Source: Bacteroides sp. | Lineage (GTDB): Bacteria > Bacteroidota > Bacteroidia > Bacteroidales > Muribaculaceae | Length of the DNA: 51,472 nucleotides | NCBI GenBank assembly: GCA_023666905.1 | Contig: JAMPBC010000009.1 | Coordinates: 1-51,472 of the forward strand | Reading direction: 5' to 3' | Part shown: in pieces, positions 1 through 51,472 of the stretch | Position numbering within the stretch: the stretch's first letter is position 1 | How the letters are laid out: the number at the start of each line of letters is the position of its first letter | Made by a program: the position numbers and the translations under genes | The notes under the pieces: generated by a model | What the model saw: only the letters and a program-made list of their open reading frames with translations | What the model was told of the DNA's origin: nothing | Database searches by the model: none

Positions 1-22
1 GTTCTATCTTATCCTAATATGT

Positions 23-1066
23 TTAATACATTGGGGTGAATCCTTTTGTTTTTTCCAACTGGTGAGTGATGTCGCCCACAACGTTGGTGTGCTTGGCAGT
101 GTCAAATTTAAGAATAGGAGCGCCCTTGCGCAAATCGCACTTTTTCAAGTCAATGTAGAACATTCCCAAGTTGGTGACCAAGTCAAAGTAGTAGGTACGG
201 TCACGTAGGTTGGAGAAAGAACGCCATTGCGTGGACGAAACGTTCGGCTCTGTTTCAATGGCATATTGATAAGGAACGGAAACGTTGTTGAGTATGCTGC
301 GGATAATTGACACACCAAGGTCGGCATCGCCGGTTTTCTTCACATGGCCGGCAAAGAAATAACCGCGGACAAATCGGTCGGAACTGCGCACTGTTCCGGG
401 AAGCATGTTAATTCCACCAACGGCTTTCCAATAATCGTTTATGGCGGTCATTGCATCAAACTGGGGGTCGTTGGTAAGGGCAAGCATGTCCTGACCTTCA
501 TGGATAATGAGGTTACCTTTGTTGAACTCAAAAATAGCGCTACGCCCCTGTGCATCAGTTACGCCCCAGTGAAGGGTGGAAACTGTACCACCGTCAAACG
601 TGGCTCCGGAAATGGTAAAATCCTGGTTCTTAAGTTGGGCAATAACTTCGGGAGTAGTAGCATTCATGTCAAGCATCCATGCAACGAACATGGCAAGTGA
701 CATGGGTGGACGACCGGTGGTTTTCTCATTTACATAGATGGTGCCTTTGCAGAACAGCCCGTTGACCGACAATCCCATTTCGTTCATGCCTTCGGTTATG
801 CCGCTGTCGTAGCTTACTGCATATACGGCCCCATATTTGGAGGTCCATTTCACAGCTCCGGGAGCATCGCTGCCAACCTTGGTTATCCCTCGGGGATAAA
901 CATATACATTTGTGGGGATAGGCGTTTTCCAATCAAGAGAGCGGCCCACAATGCGCAGGCTGTCGTTCCCGACATAGAGTATTCTTGAACAAGCATCGGC
1001 CTTCTGGGACACCCCGAAAGCAGCCATCAGCACCAAGGCAAAAGTAATGAATAGATTCTTCTTCAT
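23..1066 (-). CDS. Secreted linear-amide C-N hydrolase (bile salt hydrolase / penicillin V acylase family)
   Basis: An Ntn-hydrolase of the choloylglycine hydrolase family, which cleaves linear amide bonds such as those of conjugated bile salts, penicillin V or N-acyl signals. I start it at 1066, because the next 25 residues form a signal peptide ending in ADA, so that cleavage would leave Cys26 (ADACSRIL) as the N-terminal nucleophile. Other family marks are GRSLDW near residue 39, GMNEMGLSVN, a LTNDPQFD segment and RSSDRFVRG near residue 240. The length of 347 aa is normal. The layout (secretion signal, YVYPRG, WTSKYG) resembles Bacteroides bile salt hydrolases, but substrate cannot be read from sequence. 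It is transcribed away from mlaE and stands alone. Family call is firm; bile-salt specificity is inference. Confidence 0.9.
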   Translation of the reverse strand: MKKNLFITFALVLMAAFGVSQKADACSRILYVGNDSLRIVGRSLDWKTPIPTNVYVYPRGITKVGSDAPGAVKWTSKYGAVYAVSYDSGITEGMNEMGLSVNGLFCKGTIYVNEKTTGRPPMSLAMFVAWMLDMNATTPEVIAQLKNQDFTISGATFDGGTVSTLHWGVTDAQGRSAIFEFNKGNLIIHEGQDMLALTNDPQFDAMTAINDYWKAVGGINMLPGTVRSSDRFVRGYFFAGHVKKTGDADLGVSIIRSILNNVSVPYQYAIETEPNVSSTQWRSFSNLRDRTYYFDLVTNLGMFYIDLKKCDLRKGAPILKFDTAKHTNVVGDITHQLEKTKGFTPMY

Positions 1067-1192
1067 GTTGCAAACGTTAATTAAGTGAATTATATAGCAT
1101 AACAACATACAATGCAACGCATTTGTTCCATAAGTTTCGTTTTGAAAATTAAACTAAAACCGCATGAGGCTGTTGAAAAGAGAAAAAATTGT

Positions 1193-1200
1193 TATTTTTG
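1193..1200 (+). promoter_or_regulatory. Putative -7 element for mlaE-mlaF-menDBCE
   Basis: TATTTTTG fits the Bacteroidota TAnnTTTG -7 element and lies 28 bp before the mlaE start. A TTG at 1173-1175 is the only candidate for the upstream element and its spacing is shorter than ideal, so this is a moderate call. Confidence 0.4.
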
Positions 1201-1228
1201 CAAAATAAAATAGCCAACAAGAAAAAAA

Positions 1229-1978
1229 ATGATACTCACAAATGCAATATCCCAGTTCGGCAAATATTGCTTGTTTATGGGACAGGTGTTTGGCAAGCCC
1301 AATCGCTGGAACGTGTTTTTCAAGCGCACCGTTTTTGAAATAACCAAGCTCGGGGTCGATTCAATACCTCTTGTAATTGTTATTTCGCTCTTTATCGGTT
1401 CGGTGATTGCCATCCAGATGCAACTCAACATTCAGTCACCGTTAATTCCGGCCTACTCGGTGGGACTTGCCACGCGCGACATTGTGTTGCTTGAGTTCTC
1501 CAACTCCATTTTATGTTTGATTCTCGCCGGTAAAGTAGGCTCCAATATAGCTTCTGAAATAGGTACCATGCGAGTCACCGAACAGATTGACGCACTTGAC
1601 ATAATGGGGCTGAATTCAGCTAATTTCCTGGTGCTTCCCAAAGTTGTGGGTTTCATATTTTTCATGCCGGTACTTGTTGCATTCTGCATTTCAACATCAT
1701 TGCTCGGCGGTTTTCTTGTTGCAGTATTCACCGATCTCTTTCCCATATCCCGATACATTTACGGCATTCAGGCTTTGTTCAACGAATGGTATGTGTGGTA
1801 CGGTTTCATCAAGTCTCTTGTGTTTGCCTATATCATTGCCACCGTTGCTGCCTTTTGCGGCTACTATGTTAAAGGTGGTGCTCTTGAAGTAGGTAAGGCA
1901 AGTACCGATGCGGTTGTGTCAAGCAGCATTCTGATTCTTCTTGCCGATGTTATTCTAACCAAGCTCCTTCTCCAATGA
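1229..1978 (+). CDS. mlaE: MlaE-family ABC transporter permease
   Basis: Inner-membrane permease of the Mla/Mce phospholipid-trafficking ABC system, which moves lipid between inner and outer membranes. The 249-aa protein has the MlaE pattern: a short N-terminal amphipathic stretch, then about five hydrophobic segments (around residues 45-70, 90-110, 140-170, 195-220, 230-249), with the family's LAGKVGSNIASEIG and MRVTEQIDAL motifs at about residues 95-120. The stop overlaps the start of the ATPase gene by 4 bp (ATGA), so the two are translationally coupled. The substrate-binding MlaD/MCE partner is not in this window. Assignment by family features is strong. Confidence 0.93.
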   Translation: MILTNAISQFGKYCLFMGQVFGKPNRWNVFFKRTVFEITKLGVDSIPLVIVISLFIGSVIAIQMQLNIQSPLIPAYSVGLATRDIVLLEFSNSILCLILAGKVGSNIASEIGTMRVTEQIDALDIMGLNSANFLVLPKVVGFIFFMPVLVAFCISTSLLGGFLVAVFTDLFPISRYIYGIQALFNEWYVWYGFIKSLVFAYIIATVAAFCGYYVKGGALEVGKASTDAVVSSSILILLADVILTKLLLQ

Positions 1979-2760
1979 TTGAAGTTAAGAACATAACCAA
2001 ATCCTTTGACGGAAAGACTATTTTGCACGATGTTTCCGCCACGTTTTACACAGGAAAGACCAATTTGATTATCGGACAGAGCGGCTCGGGAAAAACCGTG
2101 CTTATGAAATCGCTTGTTGGACTTTTGCGGCCTGAGCAGGGGCAGATTCTCTACGATGGCCGTGATTTGCTTCAAATGGATGAGGAGCAAACCAAAAGCC
2201 TGCGTCAGGAAATAGGCATGCTGTTTCAGGGCTCGGCATTGTTCGACTCGGAGACAGTGCTTGGTAACGTGATGTTTCCGCTTGTAATGTTTTCCAACAT
2301 GTCTAAAGAACAAATGGTGGAACGTGCCCATTTCTGTCTTGACAGGGTGAACCTTAAAGGTGCTGATTCAAAATACCCCAGTGAAATTTCAGGAGGCATG
2401 CAGAAACGCGTTGCCATTGCGCGAGCCATTGCACTTAATCCTAAATATCTGTTTTGCGACGAACCCAACTCAGGACTTGACCCACGCACATCCATCCTTA
2501 TTGATGAGTTGCTAAGCGACATCACCCACGAATACGGAATAACCACCATTATCAACACCCACGACATGAACTCAGTGTTGGGTATTGGCGAAAATATCGT
2601 CTTCATCAACAAAGGCTATCGTGAATGGGTTGGAAATAAAGAGGAAATTTTCCACGCCACAAACGAGGCTCTGAACGATTTCGTGTTCGCCACCAAATTG
2701 TTCCAAAACGTAAAGGAATACATGATTCACCACGCTACTCCAACACCCCAAGGCAAATAG
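1975..2760 (+). CDS. mlaF: MlaF-family ABC transporter ATP-binding protein
   Basis: ATPase partner of the MlaE permease. It has Walker A GQSGSGKT at residues 34-41, a Q-loop at MLFQGSALF, the ABC signature ISGGMQKR and Walker B YLFCDEPNSGLD, followed by an NTHD switch histidine. At 261 aa it matches MlaF length. It overlaps mlaE by 4 bp and is only 3 bp from menD, so lipid transport and menaquinone genes probably share one transcript. Whether this is functional or just packing cannot be told from sequence. Confidence 0.93.
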   Translation: MIEVKNITKSFDGKTILHDVSATFYTGKTNLIIGQSGSGKTVLMKSLVGLLRPEQGQILYDGRDLLQMDEEQTKSLRQEIGMLFQGSALFDSETVLGNVMFPLVMFSNMSKEQMVERAHFCLDRVNLKGADSKYPSEISGGMQKRVAIARAIALNPKYLFCDEPNSGLDPRTSILIDELLSDITHEYGITTIINTHDMNSVLGIGENIVFINKGYREWVGNKEEIFHATNEALNDFVFATKLFQNVKEYMIHHATPTPQGK

Positions 2761-2763
2761 ACC

Positions 2764-4473
2764 ATGGTTGAAGGAGAACAACTTGAAAATACCGCTCAAT
2801 TTGCGAGCAAATGCATTGTCGATTTAATGCGCAAAGCCGGCATCCGTCAGGCAATTGCTTGTCCCGGTTCACGCAACACTCCGTTGCTGCTTGCATTGTC
2901 ACGCTGCCCTGAGATTACAACCCGCGTGGTGGTTGATGAACGCTCGGCCGCTTTCATTGCCCTTGGCATGGCATCTATTTCAATGGAACCGGTTGCAGTA
3001 GTGTGCACTTCGGGCACTGCCTTGTTGAATCTTGCACCTGCGGTGGCTGAAGCTTATTACAGGAAAATACCTCTGATAGTTGTTTCGGCCGACAGGCCCA
3101 TGGCCTGGATTGACCAGGATGATTCGCAAACCATTCGCCAATTCCGTGCCCTTGATAACTTTGTTAAAAAAAGTTATGACATTCCCGATTATGATAATGT
3201 GGAAATGCGATGGTATGCTAACCGCATTGTAAACGATGCGCTCATAGAATGTCGCCAACAGCCCATGGGCCCCGTACACATCAACGTGCAGATCGGGGAA
3301 CCGGTTGGAGCTCTTGCTCCTCACATTCCGTCGCATGAAAGATTCGTAACCGTTGTCTCAGCACGCAACGACATTGACGTGACACTTTCGCGGCAATTGG
3401 GCTGTGAACTGGCATCGCCTAAAAAGGTTATGATTGTAGCCGGGTTTTGCAATCCCGATCCGGTGCTTAACAAAGCCTTAAACCGTCTGTCGCGTTTGCC
3501 CAATTTTATTGTGCTCACTGAAACTATTGCCAATTTGCATGGCGATGACTTTGTTTCTGATATTGATGCCACTCTGAGCTCCATGACACTTGCCGAGCGC
3601 AAAGAATTGCAGCCGGATGTGGTAATATCATTGGGCGGGAGCATTGTTTCACGCTTCATAAAAAAATATCTGCGTGAAGCCCATCCCGCACAACATTGGC
3701 ATGTAGGACATGGCTTGACTACGGTCGATTGCTTCCAGTCGCTCACCAAACGAATTGAAGTTTCTCCAGGAATTTTCTTCAGGCAACTGGCTTCGGCTAT
3801 GCAGCCACACCAATCGCCCTCGGATTATGGCCGGAAATGGCGTCGTGTTCGCGATGCTTCACGTTCTCTGCATCAGTCGTTCATCGCATCGGCTCCTTGG
3901 TGCGATTTAAAAGCCTTCGCAACATTCCTGCCAATGATTCCTCGCAACTGCAACATCCAGCTCTCTAACGGTACTCCGGTACGCTACGCCCAACTGCTGA
4001 CCGCACGCCGATTTCACCGGTGCGATTGCAATCGCGGGGTTAGCGGCATTGACGGTTCTACTTCAACAGCCATTGGTGCTTCACTAACTTACAAAGCAGC
4101 TCCAACCATTCTCATAACCGGCGACATGAGCGCGCAATACGATGTTGGCGCTCTTGGAAGCGGACTGCTGTCGCCCCGGTTTAAAATGATTGTGATGTGC
4201 AACGGCGGAGGTGGTATTTTCCACTTCATCTGTACTACACGTTCGCTCGACATTGTAGAACAATTTTTTGACAAACCTTGCTCTTTCCCGGCAAAAGAAC
4301 TTGCTCAAGCTTACAATATGGCCTTTTTTGAAGCTGAAAGCGAAGATTCGCTCCGAAGCAATTTCCCGCATTTCATGACTGAGATGAACCGCCCGTCAAT
4401 GCTTGCCATAAAGACTTCCGGCCAGATTTCCGGAAAAGTGCTTACAGAATATTTTTCAACGATACATCCCTGA
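2764..4473 (+). CDS. menD: MenD, SEPHCHC synthase (menaquinone)
   Basis: Thiamine-diphosphate enzyme that condenses isochorismate with 2-oxoglutarate to give SEPHCHC, the first committed menaquinone step. Seen: CPGSRNTPLLLA near residue 33, catalytic Glu59 in VVDERSAAF, the NRGVSGIDGS block, and the TPP/Mg site made of GDMSAQYD and CNGGGGIF. The 569-aa length is normal. It begins 3 bp after mlaF and heads menD-B-C-E. The usual upstream partner menF (isochorismate synthase) is not here. Cofactor is TPP, made by the pathway encoded later in this window. Confidence 0.96.
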   Translation: MVEGEQLENTAQFASKCIVDLMRKAGIRQAIACPGSRNTPLLLALSRCPEITTRVVVDERSAAFIALGMASISMEPVAVVCTSGTALLNLAPAVAEAYYRKIPLIVVSADRPMAWIDQDDSQTIRQFRALDNFVKKSYDIPDYDNVEMRWYANRIVNDALIECRQQPMGPVHINVQIGEPVGALAPHIPSHERFVTVVSARNDIDVTLSRQLGCELASPKKVMIVAGFCNPDPVLNKALNRLSRLPNFIVLTETIANLHGDDFVSDIDATLSSMTLAERKELQPDVVISLGGSIVSRFIKKYLREAHPAQHWHVGHGLTTVDCFQSLTKRIEVSPGIFFRQLASAMQPHQSPSDYGRKWRRVRDASRSLHQSFIASAPWCDLKAFATFLPMIPRNCNIQLSNGTPVRYAQLLTARRFHRCDCNRGVSGIDGSTSTAIGASLTYKAAPTILITGDMSAQYDVGALGSGLLSPRFKMIVMCNGGGGIFHFICTTRSLDIVEQFFDKPCSFPAKELAQAYNMAFFEAESEDSLRSNFPHFMTEMNRPSMLAIKTSGQISGKVLTEYFSTIHP

Positions 4474-4492
4474 TACTTAATAACTATATAAT

Positions 4493-5311
4493 ATGAGGAC
4501 TTGGACCACAATTAAAGAATATACTGACATACTGTTTCAACAGTGTGGAAAAGTGGCTAAAATAACCATAAACCGTCCGCAAGTTTACAATGCATTCCGG
4601 CCGCTAACCAACAAAGAGATGCTTGATGCCATGGCTTATTGCCGTGAAGCATCGGATATAGGTGTGATTATTCTCACCGGCACCGGCGACAAAGCATTTT
4701 GCTCCGGCGGCGACCAAAAGGTGAAAGGGGTAGGGGGGTACATTGACGAGAATGGCGTTCCTCGCCTTAATGTTCTCGACCTCCATAAGGCCATCCGCTC
4801 CATTCCCAAGCCGGTTATTGCCATGGTCAATGGTTATGCCATTGGTGGCGGACACGTGCTTCACGTTGTGTGCGATTTGACCATTGCATCAGAAAATGCT
4901 CGCTTTGGCCAGACCGGGCCTAAAGTGGGAAGCTTCGATGCCGGATTCGGTTCGTCGTATCTTGCCCGCTGCGTTGGGCAGAAGAAAGCCCGTGAAATAT
5001 GGTTCCTGTGCCGCCAGTACACAGCTCGCGAGGCCGAAGCCATGGGAATGGTTAACAAGGTTGTCCCGTTTGACCAACTGGAGGATGAAACAATGGACTG
5101 GTGTGAAACAATACTCAAACGCAGCCCCATGGCCATCCGCATGATTAAACGCGCGCTGAATGCTGAACTTGACGGACAGCGTGGCATGATGGAATTCGCC
5201 GGCGATGCAACCCTTATGTACTATCTGATGGCTGAAGCTCAGGAAGGTAAAAATGCTTTTTTGGAAAAGCGCGACCCCGATTTTGACCAATTTCCTAAAT
5301 TTCCCGGTTAA
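4493..5311 (+). CDS. menB: MenB, 1,4-dihydroxy-2-naphthoyl-CoA synthase
   Basis: Crotonase-fold enzyme closing the second ring of menaquinone by intramolecular Claisen condensation of o-succinylbenzoyl-CoA. Oxyanion-hole segments are AFCSGGDQ and [12 protein letters not shown]; the active-site loop [16 protein letters not shown] follows. The Gly in FGQTG is the residue found in bicarbonate-dependent (type I) MenB enzymes, so that type is likely. At 272 aa it is full length and ends in the typical FPKFPG. It lies 19 bp after menD and 5 bp before menC, in the order D-B-C-E rather than strict pathway order. Confidence 0.97.
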
Positions 5312-5316
5312 AAGAA

Positions 5317-6375
5317 ATGCTGAAAGCAGAGTTCGCCCCATACACCCTTGTTTTCAAGGAAACAGCCAGGACTTCACGCGAGGTAATGAACACCAAGCAA
5401 ACTTATTTTGTGCGTGTGTTCAATGAACAGAATCCCACCGTTGCCGGTTACGGCGAGTGCGCTTTGTTTCGCGGGCTCAGTTGCGACGATGTGGCTAACT
5501 ATGAGGAGATTCTTGCTTCTGCTTGCCGCGATGTCAATATGCTTTCGCAAGAGTCGTTAAGAGATTATCCGTCTATCCTTTTTGGTTTTGAAACGGCCAT
5601 GAACGATTTGCGCAACGGTGGCAACCTTACCCCTTTCCCTTCAACGTGGAGTGCAGGCGAGTGGGGAATCACCATCAACGGCTTGGTATGGATGGGTAGC
5701 ATTGAGCAGATGAGTCAACGAATAGAACAAAAAATACGCCAAGGTTTCCGTTGTCTGAAGTTCAAAGTGGGTGGTGAAGATTTTTACCGTGAGTTTGAAC
5801 TACTCCATGGTGTGAGACAACGTTTCAATGATAAGCAACTTGAAATAAGACTCGATGCCAATGGTGCTTTCTCGCCCGACGATGCATTGGGAAAATTGCA
5901 AAAATTGTCAACCTTGCACATTCATTCCATTGAGCAACCCGTTAAAGCCGGTAATGTTGACTTAATGGCAAAATTGTGCGCCGAATCGCCAATTCCCATT
6001 GCGCTTGACGAAGAACTCATCGGAGTAAACTCACCTGAAAAAAAGTACAAACTTCTCGATTCAATTCATCCACAATACATTATCCTTAAGCCTGCTCTCT
6101 GTGGCGGATTCTCAGGAGCCATGGAATGGAAAAGTATAGCGGAACTTCTTAATATCGGCTGGTGGGCCACTTCCGCTCTTGAGTCGAATGTGGGGCTCAA
6201 TGCAATAGCTCAATGGGTGTCGACACTGAAGGCTAAAATGCCACAAGGGCTCGGCACCGGTGCACTGTACACCAACAATATACCGTCGCCACTGGTCCAA
6301 ACAGGCGACTCATTATTTTACGACCCCGCCCAAAAGTGGGATAAATCGGTTTTAAACAATCTTAAATGGCAATAA
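5317..6375 (+). CDS. menC: MenC, o-succinylbenzoate synthase
   Basis: Enolase-superfamily dehydratase giving o-succinylbenzoate from SHCHC. The catalytic set is visible in order: KFKVGG (the first lysine pair, about residue 150), RLDANGAF (metal Asp), SIEQPV (metal Glu), ALDEELIG (metal Asp/Glu) and the second lysine in IILKPALCGGF. The 352-aa size is normal for Bacteroidales. The last 10 bp overlap the menE start, which implies translational coupling. Confidence 0.94.
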   Translation: MLKAEFAPYTLVFKETARTSREVMNTKQTYFVRVFNEQNPTVAGYGECALFRGLSCDDVANYEEILASACRDVNMLSQESLRDYPSILFGFETAMNDLRNGGNLTPFPSTWSAGEWGITINGLVWMGSIEQMSQRIEQKIRQGFRCLKFKVGGEDFYREFELLHGVRQRFNDKQLEIRLDANGAFSPDDALGKLQKLSTLHIHSIEQPVKAGNVDLMAKLCAESPIPIALDEELIGVNSPEKKYKLLDSIHPQYIILKPALCGGFSGAMEWKSIAELLNIGWWATSALESNVGLNAIAQWVSTLKAKMPQGLGTGALYTNNIPSPLVQTGDSLFYDPAQKWDKSVLNNLKWQ

Positions 6376-7334
6376 TAGGAGAAAATCCCGAGATATGCAA
6401 AGTGGAACGGTTCATGGCACTTTACCGTGATGAAAGCCCCGCTATCGGAGCTCATACATCAGGCTCCACGGGCGTACCGCAGATTGTAAATCTTGCTAAA
6501 GCAGATATGCGCGTATCGGCCGAAGCTACATGCCGGTTCTTTAACATTTCAAAAAACTCACTGCTATTTCTGCCGTTGCCAATTGATTATATAGCCGGCA
6601 AAATGATGATAATCAGAGCCGAAGTAAGTGGCGCCGACCTCATGGTAGAAAATCCGTCAAACAGACCGTTGCGTTCAGCACCTCCGGCCGATATTGACCT
6701 TGCCGCACTGGTTCCATCGCAAATTCCCGGATTATTTCTGTCGCCATGGATGAAGTGCATAAAAAATTTAATTGTGGGAGGAGCACCTCTTTCCCGCCAT
6801 CAGGAGCAATTGCTGCTTGACAGCGGCTTGAATTGCTATGCCACATACGGCATGACCGAGACGGCAAGCCATGTGGCTCTTCGAAAGCTCGGCGAGGACC
6901 GCTATATAGCTCTGCCTCATGTGAGGTTTTCAACTGATTCACGCGGCTGTCTTGTAATCACCTCACCGAAAATGACATTTAAATCTCTTGTAACCAATGA
7001 CATTGTTGATTTGATAACTCCGGAATCGTTCCGATGGCTCGGTCGCTATGATAATGTGATAAATTCAGGCGGAGTGAAAGTGCTCCCCGAAAAAATTGAA
7101 GAAAAGCTCGTTGATTTTATTCCCGGCCGTGAGTATTATATAACTTCGCGTACAAGCGAAAAGTGGGGCGAAGAAGTAGTGCTTGTTATAGAAGGTACAG
7201 AACCTGTCACCGGTATTGACTTTTCCAAAATGCCATCGCTGCTCAAAGCTGAAAAGCCCAAATCTGTGATTTATCTTGAGCGATTTGAACGCACATCGTC
7301 GGGAAAGGTAAAACGAAGAAACATAACGGAATAA
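6366..7334 (+). CDS. menE: MenE, o-succinylbenzoate-CoA ligase (compact form)
   Basis: ANL-superfamily adenylating enzyme that makes o-succinylbenzoyl-CoA for MenB. Core motifs are present: phosphate loop TSGSTGVP near residue 32, YGMTETASH near 165, LGRYDNVINSGGVK, and the A10 lysine in FERTSSGKVKRR at the C terminus. At 322 aa it is much shorter than the 450-490 aa MenE of Bacillus or E. coli: the region before the phosphate loop is almost entirely missing. Bacteroidales often have a short MenE, so I take it as intact, not truncated. It overlaps menC by 10 bp and is the last men gene. Confidence 0.92.
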   Translation: MAIIGENPEICKVERFMALYRDESPAIGAHTSGSTGVPQIVNLAKADMRVSAEATCRFFNISKNSLLFLPLPIDYIAGKMMIIRAEVSGADLMVENPSNRPLRSAPPADIDLAALVPSQIPGLFLSPWMKCIKNLIVGGAPLSRHQEQLLLDSGLNCYATYGMTETASHVALRKLGEDRYIALPHVRFSTDSRGCLVITSPKMTFKSLVTNDIVDLITPESFRWLGRYDNVINSGGVKVLPEKIEEKLVDFIPGREYYITSRTSEKWGEEVVLVIEGTEPVTGIDFSKMPSLLKAEKPKSVIYLERFERTSSGKVKRRNITE

Positions 7335-7469
7335 CACACTAAATCACAAATTAATGAACCATTATACTGTGAGGGTGGTTTCTTAAGCAATCAATATCAA
7401 AAAATGCTCCTCGGTACATAGTCAAGAAGCAAGTTGAAAAAATATTATTGCTTTCTAATTAAAAAACGT

Positions 7470-7477
7470 TAACTTTG
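7470..7477 (+). promoter_or_regulatory. Putative -7 element for the sppA-lpxK operon
   Basis: TAACTTTG matches TAnnTTTG and lies 38 bp before sppA; an ATTG at 7447-7450 is in place for the upstream element. The rest of the gap from 7335 holds no gene or convincing hairpin. Confidence 0.5.
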
Positions 7478-7515
7478 TAGATTAAATCAACACTGTAAGT
7501 TGAAAGCTAAGAAAG

Positions 7516-9282
7516 ATGAAGAAATTTTTGTATAGTTTTCTCGGCACAATAGCCGGTATATGGGCTTCCGTATTGATAGGATTCGCCCTGCTATTTGTAA
7601 CCATCGGAGTTTTGGCAGTATCGGCCGGAGACAGCAAAACCGGCGTCAACGTTAAAGATGATTCCATACTGCACATTGAACTTTCCGGAGTGGTCGTTGA
7701 CCGTGAAACTCCTGCATCGTTGATTGACCAAATCTACGGAAACTCCACCGAAACTCTAAATCTCAACGAAGTTGTTGACGCTATTGCCGCCGCAAAGGAA
7801 GATAAACGTATCAAAGGGATTTACCTTGATTGCCGCGGAGCCTCGCTCGGACTTGCACAGGCTCAGGCAATTATCAAGGCTCTTGAGGACTTCAAAGCTT
7901 CATCAAAGTGGGTTTACAGCTATGCCGACACTTACACTCAGGGAGACTACTACGTTGCCTCCGTTTCCGACAGCCTTTTCATTAACCCCGTGGGGATGAT
8001 TGACATTCATGGACTCTCATCGACCACTTTCTATTTCAAAGAGCTACTTGACAAGATTGGAGTTGAAATGCAAGTTGTTAAGGTTGGTACTTACAAAAGT
8101 GCCGTTGAGCCTTTCATACTCAACGAAATGAGCGATGCCAACCGCGAGCAGCAAACTGTTTTCCTGACAAATATTTGGAACGCCATGCGCGAGAACATGG
8201 CTAAAAGCCGTCATATCACCTCGGCTGCGCTTGACAGTATTGCCAATAATTCAGTGTTCGCCAAAGGAACAGAATATTACAAGGCGCAACGTTTGATTGA
8301 CGGTGTGAAATACAGCCACCAGATGAAGACAATGCTTGCCGATAAAACCGGAAAAGCCGACGAGCCCTCATTGGTTTCAGTTTCCGATTATCTCACCGTG
8401 GCTGAGTCTCCCTTGAAAATCAAGAGCAAAAACACCAAGAACATAGCTGTGCTCTACGCTCTTGGCGACATTACCGAAAGTGACCCGCAGGGCATTGCTT
8501 CAGAGCGTCTTGTGCCTGTTATTTTGAAGCTTGCTGAAAACGATGATATTGACGGACTTGTTCTGCGAGTTAACTCCGGCGGTGGCAGCGCCTATGCTTC
8601 CGAACAAATATGGGAAGCTTTTGAACAGTTCAAAAGCATAAGTAAGAAACCTTTCTACGTGTCCATGAGCGACGTGGCAGCCTCGGGAGGCTACTACATT
8701 TCTTGCGGAGCCAATCGCATTTACGCCGAACCGCTTACACTCACCGGCTCTATTGGTATATTTGGTATGATTCCCAACTTCCAGCCCTTGATGAAGGATA
8801 AGCTTGGAGTTAACACCTATACCATCAGCACCAACCGCGGTGGCATGCCAGACCTGTTCGAACCAATGACTCAGGAACAGCGCGATGCAATGCAATCGTA
8901 TGTCAACACAGGTTACGAACTCTTCGTGTCACGCTGCGCCAAAGGTCGCAAACGTACTGTAGATCAAATAAAGAGTATTGCCGAGGGCCGTGTTTGGGAC
9001 GGTCAGAGCGCTCTTAAAAACGGACTCGTAGACAAACTTGGCGGATTGCAGGATGCGCTAAGTGACATGGCTGCAGAGCTCGGCGCTGATGATTACTGCA
9101 TTTCCGAATATCCCGACATAAAATTGAAATGGTGGGAAATGCTGCTTGACATGGACGAAGATATGGAAATCAAGGCTCTGAATGCCGACTTGGCCGCCGC
9201 CGGTTTCTGTGTCACCTCCTTGCGCAGCCTTCGGAACATGTCGCCCCTGCAGTGCCGCACTGATTACATAAAACTCCACTAA
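7516..9282 (+). CDS. sppA: SppA, signal peptide peptidase (67K long form)
   Basis: Membrane-anchored serine protease that degrades cleaved signal peptides. The 588-aa long form holds two tandem S49-like halves. An N-terminal membrane helix covers about residues 8-35. The catalytic lysine is Lys194 (GTYKSAVEPF) in the first half and the nucleophile is Ser390 (VAASGGYY) in the second, equivalent to the E. coli K209/S409 dyad. It is 18 bp from lpxK, so it is co-transcribed with envelope genes. Confidence 0.96.
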   Translation: MKKFLYSFLGTIAGIWASVLIGFALLFVTIGVLAVSAGDSKTGVNVKDDSILHIELSGVVVDRETPASLIDQIYGNSTETLNLNEVVDAIAAAKEDKRIKGIYLDCRGASLGLAQAQAIIKALEDFKASSKWVYSYADTYTQGDYYVASVSDSLFINPVGMIDIHGLSSTTFYFKELLDKIGVEMQVVKVGTYKSAVEPFILNEMSDANREQQTVFLTNIWNAMRENMAKSRHITSAALDSIANNSVFAKGTEYYKAQRLIDGVKYSHQMKTMLADKTGKADEPSLVSVSDYLTVAESPLKIKSKNTKNIAVLYALGDITESDPQGIASERLVPVILKLAENDDIDGLVLRVNSGGGSAYASEQIWEAFEQFKSISKKPFYVSMSDVAASGGYYISCGANRIYAEPLTLTGSIGIFGMIPNFQPLMKDKLGVNTYTISTNRGGMPDLFEPMTQEQRDAMQSYVNTGYELFVSRCAKGRKRTVDQIKSIAEGRVWDGQSALKNGLVDKLGGLQDALSDMAAELGADDYCISEYPDIKLKWWEMLLDMDEDMEIKALNADLAAAGFCVTSLRSLRNMSPLQCRTDYIKLH

Positions 9283-9300
9283 CAATGTAGCCCTCACCTC

Positions 9301-10407
9301 ATGGCCAAGCGCGGAATTTTGTCATATCTTGTTTTGAAACCCATATCAATGGTTTATGGGTTTGTGATGTCCGTGCGTAACCTGATGTTCGACCGAGGCA
9401 TTTTAAAACAACAATCGTTTGACGACATTCCGGTGATTACCGTTGGAAACATCAGCATGGGTGGCTCGGGAAAGACTCCTCACACCGAGTACATTCTGGA
9501 TACCCTATCGGACGAATACCACATCGGAATGTTGAGCCGCGGCTACAAACGTCGTACCAAAGGCTTTGTTCCTGCAACCGAAAACTCGCATGTGGAGGAT
9601 ATTGGCGATGAACCATACCAGATTTATCAGAAATTCAGAAATAGGGATGTCAGGGTGGCTGTTTGCGAAAAACGAGTTGAAGGCATTGAAAAAATGCGCG
9701 AAATTGATCCGACGTTAAACATGATTGTGCTTGATGATGCCTTTCAGCACCGTTATGTCAAACCCCGCCTATCTGTGGTGTTGATGGAGCATAACCGGCC
9801 GGCCTATCGCGACAGCATGCTCCCCTTCGGACGGTTACGCGAGCCCATGAGTGCCCTTAACCGCGCCGACGTGATTGTGGTAACCAAGTGTCCCGAATCA
9901 ATGAGCCCGTTGCAAAGACGTATTGTGTGTGAGAGTCTGAACCTCTTTCCTTATCAAAAACTGCTTTTTTCGCGTTACAAATATTTGTCTCCCAAGGCGG
10001 TGTTCAACGATGCAGCCGACAACATGCCTCAACTTGACTTGAGCAGCCTCAACGAAACGGACACGTTGCTTTCCGTCACCGGTGTGGCCAATCCGAGGCC
10101 ATTTGTCCGACAACTGCGCACTTATAAGGCTAAGGTGAAAATAAAGAGATTTAGTGATCACCACAATTTCACCCATTCCGACCTTGAGAGCATCAAGGAA
10201 AAGTTTGATGCAATGAAAGGCAAACGCAAATTTATAATTACCACGGAAAAAGATGCCATGAGGTTGATGAACAATCCTTATTTCCCTCACAACCTCAGAA
10301 AATACATCTACTACCTACCAATCCGGGTGACATTCTCGGATTATAACGACCAGCCGCTTGACGTTGTGTTAAAACAACTTTTGCGAAGCAACTCCCTGAA
10401 ACGATAA
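9301..10407 (+). CDS. lpxK: LpxK, tetraacyldisaccharide 4'-kinase (lipid A)
   Basis: Phosphorylates the 4' position of the lipid A disaccharide precursor at the inner membrane. There is an N-terminal membrane-associated helix (about residues 8-28), Walker A GGSGKTP at 54-60 after VGNISM, the conserved LSRGYKRR stretch, and VLDDAFQHRYV, the LpxK-specific Asp-Asp/His segment. At 368 aa it is normal for Bacteroidales. It lies between sppA and the nucleoside phosphorylase on the same strand. Confidence 0.95.
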   Translation: MAKRGILSYLVLKPISMVYGFVMSVRNLMFDRGILKQQSFDDIPVITVGNISMGGSGKTPHTEYILDTLSDEYHIGMLSRGYKRRTKGFVPATENSHVEDIGDEPYQIYQKFRNRDVRVAVCEKRVEGIEKMREIDPTLNMIVLDDAFQHRYVKPRLSVVLMEHNRPAYRDSMLPFGRLREPMSALNRADVIVVTKCPESMSPLQRRIVCESLNLFPYQKLLFSRYKYLSPKAVFNDAADNMPQLDLSSLNETDTLLSVTGVANPRPFVRQLRTYKAKVKIKRFSDHHNFTHSDLESIKEKFDAMKGKRKFIITTEKDAMRLMNNPYFPHNLRKYIYYLPIRVTFSDYNDQPLDVVLKQLLRSNSLKR

Positions 10408-10436
10408 TTGTTTAATACCATAAAACCATTTTAAAC

Positions 10437-11249
10437 ATGATAAACAAAATTCAAGAAACCGCTGATTATATTCGCGGAAAGGTTAGTGTGATTCCCGACA
10501 CTGCCATTATTCTCGGTACCGGTCTCGGCGCATTGGTTGACCATATAGAAAACAAACAGTTCATTCCTTACACTGAGATTCCCAACTTCCCCGTATCAAC
10601 AGTTGAAGGCCACAGTGGTAACCTTATCTTCGGAACACTCGGTGAAAAGCCGGTTATGGCCATGCAGGGCCGCTTCCATTATTACGAGGGATATGACATG
10701 AAACAGGTCACATTCCCCGTGCGCGTTATGAAGCAACTCGGCATTGAAACTCTCTTTGTCAGCAATGCCGCCGGCGGTATGAACAAGGATTTCGTTGTGG
10801 GCGACATTATGATTATCACCGACCACATCAACCTGTTCCCCGAAAATCCGCTCAGAGGCAAGAACGATAACCGCCTTGGCCCGCGCTTCCCGGCCATGAC
10901 TGAGGCTTACGACCACCGGCTAATTAAACTTGCCGATGAAATCGCGGCTGAAAAAGGCATCCGCGTGATGCACGGTGTCTATGTTGGAACACCCGGTCCT
11001 ACGTTTGAAACTCCGGCTGAGTATGAATACTTCCGCATTATTGGTGGCGATGCCGTTGGTATGTCCACAGTCCCCGAAGTCATTGTTGCCAACCATGGCG
11101 GCATGAAAGTTTTCGGAGTGTCAGTTATCACCGACCTTGGAGGGAAGGATGTCACTCAGGTTCCCACCCACGAAGAAGTTCAACTTGCAGCCGAAGCCGC
11201 TCAGCCCAAAATGATGGAGATTATGCGTGCTCTTGTTGCAAAGGCCTGA
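10437..11249 (+). CDS. punA: Purine nucleoside phosphorylase (trimeric, class I)
   Basis: Phosphorolysis of purine (deoxy)nucleosides for salvage. Family blocks: [11 protein letters not shown] (phosphate loop), EGHSGNL with the phosphate-binding His, [36 protein letters not shown] and the base-binding [10 protein letters not shown]. The 270-aa size fits the PunA/human-type trimeric class rather than hexameric DeoD. It stands 29 bp after lpxK and 4 bp before thiL. Confidence 0.96.
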
Positions 11250-11253
11250 AAAT

Positions 11254-12282
11254 ATGGATAAAGAAACAGAAATCTCTCAGCTCGGGGAATTCGGTCTTAT
11301 TGACCGGATTACCTCGGGCATTTCGCCTGTAAACGAGTCGACCCTCACCGGTGTGGGCGACGACGCCGCCATAATGCGTTTCGGCAACAAAGATGTGCTT
11401 GTTACCACCGACATGCTTGTGGAGGGTATTCACTTTGATTTGACTTATGTTCCATTGAAGCATCTCGGCTACAAATCGGCCGTGGTTAACTTCTCCGACA
11501 TTTATGCCATGAACGGAACGCCAAAGCAAATAACTGTTGCATTGGCTGTCTCGTCCCGTTTCACCGTTGAGCATATTGAACAACTCTACTCCGGCATTCG
11601 CCTTGCATGCGAAATTTATGGAGTGGATTTAGTTGGTGGCGACACAACTTCTTCCCGTTCCGGACTTGTTATCAGCATAACATGTGTTGGCGAGGTTGAT
11701 GCCGATAAAGTGGTTAAGCGCTCCGGCGCTCACGACACTGATCTTATTTGCGTAAGCGGCGACCTCGGCTCGGCCTACATGGGCCTTCAGCTTCTTGAAC
11801 GTGAAAAACGTGTATCGAACGGTGACAAAGACTTCATTCCCAAATTTGAAGGAAAAGAATACCTTGTGGAACGTCAGCTCAAGCCTGAAGCCCGTAAAGA
11901 TATTATAAAGGTGCTTGCCGAAAAAGGCATTGTCCCCACATCTATGATTGACATAAGCGACGGGCTTTCATCGGAAATGCTCCACATTTGCAAAGCCTCC
12001 AATGTGGGGTGCCGAATTTATGAAGAGCGCCTTCCCATTGACTATCAAACTGCGGTCATGGCTGAAGAAATCAACATGAATCTCTCGACAGCCGCATTGA
12101 ATGGTGGCGAAGACTACGAATTATTGTTTACAGTGCCGCTGCATTTGCACGAAGAAATGTCACGCATGAAGGGTGTTAGCGTTATCGGTCACATAACTAA
12201 ACCTGAACTCGGATGCGCGCTCGTCACTCGTGATGGTTCTGAAATGCAACTTAAAGCACAAGGATTCAACCACATGTCATAA
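11254..12282 (+). CDS. thiL: ThiL, thiamine-monophosphate kinase
   Basis: Final step of TPP synthesis, phosphorylating thiamine phosphate. I place the start at 11254 (MDKETEISQLGEFG), 4 bp after the preceding stop, because an earlier in-frame start would lie inside punA. ThiL motifs: GVGDDAAIM, TTDMLVEGIHF, GGDTTSS, DISDGLSSE and NGGEDYELLF, all metal- or ATP-binding. The 342 aa are full length. It is separate from the riboswitch-led thi operon some 26 kb further on, so it may not share TPP feedback control. Confidence 0.95.
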   Translation: MDKETEISQLGEFGLIDRITSGISPVNESTLTGVGDDAAIMRFGNKDVLVTTDMLVEGIHFDLTYVPLKHLGYKSAVVNFSDIYAMNGTPKQITVALAVSSRFTVEHIEQLYSGIRLACEIYGVDLVGGDTTSSRSGLVISITCVGEVDADKVVKRSGAHDTDLICVSGDLGSAYMGLQLLEREKRVSNGDKDFIPKFEGKEYLVERQLKPEARKDIIKVLAEKGIVPTSMIDISDGLSSEMLHICKASNVGCRIYEERLPIDYQTAVMAEEINMNLSTAALNGGEDYELLFTVPLHLHEEMSRMKGVSVIGHITKPELGCALVTRDGSEMQLKAQGFNHMS

Positions 12283-12291
12283 CTCTTAGCA

Positions 12292-13371
12292 ATGTCCATT
12301 TTTGATTTAGTTTTGGCCATTTCCATAGGCCTTTTCTCTCCCCCTTCGGCCGAGCTTGTGTTTGCCGGTGACGCAATGCAGCACATCAAGCAGATTGATG
12401 CAGCGCGAACATCATCCGGGGAATATGACTATTCAAGCTATTTCACAGCCTTGGAGCCTTACATTAAGTCGGCCGACTTCGCTGTTATAAATCTTGAAAC
12501 GCCTCTTGCCGGCGCTCCTTACACCGGTTATCCCACTTTCTGCGCCCCCGACAGCTATTTGACCCAGATTCAAAAATCGGGCTTTGACTTTATTCTTGCC
12601 GCGAACAATCACACACTTGACAAACGCGACAAGGGATTGCTTCGCACCATCGACCAATTTAACAAACATTCAATCCCTTATGCCGGCATATATCGCAACA
12701 AGGCCGAGCGCGATTCCGTAAACCCTGTTATTTGCGACGTAAATGGCTTCAAAATAGCTTTCTTGAATTATACTTACGGTACGAACGGAATCAAGATTCA
12801 GGGCGACGTTGTGGTTGACTACATTGACAAAAATCAAATCAAGGAGGACATTAAAAAAGCCCGGGAAGCAGGCGCTGAAATCATTGCCGCTTGCATGCAT
12901 TGGGGCGTGGAATATGTGCTTCTTCCAAACGCCGAGCAAAAAGCATTGGCTGATTTTCTTGAGGACGAAGGCGTAGACCTGATTATCGGTGGACATCCTC
13001 ATGTTATCCAGCCAATGGAGATGCGTGTGAGCAAAAAACATAATAAAAAAGTTTTCCTGGTCTACTCACTTGGCAACTTCATTTCAGCAATGCGTAAGGA
13101 CGACACACAGGGCGGAGCAATGGCTCGTGTGAAGATAAAGCGAAATGAACTTGGCCAGGCAGTTGTGGACACGGCAACCTACCGATTGGTTTTTGTTTCT
13201 CAACCCACTCCGGCCGACTATAAATTCCGATTGCTGCCGGCCGAGGACAAGGTGGCTCCGCAATGGCAGAGAGTGCACGACAATTTTGTGCGACGCGCAT
13301 CAGACATCTTCAACAAGCACAATGTCAACGTGCCGCTTGACACAATCCCAATCTCTTCATACGCCAAATGA
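12292..13371 (+). CDS. CapA-family metallophosphoesterase-like protein
   Basis: Belongs to the CapA/PgsA poly-gamma-glutamate-synthesis-like family with a calcineurin-like fold. Metal-site motifs are in order: FAGDAMQH near residue 24, NLETPL, AANNHTLDKRDKG, CMHWGVEY, GGHPHVIQP and YSLGNFIS. A hydrophobic stretch at residues 3-20 suggests export or membrane attachment. No capsule or PgsBC genes are nearby, so true polyglutamate synthesis is unlikely and the substrate is unknown. It is 9 bp after thiL and overlaps the next gene by 4 bp. Confidence 0.88.
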   Translation: MSIFDLVLAISIGLFSPPSAELVFAGDAMQHIKQIDAARTSSGEYDYSSYFTALEPYIKSADFAVINLETPLAGAPYTGYPTFCAPDSYLTQIQKSGFDFILAANNHTLDKRDKGLLRTIDQFNKHSIPYAGIYRNKAERDSVNPVICDVNGFKIAFLNYTYGTNGIKIQGDVVVDYIDKNQIKEDIKKAREAGAEIIAACMHWGVEYVLLPNAEQKALADFLEDEGVDLIIGGHPHVIQPMEMRVSKKHNKKVFLVYSLGNFISAMRKDDTQGGAMARVKIKRNELGQAVVDTATYRLVFVSQPTPADYKFRLLPAEDKVAPQWQRVHDNFVRRASDIFNKHNVNVPLDTIPISSYAK

Positions 13372-14414
13372 ACATCCGGCATCCTCTTGCGGCTATTGCT
13401 TTTGGTCTGATTTACGTGACCGGCTTATGTTGCACTTCGGCAATTATTCCGCCGGGTGTGTCGAAGTCGGGCAACGTGATGTTATGGAAACACCGCGACA
13501 CGTCACACAGCAACAACTACGTTGACACCGTGCGCGGCCAGTCCCCGGAATTTGACTACATAGCCCTGTTCAATGCCTCCGACTCGCTCAAGCGCGAAGC
13601 CTGGGCAGGGGTAAACAGGAGCGGCTTTGCCATAATAAACACCGTAGCCGGCAATCTGCCAAAGAACCGTCCTTGCCGGGCTGACCGCGAAGGATATGTC
13701 ATGTCATTAGCCTTAAGCAAATGTAAATCCGTAAAGGATTTTGAAACTTTGCTTGACACCCTACCCAAACCCTACGGAGTGCGAACCGACTTCGGTGTGA
13801 TTGACTCGCAAGGGGGAATGGCTTATTTCGAAACGGCCGACAATGGGTACGTTAAATATGTGGTGCCGGTTAATTCCACGTCGCCGGTAATCCGCACAAA
13901 CTATGCTTGTTCCGCACCACCTAAGGGAGGATATGGCTATGAGCGGTTTGCTAACGCCGAAGCATTGCTCGCCGAACCGGCAAAAGTTAAATTGGTGACA
14001 CCCGAGTTGCTCACCGAAACATTATCGAGAAGCTATTTCAGCGCATCCGAATGTAAAGACTATTCAACAACAAAAACTTGCACTGTCAAAGATAACAATT
14101 TCATTCCACGCCCTACATCGGCTGCATCCGTAGTGATTGAACTGACCGAGACCGGCCCTGTGATGTGGAGTGTGGTGGGTTACCCACCTGCATCAGTAAT
14201 GCTTCCGGCCACGCTTGACAGCGTTCCGAAACCGCTGAAACGTAATCCGGCAACCGGAAGAAGCGAGCAATGCGACCGGGCAAATAAACTCAAACACCAA
14301 ATGATTGGTAACGGCAAAATATTCATGCCTGCAGCTAAAGAAATTTCCGACAGCCTGCGGTCCGTTTCGCTCGAAAATTACCGTGCTTTCCGCGAAAAAA
14401 TGCAGTTTAAATAG
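13368..14414 (+). CDS. Putative exported Ntn-type acylase (C45-like)
   Basis: A 348-aa protein with a hydrophobic leader (residues 6-20) ending right before Cys21-Cys22 in GLCCTSAII. The CTS start and the following MLWKHRDTS, VNRSGFAIINT, GVIDSQGGMAYFE and NYACSAPP segments resemble the acyl-coenzyme A:6-APA acyltransferase/C45 branch of Ntn hydrolases, in which the mature N-terminal Cys is the nucleophile. This is an assignment by pattern and is weaker than that of the acylase at the window start. The ATGA overlap with the CapA-like gene suggests linked expression. The Cys could alternatively be a lipid-attachment residue (GLCC). Confidence 0.6.
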   Translation: MNIRHPLAAIAFGLIYVTGLCCTSAIIPPGVSKSGNVMLWKHRDTSHSNNYVDTVRGQSPEFDYIALFNASDSLKREAWAGVNRSGFAIINTVAGNLPKNRPCRADREGYVMSLALSKCKSVKDFETLLDTLPKPYGVRTDFGVIDSQGGMAYFETADNGYVKYVVPVNSTSPVIRTNYACSAPPKGGYGYERFANAEALLAEPAKVKLVTPELLTETLSRSYFSASECKDYSTTKTCTVKDNNFIPRPTSAASVVIELTETGPVMWSVVGYPPASVMLPATLDSVPKPLKRNPATGRSEQCDRANKLKHQMIGNGKIFMPAAKEISDSLRSVSLENYRAFREKMQFK

Positions 14415-14436
14415 CTGTCAGGTTAACAAAATTGAG

Positions 14437-14444
14437 TACTTTTG
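14437..14444 (+). promoter_or_regulatory. Putative -7 element for nusB
   Basis: TACTTTTG matches TAnnTTTG and lies 42 bp before nusB. No good TTTG is found 20 bp upstream, so support rests on the -7 element and position. Confidence 0.35.
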
Positions 14445-14486
14445 CAAAGTAAAACCGAAAGTCAAACAATTTAGTACATTAAAATA

Positions 14487-15896
14487 ATGATAAACCGAGC
14501 TTTGATTCGCATAAAGGTGGTTCAAATGTTATTCAGTTACTTCCTGAACCGCAATGAATTCCAAATTTACGATAATCCGGAATCAGCATCAAAAGACAAG
14601 CAGTTCGCCTACTCTTTTTATCTCGATTTACTCTTAATGTCAATGAGGCTTTCAGGCTATAACATCAGCCAGTCATCACTCCGCTTTCAAAACAAATTCT
14701 TAAACGGTAACCGAATTTCCAAGGCGCTGAAGTCTGATGTCCACCTTAAGGATATTGTGTTCAAGCGTGTTGCGGAAGCTATGCGTTACGACGCTGTGCT
14801 TGAAAGCATCTATTCCGAAATCATTGGTTCAGCAGCTTATCGCAGCTACACACATAAAAAAGAGCGTGACATCACCTCCGATACCGATTTGTGGAATGTA
14901 ATTGTCAACTCTATTTTCGCAAAATCGCAAGAACTTTTGGTTGCTGCACGAACTGACGAAAATTTCACCAATGTAGGTTATGAATCAGCTCTTTCAATGC
15001 TCTCTGAAACCATTAAAAGCTGCGGTGACTCAAGTCGTTTGCTCATTGAATCGCGCAACGCGTTGAAAGCATCTCTTGCAAAGGCCTATGAGCTTTATAA
15101 CCGATTGCTTCTTCTCCCTTCAGCTTTGGTTGAGCTTCAGGACCGGCGCATTGATTCTGCCAGGAATAAATTTCTTGCCACAGCCGACGATCTCAACCCA
15201 AACATGAAATTCGTTGACAACCGCATGGTCAAAATCCTAAACAATGACGTGACACTCACCGATTACCGTGAGGCGAACCACATAAATTGGATGGACGACT
15301 ATGATTTCTTGCAGAAAATCCTTGATGCAGTTCTTGAATCGGAGCTTTATGCCCAATACATGGAGTCGCCCACTGACACTCTTGAGGCCGATTGCGAATT
15401 TTGGCGTCAGGTTATGAAACAAATCATTCTTCCATCCGATGCTCTTGCCGAACTGCTTGAGTCAAAGTCGGTTTTCTGGAACGATGACGTTGACATAATC
15501 GGCACGTTTGTTTGCAAAACATTCCGCCGTGTTGCCAGAAGCGAATATGAATCGCCCGTTCTCCCTCAATTCAAGGATGAAGAGGATGAGCGTTTTGGAG
15601 GGGAGCTGTTTGTTGACACCATTGACAATTTCGAAACCTATCGTTCTTACATAGATAAATTTATCAATGCACGCCAATGGGATCCCGAACGTTTGGCTTT
15701 CATGGACGTTATTATAATGGCCACAGCCACTTCTGAACTGCTTAACTTCCCGTCCATTCCTATCCCTGTGACTCTCAACGAATACATTGAAATTGCCAAT
15801 TGCTACAGCACCCCTCGCAGCGGTCAATTCATAAACGGTATTCTTTACTCGGTGATTAATTATTTGAAAGAGGAAGGTCTTCTCTTGAAAAAATAA
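14487..15896 (+). CDS. nusB: NusB-like transcription antitermination factor, enlarged with an internal duplication
   Basis: The C-terminal ~130 residues (about 330-469) are a NusB domain, with DPERLAFMDVIIM, IPVTLNEYIEIA and FINGILYSVI, for binding boxA RNA with NusE in rRNA antitermination. The N terminus (MINRALIRIKVVQ) is also NusB-like. Between them lies more material than in the ~310-aa NusB usual for Bacteroidales: residues about 38-145 and 197-315 look like two copies of one module (FAYSFYLDLLLM/KAYELYNRLLLL, NKFL in both, NRISKALKSDVHL/NRMVKILNNDVTL, then a shared LES..Y..Y and D...W pattern). It is followed by yajC, the normal order. Confidence 0.88.
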   Translation: MINRALIRIKVVQMLFSYFLNRNEFQIYDNPESASKDKQFAYSFYLDLLLMSMRLSGYNISQSSLRFQNKFLNGNRISKALKSDVHLKDIVFKRVAEAMRYDAVLESIYSEIIGSAAYRSYTHKKERDITSDTDLWNVIVNSIFAKSQELLVAARTDENFTNVGYESALSMLSETIKSCGDSSRLLIESRNALKASLAKAYELYNRLLLLPSALVELQDRRIDSARNKFLATADDLNPNMKFVDNRMVKILNNDVTLTDYREANHINWMDDYDFLQKILDAVLESELYAQYMESPTDTLEADCEFWRQVMKQIILPSDALAELLESKSVFWNDDVDIIGTFVCKTFRRVARSEYESPVLPQFKDEEDERFGGELFVDTIDNFETYRSYIDKFINARQWDPERLAFMDVIIMATATSELLNFPSIPIPVTLNEYIEIANCYSTPRSGQFINGILYSVINYLKEEGLLLKK

Positions 15897-15931
15897 TTGG
15901 CCAACGGCTTGTAAACACCCTTTTTTAGAAT

Positions 15932-15939
15932 TAACTTTG
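15932..15939 (+). promoter_or_regulatory. Putative promoter for yajC
   Basis: TAACTTTG with a CTTG at 15908-15911, 20 bp upstream, fits the Bacteroidota promoter with one mismatch. It would give yajC and downstream genes a start independent of nusB. Confidence 0.5.
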
Positions 15940-15968
15940 TAATCATAACCTAATTTTTGAACACAAAT

Positions 15969-16292
15969 ATGTTATCATTCATTCTTCTTCAGGCTCCAGA
16001 CAGTGGCTTAACGAACATTCTGATGATTGTTGCCCTTATCGCCATTTTCTATTTCTTTATGATTCGTCCCCAACAAAAGAAAGCCAAAGCTCTCAAACAA
16101 TTTCGCGAAAGCATCAAAGAGGGTCAGAAAGTGGTTACTGCCGGTGGTATTTATGGGAAAGTAAAAAAGATTAAGGAAACCACCTTTGTTGTTGAAATTG
16201 CGCCCAACGTTACCATCACAATTGACAAGGGTTCCGTTTACGAATCGCCCGAAGAAGTTCAGAACGCCCAGATTTCTGAAAACAAACAATAA
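15969..16292 (+). CDS. yajC: YajC, SecDF-associated translocase subunit
   Basis: Small single-span inner-membrane protein that associates with SecD/SecF. I start it at the ATG at 15969 rather than the in-frame TTG four codons earlier. One membrane helix (about residues 15-36) is followed by the family hallmark MIRPQQKKAK and then KEGQKVVTAGGIYGKV, a soluble beta-rich tail with VEIAPNVTI. The 107 aa are typical. Confidence 0.95.
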   Translation: MLSFILLQAPDSGLTNILMIVALIAIFYFFMIRPQQKKAKALKQFRESIKEGQKVVTAGGIYGKVKKIKETTFVVEIAPNVTITIDKGSVYESPEEVQNAQISENKQ

Positions 16293-16322
16293 GCTGATAG
16301 CATTTCTAACCCTTCTTAGACC

Positions 16323-17345
16323 GTGGAGCCGTCATCGCCGCAACATACTGACCCACACGGCCGGCTGCCATTCATCAGGCGAATAACCCGTCTCACTCGC
16401 GGGAGTGACTTGTTGGTCTTTCTGGTTTGCCTTGGCATTGCAACCGTGTTTTGGCTCTTCCTCTCGCTCTACGAAGAGGTTGAGCGTGACTATGACGTAC
16501 CCTTGGCGGTTGAAAATGTACCTGACAGCATTGTAATTGTTGAAACACTCCCTGCATCATTCAACGTTGTGGTGCAGGGCAAAGGCGTGCAGTTCCTTAA
16601 ATTCTTGTGGCACAGTGTGCGCCCGCTTAAGGTTAACTTTAACGATTTTGCATCTTCATCAGGCCAATTCAACATTCCTCGTCAAAAACTTGATGCCCTT
16701 TTCCGCGAATATTTCGGACAGGGTGTAAAAATAGTGAACCTGCGCCCCGAGTCAATTAAAGCTACTTTCACTTCAAACGTCGGCCGCCGCGTTGCTGTGG
16801 ACTTGGTAACAGATATTAAAACCAACATTCAATATGTGGTTTCCGGACCAATCAAGGCCAACATTGACTCCGTAATGATTTATTCGGCCAATGAGCTTCC
16901 GGCTAATCTCACCTCTGTTTCAACTTATCCGCTTATCCGTTCAGGTCTTAAGGACACCACTGAATTTGTGGTAAAAATTAAGCCCATTGAAGGAATCCGC
17001 ATCATCCCAGACCAAGTCAAAGTTAAAGTGCCGGTCGAGCCTTTGATTTCCAAAAAGTGGACCGTGCCAATTGAAGTCATGAATCAATCATCTGATTCAA
17101 AATTGATTATATTCCCGTCGGCTGCCGAGGTATCTTATCTTGTACCGATGAGCCAATATAATCACGACCTTAATGTAAAACTTTTTGTTGATTTTGCAAA
17201 TATCAATCGCAACACTCAAAAGGTTAAGGTACAATCATCGGCTGTATCGGGCATTTTCAGAAATTTCAGCTTCACGCCCGACAGCGTGGAATATATTATT
17301 GAAACCAGACAGAACGATTCTCTGCCCGCATTACATGCTAAATAA
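16323..17345 (+). CDS. YbbR-domain protein (CdaR-like)
   Basis: 340-aa membrane-anchored protein with one helix near residues 28-50 (LLVFLVCLGIATVFWLFLSL) followed by a periplasmic part with the YbbR pattern (VPLAVENVPDSI, ETLPASFNVVVQGKG, VKVPVEPLISKKW). The start codon is GTG at 16323. In Firmicutes YbbR/CdaR binds the diadenylate cyclase CdaA; the role in Bacteroidales is less clear. It lies 30 bp after yajC and 8 bp before coaE. Confidence 0.85.
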   Translation: MEPSSPQHTDPHGRLPFIRRITRLTRGSDLLVFLVCLGIATVFWLFLSLYEEVERDYDVPLAVENVPDSIVIVETLPASFNVVVQGKGVQFLKFLWHSVRPLKVNFNDFASSSGQFNIPRQKLDALFREYFGQGVKIVNLRPESIKATFTSNVGRRVAVDLVTDIKTNIQYVVSGPIKANIDSVMIYSANELPANLTSVSTYPLIRSGLKDTTEFVVKIKPIEGIRIIPDQVKVKVPVEPLISKKWTVPIEVMNQSSDSKLIIFPSAAEVSYLVPMSQYNHDLNVKLFVDFANINRNTQKVKVQSSAVSGIFRNFSFTPDSVEYIIETRQNDSLPALHAK

Positions 17346-17353
17346 TAGGACAA

Positions 17354-17935
17354 GTGAAACGTATCATAGCCATAACCGGAGGTATTGGAAGCGGAAAGAG
17401 TGTTGTCCGCAAAATGGTTGAAGCCATGGGATTTCCGGTTTATGATTGCGACTCCCGGGCCCGTAAGCTTATGGAGTCAGACATTGGTATGATTGGCCGT
17501 ATTGGTGCCGAAGTTTGTGCTGAAGCTGTGATTGACAACGTGACCATTGACAGATGCAGGCTTGGAAACGCCGTGTTTGGCAATCCTGAATTATTGTCAC
17601 GCCTGAACAGCATTGTGCATGGTGCAGTTAAAACTGATGTGCAACAATGGATTGCCGGTAAAAACGTGGCGTTTATTGAAACAGCCATTCTCTATACAAG
17701 TGGTTTGAATCAGCTTGTCAATGAAGTTTGGGAAGTGATTGCCCCGGTTGAACTCCGAGTTATCAGAGTTGCCAACCGAAATCCTCAACTTTCAGAAGCT
17801 GACATTCGTAAACGCATAGACTCACAGCAAAGCGAGTCAAACTTCAACGAGCGAGTCGCTCCCACCTTTGAAATTGTCAACGACGGCTTCATCCCGCTTT
17901 TGCCTCAGGTGGAATCACTTATCGACAAGATTTAA
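17354..17935 (+). CDS. coaE: CoaE, dephospho-CoA kinase
   Basis: Last enzyme of CoA synthesis. P-loop ITGGIGSGKSVV at residues 6-17, the DCDSRARKLM substrate segment near 32, and an IRKRIDSQQS lid. The 193 aa are normal. The start is GTG at 17354. Its last 21 bp overlap the 3' end of the convergent omega-amidase gene, so there is no room for a terminator between them. Confidence 0.95.
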   Translation: MKRIIAITGGIGSGKSVVRKMVEAMGFPVYDCDSRARKLMESDIGMIGRIGAEVCAEAVIDNVTIDRCRLGNAVFGNPELLSRLNSIVHGAVKTDVQQWIAGKNVAFIETAILYTSGLNQLVNEVWEVIAPVELRVIRVANRNPQLSEADIRKRIDSQQSESNFNERVAPTFEIVNDGFIPLLPQVESLIDKI

Positions 17936-18715
17936 ATTGAAATCGTCGGCCACACGCCATGGCTGAAAATTCTTGCGGTCAGTGTTAAAAGCCTTGTAAT
18001 CAAATTTACCGTAAACGTTCCCATCGTTGGCCACACTGCCAACCGGCATTCCCAATGCATTCACAATCATTGAATCACCGCGTTGGTATGTCCCGTAAAT
18101 ATCCTCGCCTTCACGGTTACATGCCGCTATATATGCCTGGTTTTCAATTGCTCGGGCAATGATAAGATGTTGCCACGCGTAGCTTCTTGAATTTGGCCAA
18201 TTGGCAATCACAAGCATTGCATCGTAGTCATTCTTCTTTATTCTGTTCCAAACCGGGAAACGGACGTCGTAACAGATAATAGGCCGTAAACGCCAGCTTT
18301 TCAAAGTAATAATAGGAGGAAGTGATTCTCCACGGGTAAAAGTGCGTTGCTCCTGTCCGGCAAACAAATGCCTCTTGTTGTAAAACGCTATCGGCTTACC
18401 GTCACTGATAAAAAATGCACGATTGTAAATCTTATCTTCATCTTTACCAATGAATCCTCCGTAAATAGCCACATCAAACTCCTTGGAGAGTTCGCACATG
18501 GTGCATATCGTAACATCGTGGTCACTCTCGGCATGAGCTGCCACACCATTTTTCATCTCTCCGAATCCCGTGGTCATCAGCTCAGGAAACAGAACAAGGT
18601 CAACCGGATGCTGCAGACTTTCAATTCTTGCCCGTGCTAATTTTAAATTGAAATCCCTTTCGCCAAGCCGCATGTCAAGTGGAATCAGTGCTATATGCAA
18701 ATCTTGTTCAGGCAT
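17915..18715 (-). CDS. Nitrilase-superfamily amidohydrolase (omega-amidase, YafV-like)
   Basis: 266-aa carbon-nitrogen hydrolase, probably omega-amidase acting on 2-oxoglutaramate-type metabolites. The Glu-Lys-Cys triad is seen in LFPELMTTGF, FYNKRHLFA and RPIICYDVRFPVW. I start it at 18715 (MPEQDLHIAL); a longer reading would run into the acyltransferase gene, whose stop is 1 bp upstream. It is last in a minus-strand cluster and overlaps coaE tail to tail by 21 bp. Confidence 0.9.
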   Translation of the reverse strand: MPEQDLHIALIPLDMRLGERDFNLKLARARIESLQHPVDLVLFPELMTTGFGEMKNGVAAHAESDHDVTICTMCELSKEFDVAIYGGFIGKDEDKIYNRAFFISDGKPIAFYNKRHLFAGQEQRTFTRGESLPPIITLKSWRLRPIICYDVRFPVWNRIKKNDYDAMLVIANWPNSRSYAWQHLIIARAIENQAYIAACNREGEDIYGTYQRGDSMIVNALGMPVGSVANDGNVYGKFDYKAFNTDRKNFQPWRVADDFNLNLVDK

Positions 18716-18716
18716 A

Positions 18717-19259
18717 TCAGTCAGTCGTGAAGTTTTCCGGTTTCTTGCCCACAAAAGGCTTATAGTAATTCTTTACGTAACGCATATCCTCCTCCAAATT
18801 TCCGGTTGGAGTAAAAGTTTCTTTGATTGAAACAGTTTTACTTCCAAAATCCAAAGCGCCAAGTACAATCGGGACATTGGCATCATATGCAATACGTAAA
18901 AATCCGGTGTGCCAATTAGATGTCCGGCTGCGAGTACCCTCGGGTGTAATTGCTATTGCAAGTTGGTCTGACTCTTTATATCGCTTTACCAACTGTTCTA
19001 CAAGAGAACCCCCTTTATGTTTTCTGGCAACAGGCACGCCACCCAAAGCTCGGAATAAGCAACCCATTGGAAAGAAAAACCAGCTATCCTTCATCAAGAA
19101 TCCGGCTTTGCGCCCCACTGACATGTAGGCAAGCTTCCCAATCACAAAATCCCAGTTGCTGGTGTGAGGAGCAACACAGATAATGCATTTGGGATAATCC
19201 GGAACAGTTATTTCCACCTTCCATCCCGCCAACTTCAGTAGGGCTTTGCTTAGATTCAT
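18717..19259 (-). CDS. Lysophospholipid acyltransferase-like protein (PlsC superfamily)
   Basis: 180-aa protein with the acyltransferase HX4D motif as HTSNWD near residue 32, a FRALGGVPVAR block and the substrate motif PEGTRSR near residue 107. It probably transfers an acyl chain to a lysolipid at the inner membrane, but it is shorter than PlsC (~240 aa) and lacks a clear N-terminal membrane helix, so another small-acceptor acyltransferase is possible. It overlaps the small upstream gene by 4 bp. Confidence 0.85.
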   Translation of the reverse strand: MNLSKALLKLAGWKVEITVPDYPKCIICVAPHTSNWDFVIGKLAYMSVGRKAGFLMKDSWFFFPMGCLFRALGGVPVARKHKGGSLVEQLVKRYKESDQLAIAITPEGTRSRTSNWHTGFLRIAYDANVPIVLGALDFGSKTVSIKETFTPTGNLEEDMRYVKNYYKPFVGKKPENFTTD

Positions 19260-19588
19260 GCTTCAGGTTTTGTCAATTTGCTGAGTTCTCCCAAAATTTC
19301 TTTGAGGCGTTTGTTGAACTCATTGATGAATGAAGTGTAAGCTTTGTGGTTGTATGCCTTTAACGCCTTGCGATATTCAGCTCTGTTGGCAAAATCTTTA
19401 GGCTGCTTGTCAAAAATAAAGTTAAGGTGTTCAAGACCGTGACGTTGAAGTTTAGCCATTTCAACAATCAGCTTGTCAACATCGGCTTGCTGGTTTTCTT
19501 TAACAATGCTCTTGGAAAACAGCAGTGTCAAAGCTGTTTCTGAACACACGTATCGGATTTGTTTTTTAAGGTCGCGTTTGCTTGCCAT
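19256..19588 (-). CDS. Conserved-looking small helical protein, unknown function
   Basis: I do not recognise this gene. The start is set at 19588 (MASKRDLKKQIRYVC), giving 110 aa. It is lysine-rich and predicted mostly helical, with no signal peptide, membrane span or cysteine pair. Its stop overlaps the acyltransferase start by 4 bp (ATGA), and it is 10 bp downstream of thrC, so it is read as part of the cluster. Good codon usage and tight spacing support a real gene. Confidence 0.75.
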   Translation of the reverse strand: MASKRDLKKQIRYVCSETALTLLFSKSIVKENQQADVDKLIVEMAKLQRHGLEHLNFIFDKQPKDFANRAEYRKALKAYNHKAYTSFINEFNKRLKEILGELSKLTKPEA

Positions 19589-19598
19589 GATTTGTTTA

Positions 19599-20885
19599 TT
19601 AAGATATGTTATCAAGTATAAAACGTTTTACTGCGGGTAAAGTTGGAGAAAGCTGTGGACTTCTGTCGCGGAAAATCTTTTTTGGCTTCGCTGCCAAACT
19701 CAAGTTGAGTCCCAGCAAATCATTTAACTTTTCGGAATAAAATTCCGGATGATCAGTAGCCAGGAACACACCCACCTCATCGGGCCTGCGGTTGTCCATC
19801 ATTGATTTGCAAGCCAAAGCCGTGTTGCGCCCCATCAAGTAATGATTGCTGGCATACATAAGTGATATTTGGTTGTCTACCTCCTCCGGTGAATAGGTGT
19901 GACAATCAACCAGACCGGCTAACGAGGCATTGTGGGCCATCAAGGTGTTTATGCGCGAAAGGTTGGTGCTCAATGCCCGTTGATTGAAATGGTTCACCGC
20001 AAGAATGCCCTCGCTCATCTCGCCCCACAGGCGGGCATGGCCGCGTCCTGCAGCCATAATCCTGCTAATTGGCAGCCCCATTTGCTTGGCAAAGAGTGCA
20101 GCTGTAAGGTTTCCCAAGTTACCGCATGGCATTGCCACAGTAATCCGGTCGGCCTTTTCACCTAAGGCTTTCAGGCGTGCGTAGGCATAAAAATAAAACA
20201 TTGTCTGGGGCAGCAAGCGGGCAATGTTGATACTGTTGGCCGATGTCAGGGTCATCATGGAGTTGAGCTCCTCATCCTCGTATGCCCGGCGCACAAGCTC
20301 CTGACAATCGTCAAGTGTGCCCCTGACTTCCACCGACTTCACGTTGGAAGCCACCGGATGCATCATGTGTTCGGGAAGCTTAAGCGTGTTTTCGGATGGG
20401 TGAAAAATGAAAACATTCACACCTTTCATATTGGCAAACGCCTCAGCAACAGCATAACCGGTATCACCTTGCGTGGCCACAAGCAGGTTGAGTGTATCTG
20501 TTTTAACCTTTCCGGTCTTGATGAAATAATCCACAATCCTTGCCATAAAGCGGGCTCCCACATCCTTGAAAGTTTTTGTGGGGCCATGATAAAGTTCAAG
20601 GGCGTAGGTGTGGTCACTTATCTGAACAAGCGGAATGTCAAACGAAAGTGTCTCTTTCACAATGTCGTTGATGAGCTCCGGCTCAATATCCGATCCGAAC
20701 AGAGTCGACCCCATAACGTAGCCAATATCAGTCATTGACATCGCCGCTATGTTGTTGAACAATGCCTTAGGAATCAAGGGGATGGACAGAGGCATGTAGA
20801 CACCGCCATCGGGAGCGAAACAGTGTGTTACCGCCTCGCAAAGATTAACGCTGTTTCCTGAACCGTTTGTGCTGTAATACCTCAT
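19599..20885 (-). CDS. thrC: ThrC, threonine synthase
   Basis: PLP enzyme converting O-phosphohomoserine to threonine. I start it at 20885 (MRYYSTNG), the usual N terminus, which clears the aspartokinase stop by 7 bp. The PLP lysine is Lys107 in GPTKTFKDVGAR; QGDTGYAVAEAF and the glycine-rich PCGNLGNLTAA phosphate-binding loop follow. The 428 aa fit the long (E. coli/yeast) class. Aspartokinase lies directly upstream, but homoserine dehydrogenase and kinase are not in the window. Confidence 0.95.
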   Translation of the reverse strand: MRYYSTNGSGNSVNLCEAVTHCFAPDGGVYMPLSIPLIPKALFNNIAAMSMTDIGYVMGSTLFGSDIEPELINDIVKETLSFDIPLVQISDHTYALELYHGPTKTFKDVGARFMARIVDYFIKTGKVKTDTLNLLVATQGDTGYAVAEAFANMKGVNVFIFHPSENTLKLPEHMMHPVASNVKSVEVRGTLDDCQELVRRAYEDEELNSMMTLTSANSINIARLLPQTMFYFYAYARLKALGEKADRITVAMPCGNLGNLTAALFAKQMGLPISRIMAAGRGHARLWGEMSEGILAVNHFNQRALSTNLSRINTLMAHNASLAGLVDCHTYSPEEVDNQISLMYASNHYLMGRNTALACKSMMDNRRPDEVGVFLATDHPEFYSEKLNDLLGLNLSLAAKPKKIFRDRSPQLSPTLPAVKRFILDNIS

Positions 20886-20892
20886 AGGTCGC

Positions 20893-22251
20893 TTAACTGA
20901 AAAATTCGTTATGTACAATCTGCAATGCCTGCTTTCGCTCAGCTGCAGGAACCACAAAGGCCAAACTGGTTTCGGGCGTGCCTTGCGTTTTGGCAAGCAC
21001 TGAAATTCCGGCTTGAACCAGACATTGCTGCAGTTGTTCGGCAACGGCGGGAAGAAATCGCATACCTTCTGCAACCAACGCTATGGTTGAAAGCTCTTTA
21101 TCAACCGTTGGAATGTTAAGACTGTTTGTTTCCAGCTCGGCTGCAAATTCCTTTTCCAAAGCCTCTGTGGCCTGAGGTGCATCCGACCCCGAAATTGCAA
21201 ATGTTGTTGCAGCTTGCTTCAACGCATTGGAAACCAAAAGAACACTAATGCCATTTCGGGCCAAAGTGTTGAGCACACGTTGACCAATTTTGGCATCCCA
21301 CATTTTCCCGTTTACGGTTATCAGGCAGGAATCGTTGATTGACGACACCCCTTTAGTGTAAAAGTCATGTTTCTCCTTGATATCCCGCACGCAAGTGCCC
21401 GGAGCCGAAGGATTGAACGTGTTCTTGATGTAAATGGGGATGTTCTTATGGAACACAGGGTAGATGGTGGGGGGATAAATAACCTTTGCCCCGAAATTGC
21501 ATAATTCCATAGCCTCGATAAACGAGAGCGTGGGAATAACCTTTGTGCCGGTAATAATGCGCGGGTCGGCCGTCATGAATCCGTCAACATCGGTCCATAT
21601 TTCAAGGGTGTGCGCATTGAGGCTCGCTGCAAGAATTGCCGCGGTGTAGTCGCTGCCACCACGTCCCAAATTTGTTATTATTCCATTGGAGTCGGTCGAA
21701 ATGAACCCCGGAACAATGGCTGTTTTAAAGTTGGCAGTGTCAAATGTTTCATGAACAAGTTTTTCGGTAAGCTCTCCGTTCAAAACATGCTTGCCAAACC
21801 GGCGTATTGTTTTTATAAATTTCAGTGAGTCAAACAGTACGGCATCACTTATTATGTTTGTAACAATACGGCTTGACAACCGTTCACCGAAGCTTACAAC
21901 TTTGTCAAGTGAGCGTGTGGACAGTTCCTCAAGTAGAAAAATGCCCTTATAAACCCGTTGCAAGGCTTCGAACAGAGCTCTTATCTCAGCATTCAGTTCC
22001 GATTGTCGCTCTGCAGGCACCAGAGCTTCAACTATGTCAGCGTGGCGTTTGATCATTTGACCGACCTCTTCCAGATAAGCTTCATCGCCTTTTTCAGCCA
22101 TTTTTGCTGTAGCAATCAGTTTATCGGTGAATCCACCCAAAGCCGAAACAACCACAATAACTTGTTCGTCGCACGATTCCACAATCTGCTTTACGTTGGT
22201 GAGACTTTCAACCGTTCCCACAGATGTACCGCCAAATTTAAGAACTTTCAT
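20893..22251 (-). CDS. lysC: Aspartate kinase (monofunctional)
   Basis: First step of the aspartate amino-acid family. KFGGTSVG at residues 4-11, then the SFGERLSSRIV, FISTDSNGIITNLGRGGSDYTAA and WTDVDGFMTADPRI blocks of the kinase, and two ACT-like regulatory domains at about residues 300-452. No homoserine dehydrogenase part follows, so at 452 aa it is monofunctional, unlike the fused ThrA common in Bacteroides thr loci. Which end product inhibits it cannot be read. It is 7 bp before thrC. Confidence 0.93.
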   Translation of the reverse strand: MKVLKFGGTSVGTVESLTNVKQIVESCDEQVIVVVSALGGFTDKLIATAKMAEKGDEAYLEEVGQMIKRHADIVEALVPAERQSELNAEIRALFEALQRVYKGIFLLEELSTRSLDKVVSFGERLSSRIVTNIISDAVLFDSLKFIKTIRRFGKHVLNGELTEKLVHETFDTANFKTAIVPGFISTDSNGIITNLGRGGSDYTAAILAASLNAHTLEIWTDVDGFMTADPRIITGTKVIPTLSFIEAMELCNFGAKVIYPPTIYPVFHKNIPIYIKNTFNPSAPGTCVRDIKEKHDFYTKGVSSINDSCLITVNGKMWDAKIGQRVLNTLARNGISVLLVSNALKQAATTFAISGSDAPQATEALEKEFAAELETNSLNIPTVDKELSTIALVAEGMRFLPAVAEQLQQCLVQAGISVLAKTQGTPETSLAFVVPAAERKQALQIVHNEFFS

Positions 22252-22317
22252 CAGGCTATATTTAATTTTGGCTAATGATTTTGATTTAAATTCAATGTTT
22301 GCGAACTCGTCAATTTC

Positions 22318-23898
22318 TCAATATTCGCTTGAAAAGTGGAATTTGATTTTAGGAAAATCGTTCTGAGCCATCTGGAGCACATAGTTCGAGTCGGCAAGGA
22401 ACACGTCGCGACCTTCGCGGTCAGTGGCCATGAACTGGTGCTTCCTCTTTTTAAAAGCCTCCAGTGCTGCCTCGTCGTCACTTTCAATCCAGCAGGCCTT
22501 GTAAAGCGATATTGGTTCCCAGCGGCATTGCGCCCCATATTCGTGAAGCAGTCTATACTGTATCACCTCAAACTGAAGTTGCCCCACGGTGCCAATAATC
22601 TTACACCCGTTGAATTGGTTTGTAAATAGCTGGGCCACACCTTCGTCCATGAGCTGCTGAATCCCTTTTTCAAGTTGTTTCGATTTCATGGGGTCGGTGT
22701 TTTCAATATATTTGAACATTTCCGGAGAGAAGCTTGGCAATCCTTTGTAATGCAACTGCTCGCCTTGGGTCAGCGTGTCGCCAATCTTGAAGTTGCCGTT
22801 GTCCGGAATACCCACAATGTCGCCCGGATAAGCCTCATCCACAATATTTTTCTTTTGAGCCATAAATGCTGTGGGAGCGGCAAATTTCATCACCTTGCCG
22901 GTGCGGACTTGTTTATATGGGGCGTTTCGCTCGAATTTGCCCGAACATACTTTCACAAAGGCTATACACGAACGATGATTCGGGTCCATGTTGGCATGAA
23001 TCTTAAACACAAACCCTGAAAAATTTTCCTCCTCGGGATTCACCTGACGCTCCTGGGCAACAACAGGTTTAGGCGACGGAGCAATCTTCACAAAGCAATC
23101 AAGCAGTTCCTTTACGCCGAACGTGTTCAATGCCGAGCCAAAAAACACCGGGGCAAGTGTCCCCGCCAGATATTCATTTTCGTCAAAATCAGGATAAACT
23201 CCTTCAATCAATTCAAGATCCTCACGTAGCTTGGCTGCGTCGGCCTCGCCCACAGCTTCATCAATAAGCGGACTGTCAATATTGTCAATTTCCACTCGCT
23301 CCGATACCTTCTGTTTGTCGGGAGTGAAAAGGTCAAGTGAATGTTCGTAAATGTTGTACACGCCTTTGAACTTCGCGCCTATATTTATAGGCCAGCTCAG
23401 CGGGCGTACATTGATTTTAAGTTCAGCTTCAAGCTCATCCATAATCTCGAACGGGTCGCGTCCCTCGCGGTCAAGCTTGTTAACGAAAATAATCACCGGG
23501 GTATTGCGCATTCGGCACACCTCCATCAGTTTGCGTGTCTGCTGCTCGACACCTTTGGCCACGTCTACAACTATTATGACACTGTCAACCGCCGTGAGCG
23601 TGCGATATGTATCTTCAGCAAAGTCCTGGTGACCGGGGGTGTCCAGAATGTTTATTTTATAATCGCCATAGTTGAATCCCATAACCGAAGTGGCAACCGA
23701 GATGCCGCGTTGCTTCTCTATTTCCATCCAGTCACTCGTGGCGGTTTTTTTGATTTTATTTGATTTTACAGCACCGGCAATGTGGATGGCGCCTCCGAAA
23801 AGAAGCAATTTTTCAGTAAGCGTGGTTTTACCGGCATCGGGGTGAGATATAATGGCGAACGTGCGCCTGCGTTCTATTTCTTCTGTAAGTTTCGACAT
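22318..23898 (-). CDS. prfC: PrfC, peptide chain release factor 3 (RF3)
   Basis: Translational GTPase that recycles RF1/RF2 from the ribosome. 526 aa with G1 SHPDAGKTTLTE, G3 DTPGHQDF and G4 NKLDRE; the RF3-specific KIKKTATSDWMEIEKQRG stretch is present. It lies 66 bp upstream of the aspartokinase gene and 14 bp downstream of rfbD. Confidence 0.97.
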   Translation of the reverse strand: MSKLTEEIERRRTFAIISHPDAGKTTLTEKLLLFGGAIHIAGAVKSNKIKKTATSDWMEIEKQRGISVATSVMGFNYGDYKINILDTPGHQDFAEDTYRTLTAVDSVIIVVDVAKGVEQQTRKLMEVCRMRNTPVIIFVNKLDREGRDPFEIMDELEAELKINVRPLSWPINIGAKFKGVYNIYEHSLDLFTPDKQKVSERVEIDNIDSPLIDEAVGEADAAKLREDLELIEGVYPDFDENEYLAGTLAPVFFGSALNTFGVKELLDCFVKIAPSPKPVVAQERQVNPEEENFSGFVFKIHANMDPNHRSCIAFVKVCSGKFERNAPYKQVRTGKVMKFAAPTAFMAQKKNIVDEAYPGDIVGIPDNGNFKIGDTLTQGEQLHYKGLPSFSPEMFKYIENTDPMKSKQLEKGIQQLMDEGVAQLFTNQFNGCKIIGTVGQLQFEVIQYRLLHEYGAQCRWEPISLYKACWIESDDEAALEAFKKRKHQFMATDREGRDVFLADSNYVLQMAQNDFPKIKFHFSSEY

Positions 23899-23912
23899 TT
23901 CAACAAAAAAGT

Positions 23913-24785
23913 TTAGCTATTCTCTGATGAGCTTTGAATCCTGCCAATGCATTGTCTTAAGCTATCTTCCCAATTAGGAATACTTATTCCGTAGGTCTTT
24001 TTAATCAACGTCTTGTCAAGCACGCTGTAATGCGGACGTGGAGCGGCAGTTGGATAATCTTCGCTCAGTATGGCGTTAACCTTGCAACCGGTTATATTGG
24101 CTTCGCGGAAAATGGCCTTTGTGAAATCATACCATGAGCAAACGCCTTCATTTGAAAAATGATAAATGCCCGAAATCCATTGCCGTGCAAACAATATGGT
24201 TGTTACCGCCTCGGCCAAATCATGGGCGTAGGTTGGAGTACCCACCTGGTCGTACACCACATTCAGCAACGGCTTTTCATCTCCCAACCGCAACATTGTT
24301 TTAACAAAATTATTTCCGTAGGGAGAATAAAGCCATGCGGTGCGAAGGATTATGCAATCCTGACACATGGACAGCAACATCATTTCCCCTTTGCGTTTCG
24401 ACGTTCCGTAAGTCGACACCGGGTTCACCTTGTCGCTTTCCCTATATGGCTTGTAAGCTTTGCCGTCAAAAACATAGTCGGTGGATATGTGTATCACCTT
24501 CGCTCCGCAGTCCGAAGCGGCTATGGCTATGTTGCGCACGGCATCAATGTTGATTTTGTTGCATATAGCTGGTTCTGTCTCAGCCTTATCCACTGCCGTG
24601 TAGGCAGCGCAATTCACAATGTGGGTAAACTCGCCTTTACTGATGAATGATTTCAGTGCGTCCTGATTGGTTATGTCAAGCGTGTCAACGTCCGTGTAGG
24701 TGGTCAACCCCGGATGTGTCAGCTCAAGCACATTATGCAATTCAGTGCCTAATTGGCCGTTTGCGCCGGTTACAAGTATTTTCAT
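23913..24785 (-). CDS. rfbD: RfbD, dTDP-4-dehydrorhamnose reductase
   Basis: NAD(P)H-dependent final step of dTDP-L-rhamnose synthesis for surface polysaccharide. N-terminal nucleotide loop TGANGQLGTEL, HISTDYVFDG, and catalytic YGTSKRKGE (Tyr-X3-Lys). The 290 aa are full length. RfbA/B/C are not nearby; its neighbours are prfC and, divergently, an rRNA methyltransferase. Confidence 0.94.
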   Translation of the reverse strand: MKILVTGANGQLGTELHNVLELTHPGLTTYTDVDTLDITNQDALKSFISKGEFTHIVNCAAYTAVDKAETEPAICNKINIDAVRNIAIAASDCGAKVIHISTDYVFDGKAYKPYRESDKVNPVSTYGTSKRKGEMMLLSMCQDCIILRTAWLYSPYGNNFVKTMLRLGDEKPLLNVVYDQVGTPTYAHDLAEAVTTILFARQWISGIYHFSNEGVCSWYDFTKAIFREANITGCKVNAILSEDYPTAAPRPHYSVLDKTLIKKTYGISIPNWEDSLRQCIGRIQSSSENS

Positions 24786-24883
24786 CTATTGAAAAATGTT
24801 GTATATAACATTGGTTTATAACACGTTCCAATAAAAAACGCGTAAATTCCGTTTCTATTGGCGTGACTAAACGTTTCCGCATA

Positions 24884-24891
24884 CAAAAGTA
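24884..24891 (-). promoter_or_regulatory. Putative -7 element for rfbD-prfC
   Basis: On the minus strand this reads TACTTTTG (TAnnTTTG) and lies about 100 bp before rfbD. No TTTG sits at the right distance, so it is tentative. Confidence 0.3.
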
Positions 24892-24948
24892 AGCAAAATT
24901 CGTGATATTTTTACCCCGACCACTGCCTATTTCCATGATAATTTTTGT

Positions 24949-24956
24949 ATTTTTGC
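24949..24956 (+). promoter_or_regulatory. Putative -7 element for the SpoU methyltransferase gene
   Basis: TATTTTTG ends 7 bp before the start codon, implying a very short or leaderless 5' end if used. No upstream TTTG partner was found. Confidence 0.35.
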
Positions 24957-24963
24957 ATCTATT

Positions 24964-25731
24964 ATGGAACTAACCAACAAGATAAGGAAAGAAACAAAAG
25001 AGTTGGCCGAGCGCAAACACCGGAAACGCACCGGACTTTTCAAATGCGAGGGTTCAAAATGCGTACTTGATATTTTCAACAATTTTGAACTTAAATATCT
25101 GTTTGCCACTGACGACTGGATTCAATCTCATGCCGATGTCGCCAAAAGGGCAGGGGAGAAGCTGTTAATCTGCCGCCGTGCCGACATTGTGGAAATCTCA
25201 TCGCTGTCCACTCCTGCCGACGTTATTGCGGTGTTCCACACGCCCGAGACAATTCTCGACCTTGATTCTTTGCGTGGGAAACTCACCCTTGCTCTTGATG
25301 GCGTTCAGGATCCGGGCAATGTTGGCACCATTATCCGCTTGGCCGATTGGTTCGGAGTTGAAAATGTTCTTTGCAGCCTAAACACGGCCGATGTGTTCAG
25401 TCCCAAGGCCCTGCAGTCAACAATGGGTGCCATTTCAAAGGTGAAAGTCCACTACTGCGACCTTCCGGAAACACTCGGTTCACTTGCCTCCACTGAAAAT
25501 CTATTCGGAACTTTCCTTAATGGCGAATCCATCTACGCATCTCAACTCCCCTCATCCGGAGTGATAATTATGGGAAATGAAGGAAACGGAATCTCTGTCA
25601 ATGTCGCTTCCTTGGTTACACACCGATTGCTCATTCCCTCTTTTGCCAATGGAAATCAATCATCCGAATCGTTGAACGTAGCCACGGCCACAGCCATAAC
25701 GCTCTCGGAGTTCCGCAGGCAGAACATGTAA
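24964..25731 (+). CDS. SpoU/TrmH-family RNA 2'-O-methyltransferase
   Basis: SPOUT-fold methyltransferase using S-adenosylmethionine, likely acting on rRNA or tRNA. All three SpoU motifs are present: DGVQDPGNVGTIIRLADWFG (motif 1, about residue 115), IIMGNEGNGIS (motif 2) and SLNVATATAITLSEF (motif 3), with a substrate-binding N-terminal part of ~100 aa. The 255 aa match this family. The exact nucleotide modified cannot be assigned. It runs into radA with a 42-bp gap. Confidence 0.92.
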   Translation: MELTNKIRKETKELAERKHRKRTGLFKCEGSKCVLDIFNNFELKYLFATDDWIQSHADVAKRAGEKLLICRRADIVEISSLSTPADVIAVFHTPETILDLDSLRGKLTLALDGVQDPGNVGTIIRLADWFGVENVLCSLNTADVFSPKALQSTMGAISKVKVHYCDLPETLGSLASTENLFGTFLNGESIYASQLPSSGVIIMGNEGNGISVNVASLVTHRLLIPSFANGNQSSESLNVATATAITLSEFRRQNM

Positions 25732-25758
25732 TTTAATAACATTTTGTTACACTACACT

Positions 25759-25767
25759 AAGGAGAAG
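25759..25767 (+). promoter_or_regulatory. Shine-Dalgarno-like site deciding the radA start
   Basis: AAGGAGAAG lies about 7 bp upstream of the ATG at 25774. Strong purine ribosome-binding sites are uncommon in this window, so it is informative: it supports starting radA at 25774 and not at the in-frame TTG at 25744. Confidence 0.5.
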
Positions 25768-25773
25768 ACATTT

Positions 25774-27144
25774 ATGGCCAAGATAAAAACAGCATGGTTT
25801 TGCAGTGAATGTGGTGCCGAGTCGGCCAAATGGCAAGGAAAGTGCCCTGCCTGCGGGGCTTGGAACAGCATGGTTGAAGAGCGTCTACAGTCAAAATCAG
25901 GCAAGAGCATCACACTTTCCGGTGGCATGAAGTCAAAACCTCAGCGAGTCACCGATATTGACATAGTGAATTTGCCCCGCATCAAAATGCCAAGCAATGA
26001 ACTGAACCGAGTGCTTGGCGGAGGTCTCGTTCCCGGTTCGCTTGTCCTCATTGGAGGCGAACCTGGCATTGGGAAATCCACCCTTGTACTTCAAAACATC
26101 CTGTCAATACGCTCAAAGAAAGTGCTCTACATCTCCGGCGAAGAGAGTCCGCAGCAACTGCGCATGCGTGCCGACCGCATTGGCCGCATCAACGACAACC
26201 TGCTCATTGCATGCGAAACCTCACTTGAAACAATTCTTGAACATATCCGCTCAACATCTCCCGAAATAGTTATCGTTGACTCCATTCAAACCATTGCCTC
26301 CGAAAACATCGAGTCATCGGCCGGCAGCGTGAGTCAGGTACGTGAATGTGCGGCATCTCTGTTGCGCTTTGCCAAGGAATCCGGAGTGCCGGTCATGCTC
26401 ATCGGGCACATCAACAAAGAAGGGAGTATTGCCGGACCGAAAGTGTTGGAGCACATTGTTGATGCCGTGCTCCAGTTCGAAGGCGACCGTCAGTACCTCT
26501 ACCGCATCCTCCGCTCCATCAAAAACCGCTTCGGAAGCACCTCGGAACTTGGCATCTATGAAATGTGCCGCCAGGGGCTGCGCGAAGTCACCAACCCGTC
26601 TGAAATGCTCCTGAGCCATAACGACTATGGCAGCGAACCTCTTTCAGGTTGCGCTGTAGGAATAACAATGGAAGGTGTTCGCCCGTTCCTCATTGAAGTG
26701 CAGGCACTGGTAAGCACGGCTGCTTACGGAACACCTCAGCGCACCGTCAACGGTTTCGACTCAAAACGCATGAACATGCTTCTGGCCGTTCTTGAAAAGC
26801 GAGTAGGCTTCAAACTTGCTCAAAAAGATGTGTTCCTGAACATTGCCGGAGGCCTGAAAGTCAATGACACAGCTCTTGACCTTCCGGTGGTGTGCGCCAT
26901 TCTTTCATCAAACGTGGACATGCCTATTCCCACCGGTGTTTGCATGGCTGGAGAAGTGGGGCTCACCGGCGAAATAAGAGCCGTAACGCGCATGGAACAA
27001 CGTGTCACCGAAGCCGAAAAACTTGGCATGAAAACAATAATCGTGCCGCGTAACAGCCTAAAAGGCGTTGACACGGCACGATTCAGTATCGACATTCAGG
27101 AAGTAAGCAAAGTCGAAGAAGCCTTCAGAGCACTCTTTGCTTAA
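25774..27144 (+). CDS. radA: RadA, DNA repair ATPase (Sms)
   Basis: RecA-like helicase acting on recombination intermediates. N-terminal zinc finger CSECGAESAKWQGKCPACGAW, Walker A GGEPGIGKSTL at about residue 100, the RadA signature KNRFGSTSELG near 255, and a Lon-protease-like C-terminal domain (about 270-456) that shapes its ring. The 456 aa are typical. It converges on purT with a 12-bp gap. Confidence 0.97.
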   Translation: MAKIKTAWFCSECGAESAKWQGKCPACGAWNSMVEERLQSKSGKSITLSGGMKSKPQRVTDIDIVNLPRIKMPSNELNRVLGGGLVPGSLVLIGGEPGIGKSTLVLQNILSIRSKKVLYISGEESPQQLRMRADRIGRINDNLLIACETSLETILEHIRSTSPEIVIVDSIQTIASENIESSAGSVSQVRECAASLLRFAKESGVPVMLIGHINKEGSIAGPKVLEHIVDAVLQFEGDRQYLYRILRSIKNRFGSTSELGIYEMCRQGLREVTNPSEMLLSHNDYGSEPLSGCAVGITMEGVRPFLIEVQALVSTAAYGTPQRTVNGFDSKRMNMLLAVLEKRVGFKLAQKDVFLNIAGGLKVNDTALDLPVVCAILSSNVDMPIPTGVCMAGEVGLTGEIRAVTRMEQRVTEAEKLGMKTIIVPRNSLKGVDTARFSIDIQEVSKVEEAFRALFA

Positions 27145-27156
27145 CTTTAACTATAA

Positions 27157-28347
27157 TTATCGGGGAAGAACCTTGATGTGGAGTTTTTCGTAAGCTCGTT
27201 CTGTCTTGGCAATCGCCTCTTCGGTTGAATCGGCAATAGCTAAAATCACACCCATTCTTCTGTGACCCTTTATTTCAGGCTTGCCGAATATGCGAATTTG
27301 CACTCCCGGCTCTGAAAGTGCTTCCTCAAGGCCCTCAAACACAATTTTATCTGTGTCTCCTTCCACAACAATGGCGCGGGAGGCCGATGGTCCGTAGAAT
27401 CGGATAGCCGGAACCGGCAGCCCGAGTAAAGCTCTGGCATGAAGTGAAAATTCACTCATGTCTTGTGAAATCATTGTCACCATGCCTGTATCGTGCGGAC
27501 GTGGCGACACCTCGCTGAATATAACCTCATCGCCCTTCACAAACAGTTCCACACCGAAAATGCCGTATCCACCCAAGGCATCGGTAATACTCTTGGCAAT
27601 TTCACGCGCACGTTCAAGCGCCGTAGCCGACATGGCCTGGGGCTGCCACGAATAGCGATAATCGCCGTCAACCTGCACATGCCCAATCGGCTCACAGAAT
27701 GTGGTACCCGATACGCTGCGAACCGTCAGCAGTGTAATCTCATAGTCAAACTTAACAAAGCCTTCCACAATCACACGTCCGGCTCCGGCACGGCCACCCT
27801 CTTGGGCAATTTTCCAGGCCTTATCAATGTCAGCCTCGCTTTTAATCACGCTCTGTCCGTGACCCGAAGAACTCATGATAGGCTTTACAACGCATGGAAT
27901 CCCGACGGCCGAAACCGCCTGCTTGAATTCATCTTCAGTCGACGCAAATCTGTAGTCCGACGTCAGAAGTCCGAGCTCCTCAGCTGCCAATCTGCGTATT
28001 CCTTCTCGGTTCATGGTCAGCCACGCTGCGCGAGCGGTAGGAGTGACATTAAATCCCTCCTTCTCAAGCTCCACCAGGGTAGGTGTGGCAATTGCTTCCA
28101 CCTCCGGGATAATATGGTCAGGCTTTTCCTGTTCAATAACCTTCCGCAATTCATCGCCGTCAAGCATGTTGATAACATGGCTTTTGTGGGCCACCTGCAT
28201 TGCCGGAGCATTTTTATAGCGGTCACAAGCCACAACTTCAACATTATAGCGCTGAAGCTCCAAAGCCACCTCTTTACCTAACTCTCCGCTGCCCAAAAGC
28301 AGTGCTTTTTTACCCACCGGAGTGAAAATTGAACCGATTTTTGTCAT
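27157..28347 (-). CDS. purT: PurT, formate-dependent GAR transformylase 2
   Basis: ATP-grasp enzyme that formylates glycinamide ribonucleotide using free formate in purine synthesis. 396 aa with [12 protein letters not shown], the [14 protein letters not shown]-grasp loop, [14 protein letters not shown] and [13 protein letters not shown] at the catalytic end. It pairs with the barrel gene 18 bp upstream on the minus strand, and its 3' end meets radA. Confidence 0.96.
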
Positions 28348-28365
28348 ATCCTTAGTTTAAAGTAT

Positions 28366-28887
28366 TTAAAACACATATCCTATTGAGACGTTAAACCAGC
28401 CTCCGGAATATTTCTTTATCAAAATCCCCTTGCTCTCGAAAGCCAAACGAAGTGTAGGCGTGGCAAAGTACTCTACACCGGCTCCCAATGCAAGTCCGAA
28501 CTCATTGGAGCGCTGCGATGTGTCGTCACTTCCGTTATCTTCCGTAAATATGGTGTGAGTGCTGAATGTTGAATAGTTCAACCCGGCAATAGGATAAAAG
28601 TTGGCCTTTCCGCTTGGAGAAAGTGAAAACGGCATTTCAAAATCCATGTCGAATGAAAAAGCATCTGTTCCTTTGTGACGGAACGCATAGTCCATCTTTG
28701 GCGATATGCGGAAGTGCTCTGTAAACCGGTATGAGAAGTAAAGTCCGGCCGTGGCCGTGGTCTGTCGGGTTGTAAAGCCGCCTCTGAGGCCCACACTCTT
28801 TTCCCCTTTATGCTGAGCCATAACAGCTGTTGGAAGCAACAGCATGATTGACAATGCTATGGGTGCAATCAATGTTCCTATCTTCAT
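28366..28887 (-). CDS. Small outer-membrane beta-barrel protein
   Basis: 173 aa with a signal peptide (residues 1-24, ending AVMAQ) followed by alternating polar/hydrophobic stretches (VGLRGGFTTR, TAGLYFSYRF, FGLALGAGVEYF, LRLAFESKG) ending in the aromatic-rich WFNVSIGYVF, a C-terminal phenylalanine beta-signal for BAM insertion. Probably an 8-strand barrel of the OMP_b-brl type. Function unknown. It appears to share a transcript with purT. Confidence 0.85.
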   Translation of the reverse strand: MKIGTLIAPIALSIMLLLPTAVMAQHKGEKSVGLRGGFTTRQTTATAGLYFSYRFTEHFRISPKMDYAFRHKGTDAFSFDMDFEMPFSLSPSGKANFYPIAGLNYSTFSTHTIFTEDNGSDDTSQRSNEFGLALGAGVEYFATPTLRLAFESKGILIKKYSGGWFNVSIGYVF

Positions 28888-28919
28888 TATTTGAATTTTG
28901 ACTACGTTATATTTAATTG

Positions 28920-28927
28920 CAAAAATA
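28920..28927 (-). promoter_or_regulatory. Putative -7 element for barrel gene-purT
   Basis: Minus-strand TATTTTTG (TAnnTTTG). A TTGC on the minus strand at about 28949-28952 is in place for the upstream element. It is divergent from the nadE promoter, 44 bp away. Confidence 0.45.
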
Positions 28928-28970
28928 ATCTTTTCTCACGAATATGTTGCAATTAATGAACCGAAATAAG

Positions 28971-28978
28971 TACTTTTG
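28971..28978 (+). promoter_or_regulatory. Putative promoter for nadE
   Basis: TACTTTTG with a GTTG at 28946-28949 upstream (spacing 21). It lies 35 bp before the nadE start. Confidence 0.5.
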
Positions 28979-29013
28979 TGGAAAATTCAAGCCAAATCAA
29001 ATACTATTAGTCT

Positions 29014-30906
29014 ATGACAAACGGTTTCCTTAGAATTGCATCCGTCAGCCCTCTCCACCGAGTGGCCGATGTTGAACATAATCTGTCAACCATCCTCTCC
29101 CTCATCAAATCTCTTGATGAGAAAGGTGTTGAAATAGCCCTGTTTCCCGAGCTTGCAATCACCGGCTACACATGTGCCGACCTCTTTCACAACCACACTC
29201 TTTTAAGCGCAGCCGCCGATGCTCTCCAATGCATTGCCGAGTTCACCCGCACGCTTCAAATCCATGTCATTGTGGGAGCTCCACGCATGCTCAACGGCAC
29301 ATTGCGCAACAGTGCCGCCTTCATCTCATCCGGCAACATTCAGTTCGTTGACAAGACATATCTCCCTAATTACAACGAATTTTATGAAAAGCGTTGGTTC
29401 AGTTCAGCAACCGAGGAATCTCCCCTCATTCATTCCCACGGGGCATACATCGGCATTGAGATATGTGAAGACCTTTGGGCTCCCGTACCCCCTTCTTGTT
29501 CTCTCGCTTTGCGCGGAGCTCAGGTCATTTTCAACCTATCCGCTTCTAACGATTTAATTGGCAAACACAACTATCTTCTCTCACTTATCCGGCAGCAATC
29601 AGCCCGGTGTCTTTGCGCATACGCCTATGCTTCGGCAGGATTTGGTGAATCTACCACCGATTTGGTGTTCCTTCCCAAAACAATTATTTGCGAAAACGGA
29701 ACCCTTCTTGCTGAAAATGACCGCGAAGATTATCTGGACAATTCTTTCGTTATCGCCGACATTGACATTGAAGCCATTGAGCGCGACCGCCTCCACAGCA
29801 CAACATTCAACGATGCGGCCCTCCGCTCCGGAATTACTCAATTCCCACAGTTGGAACTCTCGTCGGACTACGACGTAAATCTCCTCCCGGCCTTTCGCTC
29901 AATCGACCCTCACCCTTTTGTTCCGCCCACCGACGCTCTCATCAACGAGCGTTGCCGTGAAATTGTCACCATCCAGGAAAGTGGACTCGCAGCCAGGCTT
30001 TCAGCCATCGGACAGCCCAAAATTGTGGTAGGCGTTTCGGGAGGCCTTGACTCAACCCTTGCACTTCTCGTTGCAGCCGCCACAATGAAAAAATTGAATC
30101 GGCCTGCATCCGACATAATTGCCATTACAATGCCCGGTTTCGGAACAACTGACCGCACCTATACCAACGCTCTCACCCTCATGACCCAACTTGGTGTGAC
30201 TAAGCGTGAAATCCCAATAGCGCCGGCTGTCCGGCAGCATTTCTCCGACATTGGGCACGACCCCGCCACGCACGATGTCACTTACGAGAACTCCCAAGCG
30301 CGCGAGCGCACCCAAATCCTCATGGACGTTGCCAACCAGGTGGGAGGAATAGTGCTCGGCACCGGCGACCTTTCCGAACTCGCTCTTGGTTGGGCAACCT
30401 ATAATGGCGACCAAATGTCAATGTACGGCATCAACGCCGGCGTGCCCAAAACGCTCGTGAAATTCCTTGTACGCCACTACGCTTCACGCACCATTGACAC
30501 CAACCTCAAAAAAGCATTGGCCGACATTATCAACACCCCCATCAGCCCCGAACTCATCCCAGCCAACCCCAATGGTGAAATAGTCCAGAAAACTGAATCG
30601 TTCGTCGGTCCCTACGAGCTGAACGACTTCTTCCTCTATTATACTCTCCGCTACGGCTTCTCGCCAAAACGAATCTTCATCCTTGCACGAAAAGCCTTTG
30701 ATACTTCTTACACTCCCACCGAAATTCTTAAATGGCTTAAAGTTTTCTATCGCCGTTTCTTCAGCCAGCAATTCAAGCGCTCATGCATGCCCGACGGTCC
30801 CAAAGTGGGCAGCGTTTGCCTGTCGCCTCGCGGCGATTGGCGCATGCCCTCCGACGCCTCTTCGGCCCTGTGGACCAAAGAAGTTGACTCCATCAACCTC
30901 CATTAA
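29014..30906 (+). CDS. nadE: NadE, glutamine-hydrolysing NAD+ synthetase
   Basis: Final step of NAD synthesis. Two parts: an N-terminal nitrilase-type glutaminase (residues 1-~290) with catalytic Glu46 (LFPELAITGYTC), Lys114 (VDKTYLPNYNEFYE) and Cys151 (GIEICEDLW), then an ATP pyrophosphatase domain with PP-loop VGVSGGLDSTLAL near residue 345. The 630 aa are typical of long NadE. It stands alone, with a strong bidirectional terminator after it. Confidence 0.97.
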   Translation: MTNGFLRIASVSPLHRVADVEHNLSTILSLIKSLDEKGVEIALFPELAITGYTCADLFHNHTLLSAAADALQCIAEFTRTLQIHVIVGAPRMLNGTLRNSAAFISSGNIQFVDKTYLPNYNEFYEKRWFSSATEESPLIHSHGAYIGIEICEDLWAPVPPSCSLALRGAQVIFNLSASNDLIGKHNYLLSLIRQQSARCLCAYAYASAGFGESTTDLVFLPKTIICENGTLLAENDREDYLDNSFVIADIDIEAIERDRLHSTTFNDAALRSGITQFPQLELSSDYDVNLLPAFRSIDPHPFVPPTDALINERCREIVTIQESGLAARLSAIGQPKIVVGVSGGLDSTLALLVAAATMKKLNRPASDIIAITMPGFGTTDRTYTNALTLMTQLGVTKREIPIAPAVRQHFSDIGHDPATHDVTYENSQARERTQILMDVANQVGGIVLGTGDLSELALGWATYNGDQMSMYGINAGVPKTLVKFLVRHYASRTIDTNLKKALADIINTPISPELIPANPNGEIVQKTESFVGPYELNDFFLYYTLRYGFSPKRIFILARKAFDTSYTPTEILKWLKVFYRRFFSQQFKRSCMPDGPKVGSVCLSPRGDWRMPSDASSALWTKEVDSINLH

Positions 30907-30991
30907 CACTTTCTGTCTTTGAAACATTTATAACGGGCTGACCGCCTTAGTATTAACATATATTACGGGGCAAGCTCTTATAGCCGAATAC

Positions 30992-31028
30992 CAGAAAAAC
31001 CGATTGGAGATTCCAATCGGTTTTTCTG
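30992..31028. terminator. Bidirectional intrinsic terminator between nadE and rpmE2
   Basis: A perfect 17-bp inverted repeat, arms CAGAAAAACCGATTGGA and its complement, with a 3-nt loop. The T-run on each outer side makes it work for both converging genes: nadE from the left and L31 from the right. Confidence 0.9.
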
Positions 31029-31075
31029 AATATATAAGGATTTTAGCCTTACTACAGGTTGCTGATGTTTCCTTA

Positions 31076-31330
31076 TTATTTTTTCTTGCGATTACCGTAG
31101 CGGCTCAAGAACTTGTCTACACGGCCGGCAGTGTCAACGAGTTTCTGCTTACCGGTGAAGAAGGGGTGTGATGAGCTGGTGATTTCAAGTTTTACCAAAG
31201 GATAAGTTACGCCATCAACGTCAATAGTCTCCTTGCTGGCCACTGTTGAACGGGTGATGAAGATTTCTTCATTTGACATATCCTTGAAAACAACTTCACG
31301 ATAATTTGAAGGATGAATATCTTTTTTCAT
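31076..31330 (-). CDS. rpmE2: Ribosomal protein L31 type B
   Basis: 84-aa L31 with the family start [15 protein letters not shown] and the [19 protein letters not shown] block. There are no cysteines, so it is the zinc-free type B form, which elsewhere replaces zinc-binding L31 during zinc shortage. No Zur box was recognised. Confidence 0.97.
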
Positions 31331-31406
31331 TTTTCTTGGTGCTTTTAATAAGCTGTTAATTAAACATTTGTATAACGCTGGTAAGGCGCTTTAATGTAAT
31401 GGCTTG

Positions 31407-31438
31407 CAAAGTTAATAATTATTTCCGTACTAACCAAA
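31407..31438 (-). promoter_or_regulatory. Promoter of rpmE2
   Basis: Minus-strand TTTG (31435-31438), exactly 20 bp, then TAACTTTG (31407-31414): a full Bacteroidota promoter about 75 bp before the L31 start. Confidence 0.7.
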
Positions 31439-31462
31439 CATTTATGCCGCCTATTTTCACCG

Positions 31463-33358
31463 TCAGTCGGCAAACTCAATGAGCGGAGCATCAGTGCCGA
31501 CAACGTCATCAGGCTTAACAAACACGCGTTTTACAGTTCCGGCTTTGGGCGACTCAACGTCATTCTCCATCTTCATGGCTTCATAAACCAGCAGAATCTG
31601 TCCGGCCTTTACAGCATCGCCTGCTTTCACCTTAACCTCTATAACGCGGCCACCCATCGGAGCCGAAAGAACTTCGCCCGTAATAGGCTCTTCAGCCTCC
31701 TTTGGTTGTTCCTCTTCTTTGGCCGCCGGAGCTTCAACTGTAGCCTTTTCTGCCTGTTTGGCGTCAAATTCCTCTTTGCGTCTGCGGCGAAGGAAGCCGT
31801 TGGCAACCGACGGAAGCAACTGCAGTAACAGATATTCCTCGTCGTTCGATGCCAACTTCACTCCGCCAAGGTCGTCGAGCTGCGGATTTTCTGGCTGGCG
31901 ATACGAGTTCACATCGTAGGGATGCTCCTGTGCGTCTCCCGTAATTTTCTCGCGGAAAGCCGGGTCTACAGGAACTGGCGTGTGGCCATACTCACCCTTT
32001 ACAAGTGAAATGAACTGGTTTGAAGCATTTGAATAATCCGGGTTACCCTTCTTGCGGTCCATGGCAAGGCTCACTGCCTGGCTGCCCACAATCTGACTGG
32101 TAGGTGTAACCAAAGGCACCAAACCGGCATCGCGGCGCACCTTGGGAATCAATCTCATGGCGTCGTCAAGCAAGTCCGAAGCGCCAAGAGTCTTAAGCTG
32201 GGCAACCATGTTCGAGTACATTCCGCCCGGAACCTCGGCATTCTTCACCAGTTCGTTGGGTTTGGGGAAACGGAAATATTCCTCAATGGCATGGCAAGCA
32301 TTCAGCAAGCCCTCTTCATCATTATTACGCGCACAGTCAATAGCCCTGTCAAACTCTGCTGAAATCTCGCCGGGCAGTGTGTCTGTGAGCGGGTCGAATT
32401 CAAGAGGCATTGTTGTAGCAAGGTCAAATTGCTTCAACTCCTGGCGGCAGCTGAGCAACTCATTGCGAATTGCGCGAACAGCCTCCATGTTAACATCCAC
32501 CTCGATGCCAAGACGGTCAGCAAACACATAAATAAGCTCAAGCGCGGGAGCAGCCGAGCCGCCACCGAACCACCAGATGTTGGTGTCAAGAATGTCAACG
32601 CCGTGAATCATAGCCATAACTGACGATGCCAGGCCGTAGCCGGGCGTACAGTGGGTGTGGAAATCAACGGGAACACTCAAATTCTCCTTAAGCTTGGAAA
32701 TTATCGAGGCCGCACGTAGAGGATTAACCAAGCCGGCCATATCCTTCAACGTGATAATCTTGGCTCCCAAAGCCTCCATCTGCTTTGCTTTCTCCACAAA
32801 ATATTCATCAGTGAATATTTTCTCCGGCTCAGCAGGCTTAGAACCGAACAAGCTTTTCAGTTTTGCGCCGAATCCGCTGGGCTTTTCAACCGGTTCCTCT
32901 TTCGGATCCACTGTATAGCAAACAGCACCGTCGGCAATGCCGCCAAGCTCGTTAATCATCTTTATGGAGTCCTTCACGTTGTCAATATCGTTCAACGCGT
33001 CAAAAATTCTCATCACATTAAGCCCGTTCTTAATGGCTTCCTTATAGAAACCTTCAAGCACGCTGTTAGGGTAGGGAACATAACCGAACAAATTGCGGCC
33101 GCGCGACAATGCCGAAAGTAGCGATTTGCCTTTCATTGCCTCGCTCGCTTTGCGCAGACGGTTCCACGGCGACTCATCAAGATAACGCATTACGGAATCA
33201 GGAACTGCGCCGCCCCAAACTTCCATAATGTAGAATCCGGCATTTTCATAAAGCGGCAGCAAGCGATCTATTGTCGATTGGCTCATGCGGGTTGCAAACA
33301 GCGACTGCTGTCCGTCGCGCATTGTTAAATCTCTGATTTTGAGTTTTCGAGGTTCCAT
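31463..33358 (-). CDS. oadA: Biotin-dependent carboxyltransferase (oxaloacetate decarboxylase alpha / pyruvate carboxylase B type)
   Basis: 631 aa. The carboxyltransferase TIM-barrel comes first (RDGQQSLFATR near residue 14, KDMAGLVNP, HTHCTPGYG), a PYC_OADA conserved domain next, and then a linker rich in Ala, Glu and Lys leading to a biotinyl domain with biotin Lys596 in EAMKMEND. It moves CO2 between oxaloacetate or pyruvate and biotin; pumping needs membrane beta/gamma subunits, not seen here. A charged insert at about residues 151-180 (FGAKLKSLFGSKPAEPEK) sits inside the barrel. Whether it works as a sodium pump or in anaplerosis is not decidable from this window. Confidence 0.9.
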   Translation of the reverse strand: MEPRKLKIRDLTMRDGQQSLFATRMSQSTIDRLLPLYENAGFYIMEVWGGAVPDSVMRYLDESPWNRLRKASEAMKGKSLLSALSRGRNLFGYVPYPNSVLEGFYKEAIKNGLNVMRIFDALNDIDNVKDSIKMINELGGIADGAVCYTVDPKEEPVEKPSGFGAKLKSLFGSKPAEPEKIFTDEYFVEKAKQMEALGAKIITLKDMAGLVNPLRAASIISKLKENLSVPVDFHTHCTPGYGLASSVMAMIHGVDILDTNIWWFGGGSAAPALELIYVFADRLGIEVDVNMEAVRAIRNELLSCRQELKQFDLATTMPLEFDPLTDTLPGEISAEFDRAIDCARNNDEEGLLNACHAIEEYFRFPKPNELVKNAEVPGGMYSNMVAQLKTLGASDLLDDAMRLIPKVRRDAGLVPLVTPTSQIVGSQAVSLAMDRKKGNPDYSNASNQFISLVKGEYGHTPVPVDPAFREKITGDAQEHPYDVNSYRQPENPQLDDLGGVKLASNDEEYLLLQLLPSVANGFLRRRRKEEFDAKQAEKATVEAPAAKEEEQPKEAEEPITGEVLSAPMGGRVIEVKVKAGDAVKAGQILLVYEAMKMENDVESPKAGTVKRVFVKPDDVVGTDAPLIEFAD

Positions 33359-33412
33359 AACGATACGTTTTATTTTTGTTGGAATTGTGTCCTTTAATTA
33401 GTTAAAAAATAG

Positions 33413-33446
33413 TAATGGTGCAAAAATAAGTAATTTTGCACCATTA
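33413..33446 (-). terminator. Palindrome after lon, terminator-like, overlapping the oadA promoter
   Basis: Perfect 13-bp inverted repeat (TAATGGTGCAAAA, 8-nt loop). Read on the minus strand after lon it is followed by ACTATTTTTTAAC, a T-rich run, so it can terminate lon. The downstream arm itself contains a minus-strand TATTTTTG -7 element (33421-33428) about 60 bp before oadA. Operator function is possible but unproven. Confidence 0.6.
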
Positions 33447-33463
33447 TGGAAATATTTCCGTAT

Positions 33464-35884
33464 TTATTTTTCTTTATTTTCCTCAAGCTTTAGCTCCGGA
33501 CCTGCGGTAACATCGGAAAGTGCTTGAGCCACAACCTGTTCAATGTTGTCAACGTAAACGAACTTCATTCCTTTAACATACTCAGGCTCAATATCTTCAA
33601 TGTTTTTCCTGTTTTGCTCGGACAATATAATGGTGTCAATGCCGGCCCGCTTTGCAGCCAATATTTTTTCTTTTATCCCTCCAACAGGAAGCACACGGCC
33701 GCGAAGCGTAATTTCACCCGTCATGGCTACGCGGGGCTTAACTTTCAGGCGAGTCATGGCCGACACAATCGACGTTACCATTGTTATACCGGCCGAAGGT
33801 CCATCCTTCGGTATGGCTCCCTCCGGAACATGTATGTGCAGGCTATATTGCTCGAAAACCCTGGGGTCAATGCCGAAATTATCGGCATGAGCCTTCGTGT
33901 ATTCCAGTGCAATCTGAGCCGACTCTTTCATCACATCACCGAGATTTCCGGTTAGGGTAAGCCGGGGAGCCTTGCTTTTTGACAGCGATGATTCCACATA
34001 CAGAATCTCTCCGCCAACCGATGTCCAGGCAAGTCCGGTAACCACACCGGGATAATCATTTCCTTCATATCGGTCCGGTGAAAAGGTCTCTACGCCCAAA
34101 CTGCTCCTCACAATTTCCGGTGTGATGTTGCGCTTGGTCCGCCCCTTCGACATTTTTGTAACAAGGCTCTTTCTTATTATCTTGGCAATATTCTTTTCAA
34201 GCTGGCGCACACCGCTCTCCGATGTGTAAGATTCTATTATTTTCTTAATAGCCTCGTCGCTGAACTGCAACCCTTTTGCCGGGAATCCGTGGCTTTTCAA
34301 CAGTCGCGGTATCAAATGTCGTTTCGCAATCTCAATTTTCTCCTCAAGCAAATAGCCGGAAAGCTCAATCACCTCCATGCGGTCAAGCAACGGCCGGGAA
34401 ATGGTGCTCAGATTATTCGCCGTGGCAACAAAAAGCACCTTTGAAAGGTCATAGTCCACATCAACATAATTGTCGTGGAAATGGCAATTCTGCTCCGGGT
34501 CAAGAACCTCCAGCAAGGCTGCCTCGGGGTTGGTGCGCGTGTCAGCGGCAATCTTGTCAACCTCGTCAAGCAACAGCACAGGATTCGTTGTTCCGGCACG
34601 GCGCACTGCATCGATAATGCGTCCCGGCATCGCTCCTATATATGTACGGCGATGTCCGCGAATTTCAGCTTCGTCATGCATGCCGCCAAGTGAAACACGC
34701 TGATACTCTCGCCCAAGAGCTGCTGCTATCGATTTACCAAGCGATGTTTTGCCAACTCCCGGAGGACCTGCAAGGCATATTATCGGATTATTCCCCTCGG
34801 GGCGGTTCATCATCACGGCAATCTGTTCAATTATGCGCTCCTTAACTTTTTCAAGACCAAAGTGCTCCGAATCCAATATCTCCGAAGCCGAATTGAAATC
34901 ATTGTTCAGTTCCGACTGTTTGCCCCACGGCAACGAAAGCAACAAATCAAGATAGGAATACTGCACGGCATAGTCCGGCGACTGAGGATTGTAACGCGAA
35001 AGTTTTTGAAGTTCACGCTCGAAAACGGCCCGCACATCATCAGGGAACGCCGTGCTGTCGCCCCGCTCCTTGAATTTTGTCAGCTCATCGTCAGTGTCGC
35101 CATACAATTCCTGGCGTATGGTCTCCATCTGTTGCTGAAGAAAATTCTGGCGCTGCCCCTCGGTAATGTTCAATCGCGTTCTCTCATTGATTGATTCTCT
35201 GATTGAAAGCAACTCGGCCTGCTCCTTCAAGTCCTTAAGCAATCGTTTGCCTCTGCGCAGAACCGTCATCTCCTTAAGCAGCTCAAACTTCTCCTCGCTA
35301 TCAAACGGAACATGCGTCGAAACCATATTAATAAGGAGTGACGCATTGTCAATGTTTTCAAGATTCATTGACAATTCATTCGGCACATTTTCAACCTTCC
35401 TGAACAGCGAAAGCGCAGTCTCCTTCACCATATCGGCAACAACCGCAATTTCCTTGTCGCCACTATCAACATCAGGTTCCGGCAACAACTCGGCTTTTAC
35501 CGCATTACGGGTCTTTCCGGCTTCAATAGCAACCACGCGGCCACCCGAACGCAGAATCGCCGTATGGTTTCCGTCAGGCAGCTCAAAAACTTTTATCACG
35601 TGCGCCAAAACGCCTATACGGTAAATATCGTCAGGCAGCACAGGCAACTCCGTCTCCGGGTTCCGCTGACAGAATATACCTATTGTTGAATGTTTCTTCT
35701 CTGCCTCCAGAGCCGTGTGCAACGAGCTCTCACGTCCAAGCACAATGGGAAATGTGACGTGGGGAAACATCACAAAATCTCGGGTAGGAAGCACAGGTAA
35801 GTTATCTTCATCGTAATTCCACGATTGTTCAGTGGGTTCCGATATATCTATGTGTCCGAGCGACACTATTGGTTTGTCTCTCAT
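33464..35884 (-). CDS. lon: Lon, ATP-dependent protease La
   Basis: 806-aa Lon: N-terminal substrate-recognition domain (to ~residue 240), coiled-coil linker, AAA+ module with Walker A GPPGVGKTSLGKS and Walker B LLLDEVDK, and the protease domain with the nucleophile in KDGPSAGITM and the catalytic lysine in GIKEKILAAKRAG. It degrades misfolded and regulatory proteins. Transcribed divergently from the RhlE-like helicase gene. Confidence 0.97.
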   Translation of the reverse strand: MRDKPIVSLGHIDISEPTEQSWNYDEDNLPVLPTRDFVMFPHVTFPIVLGRESSLHTALEAEKKHSTIGIFCQRNPETELPVLPDDIYRIGVLAHVIKVFELPDGNHTAILRSGGRVVAIEAGKTRNAVKAELLPEPDVDSGDKEIAVVADMVKETALSLFRKVENVPNELSMNLENIDNASLLINMVSTHVPFDSEEKFELLKEMTVLRRGKRLLKDLKEQAELLSIRESINERTRLNITEGQRQNFLQQQMETIRQELYGDTDDELTKFKERGDSTAFPDDVRAVFERELQKLSRYNPQSPDYAVQYSYLDLLLSLPWGKQSELNNDFNSASEILDSEHFGLEKVKERIIEQIAVMMNRPEGNNPIICLAGPPGVGKTSLGKSIAAALGREYQRVSLGGMHDEAEIRGHRRTYIGAMPGRIIDAVRRAGTTNPVLLLDEVDKIAADTRTNPEAALLEVLDPEQNCHFHDNYVDVDYDLSKVLFVATANNLSTISRPLLDRMEVIELSGYLLEEKIEIAKRHLIPRLLKSHGFPAKGLQFSDEAIKKIIESYTSESGVRQLEKNIAKIIRKSLVTKMSKGRTKRNITPEIVRSSLGVETFSPDRYEGNDYPGVVTGLAWTSVGGEILYVESSLSKSKAPRLTLTGNLGDVMKESAQIALEYTKAHADNFGIDPRVFEQYSLHIHVPEGAIPKDGPSAGITMVTSIVSAMTRLKVKPRVAMTGEITLRGRVLPVGGIKEKILAAKRAGIDTIILSEQNRKNIEDIEPEYVKGMKFVYVDNIEQVVAQALSDVTAGPELKLEENKEK

Positions 35885-35919
35885 AACGGCGTTTTTTCTT
35901 GGAATTGCAAAAACGGTGC

Positions 35920-35951
35920 CAAAGTTACAAAATTATTGCCAATCACCCAAA
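35920..35951 (-). promoter_or_regulatory. Promoter of lon
   Basis: Minus-strand TTTG (35948-35951), 20 bp, then TAACTTTG (35920-35927): an exact Bacteroidota match, 36 bp upstream of lon. Confidence 0.7.
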
Positions 35952-35984
35952 ATCCTTTTCTCCTCAGTTCCTCGTAAACATCAA

Positions 35985-36016
35985 TTTGCTTAAATGGCAT
36001 AATTGCTGTAATTTTG
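35985..36016 (+). promoter_or_regulatory. Promoter of the RhlE-like helicase
   Basis: TTTG (35985-35988), 20 bp, TAATTTTG (36009-36016): an exact match, 24 bp before the start codon. It is back to back with the lon promoter. Confidence 0.7.
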
Positions 36017-36040
36017 CATCAGTTTTAAATATGAAAGCCG

Positions 36041-37375
36041 ATGAGGTTTGATGATTTTGATTTCAACTACGACTTGCTCGATGCGCTCGATGCAATGCAT
36101 TTCGAAGAGTGCACCCCAATACAGGAGAAAGCTATACCGGCTGCACTCGCCGGCCGCGATTTAATAGCTGTGGCACAAACAGGTACCGGTAAAACCGCCG
36201 CCTATATTCTTCCCGTCTTGAACCGTATTGCCGATGGCGATTTTCCCACTGACGCTATCAACTGCATCGTTATGGCCCCCACCCGCGAACTCGCCATGCA
36301 AATTGACAATCAGCTTGAGGGTTTCGGATATTACATGTCAGTAAGCTCTCTGCCCATTTACGGTGGAACGGATGGCGCCACTTTCGCCCGTCAGCAAAAA
36401 GGACTTAAACTCGGAGCCGACGTGGTCATCGCCACCCCCGGACGCCTTTTAGCCCACTTGCAAATGGGCTACGTTGACCTCTCAAAGGTCTCGTTCTTCA
36501 TCCTTGACGAAGCTGACCGTATGCTCGACATGGGGTTCTACGACGACATCATGCAAATTGTCCGACATCTCCCGCGTCAACGCCAAACCCTCATGTTCTC
36601 GGCCACCATGCCTGCTAAAATACAGCAGTTGGCAAAATCTATCCTCACTGACCCCGAAGAAATAAAGATTGCCGTATCGCGCCCGGCCGATAAAATTCAC
36701 CAGCGCGTGGCATTCTGCGGCGAAATTGAAAAAGTGAATCTGCTCAAAGGCATCCTCACACAATCTAATATCCGCAGAGTAATAATCTTCGCCTCCTCAA
36801 AGCTCAAAGTCAAGGACCTTGCGCGCGATCTGCGCAAAAGCGGCCTGAAAATTGGCGAAATGCACTCTGACCTTGACCAGTTGCAGCGCGATGAAGTAAT
36901 GCACAAATTCAAAACCGGCAAAGTAGACATTCTTGTAGCTACTGACATTGTGGCACGCGGCATTGACATTGACGACATCACCATGGTGGTCAACTTCGAT
37001 GTTCCGCACGATGCCGAAGATTATGTTCATCGTATCGGACGCACGGCGCGTGCCGATGCCGATGGCGAAGCCCTCACGTTTGTCTCTGAACGCGACCGCC
37101 GCCGTTGGGCCGGAATTGAAAAATTCCTCGGCAAAAAAATTGAACGCATCCCCCTATCCGGTGCCGAGGAATCTGTTACCGACAATCCGGCTCCCCGCAA
37201 AAAAAACAATCGCAACCGGAAACGCAATTTCAAGCCCCGTAACAAACAAGTGCCTGCCGGAGAACAGCAACAGAGCGCTGAAACACAAGGTAAAAGCAAA
37301 CGTCGCAGGCCGTGGAACCGCAAAAAGCGCAATCCCGGCAGCAACTCCACTCCTGCCTCGCCCTCCAATTCATAA
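36041..37375 (+). CDS. rhlE: DEAD-box RNA helicase, RhlE-like
   Basis: ATP-dependent RNA helicase for ribosome assembly or RNA turnover. Motifs: Q-motif (CTPIQEKAIP), I AQTGTGKT, Ia PTRELAMQ, II DEADRMLDMGF (DEAD), III SAT, and VI HRIGRTAR. A basic, asparagine- and serine-rich tail (about residues 382-444, many KKN/RKR runs) is typical for unstructured RNA-binding extensions. 444 aa. The thi promoter starts shortly after the stop. Confidence 0.96.
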   Translation: MRFDDFDFNYDLLDALDAMHFEECTPIQEKAIPAALAGRDLIAVAQTGTGKTAAYILPVLNRIADGDFPTDAINCIVMAPTRELAMQIDNQLEGFGYYMSVSSLPIYGGTDGATFARQQKGLKLGADVVIATPGRLLAHLQMGYVDLSKVSFFILDEADRMLDMGFYDDIMQIVRHLPRQRQTLMFSATMPAKIQQLAKSILTDPEEIKIAVSRPADKIHQRVAFCGEIEKVNLLKGILTQSNIRRVIIFASSKLKVKDLARDLRKSGLKIGEMHSDLDQLQRDEVMHKFKTGKVDILVATDIVARGIDIDDITMVVNFDVPHDAEDYVHRIGRTARADADGEALTFVSERDRRRWAGIEKFLGKKIERIPLSGAEESVTDNPAPRKKNNRNRKRNFKPRNKQVPAGEQQQSAETQGKSKRRRPWNRKKRNPGSNSTPASPSNS

Positions 37376-37423
37376 CCACATATCATCCAAACATCTGTTA
37401 ATTCAATGGCGTTATAGATGATG

Positions 37424-37455
37424 TTTGGTTTATTGAACATTATTTTTTAATTTTG
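37424..37455 (+). promoter_or_regulatory. Promoter of the thi operon
   Basis: TTTG (37424-37427), exactly 20 bp, TAATTTTG (37448-37455), just before the TPP riboswitch. The TTTG lies in the right arm of a weak hairpin after the helicase gene. Confidence 0.75.
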
Positions 37456-37462
37456 CACAAAA

Positions 37463-37552
37463 CGACAAAGGGGTGCTTGCGAACTATGTTCCAAAAGCTG
37501 AGATTTATACCCTCTGAACCTGAAGCGGGTAATTCCGCCGCAGGGATTGTTG
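37463..37552 (+). promoter_or_regulatory. TPP riboswitch (THI element)
   Basis: The THI-box core is unmistakable: GGGGTGC, GCTGAGA at about 37497, ATACCC, CTGAACCTGA at about 37513 and GGGTAAT followed by CGCAGGGA. P1 can form between CGACAA (37463-37468) and TTGTTG (37547-37552) with one GU pair. It binds TPP and should repress thiD and all genes behind it when TPP is plentiful. No U-tract terminator hairpin is obvious between it and thiD, so the control mode is open. Confidence 0.93.
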
Positions 37553-37633
37553 GTTAAATTCACCTTGAATCTCCCGGGGCACTTCCGGTCTCCTTCTGTC
37601 GTAATTGTTTGGTTACTAATGATTGTCTGAGAC

Positions 37634-38446
37634 ATGAAACAATATGTTCCCGTCCTATCCATAGCAGGCTCCGATTCATCTGGGGGCGCCGGCATTCAAG
37701 CCGACATCAAAACAATATCGGCCATTGGTTGCTATGCCATGACAGCCATCACATCGCTCACGGCCCAAAACACCACCGGTGTGTCAATGATTGAAGCCGT
37801 ATCCCCTGAAATGGTAAGCGAACAAATCAACATGGTTTATTCCGACATTCCCCCTTTGGCCGTAAAAACCGGTATGCTCTGCAACAAGGATATTGTTGAA
37901 GCTGTATCCAATAGGTTGGCCCTATTGCAAGTGACAAATCTTGTGGTCGACCCAGTAATGGTCTCCACTTCCGGTTCTCAGCTTCTTCAGGAGGACGCCA
38001 TTGAAAGTGTTAAACGTCATCTCTTCCCGTTGTCCGCAATCGTTACACCTAACAAACTCGAGGCCCGTCAGCTCACAGGCACATCTGACCCTTGGCTGCA
38101 GGTCATGGCGCTTCGGGATATGGGATGCCGCAACATCCTTCTCAAAGGAGGCGATGATGAACGACGCGACTACAAAGTAGACCTTCTTGCCCTTGAAGGC
38201 GACTCCGATTTCATAACACTCCGGGCCGATGCCGTAGCCACCTCAAACACCCATGGAACCGGCTGCACGCTCTCCTCCGCCATCGCATCTTATTTAGCCC
38301 TTGATTTTGACGTGGAGGAAGCCGTGACACGTGCAAAAATCTTCATCACCAAAGCTCTCAATGCCGGGGCAAGAGTTTCCATTGGCAAAGGCCACGGACC
38401 CGTTAATCATCTCTTCGCACCGCGCCACATGAAATTCCGACGTTAA
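37634..38446 (+). CDS. thiD: ThiD, HMP / HMP-phosphate kinase
   Basis: Phosphorylates hydroxymethylpyrimidine to the pyrophosphate for thiamine synthesis. Ribokinase-fold marks: IAGSDSSGGAGIQADIKT near residue 10, TALTAQNTTGV-type block, VDPVMVSTSG and the anion-hole NTHGTGCTLSSAIAS near the C terminus. The 270 aa are standard. It is the first gene after the riboswitch, following an 81-nt spacer. Confidence 0.95.
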   Translation: MKQYVPVLSIAGSDSSGGAGIQADIKTISAIGCYAMTAITSLTAQNTTGVSMIEAVSPEMVSEQINMVYSDIPPLAVKTGMLCNKDIVEAVSNRLALLQVTNLVVDPVMVSTSGSQLLQEDAIESVKRHLFPLSAIVTPNKLEARQLTGTSDPWLQVMALRDMGCRNILLKGGDDERRDYKVDLLALEGDSDFITLRADAVATSNTHGTGCTLSSAIASYLALDFDVEEAVTRAKIFITKALNAGARVSIGKGHGPVNHLFAPRHMKFRR

Positions 38447-38489
38447 CACATAAGTTTACACACAATCTAATAATGCAAATTCAATAAAT

Positions 38490-38690
38490 ATGAAAATAAT
38501 TCTCAACCACAAAGAAACCACAGTTCCTTCAGGCACAACACTTGGTAGGCTGCTTGAGCTTAACAGCATCCCGGCAGTTAGGGTTGCCGTGGCAGTGAAT
38601 GAAAAGGTTGTACCCAAATCCCTGCATTATTCACATGAGCTTTTTGAAAACGACAATGTTATTGTAATCAAAGCTTTCTATGGTGGCTGA
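38490..38690 (+). CDS. thiS: ThiS, thiamine sulfur-carrier protein
   Basis: 66-aa beta-grasp sulfur carrier ending in the required Gly-Gly (KAFYGG), which is adenylated and thiocarboxylated to give sulfur to ThiG. The PSGTTLGRLLE and VAVAVNEKVVPKS blocks match ThiS. The activating enzyme thiF is not in this window. Its last 11 bp overlap the next gene. Confidence 0.93.
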   Translation: MKIILNHKETTVPSGTTLGRLLELNSIPAVRVAVAVNEKVVPKSLHYSHELFENDNVIVIKAFYGG

Positions 38691-39276
38691 GTCTCCATTT
38701 AAAATACTGATCACTCCTGAGGAAATATCCCGGCACGAGACTGCCTTCATTGTTGAGGCTCTCAATGCAGGGTGGAACATGGTACACCTCCGCCACCCTG
38801 ATGCCTCGACGCGCGACATGCGTAATCTCATTGAAGCCATTCCTCAAAATTACCATTCTCGTCTCCGCCTGCACGGCCACTTTGAATTGCTAACCTCTTT
38901 CAATCTCGGTGGAGTTCATCTGAATCATCGCTGCCCACAGGCCCCGGCATTCTTCAGCGGAAATCACAGTCGCTCATGTCATAGCTTTGATGAAGTGCGA
39001 AGCTCCGGTCAGTGCGACTACGTTACCCTTTCTCCCATCTTCAACAGCATCTCCAAAAATGGTTACAACGCTCGTTTTGATAAAAAAGAGCTTACTCAAA
39101 TAAGCAATTTGGCCAATTCAATTGTTAATACAAAGTTATTGGCCTTAGGCGGCATCTCGCCTCAAACAGCCCGTGAAGCCCTTGAACTTGGCTTTGACGG
39201 TTACGCTGTTTTAGGTTATCTGATGAACGCTTCCTCGCTTCAGGATTTCCGCCAAAGGCTACATGAGTTTGATTAA
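38680..39276 (+). CDS. tenI: TenI-like thiazole tautomerase (ThiE paralogue)
   Basis: 198-aa ThiE-fold protein, distinct from the true ThiE that follows. It has the fold's MVHLRHPD, GGVHL and LALGGISPQ segments, but the ThiE phosphate/pyrophosphate site is not kept (no DDR, no SxxGPxxxTxTK). Instead it has SRSCHSFDEV with His101, at the position of the TenI catalytic histidine, and LSPIFNSISKNGY as in TenI proteins. Likely role: aromatising the ThiG product. Translationally coupled to thiS by an 11-bp overlap. Confidence 0.8.
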   Translation: MVAESPFKILITPEEISRHETAFIVEALNAGWNMVHLRHPDASTRDMRNLIEAIPQNYHSRLRLHGHFELLTSFNLGGVHLNHRCPQAPAFFSGNHSRSCHSFDEVRSSGQCDYVTLSPIFNSISKNGYNARFDKKELTQISNLANSIVNTKLLALGGISPQTAREALELGFDGYAVLGYLMNASSLQDFRQRLHEFD

Positions 39277-39306
39277 ACAATTTATCAATATCCTAAATCC
39301 AAGACT

Positions 39307-39942
39307 ATGCTTCAGTTCATTACCCATCCATCCGATAAATACTCCATTGCCGAAGAAGTTCAAATGGCCATTGAAGGCGGTTGCCGCTGGATTCAGCTAC
39401 GAATGAAAAATGCTTCCGACGAAGAAGTCCGCGAAACTGCTCTTCAGCTTGTTGACATGTGCCGCGAACACGATGCCTTCCTCGTCATTGACGACCGTGT
39501 CAACGTGGTTAACGATCTCAAAGTTTCAGGTGTGCATCTCGGAAAGGACGACATGGGCCCGCTTGAAGCCCGCGAACTTCTCGGACCGAATGCCGTGATT
39601 GGCGTTACCGCCAACACTGCAGCCGACATCATCAAATATAAAGGAAAAGACATTGACTATGTTGGTCTTGGTCCCTTCCGCTACACCACAACCAAAGAAA
39701 AACTTTCGCCTGTCATTGGACTTGACGGTTACGCCAAAATAGTTAAAGAAGTCCGCGATGCCGGTGTTGAAATCCCCATTGTGGCTGTTGGCGGCATCAC
39801 TCTTTCCGATGTTGAACCCCTCATGAAAACAGGGGTCAACGGCATTGCTGTGTCCGGCGACATCATCAACGCTCCCGACCCCATGCTCCGGACATCCAAA
39901 ATAATGGAGAAACTCCTCGGAATACCTTACGATAAAGAATAA
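39307..39942 (+). CDS. thiE: ThiE, thiamine-phosphate synthase
   Basis: Joins HMP pyrophosphate and the thiazole phosphate. The complete active site is seen: WIQLRMKN, VIDDRVNV, GVHLGKDD, GVTANT, GLGPFRYTTTKE and VAVGGIT. At 211 aa it is normal. It lies next to its paralogue tenI, so the two should not be confused in annotation. Confidence 0.96.
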   Translation: MLQFITHPSDKYSIAEEVQMAIEGGCRWIQLRMKNASDEEVRETALQLVDMCREHDAFLVIDDRVNVVNDLKVSGVHLGKDDMGPLEARELLGPNAVIGVTANTAADIIKYKGKDIDYVGLGPFRYTTTKEKLSPVIGLDGYAKIVKEVRDAGVEIPIVAVGGITLSDVEPLMKTGVNGIAVSGDIINAPDPMLRTSKIMEKLLGIPYDKE

Positions 39943-39978
39943 CCCCTAACATCTTACATAAGCCAATTATAGCAACAC

Positions 39979-40752
39979 ATGACTGACATACTGAACATTG
40001 GAGGACGAGAATTTAAGTCCAGACTCTTCGTGGGAACCGGAAAATTTTCGTCGAATAAACTCATGCTCGAATCCATTCTTGCTTCAGGTTCCGAAATGAT
40101 AACCGTGGCAATGAAACGCATCGACATGGAACATGAAGAGGAGGACGACATGCTCCGCCACATCAATCGCGACCATGTTCAATTTCTTCCGAACACTTCC
40201 GGAGTACGCGACGCGAAAGAAGCCGTAGTGGCAGCACATCTCGCACGCGAATGTTTCGGCACTGATTTCATTAAACTCGAAATTCACCCGGACCCCAAGT
40301 ATCTTCTTCCTGACCCCGTTGAAACCCTTGCAGCAACTGAGATACTTGCAAAAGAAGGATTCCATGTACTCCCATACATCCAGGCCGACCCTGTGTTGTG
40401 CAAGCGCCTTGAAGAAGTTGGAACCGCAGCCGTTATGCCTCTCGGAGCTCCCATTGGTACCAACAAAGGCCTTAAAACACGCGACCTGCTTGAAATAATC
40501 ATAGCCGAAAGCCGTGTGCCCGTGGTAATCGATGCCGGACTCGGAGCGCCCTCTCATGCCGCTGAAGCCATGGAAATGGGAGCCGATGCCGTCCTTGTCA
40601 ACACAGCAATTGCCGTTTCAAACAACCCCGTTGAAATGGCCCGGGCCTTCAAACTCGCTGTTGAAGCCGGACGCATGGCCAGGCTCGCCGGCCTCGGCTC
40701 TGTGAGTGGTTTCGCACAGGCAACAAGCCCTCTCACATCTTTTCTATATTGA
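39979..40752 (+). CDS. thiG: ThiG, thiazole synthase
   Basis: Builds the thiazole from deoxyxylulose phosphate, dehydroglycine (from ThiH) and ThiS thiocarboxylate. Blocks: [30 protein letters not shown] (with the Schiff-base Lys), [13 protein letters not shown] and [19 protein letters not shown]. The 257 aa are standard. Located between thiE and thiC; its partner thiH is displaced downstream. Confidence 0.96.
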
Positions 40753-40803
40753 AATCCCACATAACCTAATAATCTCATCACTTTGAATAATTCCCATAGT
40801 TAA

Positions 40804-42507
<1,704 letters not shown>

Positions 42508-42537
42508 ACCATTCCCCATCATCACATTTAACCAATC

Positions 42538-43092
42538 ATGCATCACAAACTTTTAAAACTCCTCCTGCTCATTGTCGCACTAAGCATGGGTTCCCCTTGC
42601 GTGGCGCAAAGAGTGGCACTGAAAAGCAACGTCATTGACTGGTTGCTCATCTCGCCAAACCTCTCCATGGAAGCCCGAATCTCGCCAAGGATAACTCTGG
42701 ACTTTGGTGTTGCTGTAAACCCCTTTGACAAAATCCCTTACGGGTCTGATATTAAACTTCGCAATTTTCGCATCAACCCCGAAGTGAGATATTGGTTCAA
42801 CCGCCCCATGGCTAAGCATTTTGTAGGCTTCGCTCTCTCAGGCGGTTCCTACAATCTGGAACTTAAAGAACATTGCTACAACGGCGACTTCTTTGCTGCC
42901 GGTTTCACTTACGGCTATGCTCTTGTCCTTTCCAAATACTGGAACGTTGAGTTCACTGCCGGAATCGGGTTGGCAAAGCTACATGGTTTCGACTATCGGA
43001 AGGATGAGGAGAAGCCCTATGAGCCGAACAATCACAAGTGGATTCCGGTGCCCATACGTGCCGGTGTCACCTTTTCCTACATGTTGCACTAA
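42538..43092 (+). CDS. DUF3575-like outer-membrane beta-barrel protein
   Basis: 184 aa with a signal peptide (about residues 1-24, ends CVAQ) and barrel-like strands. The layout ALKSNVIDWLLISPNLSMEA, ITLDFGVAVNPF, RNFRINPEVRYWFNRPM, KHFVGFALSGGSYNLEL and VPIRAGVTFSYMLH is that of Bacteroidales DUF3575 proteins, often found with OmpA-like DUF3868 partners near fimbrial genes. Here it lies inside the thi operon, 30 bp after thiC and 14 bp before the next gene, and no fimbrillin is nearby. Biological role is unknown; the thiamine link rests on operon position alone. Confidence 0.75.
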   Translation: MHHKLLKLLLLIVALSMGSPCVAQRVALKSNVIDWLLISPNLSMEARISPRITLDFGVAVNPFDKIPYGSDIKLRNFRINPEVRYWFNRPMAKHFVGFALSGGSYNLELKEHCYNGDFFAAGFTYGYALVLSKYWNVEFTAGIGLAKLHGFDYRKDEEKPYEPNNHKWIPVPIRAGVTFSYMLH

Positions 43093-43106
43093 AAGCTGAG
43101 ACAATT

Positions 43107-45152
43107 ATGAAAAGGTTCTGTTTATTAATCGGCATCTTATTTGCCGCAACCTCGGCCCTGATGGCTCGCGACATAAATGTGCGCGGTATCGTTACCAACT
43201 CCTCCGGCGAACCTATTCAGGGTGTAACCATTTACGACGCAGAGAACGAAAAGCTCCTCTCCAGCACCAACGAGGAGGGGAAGTTCCTTGTCATTGCCGA
43301 CTCGGAAGGGAAACTCCTCTTCTCAATTCTTGGCATGGAGGACACCGAAGTGCCTGTTGAGGGAAGGCTCACCATTGACGTTGTTCTTTCCCGCTCGGCT
43401 ATCACACTTGATGAAATTCTTGTCAAAGGGAAAAGCAAGCTGAAAGTTGTAGCCCCTGAGGAAACCGACATTGAGATAAAGGGCAACTACGCTCACATAA
43501 AAACACGTGTCAAAGTCCCTTCACATTTGTTCAACACTTCAACCCGACTGATAATCCAGCCTGCGCTCTACAACGTCACCACTTCCAAAATGTGGTATCT
43601 TAAGCCGCTTGTTTACGACGGATGGCGTTATCAGGACACCCAACAGCGAATGCACGATTTCAAGCGTGACGCTGACCCGCTGTCGCCTTATGTTACACTG
43701 CGTTCAAGTTCACAAGGAGGCGATGACATTATTGCCTGGAGCGACTCGGTTTACCTTGATCACCCGAACCATGATTTCCACTGCGACATGCTCATGGCCA
43801 TGGAGGATTATAACAAGGTGTTTTACCGCGACACCACAACCATTGCCCGAGGCATTGTCAACCCCATGCGTTTTTTCCGTTACAGCATTTTGGGAACTGA
43901 AGTAACCGACTCGGCCTTTTTCCCCACACCTGAAATGCAAATGCGTGACACAAAAGGTGATGTGATGCTCACCTTCCGCGTCAACGATGCCCACCTTGAC
44001 CTGAACGAAGGCAACAACCGCTCGGAAATGAATGGCCTTATCAATCAGCTACGCGAGTTTGAAAACAACCCCGATGCTGCCATTAAAAGCTTTGCAATCT
44101 ACAGTACTTCATCGCCCGAGGGTAGCTATGACCACAACCTTGACCTCTCACGGCGCCGTATGAACTCGGCATTGTCCCTGATAACCGAGAACCTCTCGCC
44201 TCAGACCCGCCGCTATATCGAACTCAACAGCGATGCCTCGGTGGCCACTTGGAACGACCTCATTGACATGCTGCGGGCCGATGACCTCAACGAGGAAGCC
44301 GACGCCATTCAGGAAATAGTCAACCGCTATCCCGGCAACAGTCTGAATCAATCGGTGGCAGTGAAGCGCCTGCCATTCTATAATTCAATTCTGGCAACGA
44401 AGTATCTGCCCCGCCTGCGTAAGGTGAGCTACGAGTATGTTACCTCGCAATTCCGTTACCTCTCCGATGATGAAATTGCGCAAACCTACCTTACCAATCC
44501 CTCCTCTCTTTCCCGTTACGAATTTTTCAGATTGTACAGAAACATTGCAAAGACTCCGCAAGAGCGTGAAACATACATAAAGAAAGCTCTCGAGGTACAT
44601 CCAAAGTTCCTTGTCGCGGCCAACGACCTCGCCGCCATGAAGATTGAGCAAGGTGAACCCGATGTTTCCATTCTGGAACCCTTTGTAAAACCGGGTGCCA
44701 AGAAAATTCCGAATGAAAGCCGTGTCAATCAGATTGCAGCATGCCTCGCCGCTCAGAAATACCTGTTGGCCGATTCACTGGCTTCGGAGTTGCCGGACAT
44801 GCCTGAGTTCCATAAGCCCAAAATGTATGTGGCAGCCTTCAACGGACGATACACTGACGCCATTCAGGAGATAGCCGATGAGTCGCCGGTTAATGAAGTG
44901 GTGCTTCTGTTAGCTCTCAAATCCAACGACCTGGCCTGGCGTAAAGCCCAGCAGCTTGGCAACAGTGCCGAGGAGGAATATCTCAAAGCAATTGCGGCAA
45001 ACCGTGTCGACGAATACATGGCTGCCATCAACCACTTGGAGCGGGCCCTGCGTCTTAATCCGAAATTGCGGGAAACAGCACTGGTGGACGGTGACATTAT
45101 TGAACTACTTGAGGACCTTGAGGACTCGGGCAGAGAGGAGGTGGAACAATGA
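43107..45152 (+). CDS. Periplasmic OmpA-like / carboxypeptidase-D-like / TPR multidomain protein
   Basis: 681 aa after placing the start at 43107 (MKRFCLLIG), which gives a signal peptide to about residue 20. Order: a CarboxypepD_reg-like beta-sandwich (about 23-108, GIVTNSSGEPIQGVTIYD, FSILGMED); an unrecognised middle (120-285); an OmpA-like segment (285-375) with SSPEGSYDHNLDLSRRR, where Asn344 and the RRR replace the usual peptidoglycan-contact residues; and a helical TPR-like end (about 480-665). It resembles DUF3868 partners of DUF3575 barrels. The ATGA overlap with the next gene shows coupling. Function not known. Confidence 0.72.
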   Translation: MKRFCLLIGILFAATSALMARDINVRGIVTNSSGEPIQGVTIYDAENEKLLSSTNEEGKFLVIADSEGKLLFSILGMEDTEVPVEGRLTIDVVLSRSAITLDEILVKGKSKLKVVAPEETDIEIKGNYAHIKTRVKVPSHLFNTSTRLIIQPALYNVTTSKMWYLKPLVYDGWRYQDTQQRMHDFKRDADPLSPYVTLRSSSQGGDDIIAWSDSVYLDHPNHDFHCDMLMAMEDYNKVFYRDTTTIARGIVNPMRFFRYSILGTEVTDSAFFPTPEMQMRDTKGDVMLTFRVNDAHLDLNEGNNRSEMNGLINQLREFENNPDAAIKSFAIYSTSSPEGSYDHNLDLSRRRMNSALSLITENLSPQTRRYIELNSDASVATWNDLIDMLRADDLNEEADAIQEIVNRYPGNSLNQSVAVKRLPFYNSILATKYLPRLRKVSYEYVTSQFRYLSDDEIAQTYLTNPSSLSRYEFFRLYRNIAKTPQERETYIKKALEVHPKFLVAANDLAAMKIEQGEPDVSILEPFVKPGAKKIPNESRVNQIAACLAAQKYLLADSLASELPDMPEFHKPKMYVAAFNGRYTDAIQEIADESPVNEVVLLLALKSNDLAWRKAQQLGNSAEEEYLKAIAANRVDEYMAAINHLERALRLNPKLRETALVDGDIIELLEDLEDSGREEVEQ

Positions 45153-47446
45153 AACGGTTAGCAATATCTCTCTTGGCAGTTGCCGCCGGTGTACTGACCG
45201 GTTCAAGTTTCGCAGCCGGAGCTGATTCAACCTTCACAGTGACGCGCGACTCAACCATGAATGCTCTTGACTATGTGTTGCAACGTCCGGCTCCGTCGCC
45301 CCGCTATGAACACAAACGTTTTGGTGACAGACTGTTCCTTACCGGAGCTGTTGGTCCGGACTGGACAAGAAGCAAAGACGGTCAGTTAGGCGCCACTTCA
45401 AGGACCGGTGTCCGCGGCGGACTGTCGGTAGGGGACTGGGTGAGTCCTGTGCATGGTTGGCGTGTGAACATTGAAACGGGTCGCCATAAGGGTATGTATG
45501 GGTCCGATCCTTTTTTCGTTGGACTCTCGGCCGACTATATGATGAATCTCAGCACGCTGCTCAAAGGCGACAATCCTGACCGCCGTTTTGAACTGACAGG
45601 GTTTGCCGGTTTGGAGTTCGAGTGGGTTCATCGGTGCCACTTTGAGTTGCGCAATGCCTTCGGAGTCCATTTTGGACTTCAGCCCAGAGCGTACATAACT
45701 CCTAACACATTCGTGTACATTGAACCTCGTATAGGAATTTTCTCCGACAACATTGACATTATGAAGACTTGGCACAAGTATGACTGGAACGCCTCGCTAA
45801 TGGTTGGTATAGGCTACAGGATGCGCCCGGTCAAGCGCCGCTTCATTGACAATTCGTTGTTTGACAATTCCAGTTTCCGCGACCACTTGTTTTTCGGTGT
45901 GAGTGGAGGTATGAACCTCTCCGGCTCCGGAACCGAGAACTTTGCCCACCGTCTCGGGTCGGACCTCAGCTTTTTTGCCGGCAAGTGGTTCACGCCCTCA
46001 TCCGGTGTTAGAATATTGGGTGGAATCGGCGACTTGAAACGCCCCGAAATCTACAGGCGCTGGGCCGGACACATTGATGTTGACTACCTGTGGAACATCA
46101 GCTCATGTTTCAATGGCTATGACCCTGACCGCAAGTTCGACACCAACATTCTGCTGGGCGCGAGCGGAATGGTCACCAACGGCCATGACCATAGGTTCAA
46201 TCCGGCATTGCATGTGGGAATACAAGGTATCTACAATATCAACCCAACGATAGGTCTGTTCATAGAACCCGGTGTGAAATTCTTTGCGAAACACTTTAAC
46301 GGACTTGGCACTGACCGCTCGAACATTATGACCGGCGTTAATCTTGGTTTCATTTACCGCAGTGGCAGTCACAAAGATTATCTGAAACACAAGTCGGAGT
46401 TTCAGAAGGAAGACTTCCTCAACTCCCGCAGATACTTCTTTGACTTCAAAGGTGGCGTGTACATGAACAGTCGTGAGTGGGAGAGAAACTTCACTGCCGG
46501 CTTTGCAGTTGGCAAGTGGCTCAGCCCCGGAAATGCATTAAGGGTTACCGGGGAGTTCGACTTCATGCACAATTCCGAGGGTACAGGCAACTTCCGTTCG
46601 CTTACCATGGGACTGGACTATTTGGGCAGCCTTACCACTTTGATGAACGGTTACGACCCGGACCAGGTGTTCGATTTGGATGTGGTTCTTGGCGTGTCGG
46701 CCGGTGGAGCCCACTACAAGTCGAAGTATAACCGTGTTATCTGGGGACCGCATGCAGGACTGCGTGCCGCCGTGAGATTATCGCCGTCTCTGGACTTCAT
46801 TCTTGAGCCGAGATTGGAAGCAATGAGGATACCCCACTATGGCCGTAAGTTCACTCCGCAAGCCCACTTTATGGCCGGTTTGAGCTTCAAACCCAAGGGT
46901 CGTGTTAAATACACGTCAGGAAATGAGGCGGTGCTTATGACGAATGAGTTTGAGCGAAACTTCGTGTCAGTAACCGGAGGCCCGACATTGTTCAGCGAAA
47001 CCTTGATTGGAGGACAGTGCGATGCGCCCGACTGGTATGTGGATGCATCAGCGGGCCGATGGTTCAGCAAGGTGTCCGGTCTGCAACTTGGTTTAAGCTA
47101 TGACTTCATTGACCGCAAATGGCGAGATCCGCATTTGAACGTCGGGACGCTTCATCTTGACTATCTTTTGAACTTCAGCGCTCTCGTAACCGGATTGCCC
47201 GACACCCGATTCAGCCTTACAGGCATTGTTGGCACCGGTTTGGGCTGGAGCAATCACAATGCCGGATATGTGTCGCCCGAAGTGGAGCTTGGACTTATTG
47301 CGCGCTACCGACTGAATTCTCAGTTCAGCATATCGTTTAATCCCTCAATGGCATTCTGGCGTCCGGCTCTGAATCAGAACCGAGGCAACAATCACCACTT
47401 TATTGGAGTGGGGCGTATGCCGTTGGGCTTAACATATCATTTCTAA
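45149..47446 (+). CDS. Outer-membrane protein made of four tandem beta-barrel-like repeats
   Basis: 765 aa: signal peptide (1-23), a short linker, then four homologous units at about residues 61-228, 246-406, 427-587 and 603-765. Period is ~180 aa by three independent landmarks: (V/A)G(D/K/R)W(V/F/L)S/TP at 94, 277, 454, 635; DYL..-type NGYDPDR/Q at 128, 311, 489, 670; and (I/L/F)EP or NP at 191, 372, 552, 730. The end LTYHF has the aromatic terminal residue of BAM substrates. Four separate barrels or a single very large barrel are both possible. I do not recognise a named family. Its stop overlaps the thiH start by one base. Confidence 0.8.
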   Translation: MKRLAISLLAVAAGVLTGSSFAAGADSTFTVTRDSTMNALDYVLQRPAPSPRYEHKRFGDRLFLTGAVGPDWTRSKDGQLGATSRTGVRGGLSVGDWVSPVHGWRVNIETGRHKGMYGSDPFFVGLSADYMMNLSTLLKGDNPDRRFELTGFAGLEFEWVHRCHFELRNAFGVHFGLQPRAYITPNTFVYIEPRIGIFSDNIDIMKTWHKYDWNASLMVGIGYRMRPVKRRFIDNSLFDNSSFRDHLFFGVSGGMNLSGSGTENFAHRLGSDLSFFAGKWFTPSSGVRILGGIGDLKRPEIYRRWAGHIDVDYLWNISSCFNGYDPDRKFDTNILLGASGMVTNGHDHRFNPALHVGIQGIYNINPTIGLFIEPGVKFFAKHFNGLGTDRSNIMTGVNLGFIYRSGSHKDYLKHKSEFQKEDFLNSRRYFFDFKGGVYMNSREWERNFTAGFAVGKWLSPGNALRVTGEFDFMHNSEGTGNFRSLTMGLDYLGSLTTLMNGYDPDQVFDLDVVLGVSAGGAHYKSKYNRVIWGPHAGLRAAVRLSPSLDFILEPRLEAMRIPHYGRKFTPQAHFMAGLSFKPKGRVKYTSGNEAVLMTNEFERNFVSVTGGPTLFSETLIGGQCDAPDWYVDASAGRWFSKVSGLQLGLSYDFIDRKWRDPHLNVGTLHLDYLLNFSALVTGLPDTRFSLTGIVGTGLGWSNHNAGYVSPEVELGLIARYRLNSQFSISFNPSMAFWRPALNQNRGNNHHFIGVGRMPLGLTYHF
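45329..47443 (+). repeat. Four ~180-residue coding repeats (about 540 bp each) within the barrel gene
   Basis: Units span approximately 45329-45832, 45884-46366, 46427-46909 and 46955-47443. They are alike in protein but clearly diverged in DNA, so the duplications are old and not a recent tandem array or assembly artefact. Confidence 0.8.
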
Positions 47447-48555
47447 TGTTTTCAGATGAATTAAAAAAATATTCATGGGACGAGACCACCGAGTTCATAA
47501 ACAGCAGGACCGGTGCCGATGTGGAGCATGCGCTTGGTAAAGAGCATCTTGACATTGATGACTTCATGGCGTTGATTTCGCCTGCGGCTGAACCGTATCT
47601 TGAACAGATGGCTCAACTGTCACACCGCTACACTCTTGAACGGTTTGGCAAAACCATTTCAATGTATATTCCGCTGTATGTGTCGAATGCCTGCACGAAT
47701 GCGTGTGTGTATTGCGGATTCAATCATTCCAATCCCTTTACCCGTGTCACACTAACGCCGGAGCAGGTCAAGGCGGAATGTGAAGCAATAAGGAAGCTCG
47801 GCCCGTTCGAGAATCTGCTGATTGTTTCGGGAGAGTTCCCTTCGCTGAACGGAGTGAATTACCTGGAGCAAGTGCTTAAGATTGCGCGTCCTTACTTTAA
47901 CAATCTCACCATTGAGGTGATGCCTATGAAGGAGCGTGACTACTACAGACTGACCAAGAGCGGGCTGAACGGAGTGGTTTGCTTTCAGGAGACCTACCAT
48001 GAAGCCAATTACAAGAACTATCATCCACGCGGCATGAAATCGATTTTCAAGTGGCGCGTGGACGGGTTTGACCGGATGGGTATGGCCGGTGTTCACAAAA
48101 TTGGTATGGGTGTTCTCATTGGACTTGAGGACTGGCGCACCGATATAACCATGTTGGCGCGACACTTGCAGTATCTCAGAAAGAACTACTGGCGCACACG
48201 CTACAGCGTTAACTTCCCACGCATGTGTCCAGCCGAGGGCGGATTCCAGCCCAAGGTGATTATGAGCGACCGGGAGTTGGCTCTGGTGACTTTCGCCTTC
48301 CGCATTTTCGACCACGATGTGGACATTTCCTATTCAACACGTGAGGCGCATGAGTTCCGCGCCAATATGATGAAGCTCGGAGTTACATCCATGAGTGCCG
48401 GAAGCAAGACGGAACCTGGAGGCTATGTGTCGACCCCCGAGGCCCTCGAACAGTTTGAGGTGACCGATTCACGCACTCCGCTGCAGGTTGCCGATGAGAT
48501 ACGTTCATTAGGATACGAGCCTGTGTGGAAGGACTGGGACAAAATATTTGATTGA
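47446..48555 (+). CDS. thiH: ThiH, 2-iminoacetate synthase
   Basis: Radical-SAM tyrosine lyase supplying dehydroglycine to ThiG. The CX3CX2C iron-sulfur motif is Cys83, Cys87 and Cys90 in NACTNACVYC; GMGVLIGLEDWR and SINFPR-like SVNFPRMCP follow. At 369 aa it is complete. It starts on the last base of the four-repeat barrel stop codon, so translation is coupled to an envelope gene rather than to thiC. Confidence 0.96.
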   Translation: MFSDELKKYSWDETTEFINSRTGADVEHALGKEHLDIDDFMALISPAAEPYLEQMAQLSHRYTLERFGKTISMYIPLYVSNACTNACVYCGFNHSNPFTRVTLTPEQVKAECEAIRKLGPFENLLIVSGEFPSLNGVNYLEQVLKIARPYFNNLTIEVMPMKERDYYRLTKSGLNGVVCFQETYHEANYKNYHPRGMKSIFKWRVDGFDRMGMAGVHKIGMGVLIGLEDWRTDITMLARHLQYLRKNYWRTRYSVNFPRMCPAEGGFQPKVIMSDRELALVTFAFRIFDHDVDISYSTREAHEFRANMMKLGVTSMSAGSKTEPGGYVSTPEALEQFEVTDSRTPLQVADEIRSLGYEPVWKDWDKIFD

Positions 48556-48578
48556 CAGAAGATTTTTGCTTAATTTTG
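48547..48578 (+). promoter_or_regulatory. Promoter of valS, starting inside thiH
   Basis: TTTG (48547-48550), 20 bp, TAATTTTG (48571-48578). The TTTG lies in the final codons of thiH, so valS is likely independent of the TPP-controlled transcript. Confidence 0.7.
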
Positions 48579-48620
48579 CACTCAAATTTTCAATAGAACA
48601 TATTCTTAACAGAATTCAAC

Positions 48621-51239
48621 ATGAAAGAATTAGCCACAAAATACAATCCTTCGGAGGTTGAGGACAAATGGTATGCTTACTGGATGGAGCACAATTTGTT
48701 TCACAGTGAGCCGGACAATCGCGAGCCATATTGCATTGTGATTCCGCCGCCTAACGTGACAGGAGTTCTCCACATGGGGCACATGCTCAACAATACCATT
48801 CAGGATATTCTTATCAGGCGTGCGCGCATGGATGGCTTCAATGCCCTGTGGGTTCCCGGCACAGACCACGCTTCCATTGCCACCGAGGCCAAGGTTGTTG
48901 CCAAGCTTGCCAAAGAGGGAATCAACAAGGCCAATTTGAGCCGCGAGGAATTTCTGAAACATGCCTGGGATTGGACCGACAAGTACGGAGGTATAATTCT
49001 GGAGCAATTGAAGAAGTTGGGAGCTTCCTGCGACTGGGAGCGCACAGCTTTCACCATGGACCCCATTCGTTCACGCAGCGTTACGCGAGTGTTTGTGGAG
49101 CTCTATCGCAAAGGCCTGATTTATCGCGGCAAGCGCATGGTTAACTGGGATCCGAAGGCCAGGACCGCGCTGAGCGACATAGAAGTTATTTACAAAGAGG
49201 AACACAGCAAACTCTACTACCTGCGTTACAAGATTGTGGGTGAGGATGGTTATGCTATTGTGGCCACCACGCGTCCTGAAACCATTATGGGCGACACGGC
49301 CATGTGTATCAATCCCAACGACCCCAAAAACCAGCATCTGCGCGGCAAACGCGTGATTGTTCCTCTTGTTGGACGCGAGATACCGGTTATAGAGGATGAG
49401 TATGTGGAGATTGATTTCGGTACCGGGTGCCTTAAAGTGACCCCGGCTCATGACATGAACGACTATATGCTCGGTCAGAAGCATAATTTGGAAACCATTG
49501 ACATTTTCAATGACGACGCCACACTGAGCGAAGCCGCCGGCATGTATGTGGGCATGGATCGTTTCGCTGTAAGGGAGCAGATTGCCAAAGACCTTGCCGA
49601 AGCCGGATTGATTGAGAAGGTGGAGGATTACGAAAACAAGGTTGGATATTCCGAACGAAACTCCGACACAGTTACGGAACCCCGTCTTTCCGACCAGTGG
49701 TTCATGAAAATGGACTCAATGGCCACTCCCGCACTTGAGATGGTGGAGGAGGACATTATCCGTTTCATCCCCGAGAAATACAAGAATACTTATCGCCATT
49801 GGATGACCGGGATACGCGACTGGTGCATATCGCGACAGCTGTGGTGGGGTCACCGCATCCCGGCCTGGTATCTGCCCGACGGCAGTTTTGTGGTTGCCGA
49901 GGATGAAACAGAAGCGTTGAACCTTGCCCGCGAAAAGAATCCGGAACTCAATCTGAGCGATTTGCATCAGGAGGAGGATGGTCTTGACACATGGTTCTCA
50001 TCGTGGCTGTGGCCCATTTCCCTTTTCAATGGAATACTCGAGCCTGACAATGCCGACATAAAATATTACTATCCAACCACCACACTGGTAACCGGACCGG
50101 ACATTATTTTCTTCTGGGTTGCCAGAATGATTATGGCCGGATGCGAGTTTATGGGCAAGCAGCCTTTCAACAACGTGTACTTTACCGGTATTGTGCGCGA
50201 TGAGATTGGACGCAAGATGTCGAAACAACTCGGCAACTCACCCGACCCGCTGCAATTGATTGCCGATTACGGAGCAGACGGTGTGAGAGTGGGCATAATG
50301 TTATGCGCTCCCGCTGGTAACGACATTCTTTTTGACAAGAAACTCTGTGAGACAGGCCGTAACTTCTCTAACAAGATTTGGAATGCATTCCGCCTTGTTA
50401 TGGGTTGGCAGGAAAGCAGTGAAGCAGCTCAGCCGGAATCGGCACGCTTTGCCATAAAATGGATGGAGTCGAAACTGAGCCAGTCCATTACCGAGATAAA
50501 TGACTTGATGGGCAAGTTCCGTATTTCAGAGGCCTTGAAGGAGCTTTATCGCTTGTTCTGGGACGACTTCTCTTCATGGTATCTTGAAATGGTAAAACCG
50601 GTTTACGGACAGCCCATTGACAGTGCGACACTTGAAGCGACAAAGGCTTATTTCGATTCATTGCTCAGACTGCTGCATCCGTTCATGCCGTTCATCACCG
50701 AAGAATTGTGGCAGCATCTTTCATCCCGCGCTGATGGAGAATCAATAATGTATGCTCCAACGCCTAAGGCTACCACCGTTGATACGGAGATTATCGAGCT
50801 TATGGAGCATGCCATGGAGGTTGTTAACGGAGTCCGCAATGTACGTGCTTCCAAAAACATACCCAACAAGGAGCAATTGGTTCTCAATATTCTCGGCACC
50901 TGGGACAAGCAGCAGGATGCAGCCATAGCAAAATTGGCCAATCTTGAGGCTGTGAACCACAATGCTGAAAAGGATGCTGCGGCAGCAACGTTTATTGTTG
51001 GCCGCACAGAGATTAATGTTCCTCTTGGCAAATCCATTGACCTTGAAAGCGAACTTGCCCGTTTAAACAAAGAACTTGACTATATTCAAGGGTTCCGCAC
51101 CTCGGTGATGAAGAAGTTGGGCAACGAGCGATTCGTAAACAATGCTCCTGCAGCAGTGGTTGAAGCAGAACGGAAGAAACTTGCCGATGCCGACGCAAAG
51201 ATTGCAAATCTCGAGGCTGCAATAAAGAGCTTATCGTAA
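48621..51239 (+). CDS. valS: ValS, valyl-tRNA synthetase
   Basis: 872-aa class I synthetase: HMGH (residues 51-54) as the HIGH signature, the CP1 editing domain (about 200-360), the KMSKS-type loop as [12 protein letters not shown] (532-536 KMSKQ, Gln in place of Ser), an anticodon-binding domain and a C-terminal coiled coil (about 815-872) with alternating Leu and Lys/Glu. The HIGH and KMSK cores are intact, so it should be active. Confidence 0.96.
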
Positions 51240-51264
51240 AAGCTTTTAACGCATCACATATAAG

Positions 51265-51300
51265 GCAGTGGGGGTAGTCCTCACTGCTTTTACTTTTTAA
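51265..51300 (+). terminator. Intrinsic terminator after valS
   Basis: GCAGTGGGG (51265-51273) pairs with CCTCACTGC (51279-51287, one GU pair) over a 5-nt loop and is followed by TTTTACTTTTT. A clear terminator 26 bp after the valS stop. Confidence 0.8.
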
Positions 51301-51368
51301 GTATGTCAAAGAGCTCTTTGCCATGATGACGGTTCGGTTTCAGAACTCGGGGGCGGTCATGGCGCCGC

Positions 51369-51470
51369 TCAGTAGAAGGGGACGGTTTCGAGGTAGGGGT
51401 ACATGCGTATAAGGTTGAAGACATCACGGCGACAGCGGCAGAGCCAGCGGCGCGGGACGGTATTGGCCAT
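51369..51470 (-). CDS. Possible C-terminal fragment of a gene running off the right edge
   Basis: A minus-strand frame ends at a TGA at 51369-51371 and is open to the edge. The last 33 residues include PRRWLCRCRRDVFNL and end YLETVPFY. Third positions are strongly G/C, as in real genes here. The window stops within or just before the start codon, so identity and true start are unknown. The 51301-51368 stretch holds nothing I can assign. Confidence 0.3.
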   Translation of the reverse strand: MANTVPRRWLCRCRRDVFNLIRMYPYLETVPFY

Positions 51471-51472
51471 GT

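Follow-up and report, generated by a model that had tools for sequence, protein, structure and literature searches.

We propose that three consecutive genes, here termed A, B and C and located between thiC and thiH in the thiamine (thi) operon of a Bacteroides sp. (Muribaculaceae), constitute a portable outer-membrane module that came into this position in an ancestor of one Muribaculaceae clade, and not a thiamine importer; we hold this reading with somewhat better than even confidence. The trio probably forms a surface or cell-wall structure brought under vitamin B1 control rather than a vitamin importer, because most relatives carrying the module have it elsewhere. The window, i.e. the whole stretch of DNA analyzed, comprises 51,472 nucleotides (GCA_023666905.1, contig JAMPBC010000009.1, positions 1 to 51,472, forward strand).

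The operon, encoded on the plus strand, is composed of: (i) a Bacteroidetes-type promoter-like site (TTTG ... TAATTTTG; 37424..37455), distinguished by a pattern search directly 5' of the riboswitch; (ii) a TPP riboswitch aptamer (RF00059; 37459..37563; 67.2 bits vs. a gathering cut-off of 54.3), the only one found in this approximately 92% complete genome; (iii) open reading frames for thiD, thiS, a tenI-like gene, thiE, thiG and thiC (37634..42507), of which thiC occupies 40807-42507; (iv) gene A (42538..43092; 184 aa), gene B (43107..45152; 681 aa) and gene C (45149..47446; 765 aa); and (v) thiH (47446..48555; TIGR02351, 498.8 bits vs. a cut-off of 380). The thiS and tenI-like genes were named by family scans, while the names thiD, thiE, thiG and thiC derive from the original prediction, gene position and relatives. 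The gene order, coordinates and spacings given by that prediction all hold: 30 bp separate the end of thiC (42507) from A and 14 bp separate A from B, B and C overlap by 4 bp, and the stop codon of C overlaps the start codon of thiH by 1 bp (TAATG).

The trio is probably placed on the TPP-controlled transcript, as judged from sequence features. A pattern search of the window found no TAnnTTTG motif over the plus-strand stretch spanning thiC, A, B and C, in agreement with the predicted lack of a promoter gap, and a consensus scan found no terminator-like sites between the operon genes. Two plus-strand terminator-like sites (43592 and 47141) lie inside B and C, with 6 such sites in all vs. 13.4 in shuffled sequences, and matches to E. 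coli-type promoters, some of them inside A and B, occur at chance level (12 vs. 11.0). According to PMC5613172, the thi genes of B. thetaiotaomicron (thiSEGCHF-tenI) likewise stand behind a TPP riboswitch and are down-regulated by thiamine, but there thiC is followed directly by thiH. The earlier interpretation is retained in part: with a promoter-like site 5' of the aptamer and no such box from thiC to C, the trio is probably on the TPP-controlled transcript, and we infer that A-B-C would be transcribed with the thi genes as a single unit and repressed by TPP. A strong hairpin between thiC and A, present in three of the five family carriers with the trio in thi and on a Paramuribaculum contig, could uncouple expression of the trio from that of the thi genes.

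Gene A encodes a DUF3575 protein, as originally predicted (PF12099, E 8.7e-47, 159.1 bits vs. a gathering cut-off of 21.1), whose N-terminus resembles, by eye, a signal peptide. The periplasmic protein B, analyzed by Pfam and NCBIfam scans and hhalign, consists of a CarboxypepD_reg-like N-terminal domain (above the Pfam cut-off), an OmpA_C-like region and a C-terminal TPR-like part with weak Pfam matches under their cut-offs. Neither DUF3868 (PF12984) nor PF00691 gave a Pfam match in the window B protein at E up to 1, and in a Barnesiella B protein PF00691 scored below its cut-off (E 0.039; 14.7 vs. 27.2 bits). In the same genome, a DUF3575/OmpA-TPR pair on contig C46 adjoins Fimbrillin_C and Mfa2 genes, and the partner protein of this fimbrial locus (PF00691 20.8 vs. 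a cut-off of 27.2) aligns with B over the OmpA/TPR part (hhalign probability 98.8%). By sequence, A and B are related to this pair; the predicted comparison with DUF3575/DUF3868-type fimbrial pairs thus stands for the family of A and the alignment of B, and fails for DUF3868. The trio further differs from such pairs in the CarboxypepD_reg-like N-terminus of B and in having C where fimbrillins stand. Another such pair occurs on the short contig C40, with no fimbrillin or Mfa2 genes adjoining it in the ORF list. Among solved structures, B was matched only via its N-terminal domain (SusC-like proteins) and weakly via the TPR stretch, while A, C and the C repeats had no relative and only weak matches (E 0.17 or more).

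Gene C is predicted, from a repeat profile and predicted strands, to encode a chain of four tandem OmpA-type 8-stranded barrels without the wall-binding domain of OmpA: barrel 1 (first-barrel type; aa 56-237; 45314..45859), barrel 2 (aa 241-418; 45869..46402), barrel 3 (aa 424-594; 46418..46930) and the last barrel, 4 (aa 598-765; 46940..47443), all on the plus strand. This bears out the four-repeat barrel of the original prediction, with 32 predicted strands, eight per repeat. Pfam, PF00691 included, gave no match on C at E up to 1, and homology of the repeats to DUF3575 was considered and not found (17.8% probability). The repeat profile matched the barrel of a Bacteroidales OmpA-family protein over 170 of 182 columns (99.2%, E 1e-19), and the genome's own OmpA-family protein matched the repeat model at 2.4e-32. 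Repeat number is 3-6 in 40 complete C proteins and 8 in another genome, with size changing in whole units of ~180 residues, and the first barrels of all 40 complete proteins fall in one split, so that barrel 1 is orthologous across them. The outer loops vary more than the periplasmic turns (entropy 2.51 vs. 1.61, p 4e-17); these conserved turns occur also in the one single-barrel relative aligned and are thus not special to the trio. A structure model of C, built on an alignment of the window protein with 20 four-repeat proteins among 41 named loci (see below), reached a pTM of 0.41 and a mean pLDDT of 72, values that do not fix the placement of the barrels.

To our knowledge, most multi-barrel chains have no established purpose. 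In the work of Solan et al. from 2021, combinations with 8-stranded barrels reportedly prevail and arose by lineage-specific amplification. Outer-membrane proteins with more than one complete barrel per chain are presented in PMC11494523 as a new class, to which C may belong, as homology and predicted strands favor several separate barrels in it. It would differ in its co-inherited partners A and B, in having 3-8 predicted barrels whose orthology follows their position in the chain and, within a single clade, in its probable TPP control. GfcD of the group 4 capsule, with two predicted barrels in one chain, is unlike C in that, according to the same paper, its 12- and 13-stranded barrels are joined by a periplasmic domain and it belongs to a different operon. 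The four Bacteroidales OmpA-family proteins scanned combine a single barrel with a PF00691 domain at the C-terminus, whereas C is predicted to have several barrels and gave no PF00691 match. In the literature on several barrels in one chain, as far as its texts were accessible, only GfcD (PMC11494523) and, cited in that paper, the study of Solan et al. were found, and the available portions of PMC13067283 and PMC6340704 contain nothing on this subject.

Among 198 family genomes, 21 carry the trio, and A-B-C lies within the thi operon in five of them and away from it in 16. Likewise, only five of 41 named loci are within thi and 36 are elsewhere (6 of 43 in thi after removal of overlaps), so that the trio does not always adjoin thi genes. 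Besides the window, A-B-C occur together in 20 orthologous family genomes, one of them with the trio split over two contigs, and all 41 named loci keep the genes together, apart from L079 and L099, in which a contig end leaves C absent or truncated. Since the B search scored at most five candidates per genome and the named loci rest on two peptide patterns, carriers can be missed; a first scan of the genome contigs with C alone as the query gave no match. Four other family genomes likewise have the trio flanked by thiC and thiH, and one in-operon copy is on a contig of Duncaniella muris DSM 103720. In 90 of 96 genomes with both genes on one contig and strand, the thiC-thiH gap is below 1 kb (median 26 bp), vs. 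~5 kb in the five carriers (98 of 138 thiH rows, from genomes also having thiC; gaps measured from alignment ends, stop codon excluded). Outside thi, 20 scanned neighbor proteins included hisS, dnaA, malic enzyme, polysaccharide genes, a histidine kinase and cytochrome bd oxidase, and no shared functional neighbor was seen beyond closely similar loci. A TAnnTTTG motif lies within 300 bp 5' of A in 27 of the 36 non-thi loci and one of the five thi loci, and is absent there in the window itself, as compared with 232 of 2050 random windows (start moved for A proteins above 200 aa; at two of the non-thi loci the upstream sequence is shorter than 300 bp).

The in-operon copies form a single clade in trees of B (support 1.0) and A (0.957). 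These trees omit proteins under ~150 (A) and 400 (B) residues, with L077_A dropped, A proteins were trimmed to their last 190 residues, and alignment A3 (B) excludes L079 and L096. Because this clade includes Duncaniella muris DSM 103720, and the same arrangement recurs in several genomes, including Isolate-110 records (neither labelled as a MAG), an assembly artefact was rejected. The trees do not agree in every respect: that of A pairs the window with G170 (0.894), that of B with Paramuribaculum (0.992). In the thiH and concatenated trees the window groups with two members of its own genus, G105 and G008, neither of which has a trio in thi; these trees do not support a transfer of the complete thi operon, trio included, from the Duncaniella side. 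Since thiC alone places the window and G105 beside the g7 genomes (0.759), part of the operon may have been exchanged. One insertion with many losses, or repeated exchange, may equally account for the thi placement. In the window/Paramuribaculum and Duncaniella-like lineages alike, the thi copies have kept their place behind thiC, with thiH following unless the contig ends there, so that the position may be selected rather than a product of mere capture.

According to the original prediction, the trio could be an envelope machine for thiamine precursors. Surface capture of thiamine or of one of its precursors (HMP, thiazole), in place of the TonB receptor/PnuT route, would fit a trio kept in a TPP-controlled operon in two lineages, and PnuT is absent in all five family genomes whose trio is in thi, in each of which one TPP riboswitch was found (that of G170, at 49.8 bits, below the cut-off); PnuT (PF04973) was not found in the window's genome (~92% complete). 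Six of the 11 other g7 genomes searched have PnuT, a split that a substitute importer predicts, vs. none of four in-thi g7 genomes (one-sided p ~0.09, calculated by hand; PnuT and TPP counts cover 26 selected genomes). Nevertheless, the trio and thiC show no association, thiC being present in 11 of 21 carriers vs. 104 of 198 genomes overall, i.e. at the background rate (Fisher p = 1). Moreover, the cassette has no inner-membrane transporter, A, B and C gave no TonB-receptor barrel match in Pfam and NCBIfam scans (the match of B to the SusC model is confined to a short N-terminal domain, residues 23-108), and of nine non-thi carriers searched three (G038, G059 and G041) have PnuT and six do not. 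Thiamine uptake by the trio is thus disfavored by distribution, thiC co-occurrence and PnuT presence, and we regard it as quite improbable; the location of the trio away from thi genes in most carriers is an outcome that the original prediction had itself named as refuting this idea. The alternative offered by the same prediction, an unrelated surface system using the thi transcript, fits better.

The kinship of A and B with the pair beside Fimbrillin_C and Mfa2 genes (contig C46) would suit a base that assembles or anchors a fimbria-like surface polymer, with C replacing the fimbrillins. We consider this unlikely, though still worth entertaining: no fimbrillin or Mfa2 domain was found in the 20 trio-neighbor proteins (E up to 0.001), the window trio itself being flanked by thiC and thiH, and C is predicted as membrane barrel throughout its repeats and lacks a long exported region. 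Very improbable, in our estimation, is the folding of C into one giant barrel forming a large pore (32 strands in the window protein, 24 to 64 in its relatives). Its repeats do follow one another head to tail, and their strand number is even, but each is equivalent to the complete barrel of OmpA-family proteins that have just one, linkers of 22-23 residues separate the sets of eight strands, and repeat number changes by whole units. A defense system was also considered and rejected, with no PADLOC match at E up to 0.01.

Under the preferred reading of a portable surface module, A-B-C would have entered between thiC and thiH in the clade ancestor and would now be read from the TPP-controlled thi promoter, so that the in-thi clade would make the module during thiamine scarcity. 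B may bind the cell wall, and A and B together would anchor C to peptidoglycan and keep its barrels in an ordered row, the variable loops facing outward and the conserved turns facing B. The result might be a surface platform serving adhesion or envelope stiffening, a function that we infer from these features. A more detailed form of this scheme is a wall-anchored array in which internal OmpA-type barrels are gained and lost between a fixed first and a fixed last barrel, B sits on the conserved turns of each barrel and, in the in-thi clade, thiamine scarcity turns on a different outer-membrane surface; we put it forward as speculation with a low chance of being correct.

Protein C offers a predicted multi-barrel chain with a constant two-gene partner set and a ladder of barrel numbers (3, 4, 5, 6 and 8) and, together with the deposited carrier Duncaniella muris DSM 103720, this renders its assembly, ordering and function testable. 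The thi insertion may represent a case of envelope genes under a metabolic riboswitch, in which added thiamine could serve as a natural off-switch for the module.

The window is the entire contig C76, part of a draft genome of 2.18 Mb that is very probably from a member of the Muribaculaceae. It contains a thi operon opening with a TPP riboswitch (37459-37563), located upstream of thiD and immediately preceded by a promoter-like site, a pattern match to the Bacteroidetes-type consensus. The riboswitch is followed by thiD, thiS, tenI, thiE, thiG and thiC, and then by three envelope genes (A, B and C, together the trio; 42538-47446), the last of which is so tightly joined to thiH that the final base of its stop codon is the first base of that gene. 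Gene coordinates and the riboswitch match thus bear out the original prediction in placing the trio inside a riboswitch-preceded thi operon. On the same strand, 65 bp after thiH, lies valS (48621-51239), which read-through from the thi operon may reach. Elsewhere in the window (1229-7331), an MlaE permease gene is followed by genes whose products have MenD-like TPP-enzyme, enoyl-CoA hydratase and AMP-binding domains, probably involved in menaquinone synthesis.

Close relatives of B (>480 bits) were found in 21 of 198 family genomes, including the window. In all 20 other carriers A, B and C adjoin (the G197 copy being spread over two contigs); the order thiC-A-B-C-thiH occurs in 4 of them, and no thi genes were detected near the trio in the remaining 16 (fetched stretches of 4 to 20 kb). 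thiC and thiH share a contig and a strand in 96 genomes; the gap between these genes is below 1 kb in 90 of them (median 26 bp), and in 5 it holds the trio and measures 4.9-5.1 kb. The sole genome of the 96 in which thiC and thiH are 1.9 Mb apart is G092 (contig C1). A second search, covering one genome per species (84,980 species), yielded 41 loci with titled records, from Duncaniella, Paramuribaculum, other Muribaculaceae, Barnesiella, Prevotella, Segatella and Caccoplasma, among others; 36 are outside thi and 5 within thi operons. Four of these five are the thi carriers found besides the window among the family genomes, and the fifth is on a Paramuribaculum contig in which thiC precedes A and which stops inside B. 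Nineteen of the 41 loci overlap the first search, giving a union of 43 carriers. The thiamine link first proposed for the trio is not supported by this comparison, as most carriers have it outside thi (6 of 43 within). Since such loci prevail and thiC occurs among carriers at background rate (11/21 vs. 104/198 genomes overall; p = 1), the trio has no general tie to thiamine synthesis. In one related genome (G041) a stop codon breaks gene A (L047:10909-11451), with B and C open.

The regions preceding A were also compared. As consensus counts, not mapped starts, 27 of the 36 non-thi loci have TAnnTTTG in the 300 bp before A (the sequence available there is shorter in 2 of the 36). The box is present at 1 of the 5 thi loci and absent in the window, and random 300-bp windows from the same loci contain it in 232 of 2050 cases; the full promoter pattern, counted in the same way, was found in 10/36, 0/5 and 33/2050, respectively. 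A strong hairpin lies between thiC and A in three family thi carriers and the Paramuribaculum contig (L059, L060, L061 and L079), two of which (L059 and L060) have another in the gap between C and thiH; none was found in the thiC-A gap of the window or of G170 (locus L062). Twenty neighbor proteins scanned at non-thi trios have unrelated housekeeping and surface functions. In two related genomes, the small RNA FopS (RF04319) is located about 600 bp 5' of the trio (L041:4035-4104 and L042:12229-12298).

Gene A encodes a DUF3575 protein, while the product of B comprises a CarboxypepD_reg-like domain, an OmpA_C-like middle part and a TPR-like end. In the middle part the S-P-x-G, N, L and R positions are invariant, a pattern presumably resembling the OmpA wall-binding motif; by the Pfam tests B scores neither as DUF3868 nor as OmpA. 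The window's genome carries two further DUF3575 genes, each adjoining an OmpA/TPR partner: one on contig C40 (L131:85-2187) and one on contig C46 (L132:1574-8498), the latter also next to Fimbrillin_C and Mfa2 genes and thus in a fimbrial locus. B aligned with this fimbrial-locus partner at 98.8% over 268 columns. The literature passages retrieved for DUF3575 and DUF3868 are expression or target tables giving the trio no function; in these, a DUF3868/DUF3575 group of Bacteroides thetaiotaomicron shifts with iron and a DUF3575 gene of Porphyromonas gingivalis is listed among hemin-responsive genes.

The C protein of the window has four repeats according to the repeat model, and the 40 complete C proteins divide into 5 with three repeats, 21 with four, 8 with five and 6 with six; a more distant trio in G274 (L153:3051-10585), with A and B upstream, has a C of 1587 residues and eight repeats. 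An AlphaFold2 model (mean pLDDT 72, pTM 0.41) predicts eight strands per repeat, 32 in total, with linkers of 22, 23 and 23 residues from one set of eight to the next; the predicted strands are credible, the predicted placement of the barrels is not. In OmpA, the N and C ends of the 8-stranded unit are in the periplasm. Assuming the same here, the loops between strands 1-2, 3-4, 5-6 and 7-8 would be outside, and in a 21-protein alignment these vary more than the periplasmic turns do (entropy 2.51 vs. 1.61). A single-barrel relative aligned to the repeat profile shows the same turns, which means that conserving them is no peculiarity of the trio. Searching with the C alignment gave matches in 32 of 149 genomes of the order, many of these lying in open frames some 400 residues long; the four matches scanned all have a C-terminal PF00691 and are therefore OmpA-family proteins. 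The repeat profile matched the N-terminal part of one of these four at 99.2% (170 of 182 columns; E 1e-19), and the window's genome encodes an OmpA-family protein with a single repeat-model match (2.4e-32). In a tree of 175 repeats from the 40 C proteins, all 40 first repeats form one split (support 0.925) and 35 of 40 last repeats another (0.8), neither with foreign members, and the last-but-one repeats are mixed (22/40 with 5 foreign); the end barrels therefore have fixed identity and the number varies mostly inside the row. Chains holding several barrels form a class already on record (PMC11494523, citing Solan et al., 2021), within which C would be a variant.

From domains and co-inheritance, A and B may act as an envelope-anchoring pair, with B supplying the wall-binding domain that the OmpA-type barrel row of C lacks. 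The benefit could be adhesion, envelope stiffening or a surface that changes to counter phage or antibodies, the data favoring none of these. A role in thiamine supply is a weaker reading: in each of the five genomes of the family whose trio lies in thi, one TPP riboswitch was found and PnuT is lacking. PnuT is present in 6 of 11 other genomes searched in g7 (a set on the Duncaniella side), but six of nine carriers searched outside thi also lack it (three have it), which makes the PnuT argument weak.

The six thi-embedded copies form one clade in the trees of A (0.957) and B (1.0). The B tree makes the Paramuribaculum contig the sister of the window (0.992) and unites the Duncaniella-like genomes (0.662), whereas in the A tree it is G170 that pairs with the window (0.894). 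In the thiH and thiC+thiH trees the window falls together with two genomes of the same genus that have no trio in thi, G105 and G008; thiC alone moves it, along with G105, next to G117 and G130 (0.759). In all three trees carriers are scattered among non-carriers. These trees would result equally from an ancient insertion followed by many losses and from segment exchange between thi operons. In the thi-embedded clade, the putative anchoring module would be made when TPP is low, and retention in two lineages speaks for the place between thiC and thiH being of some use.
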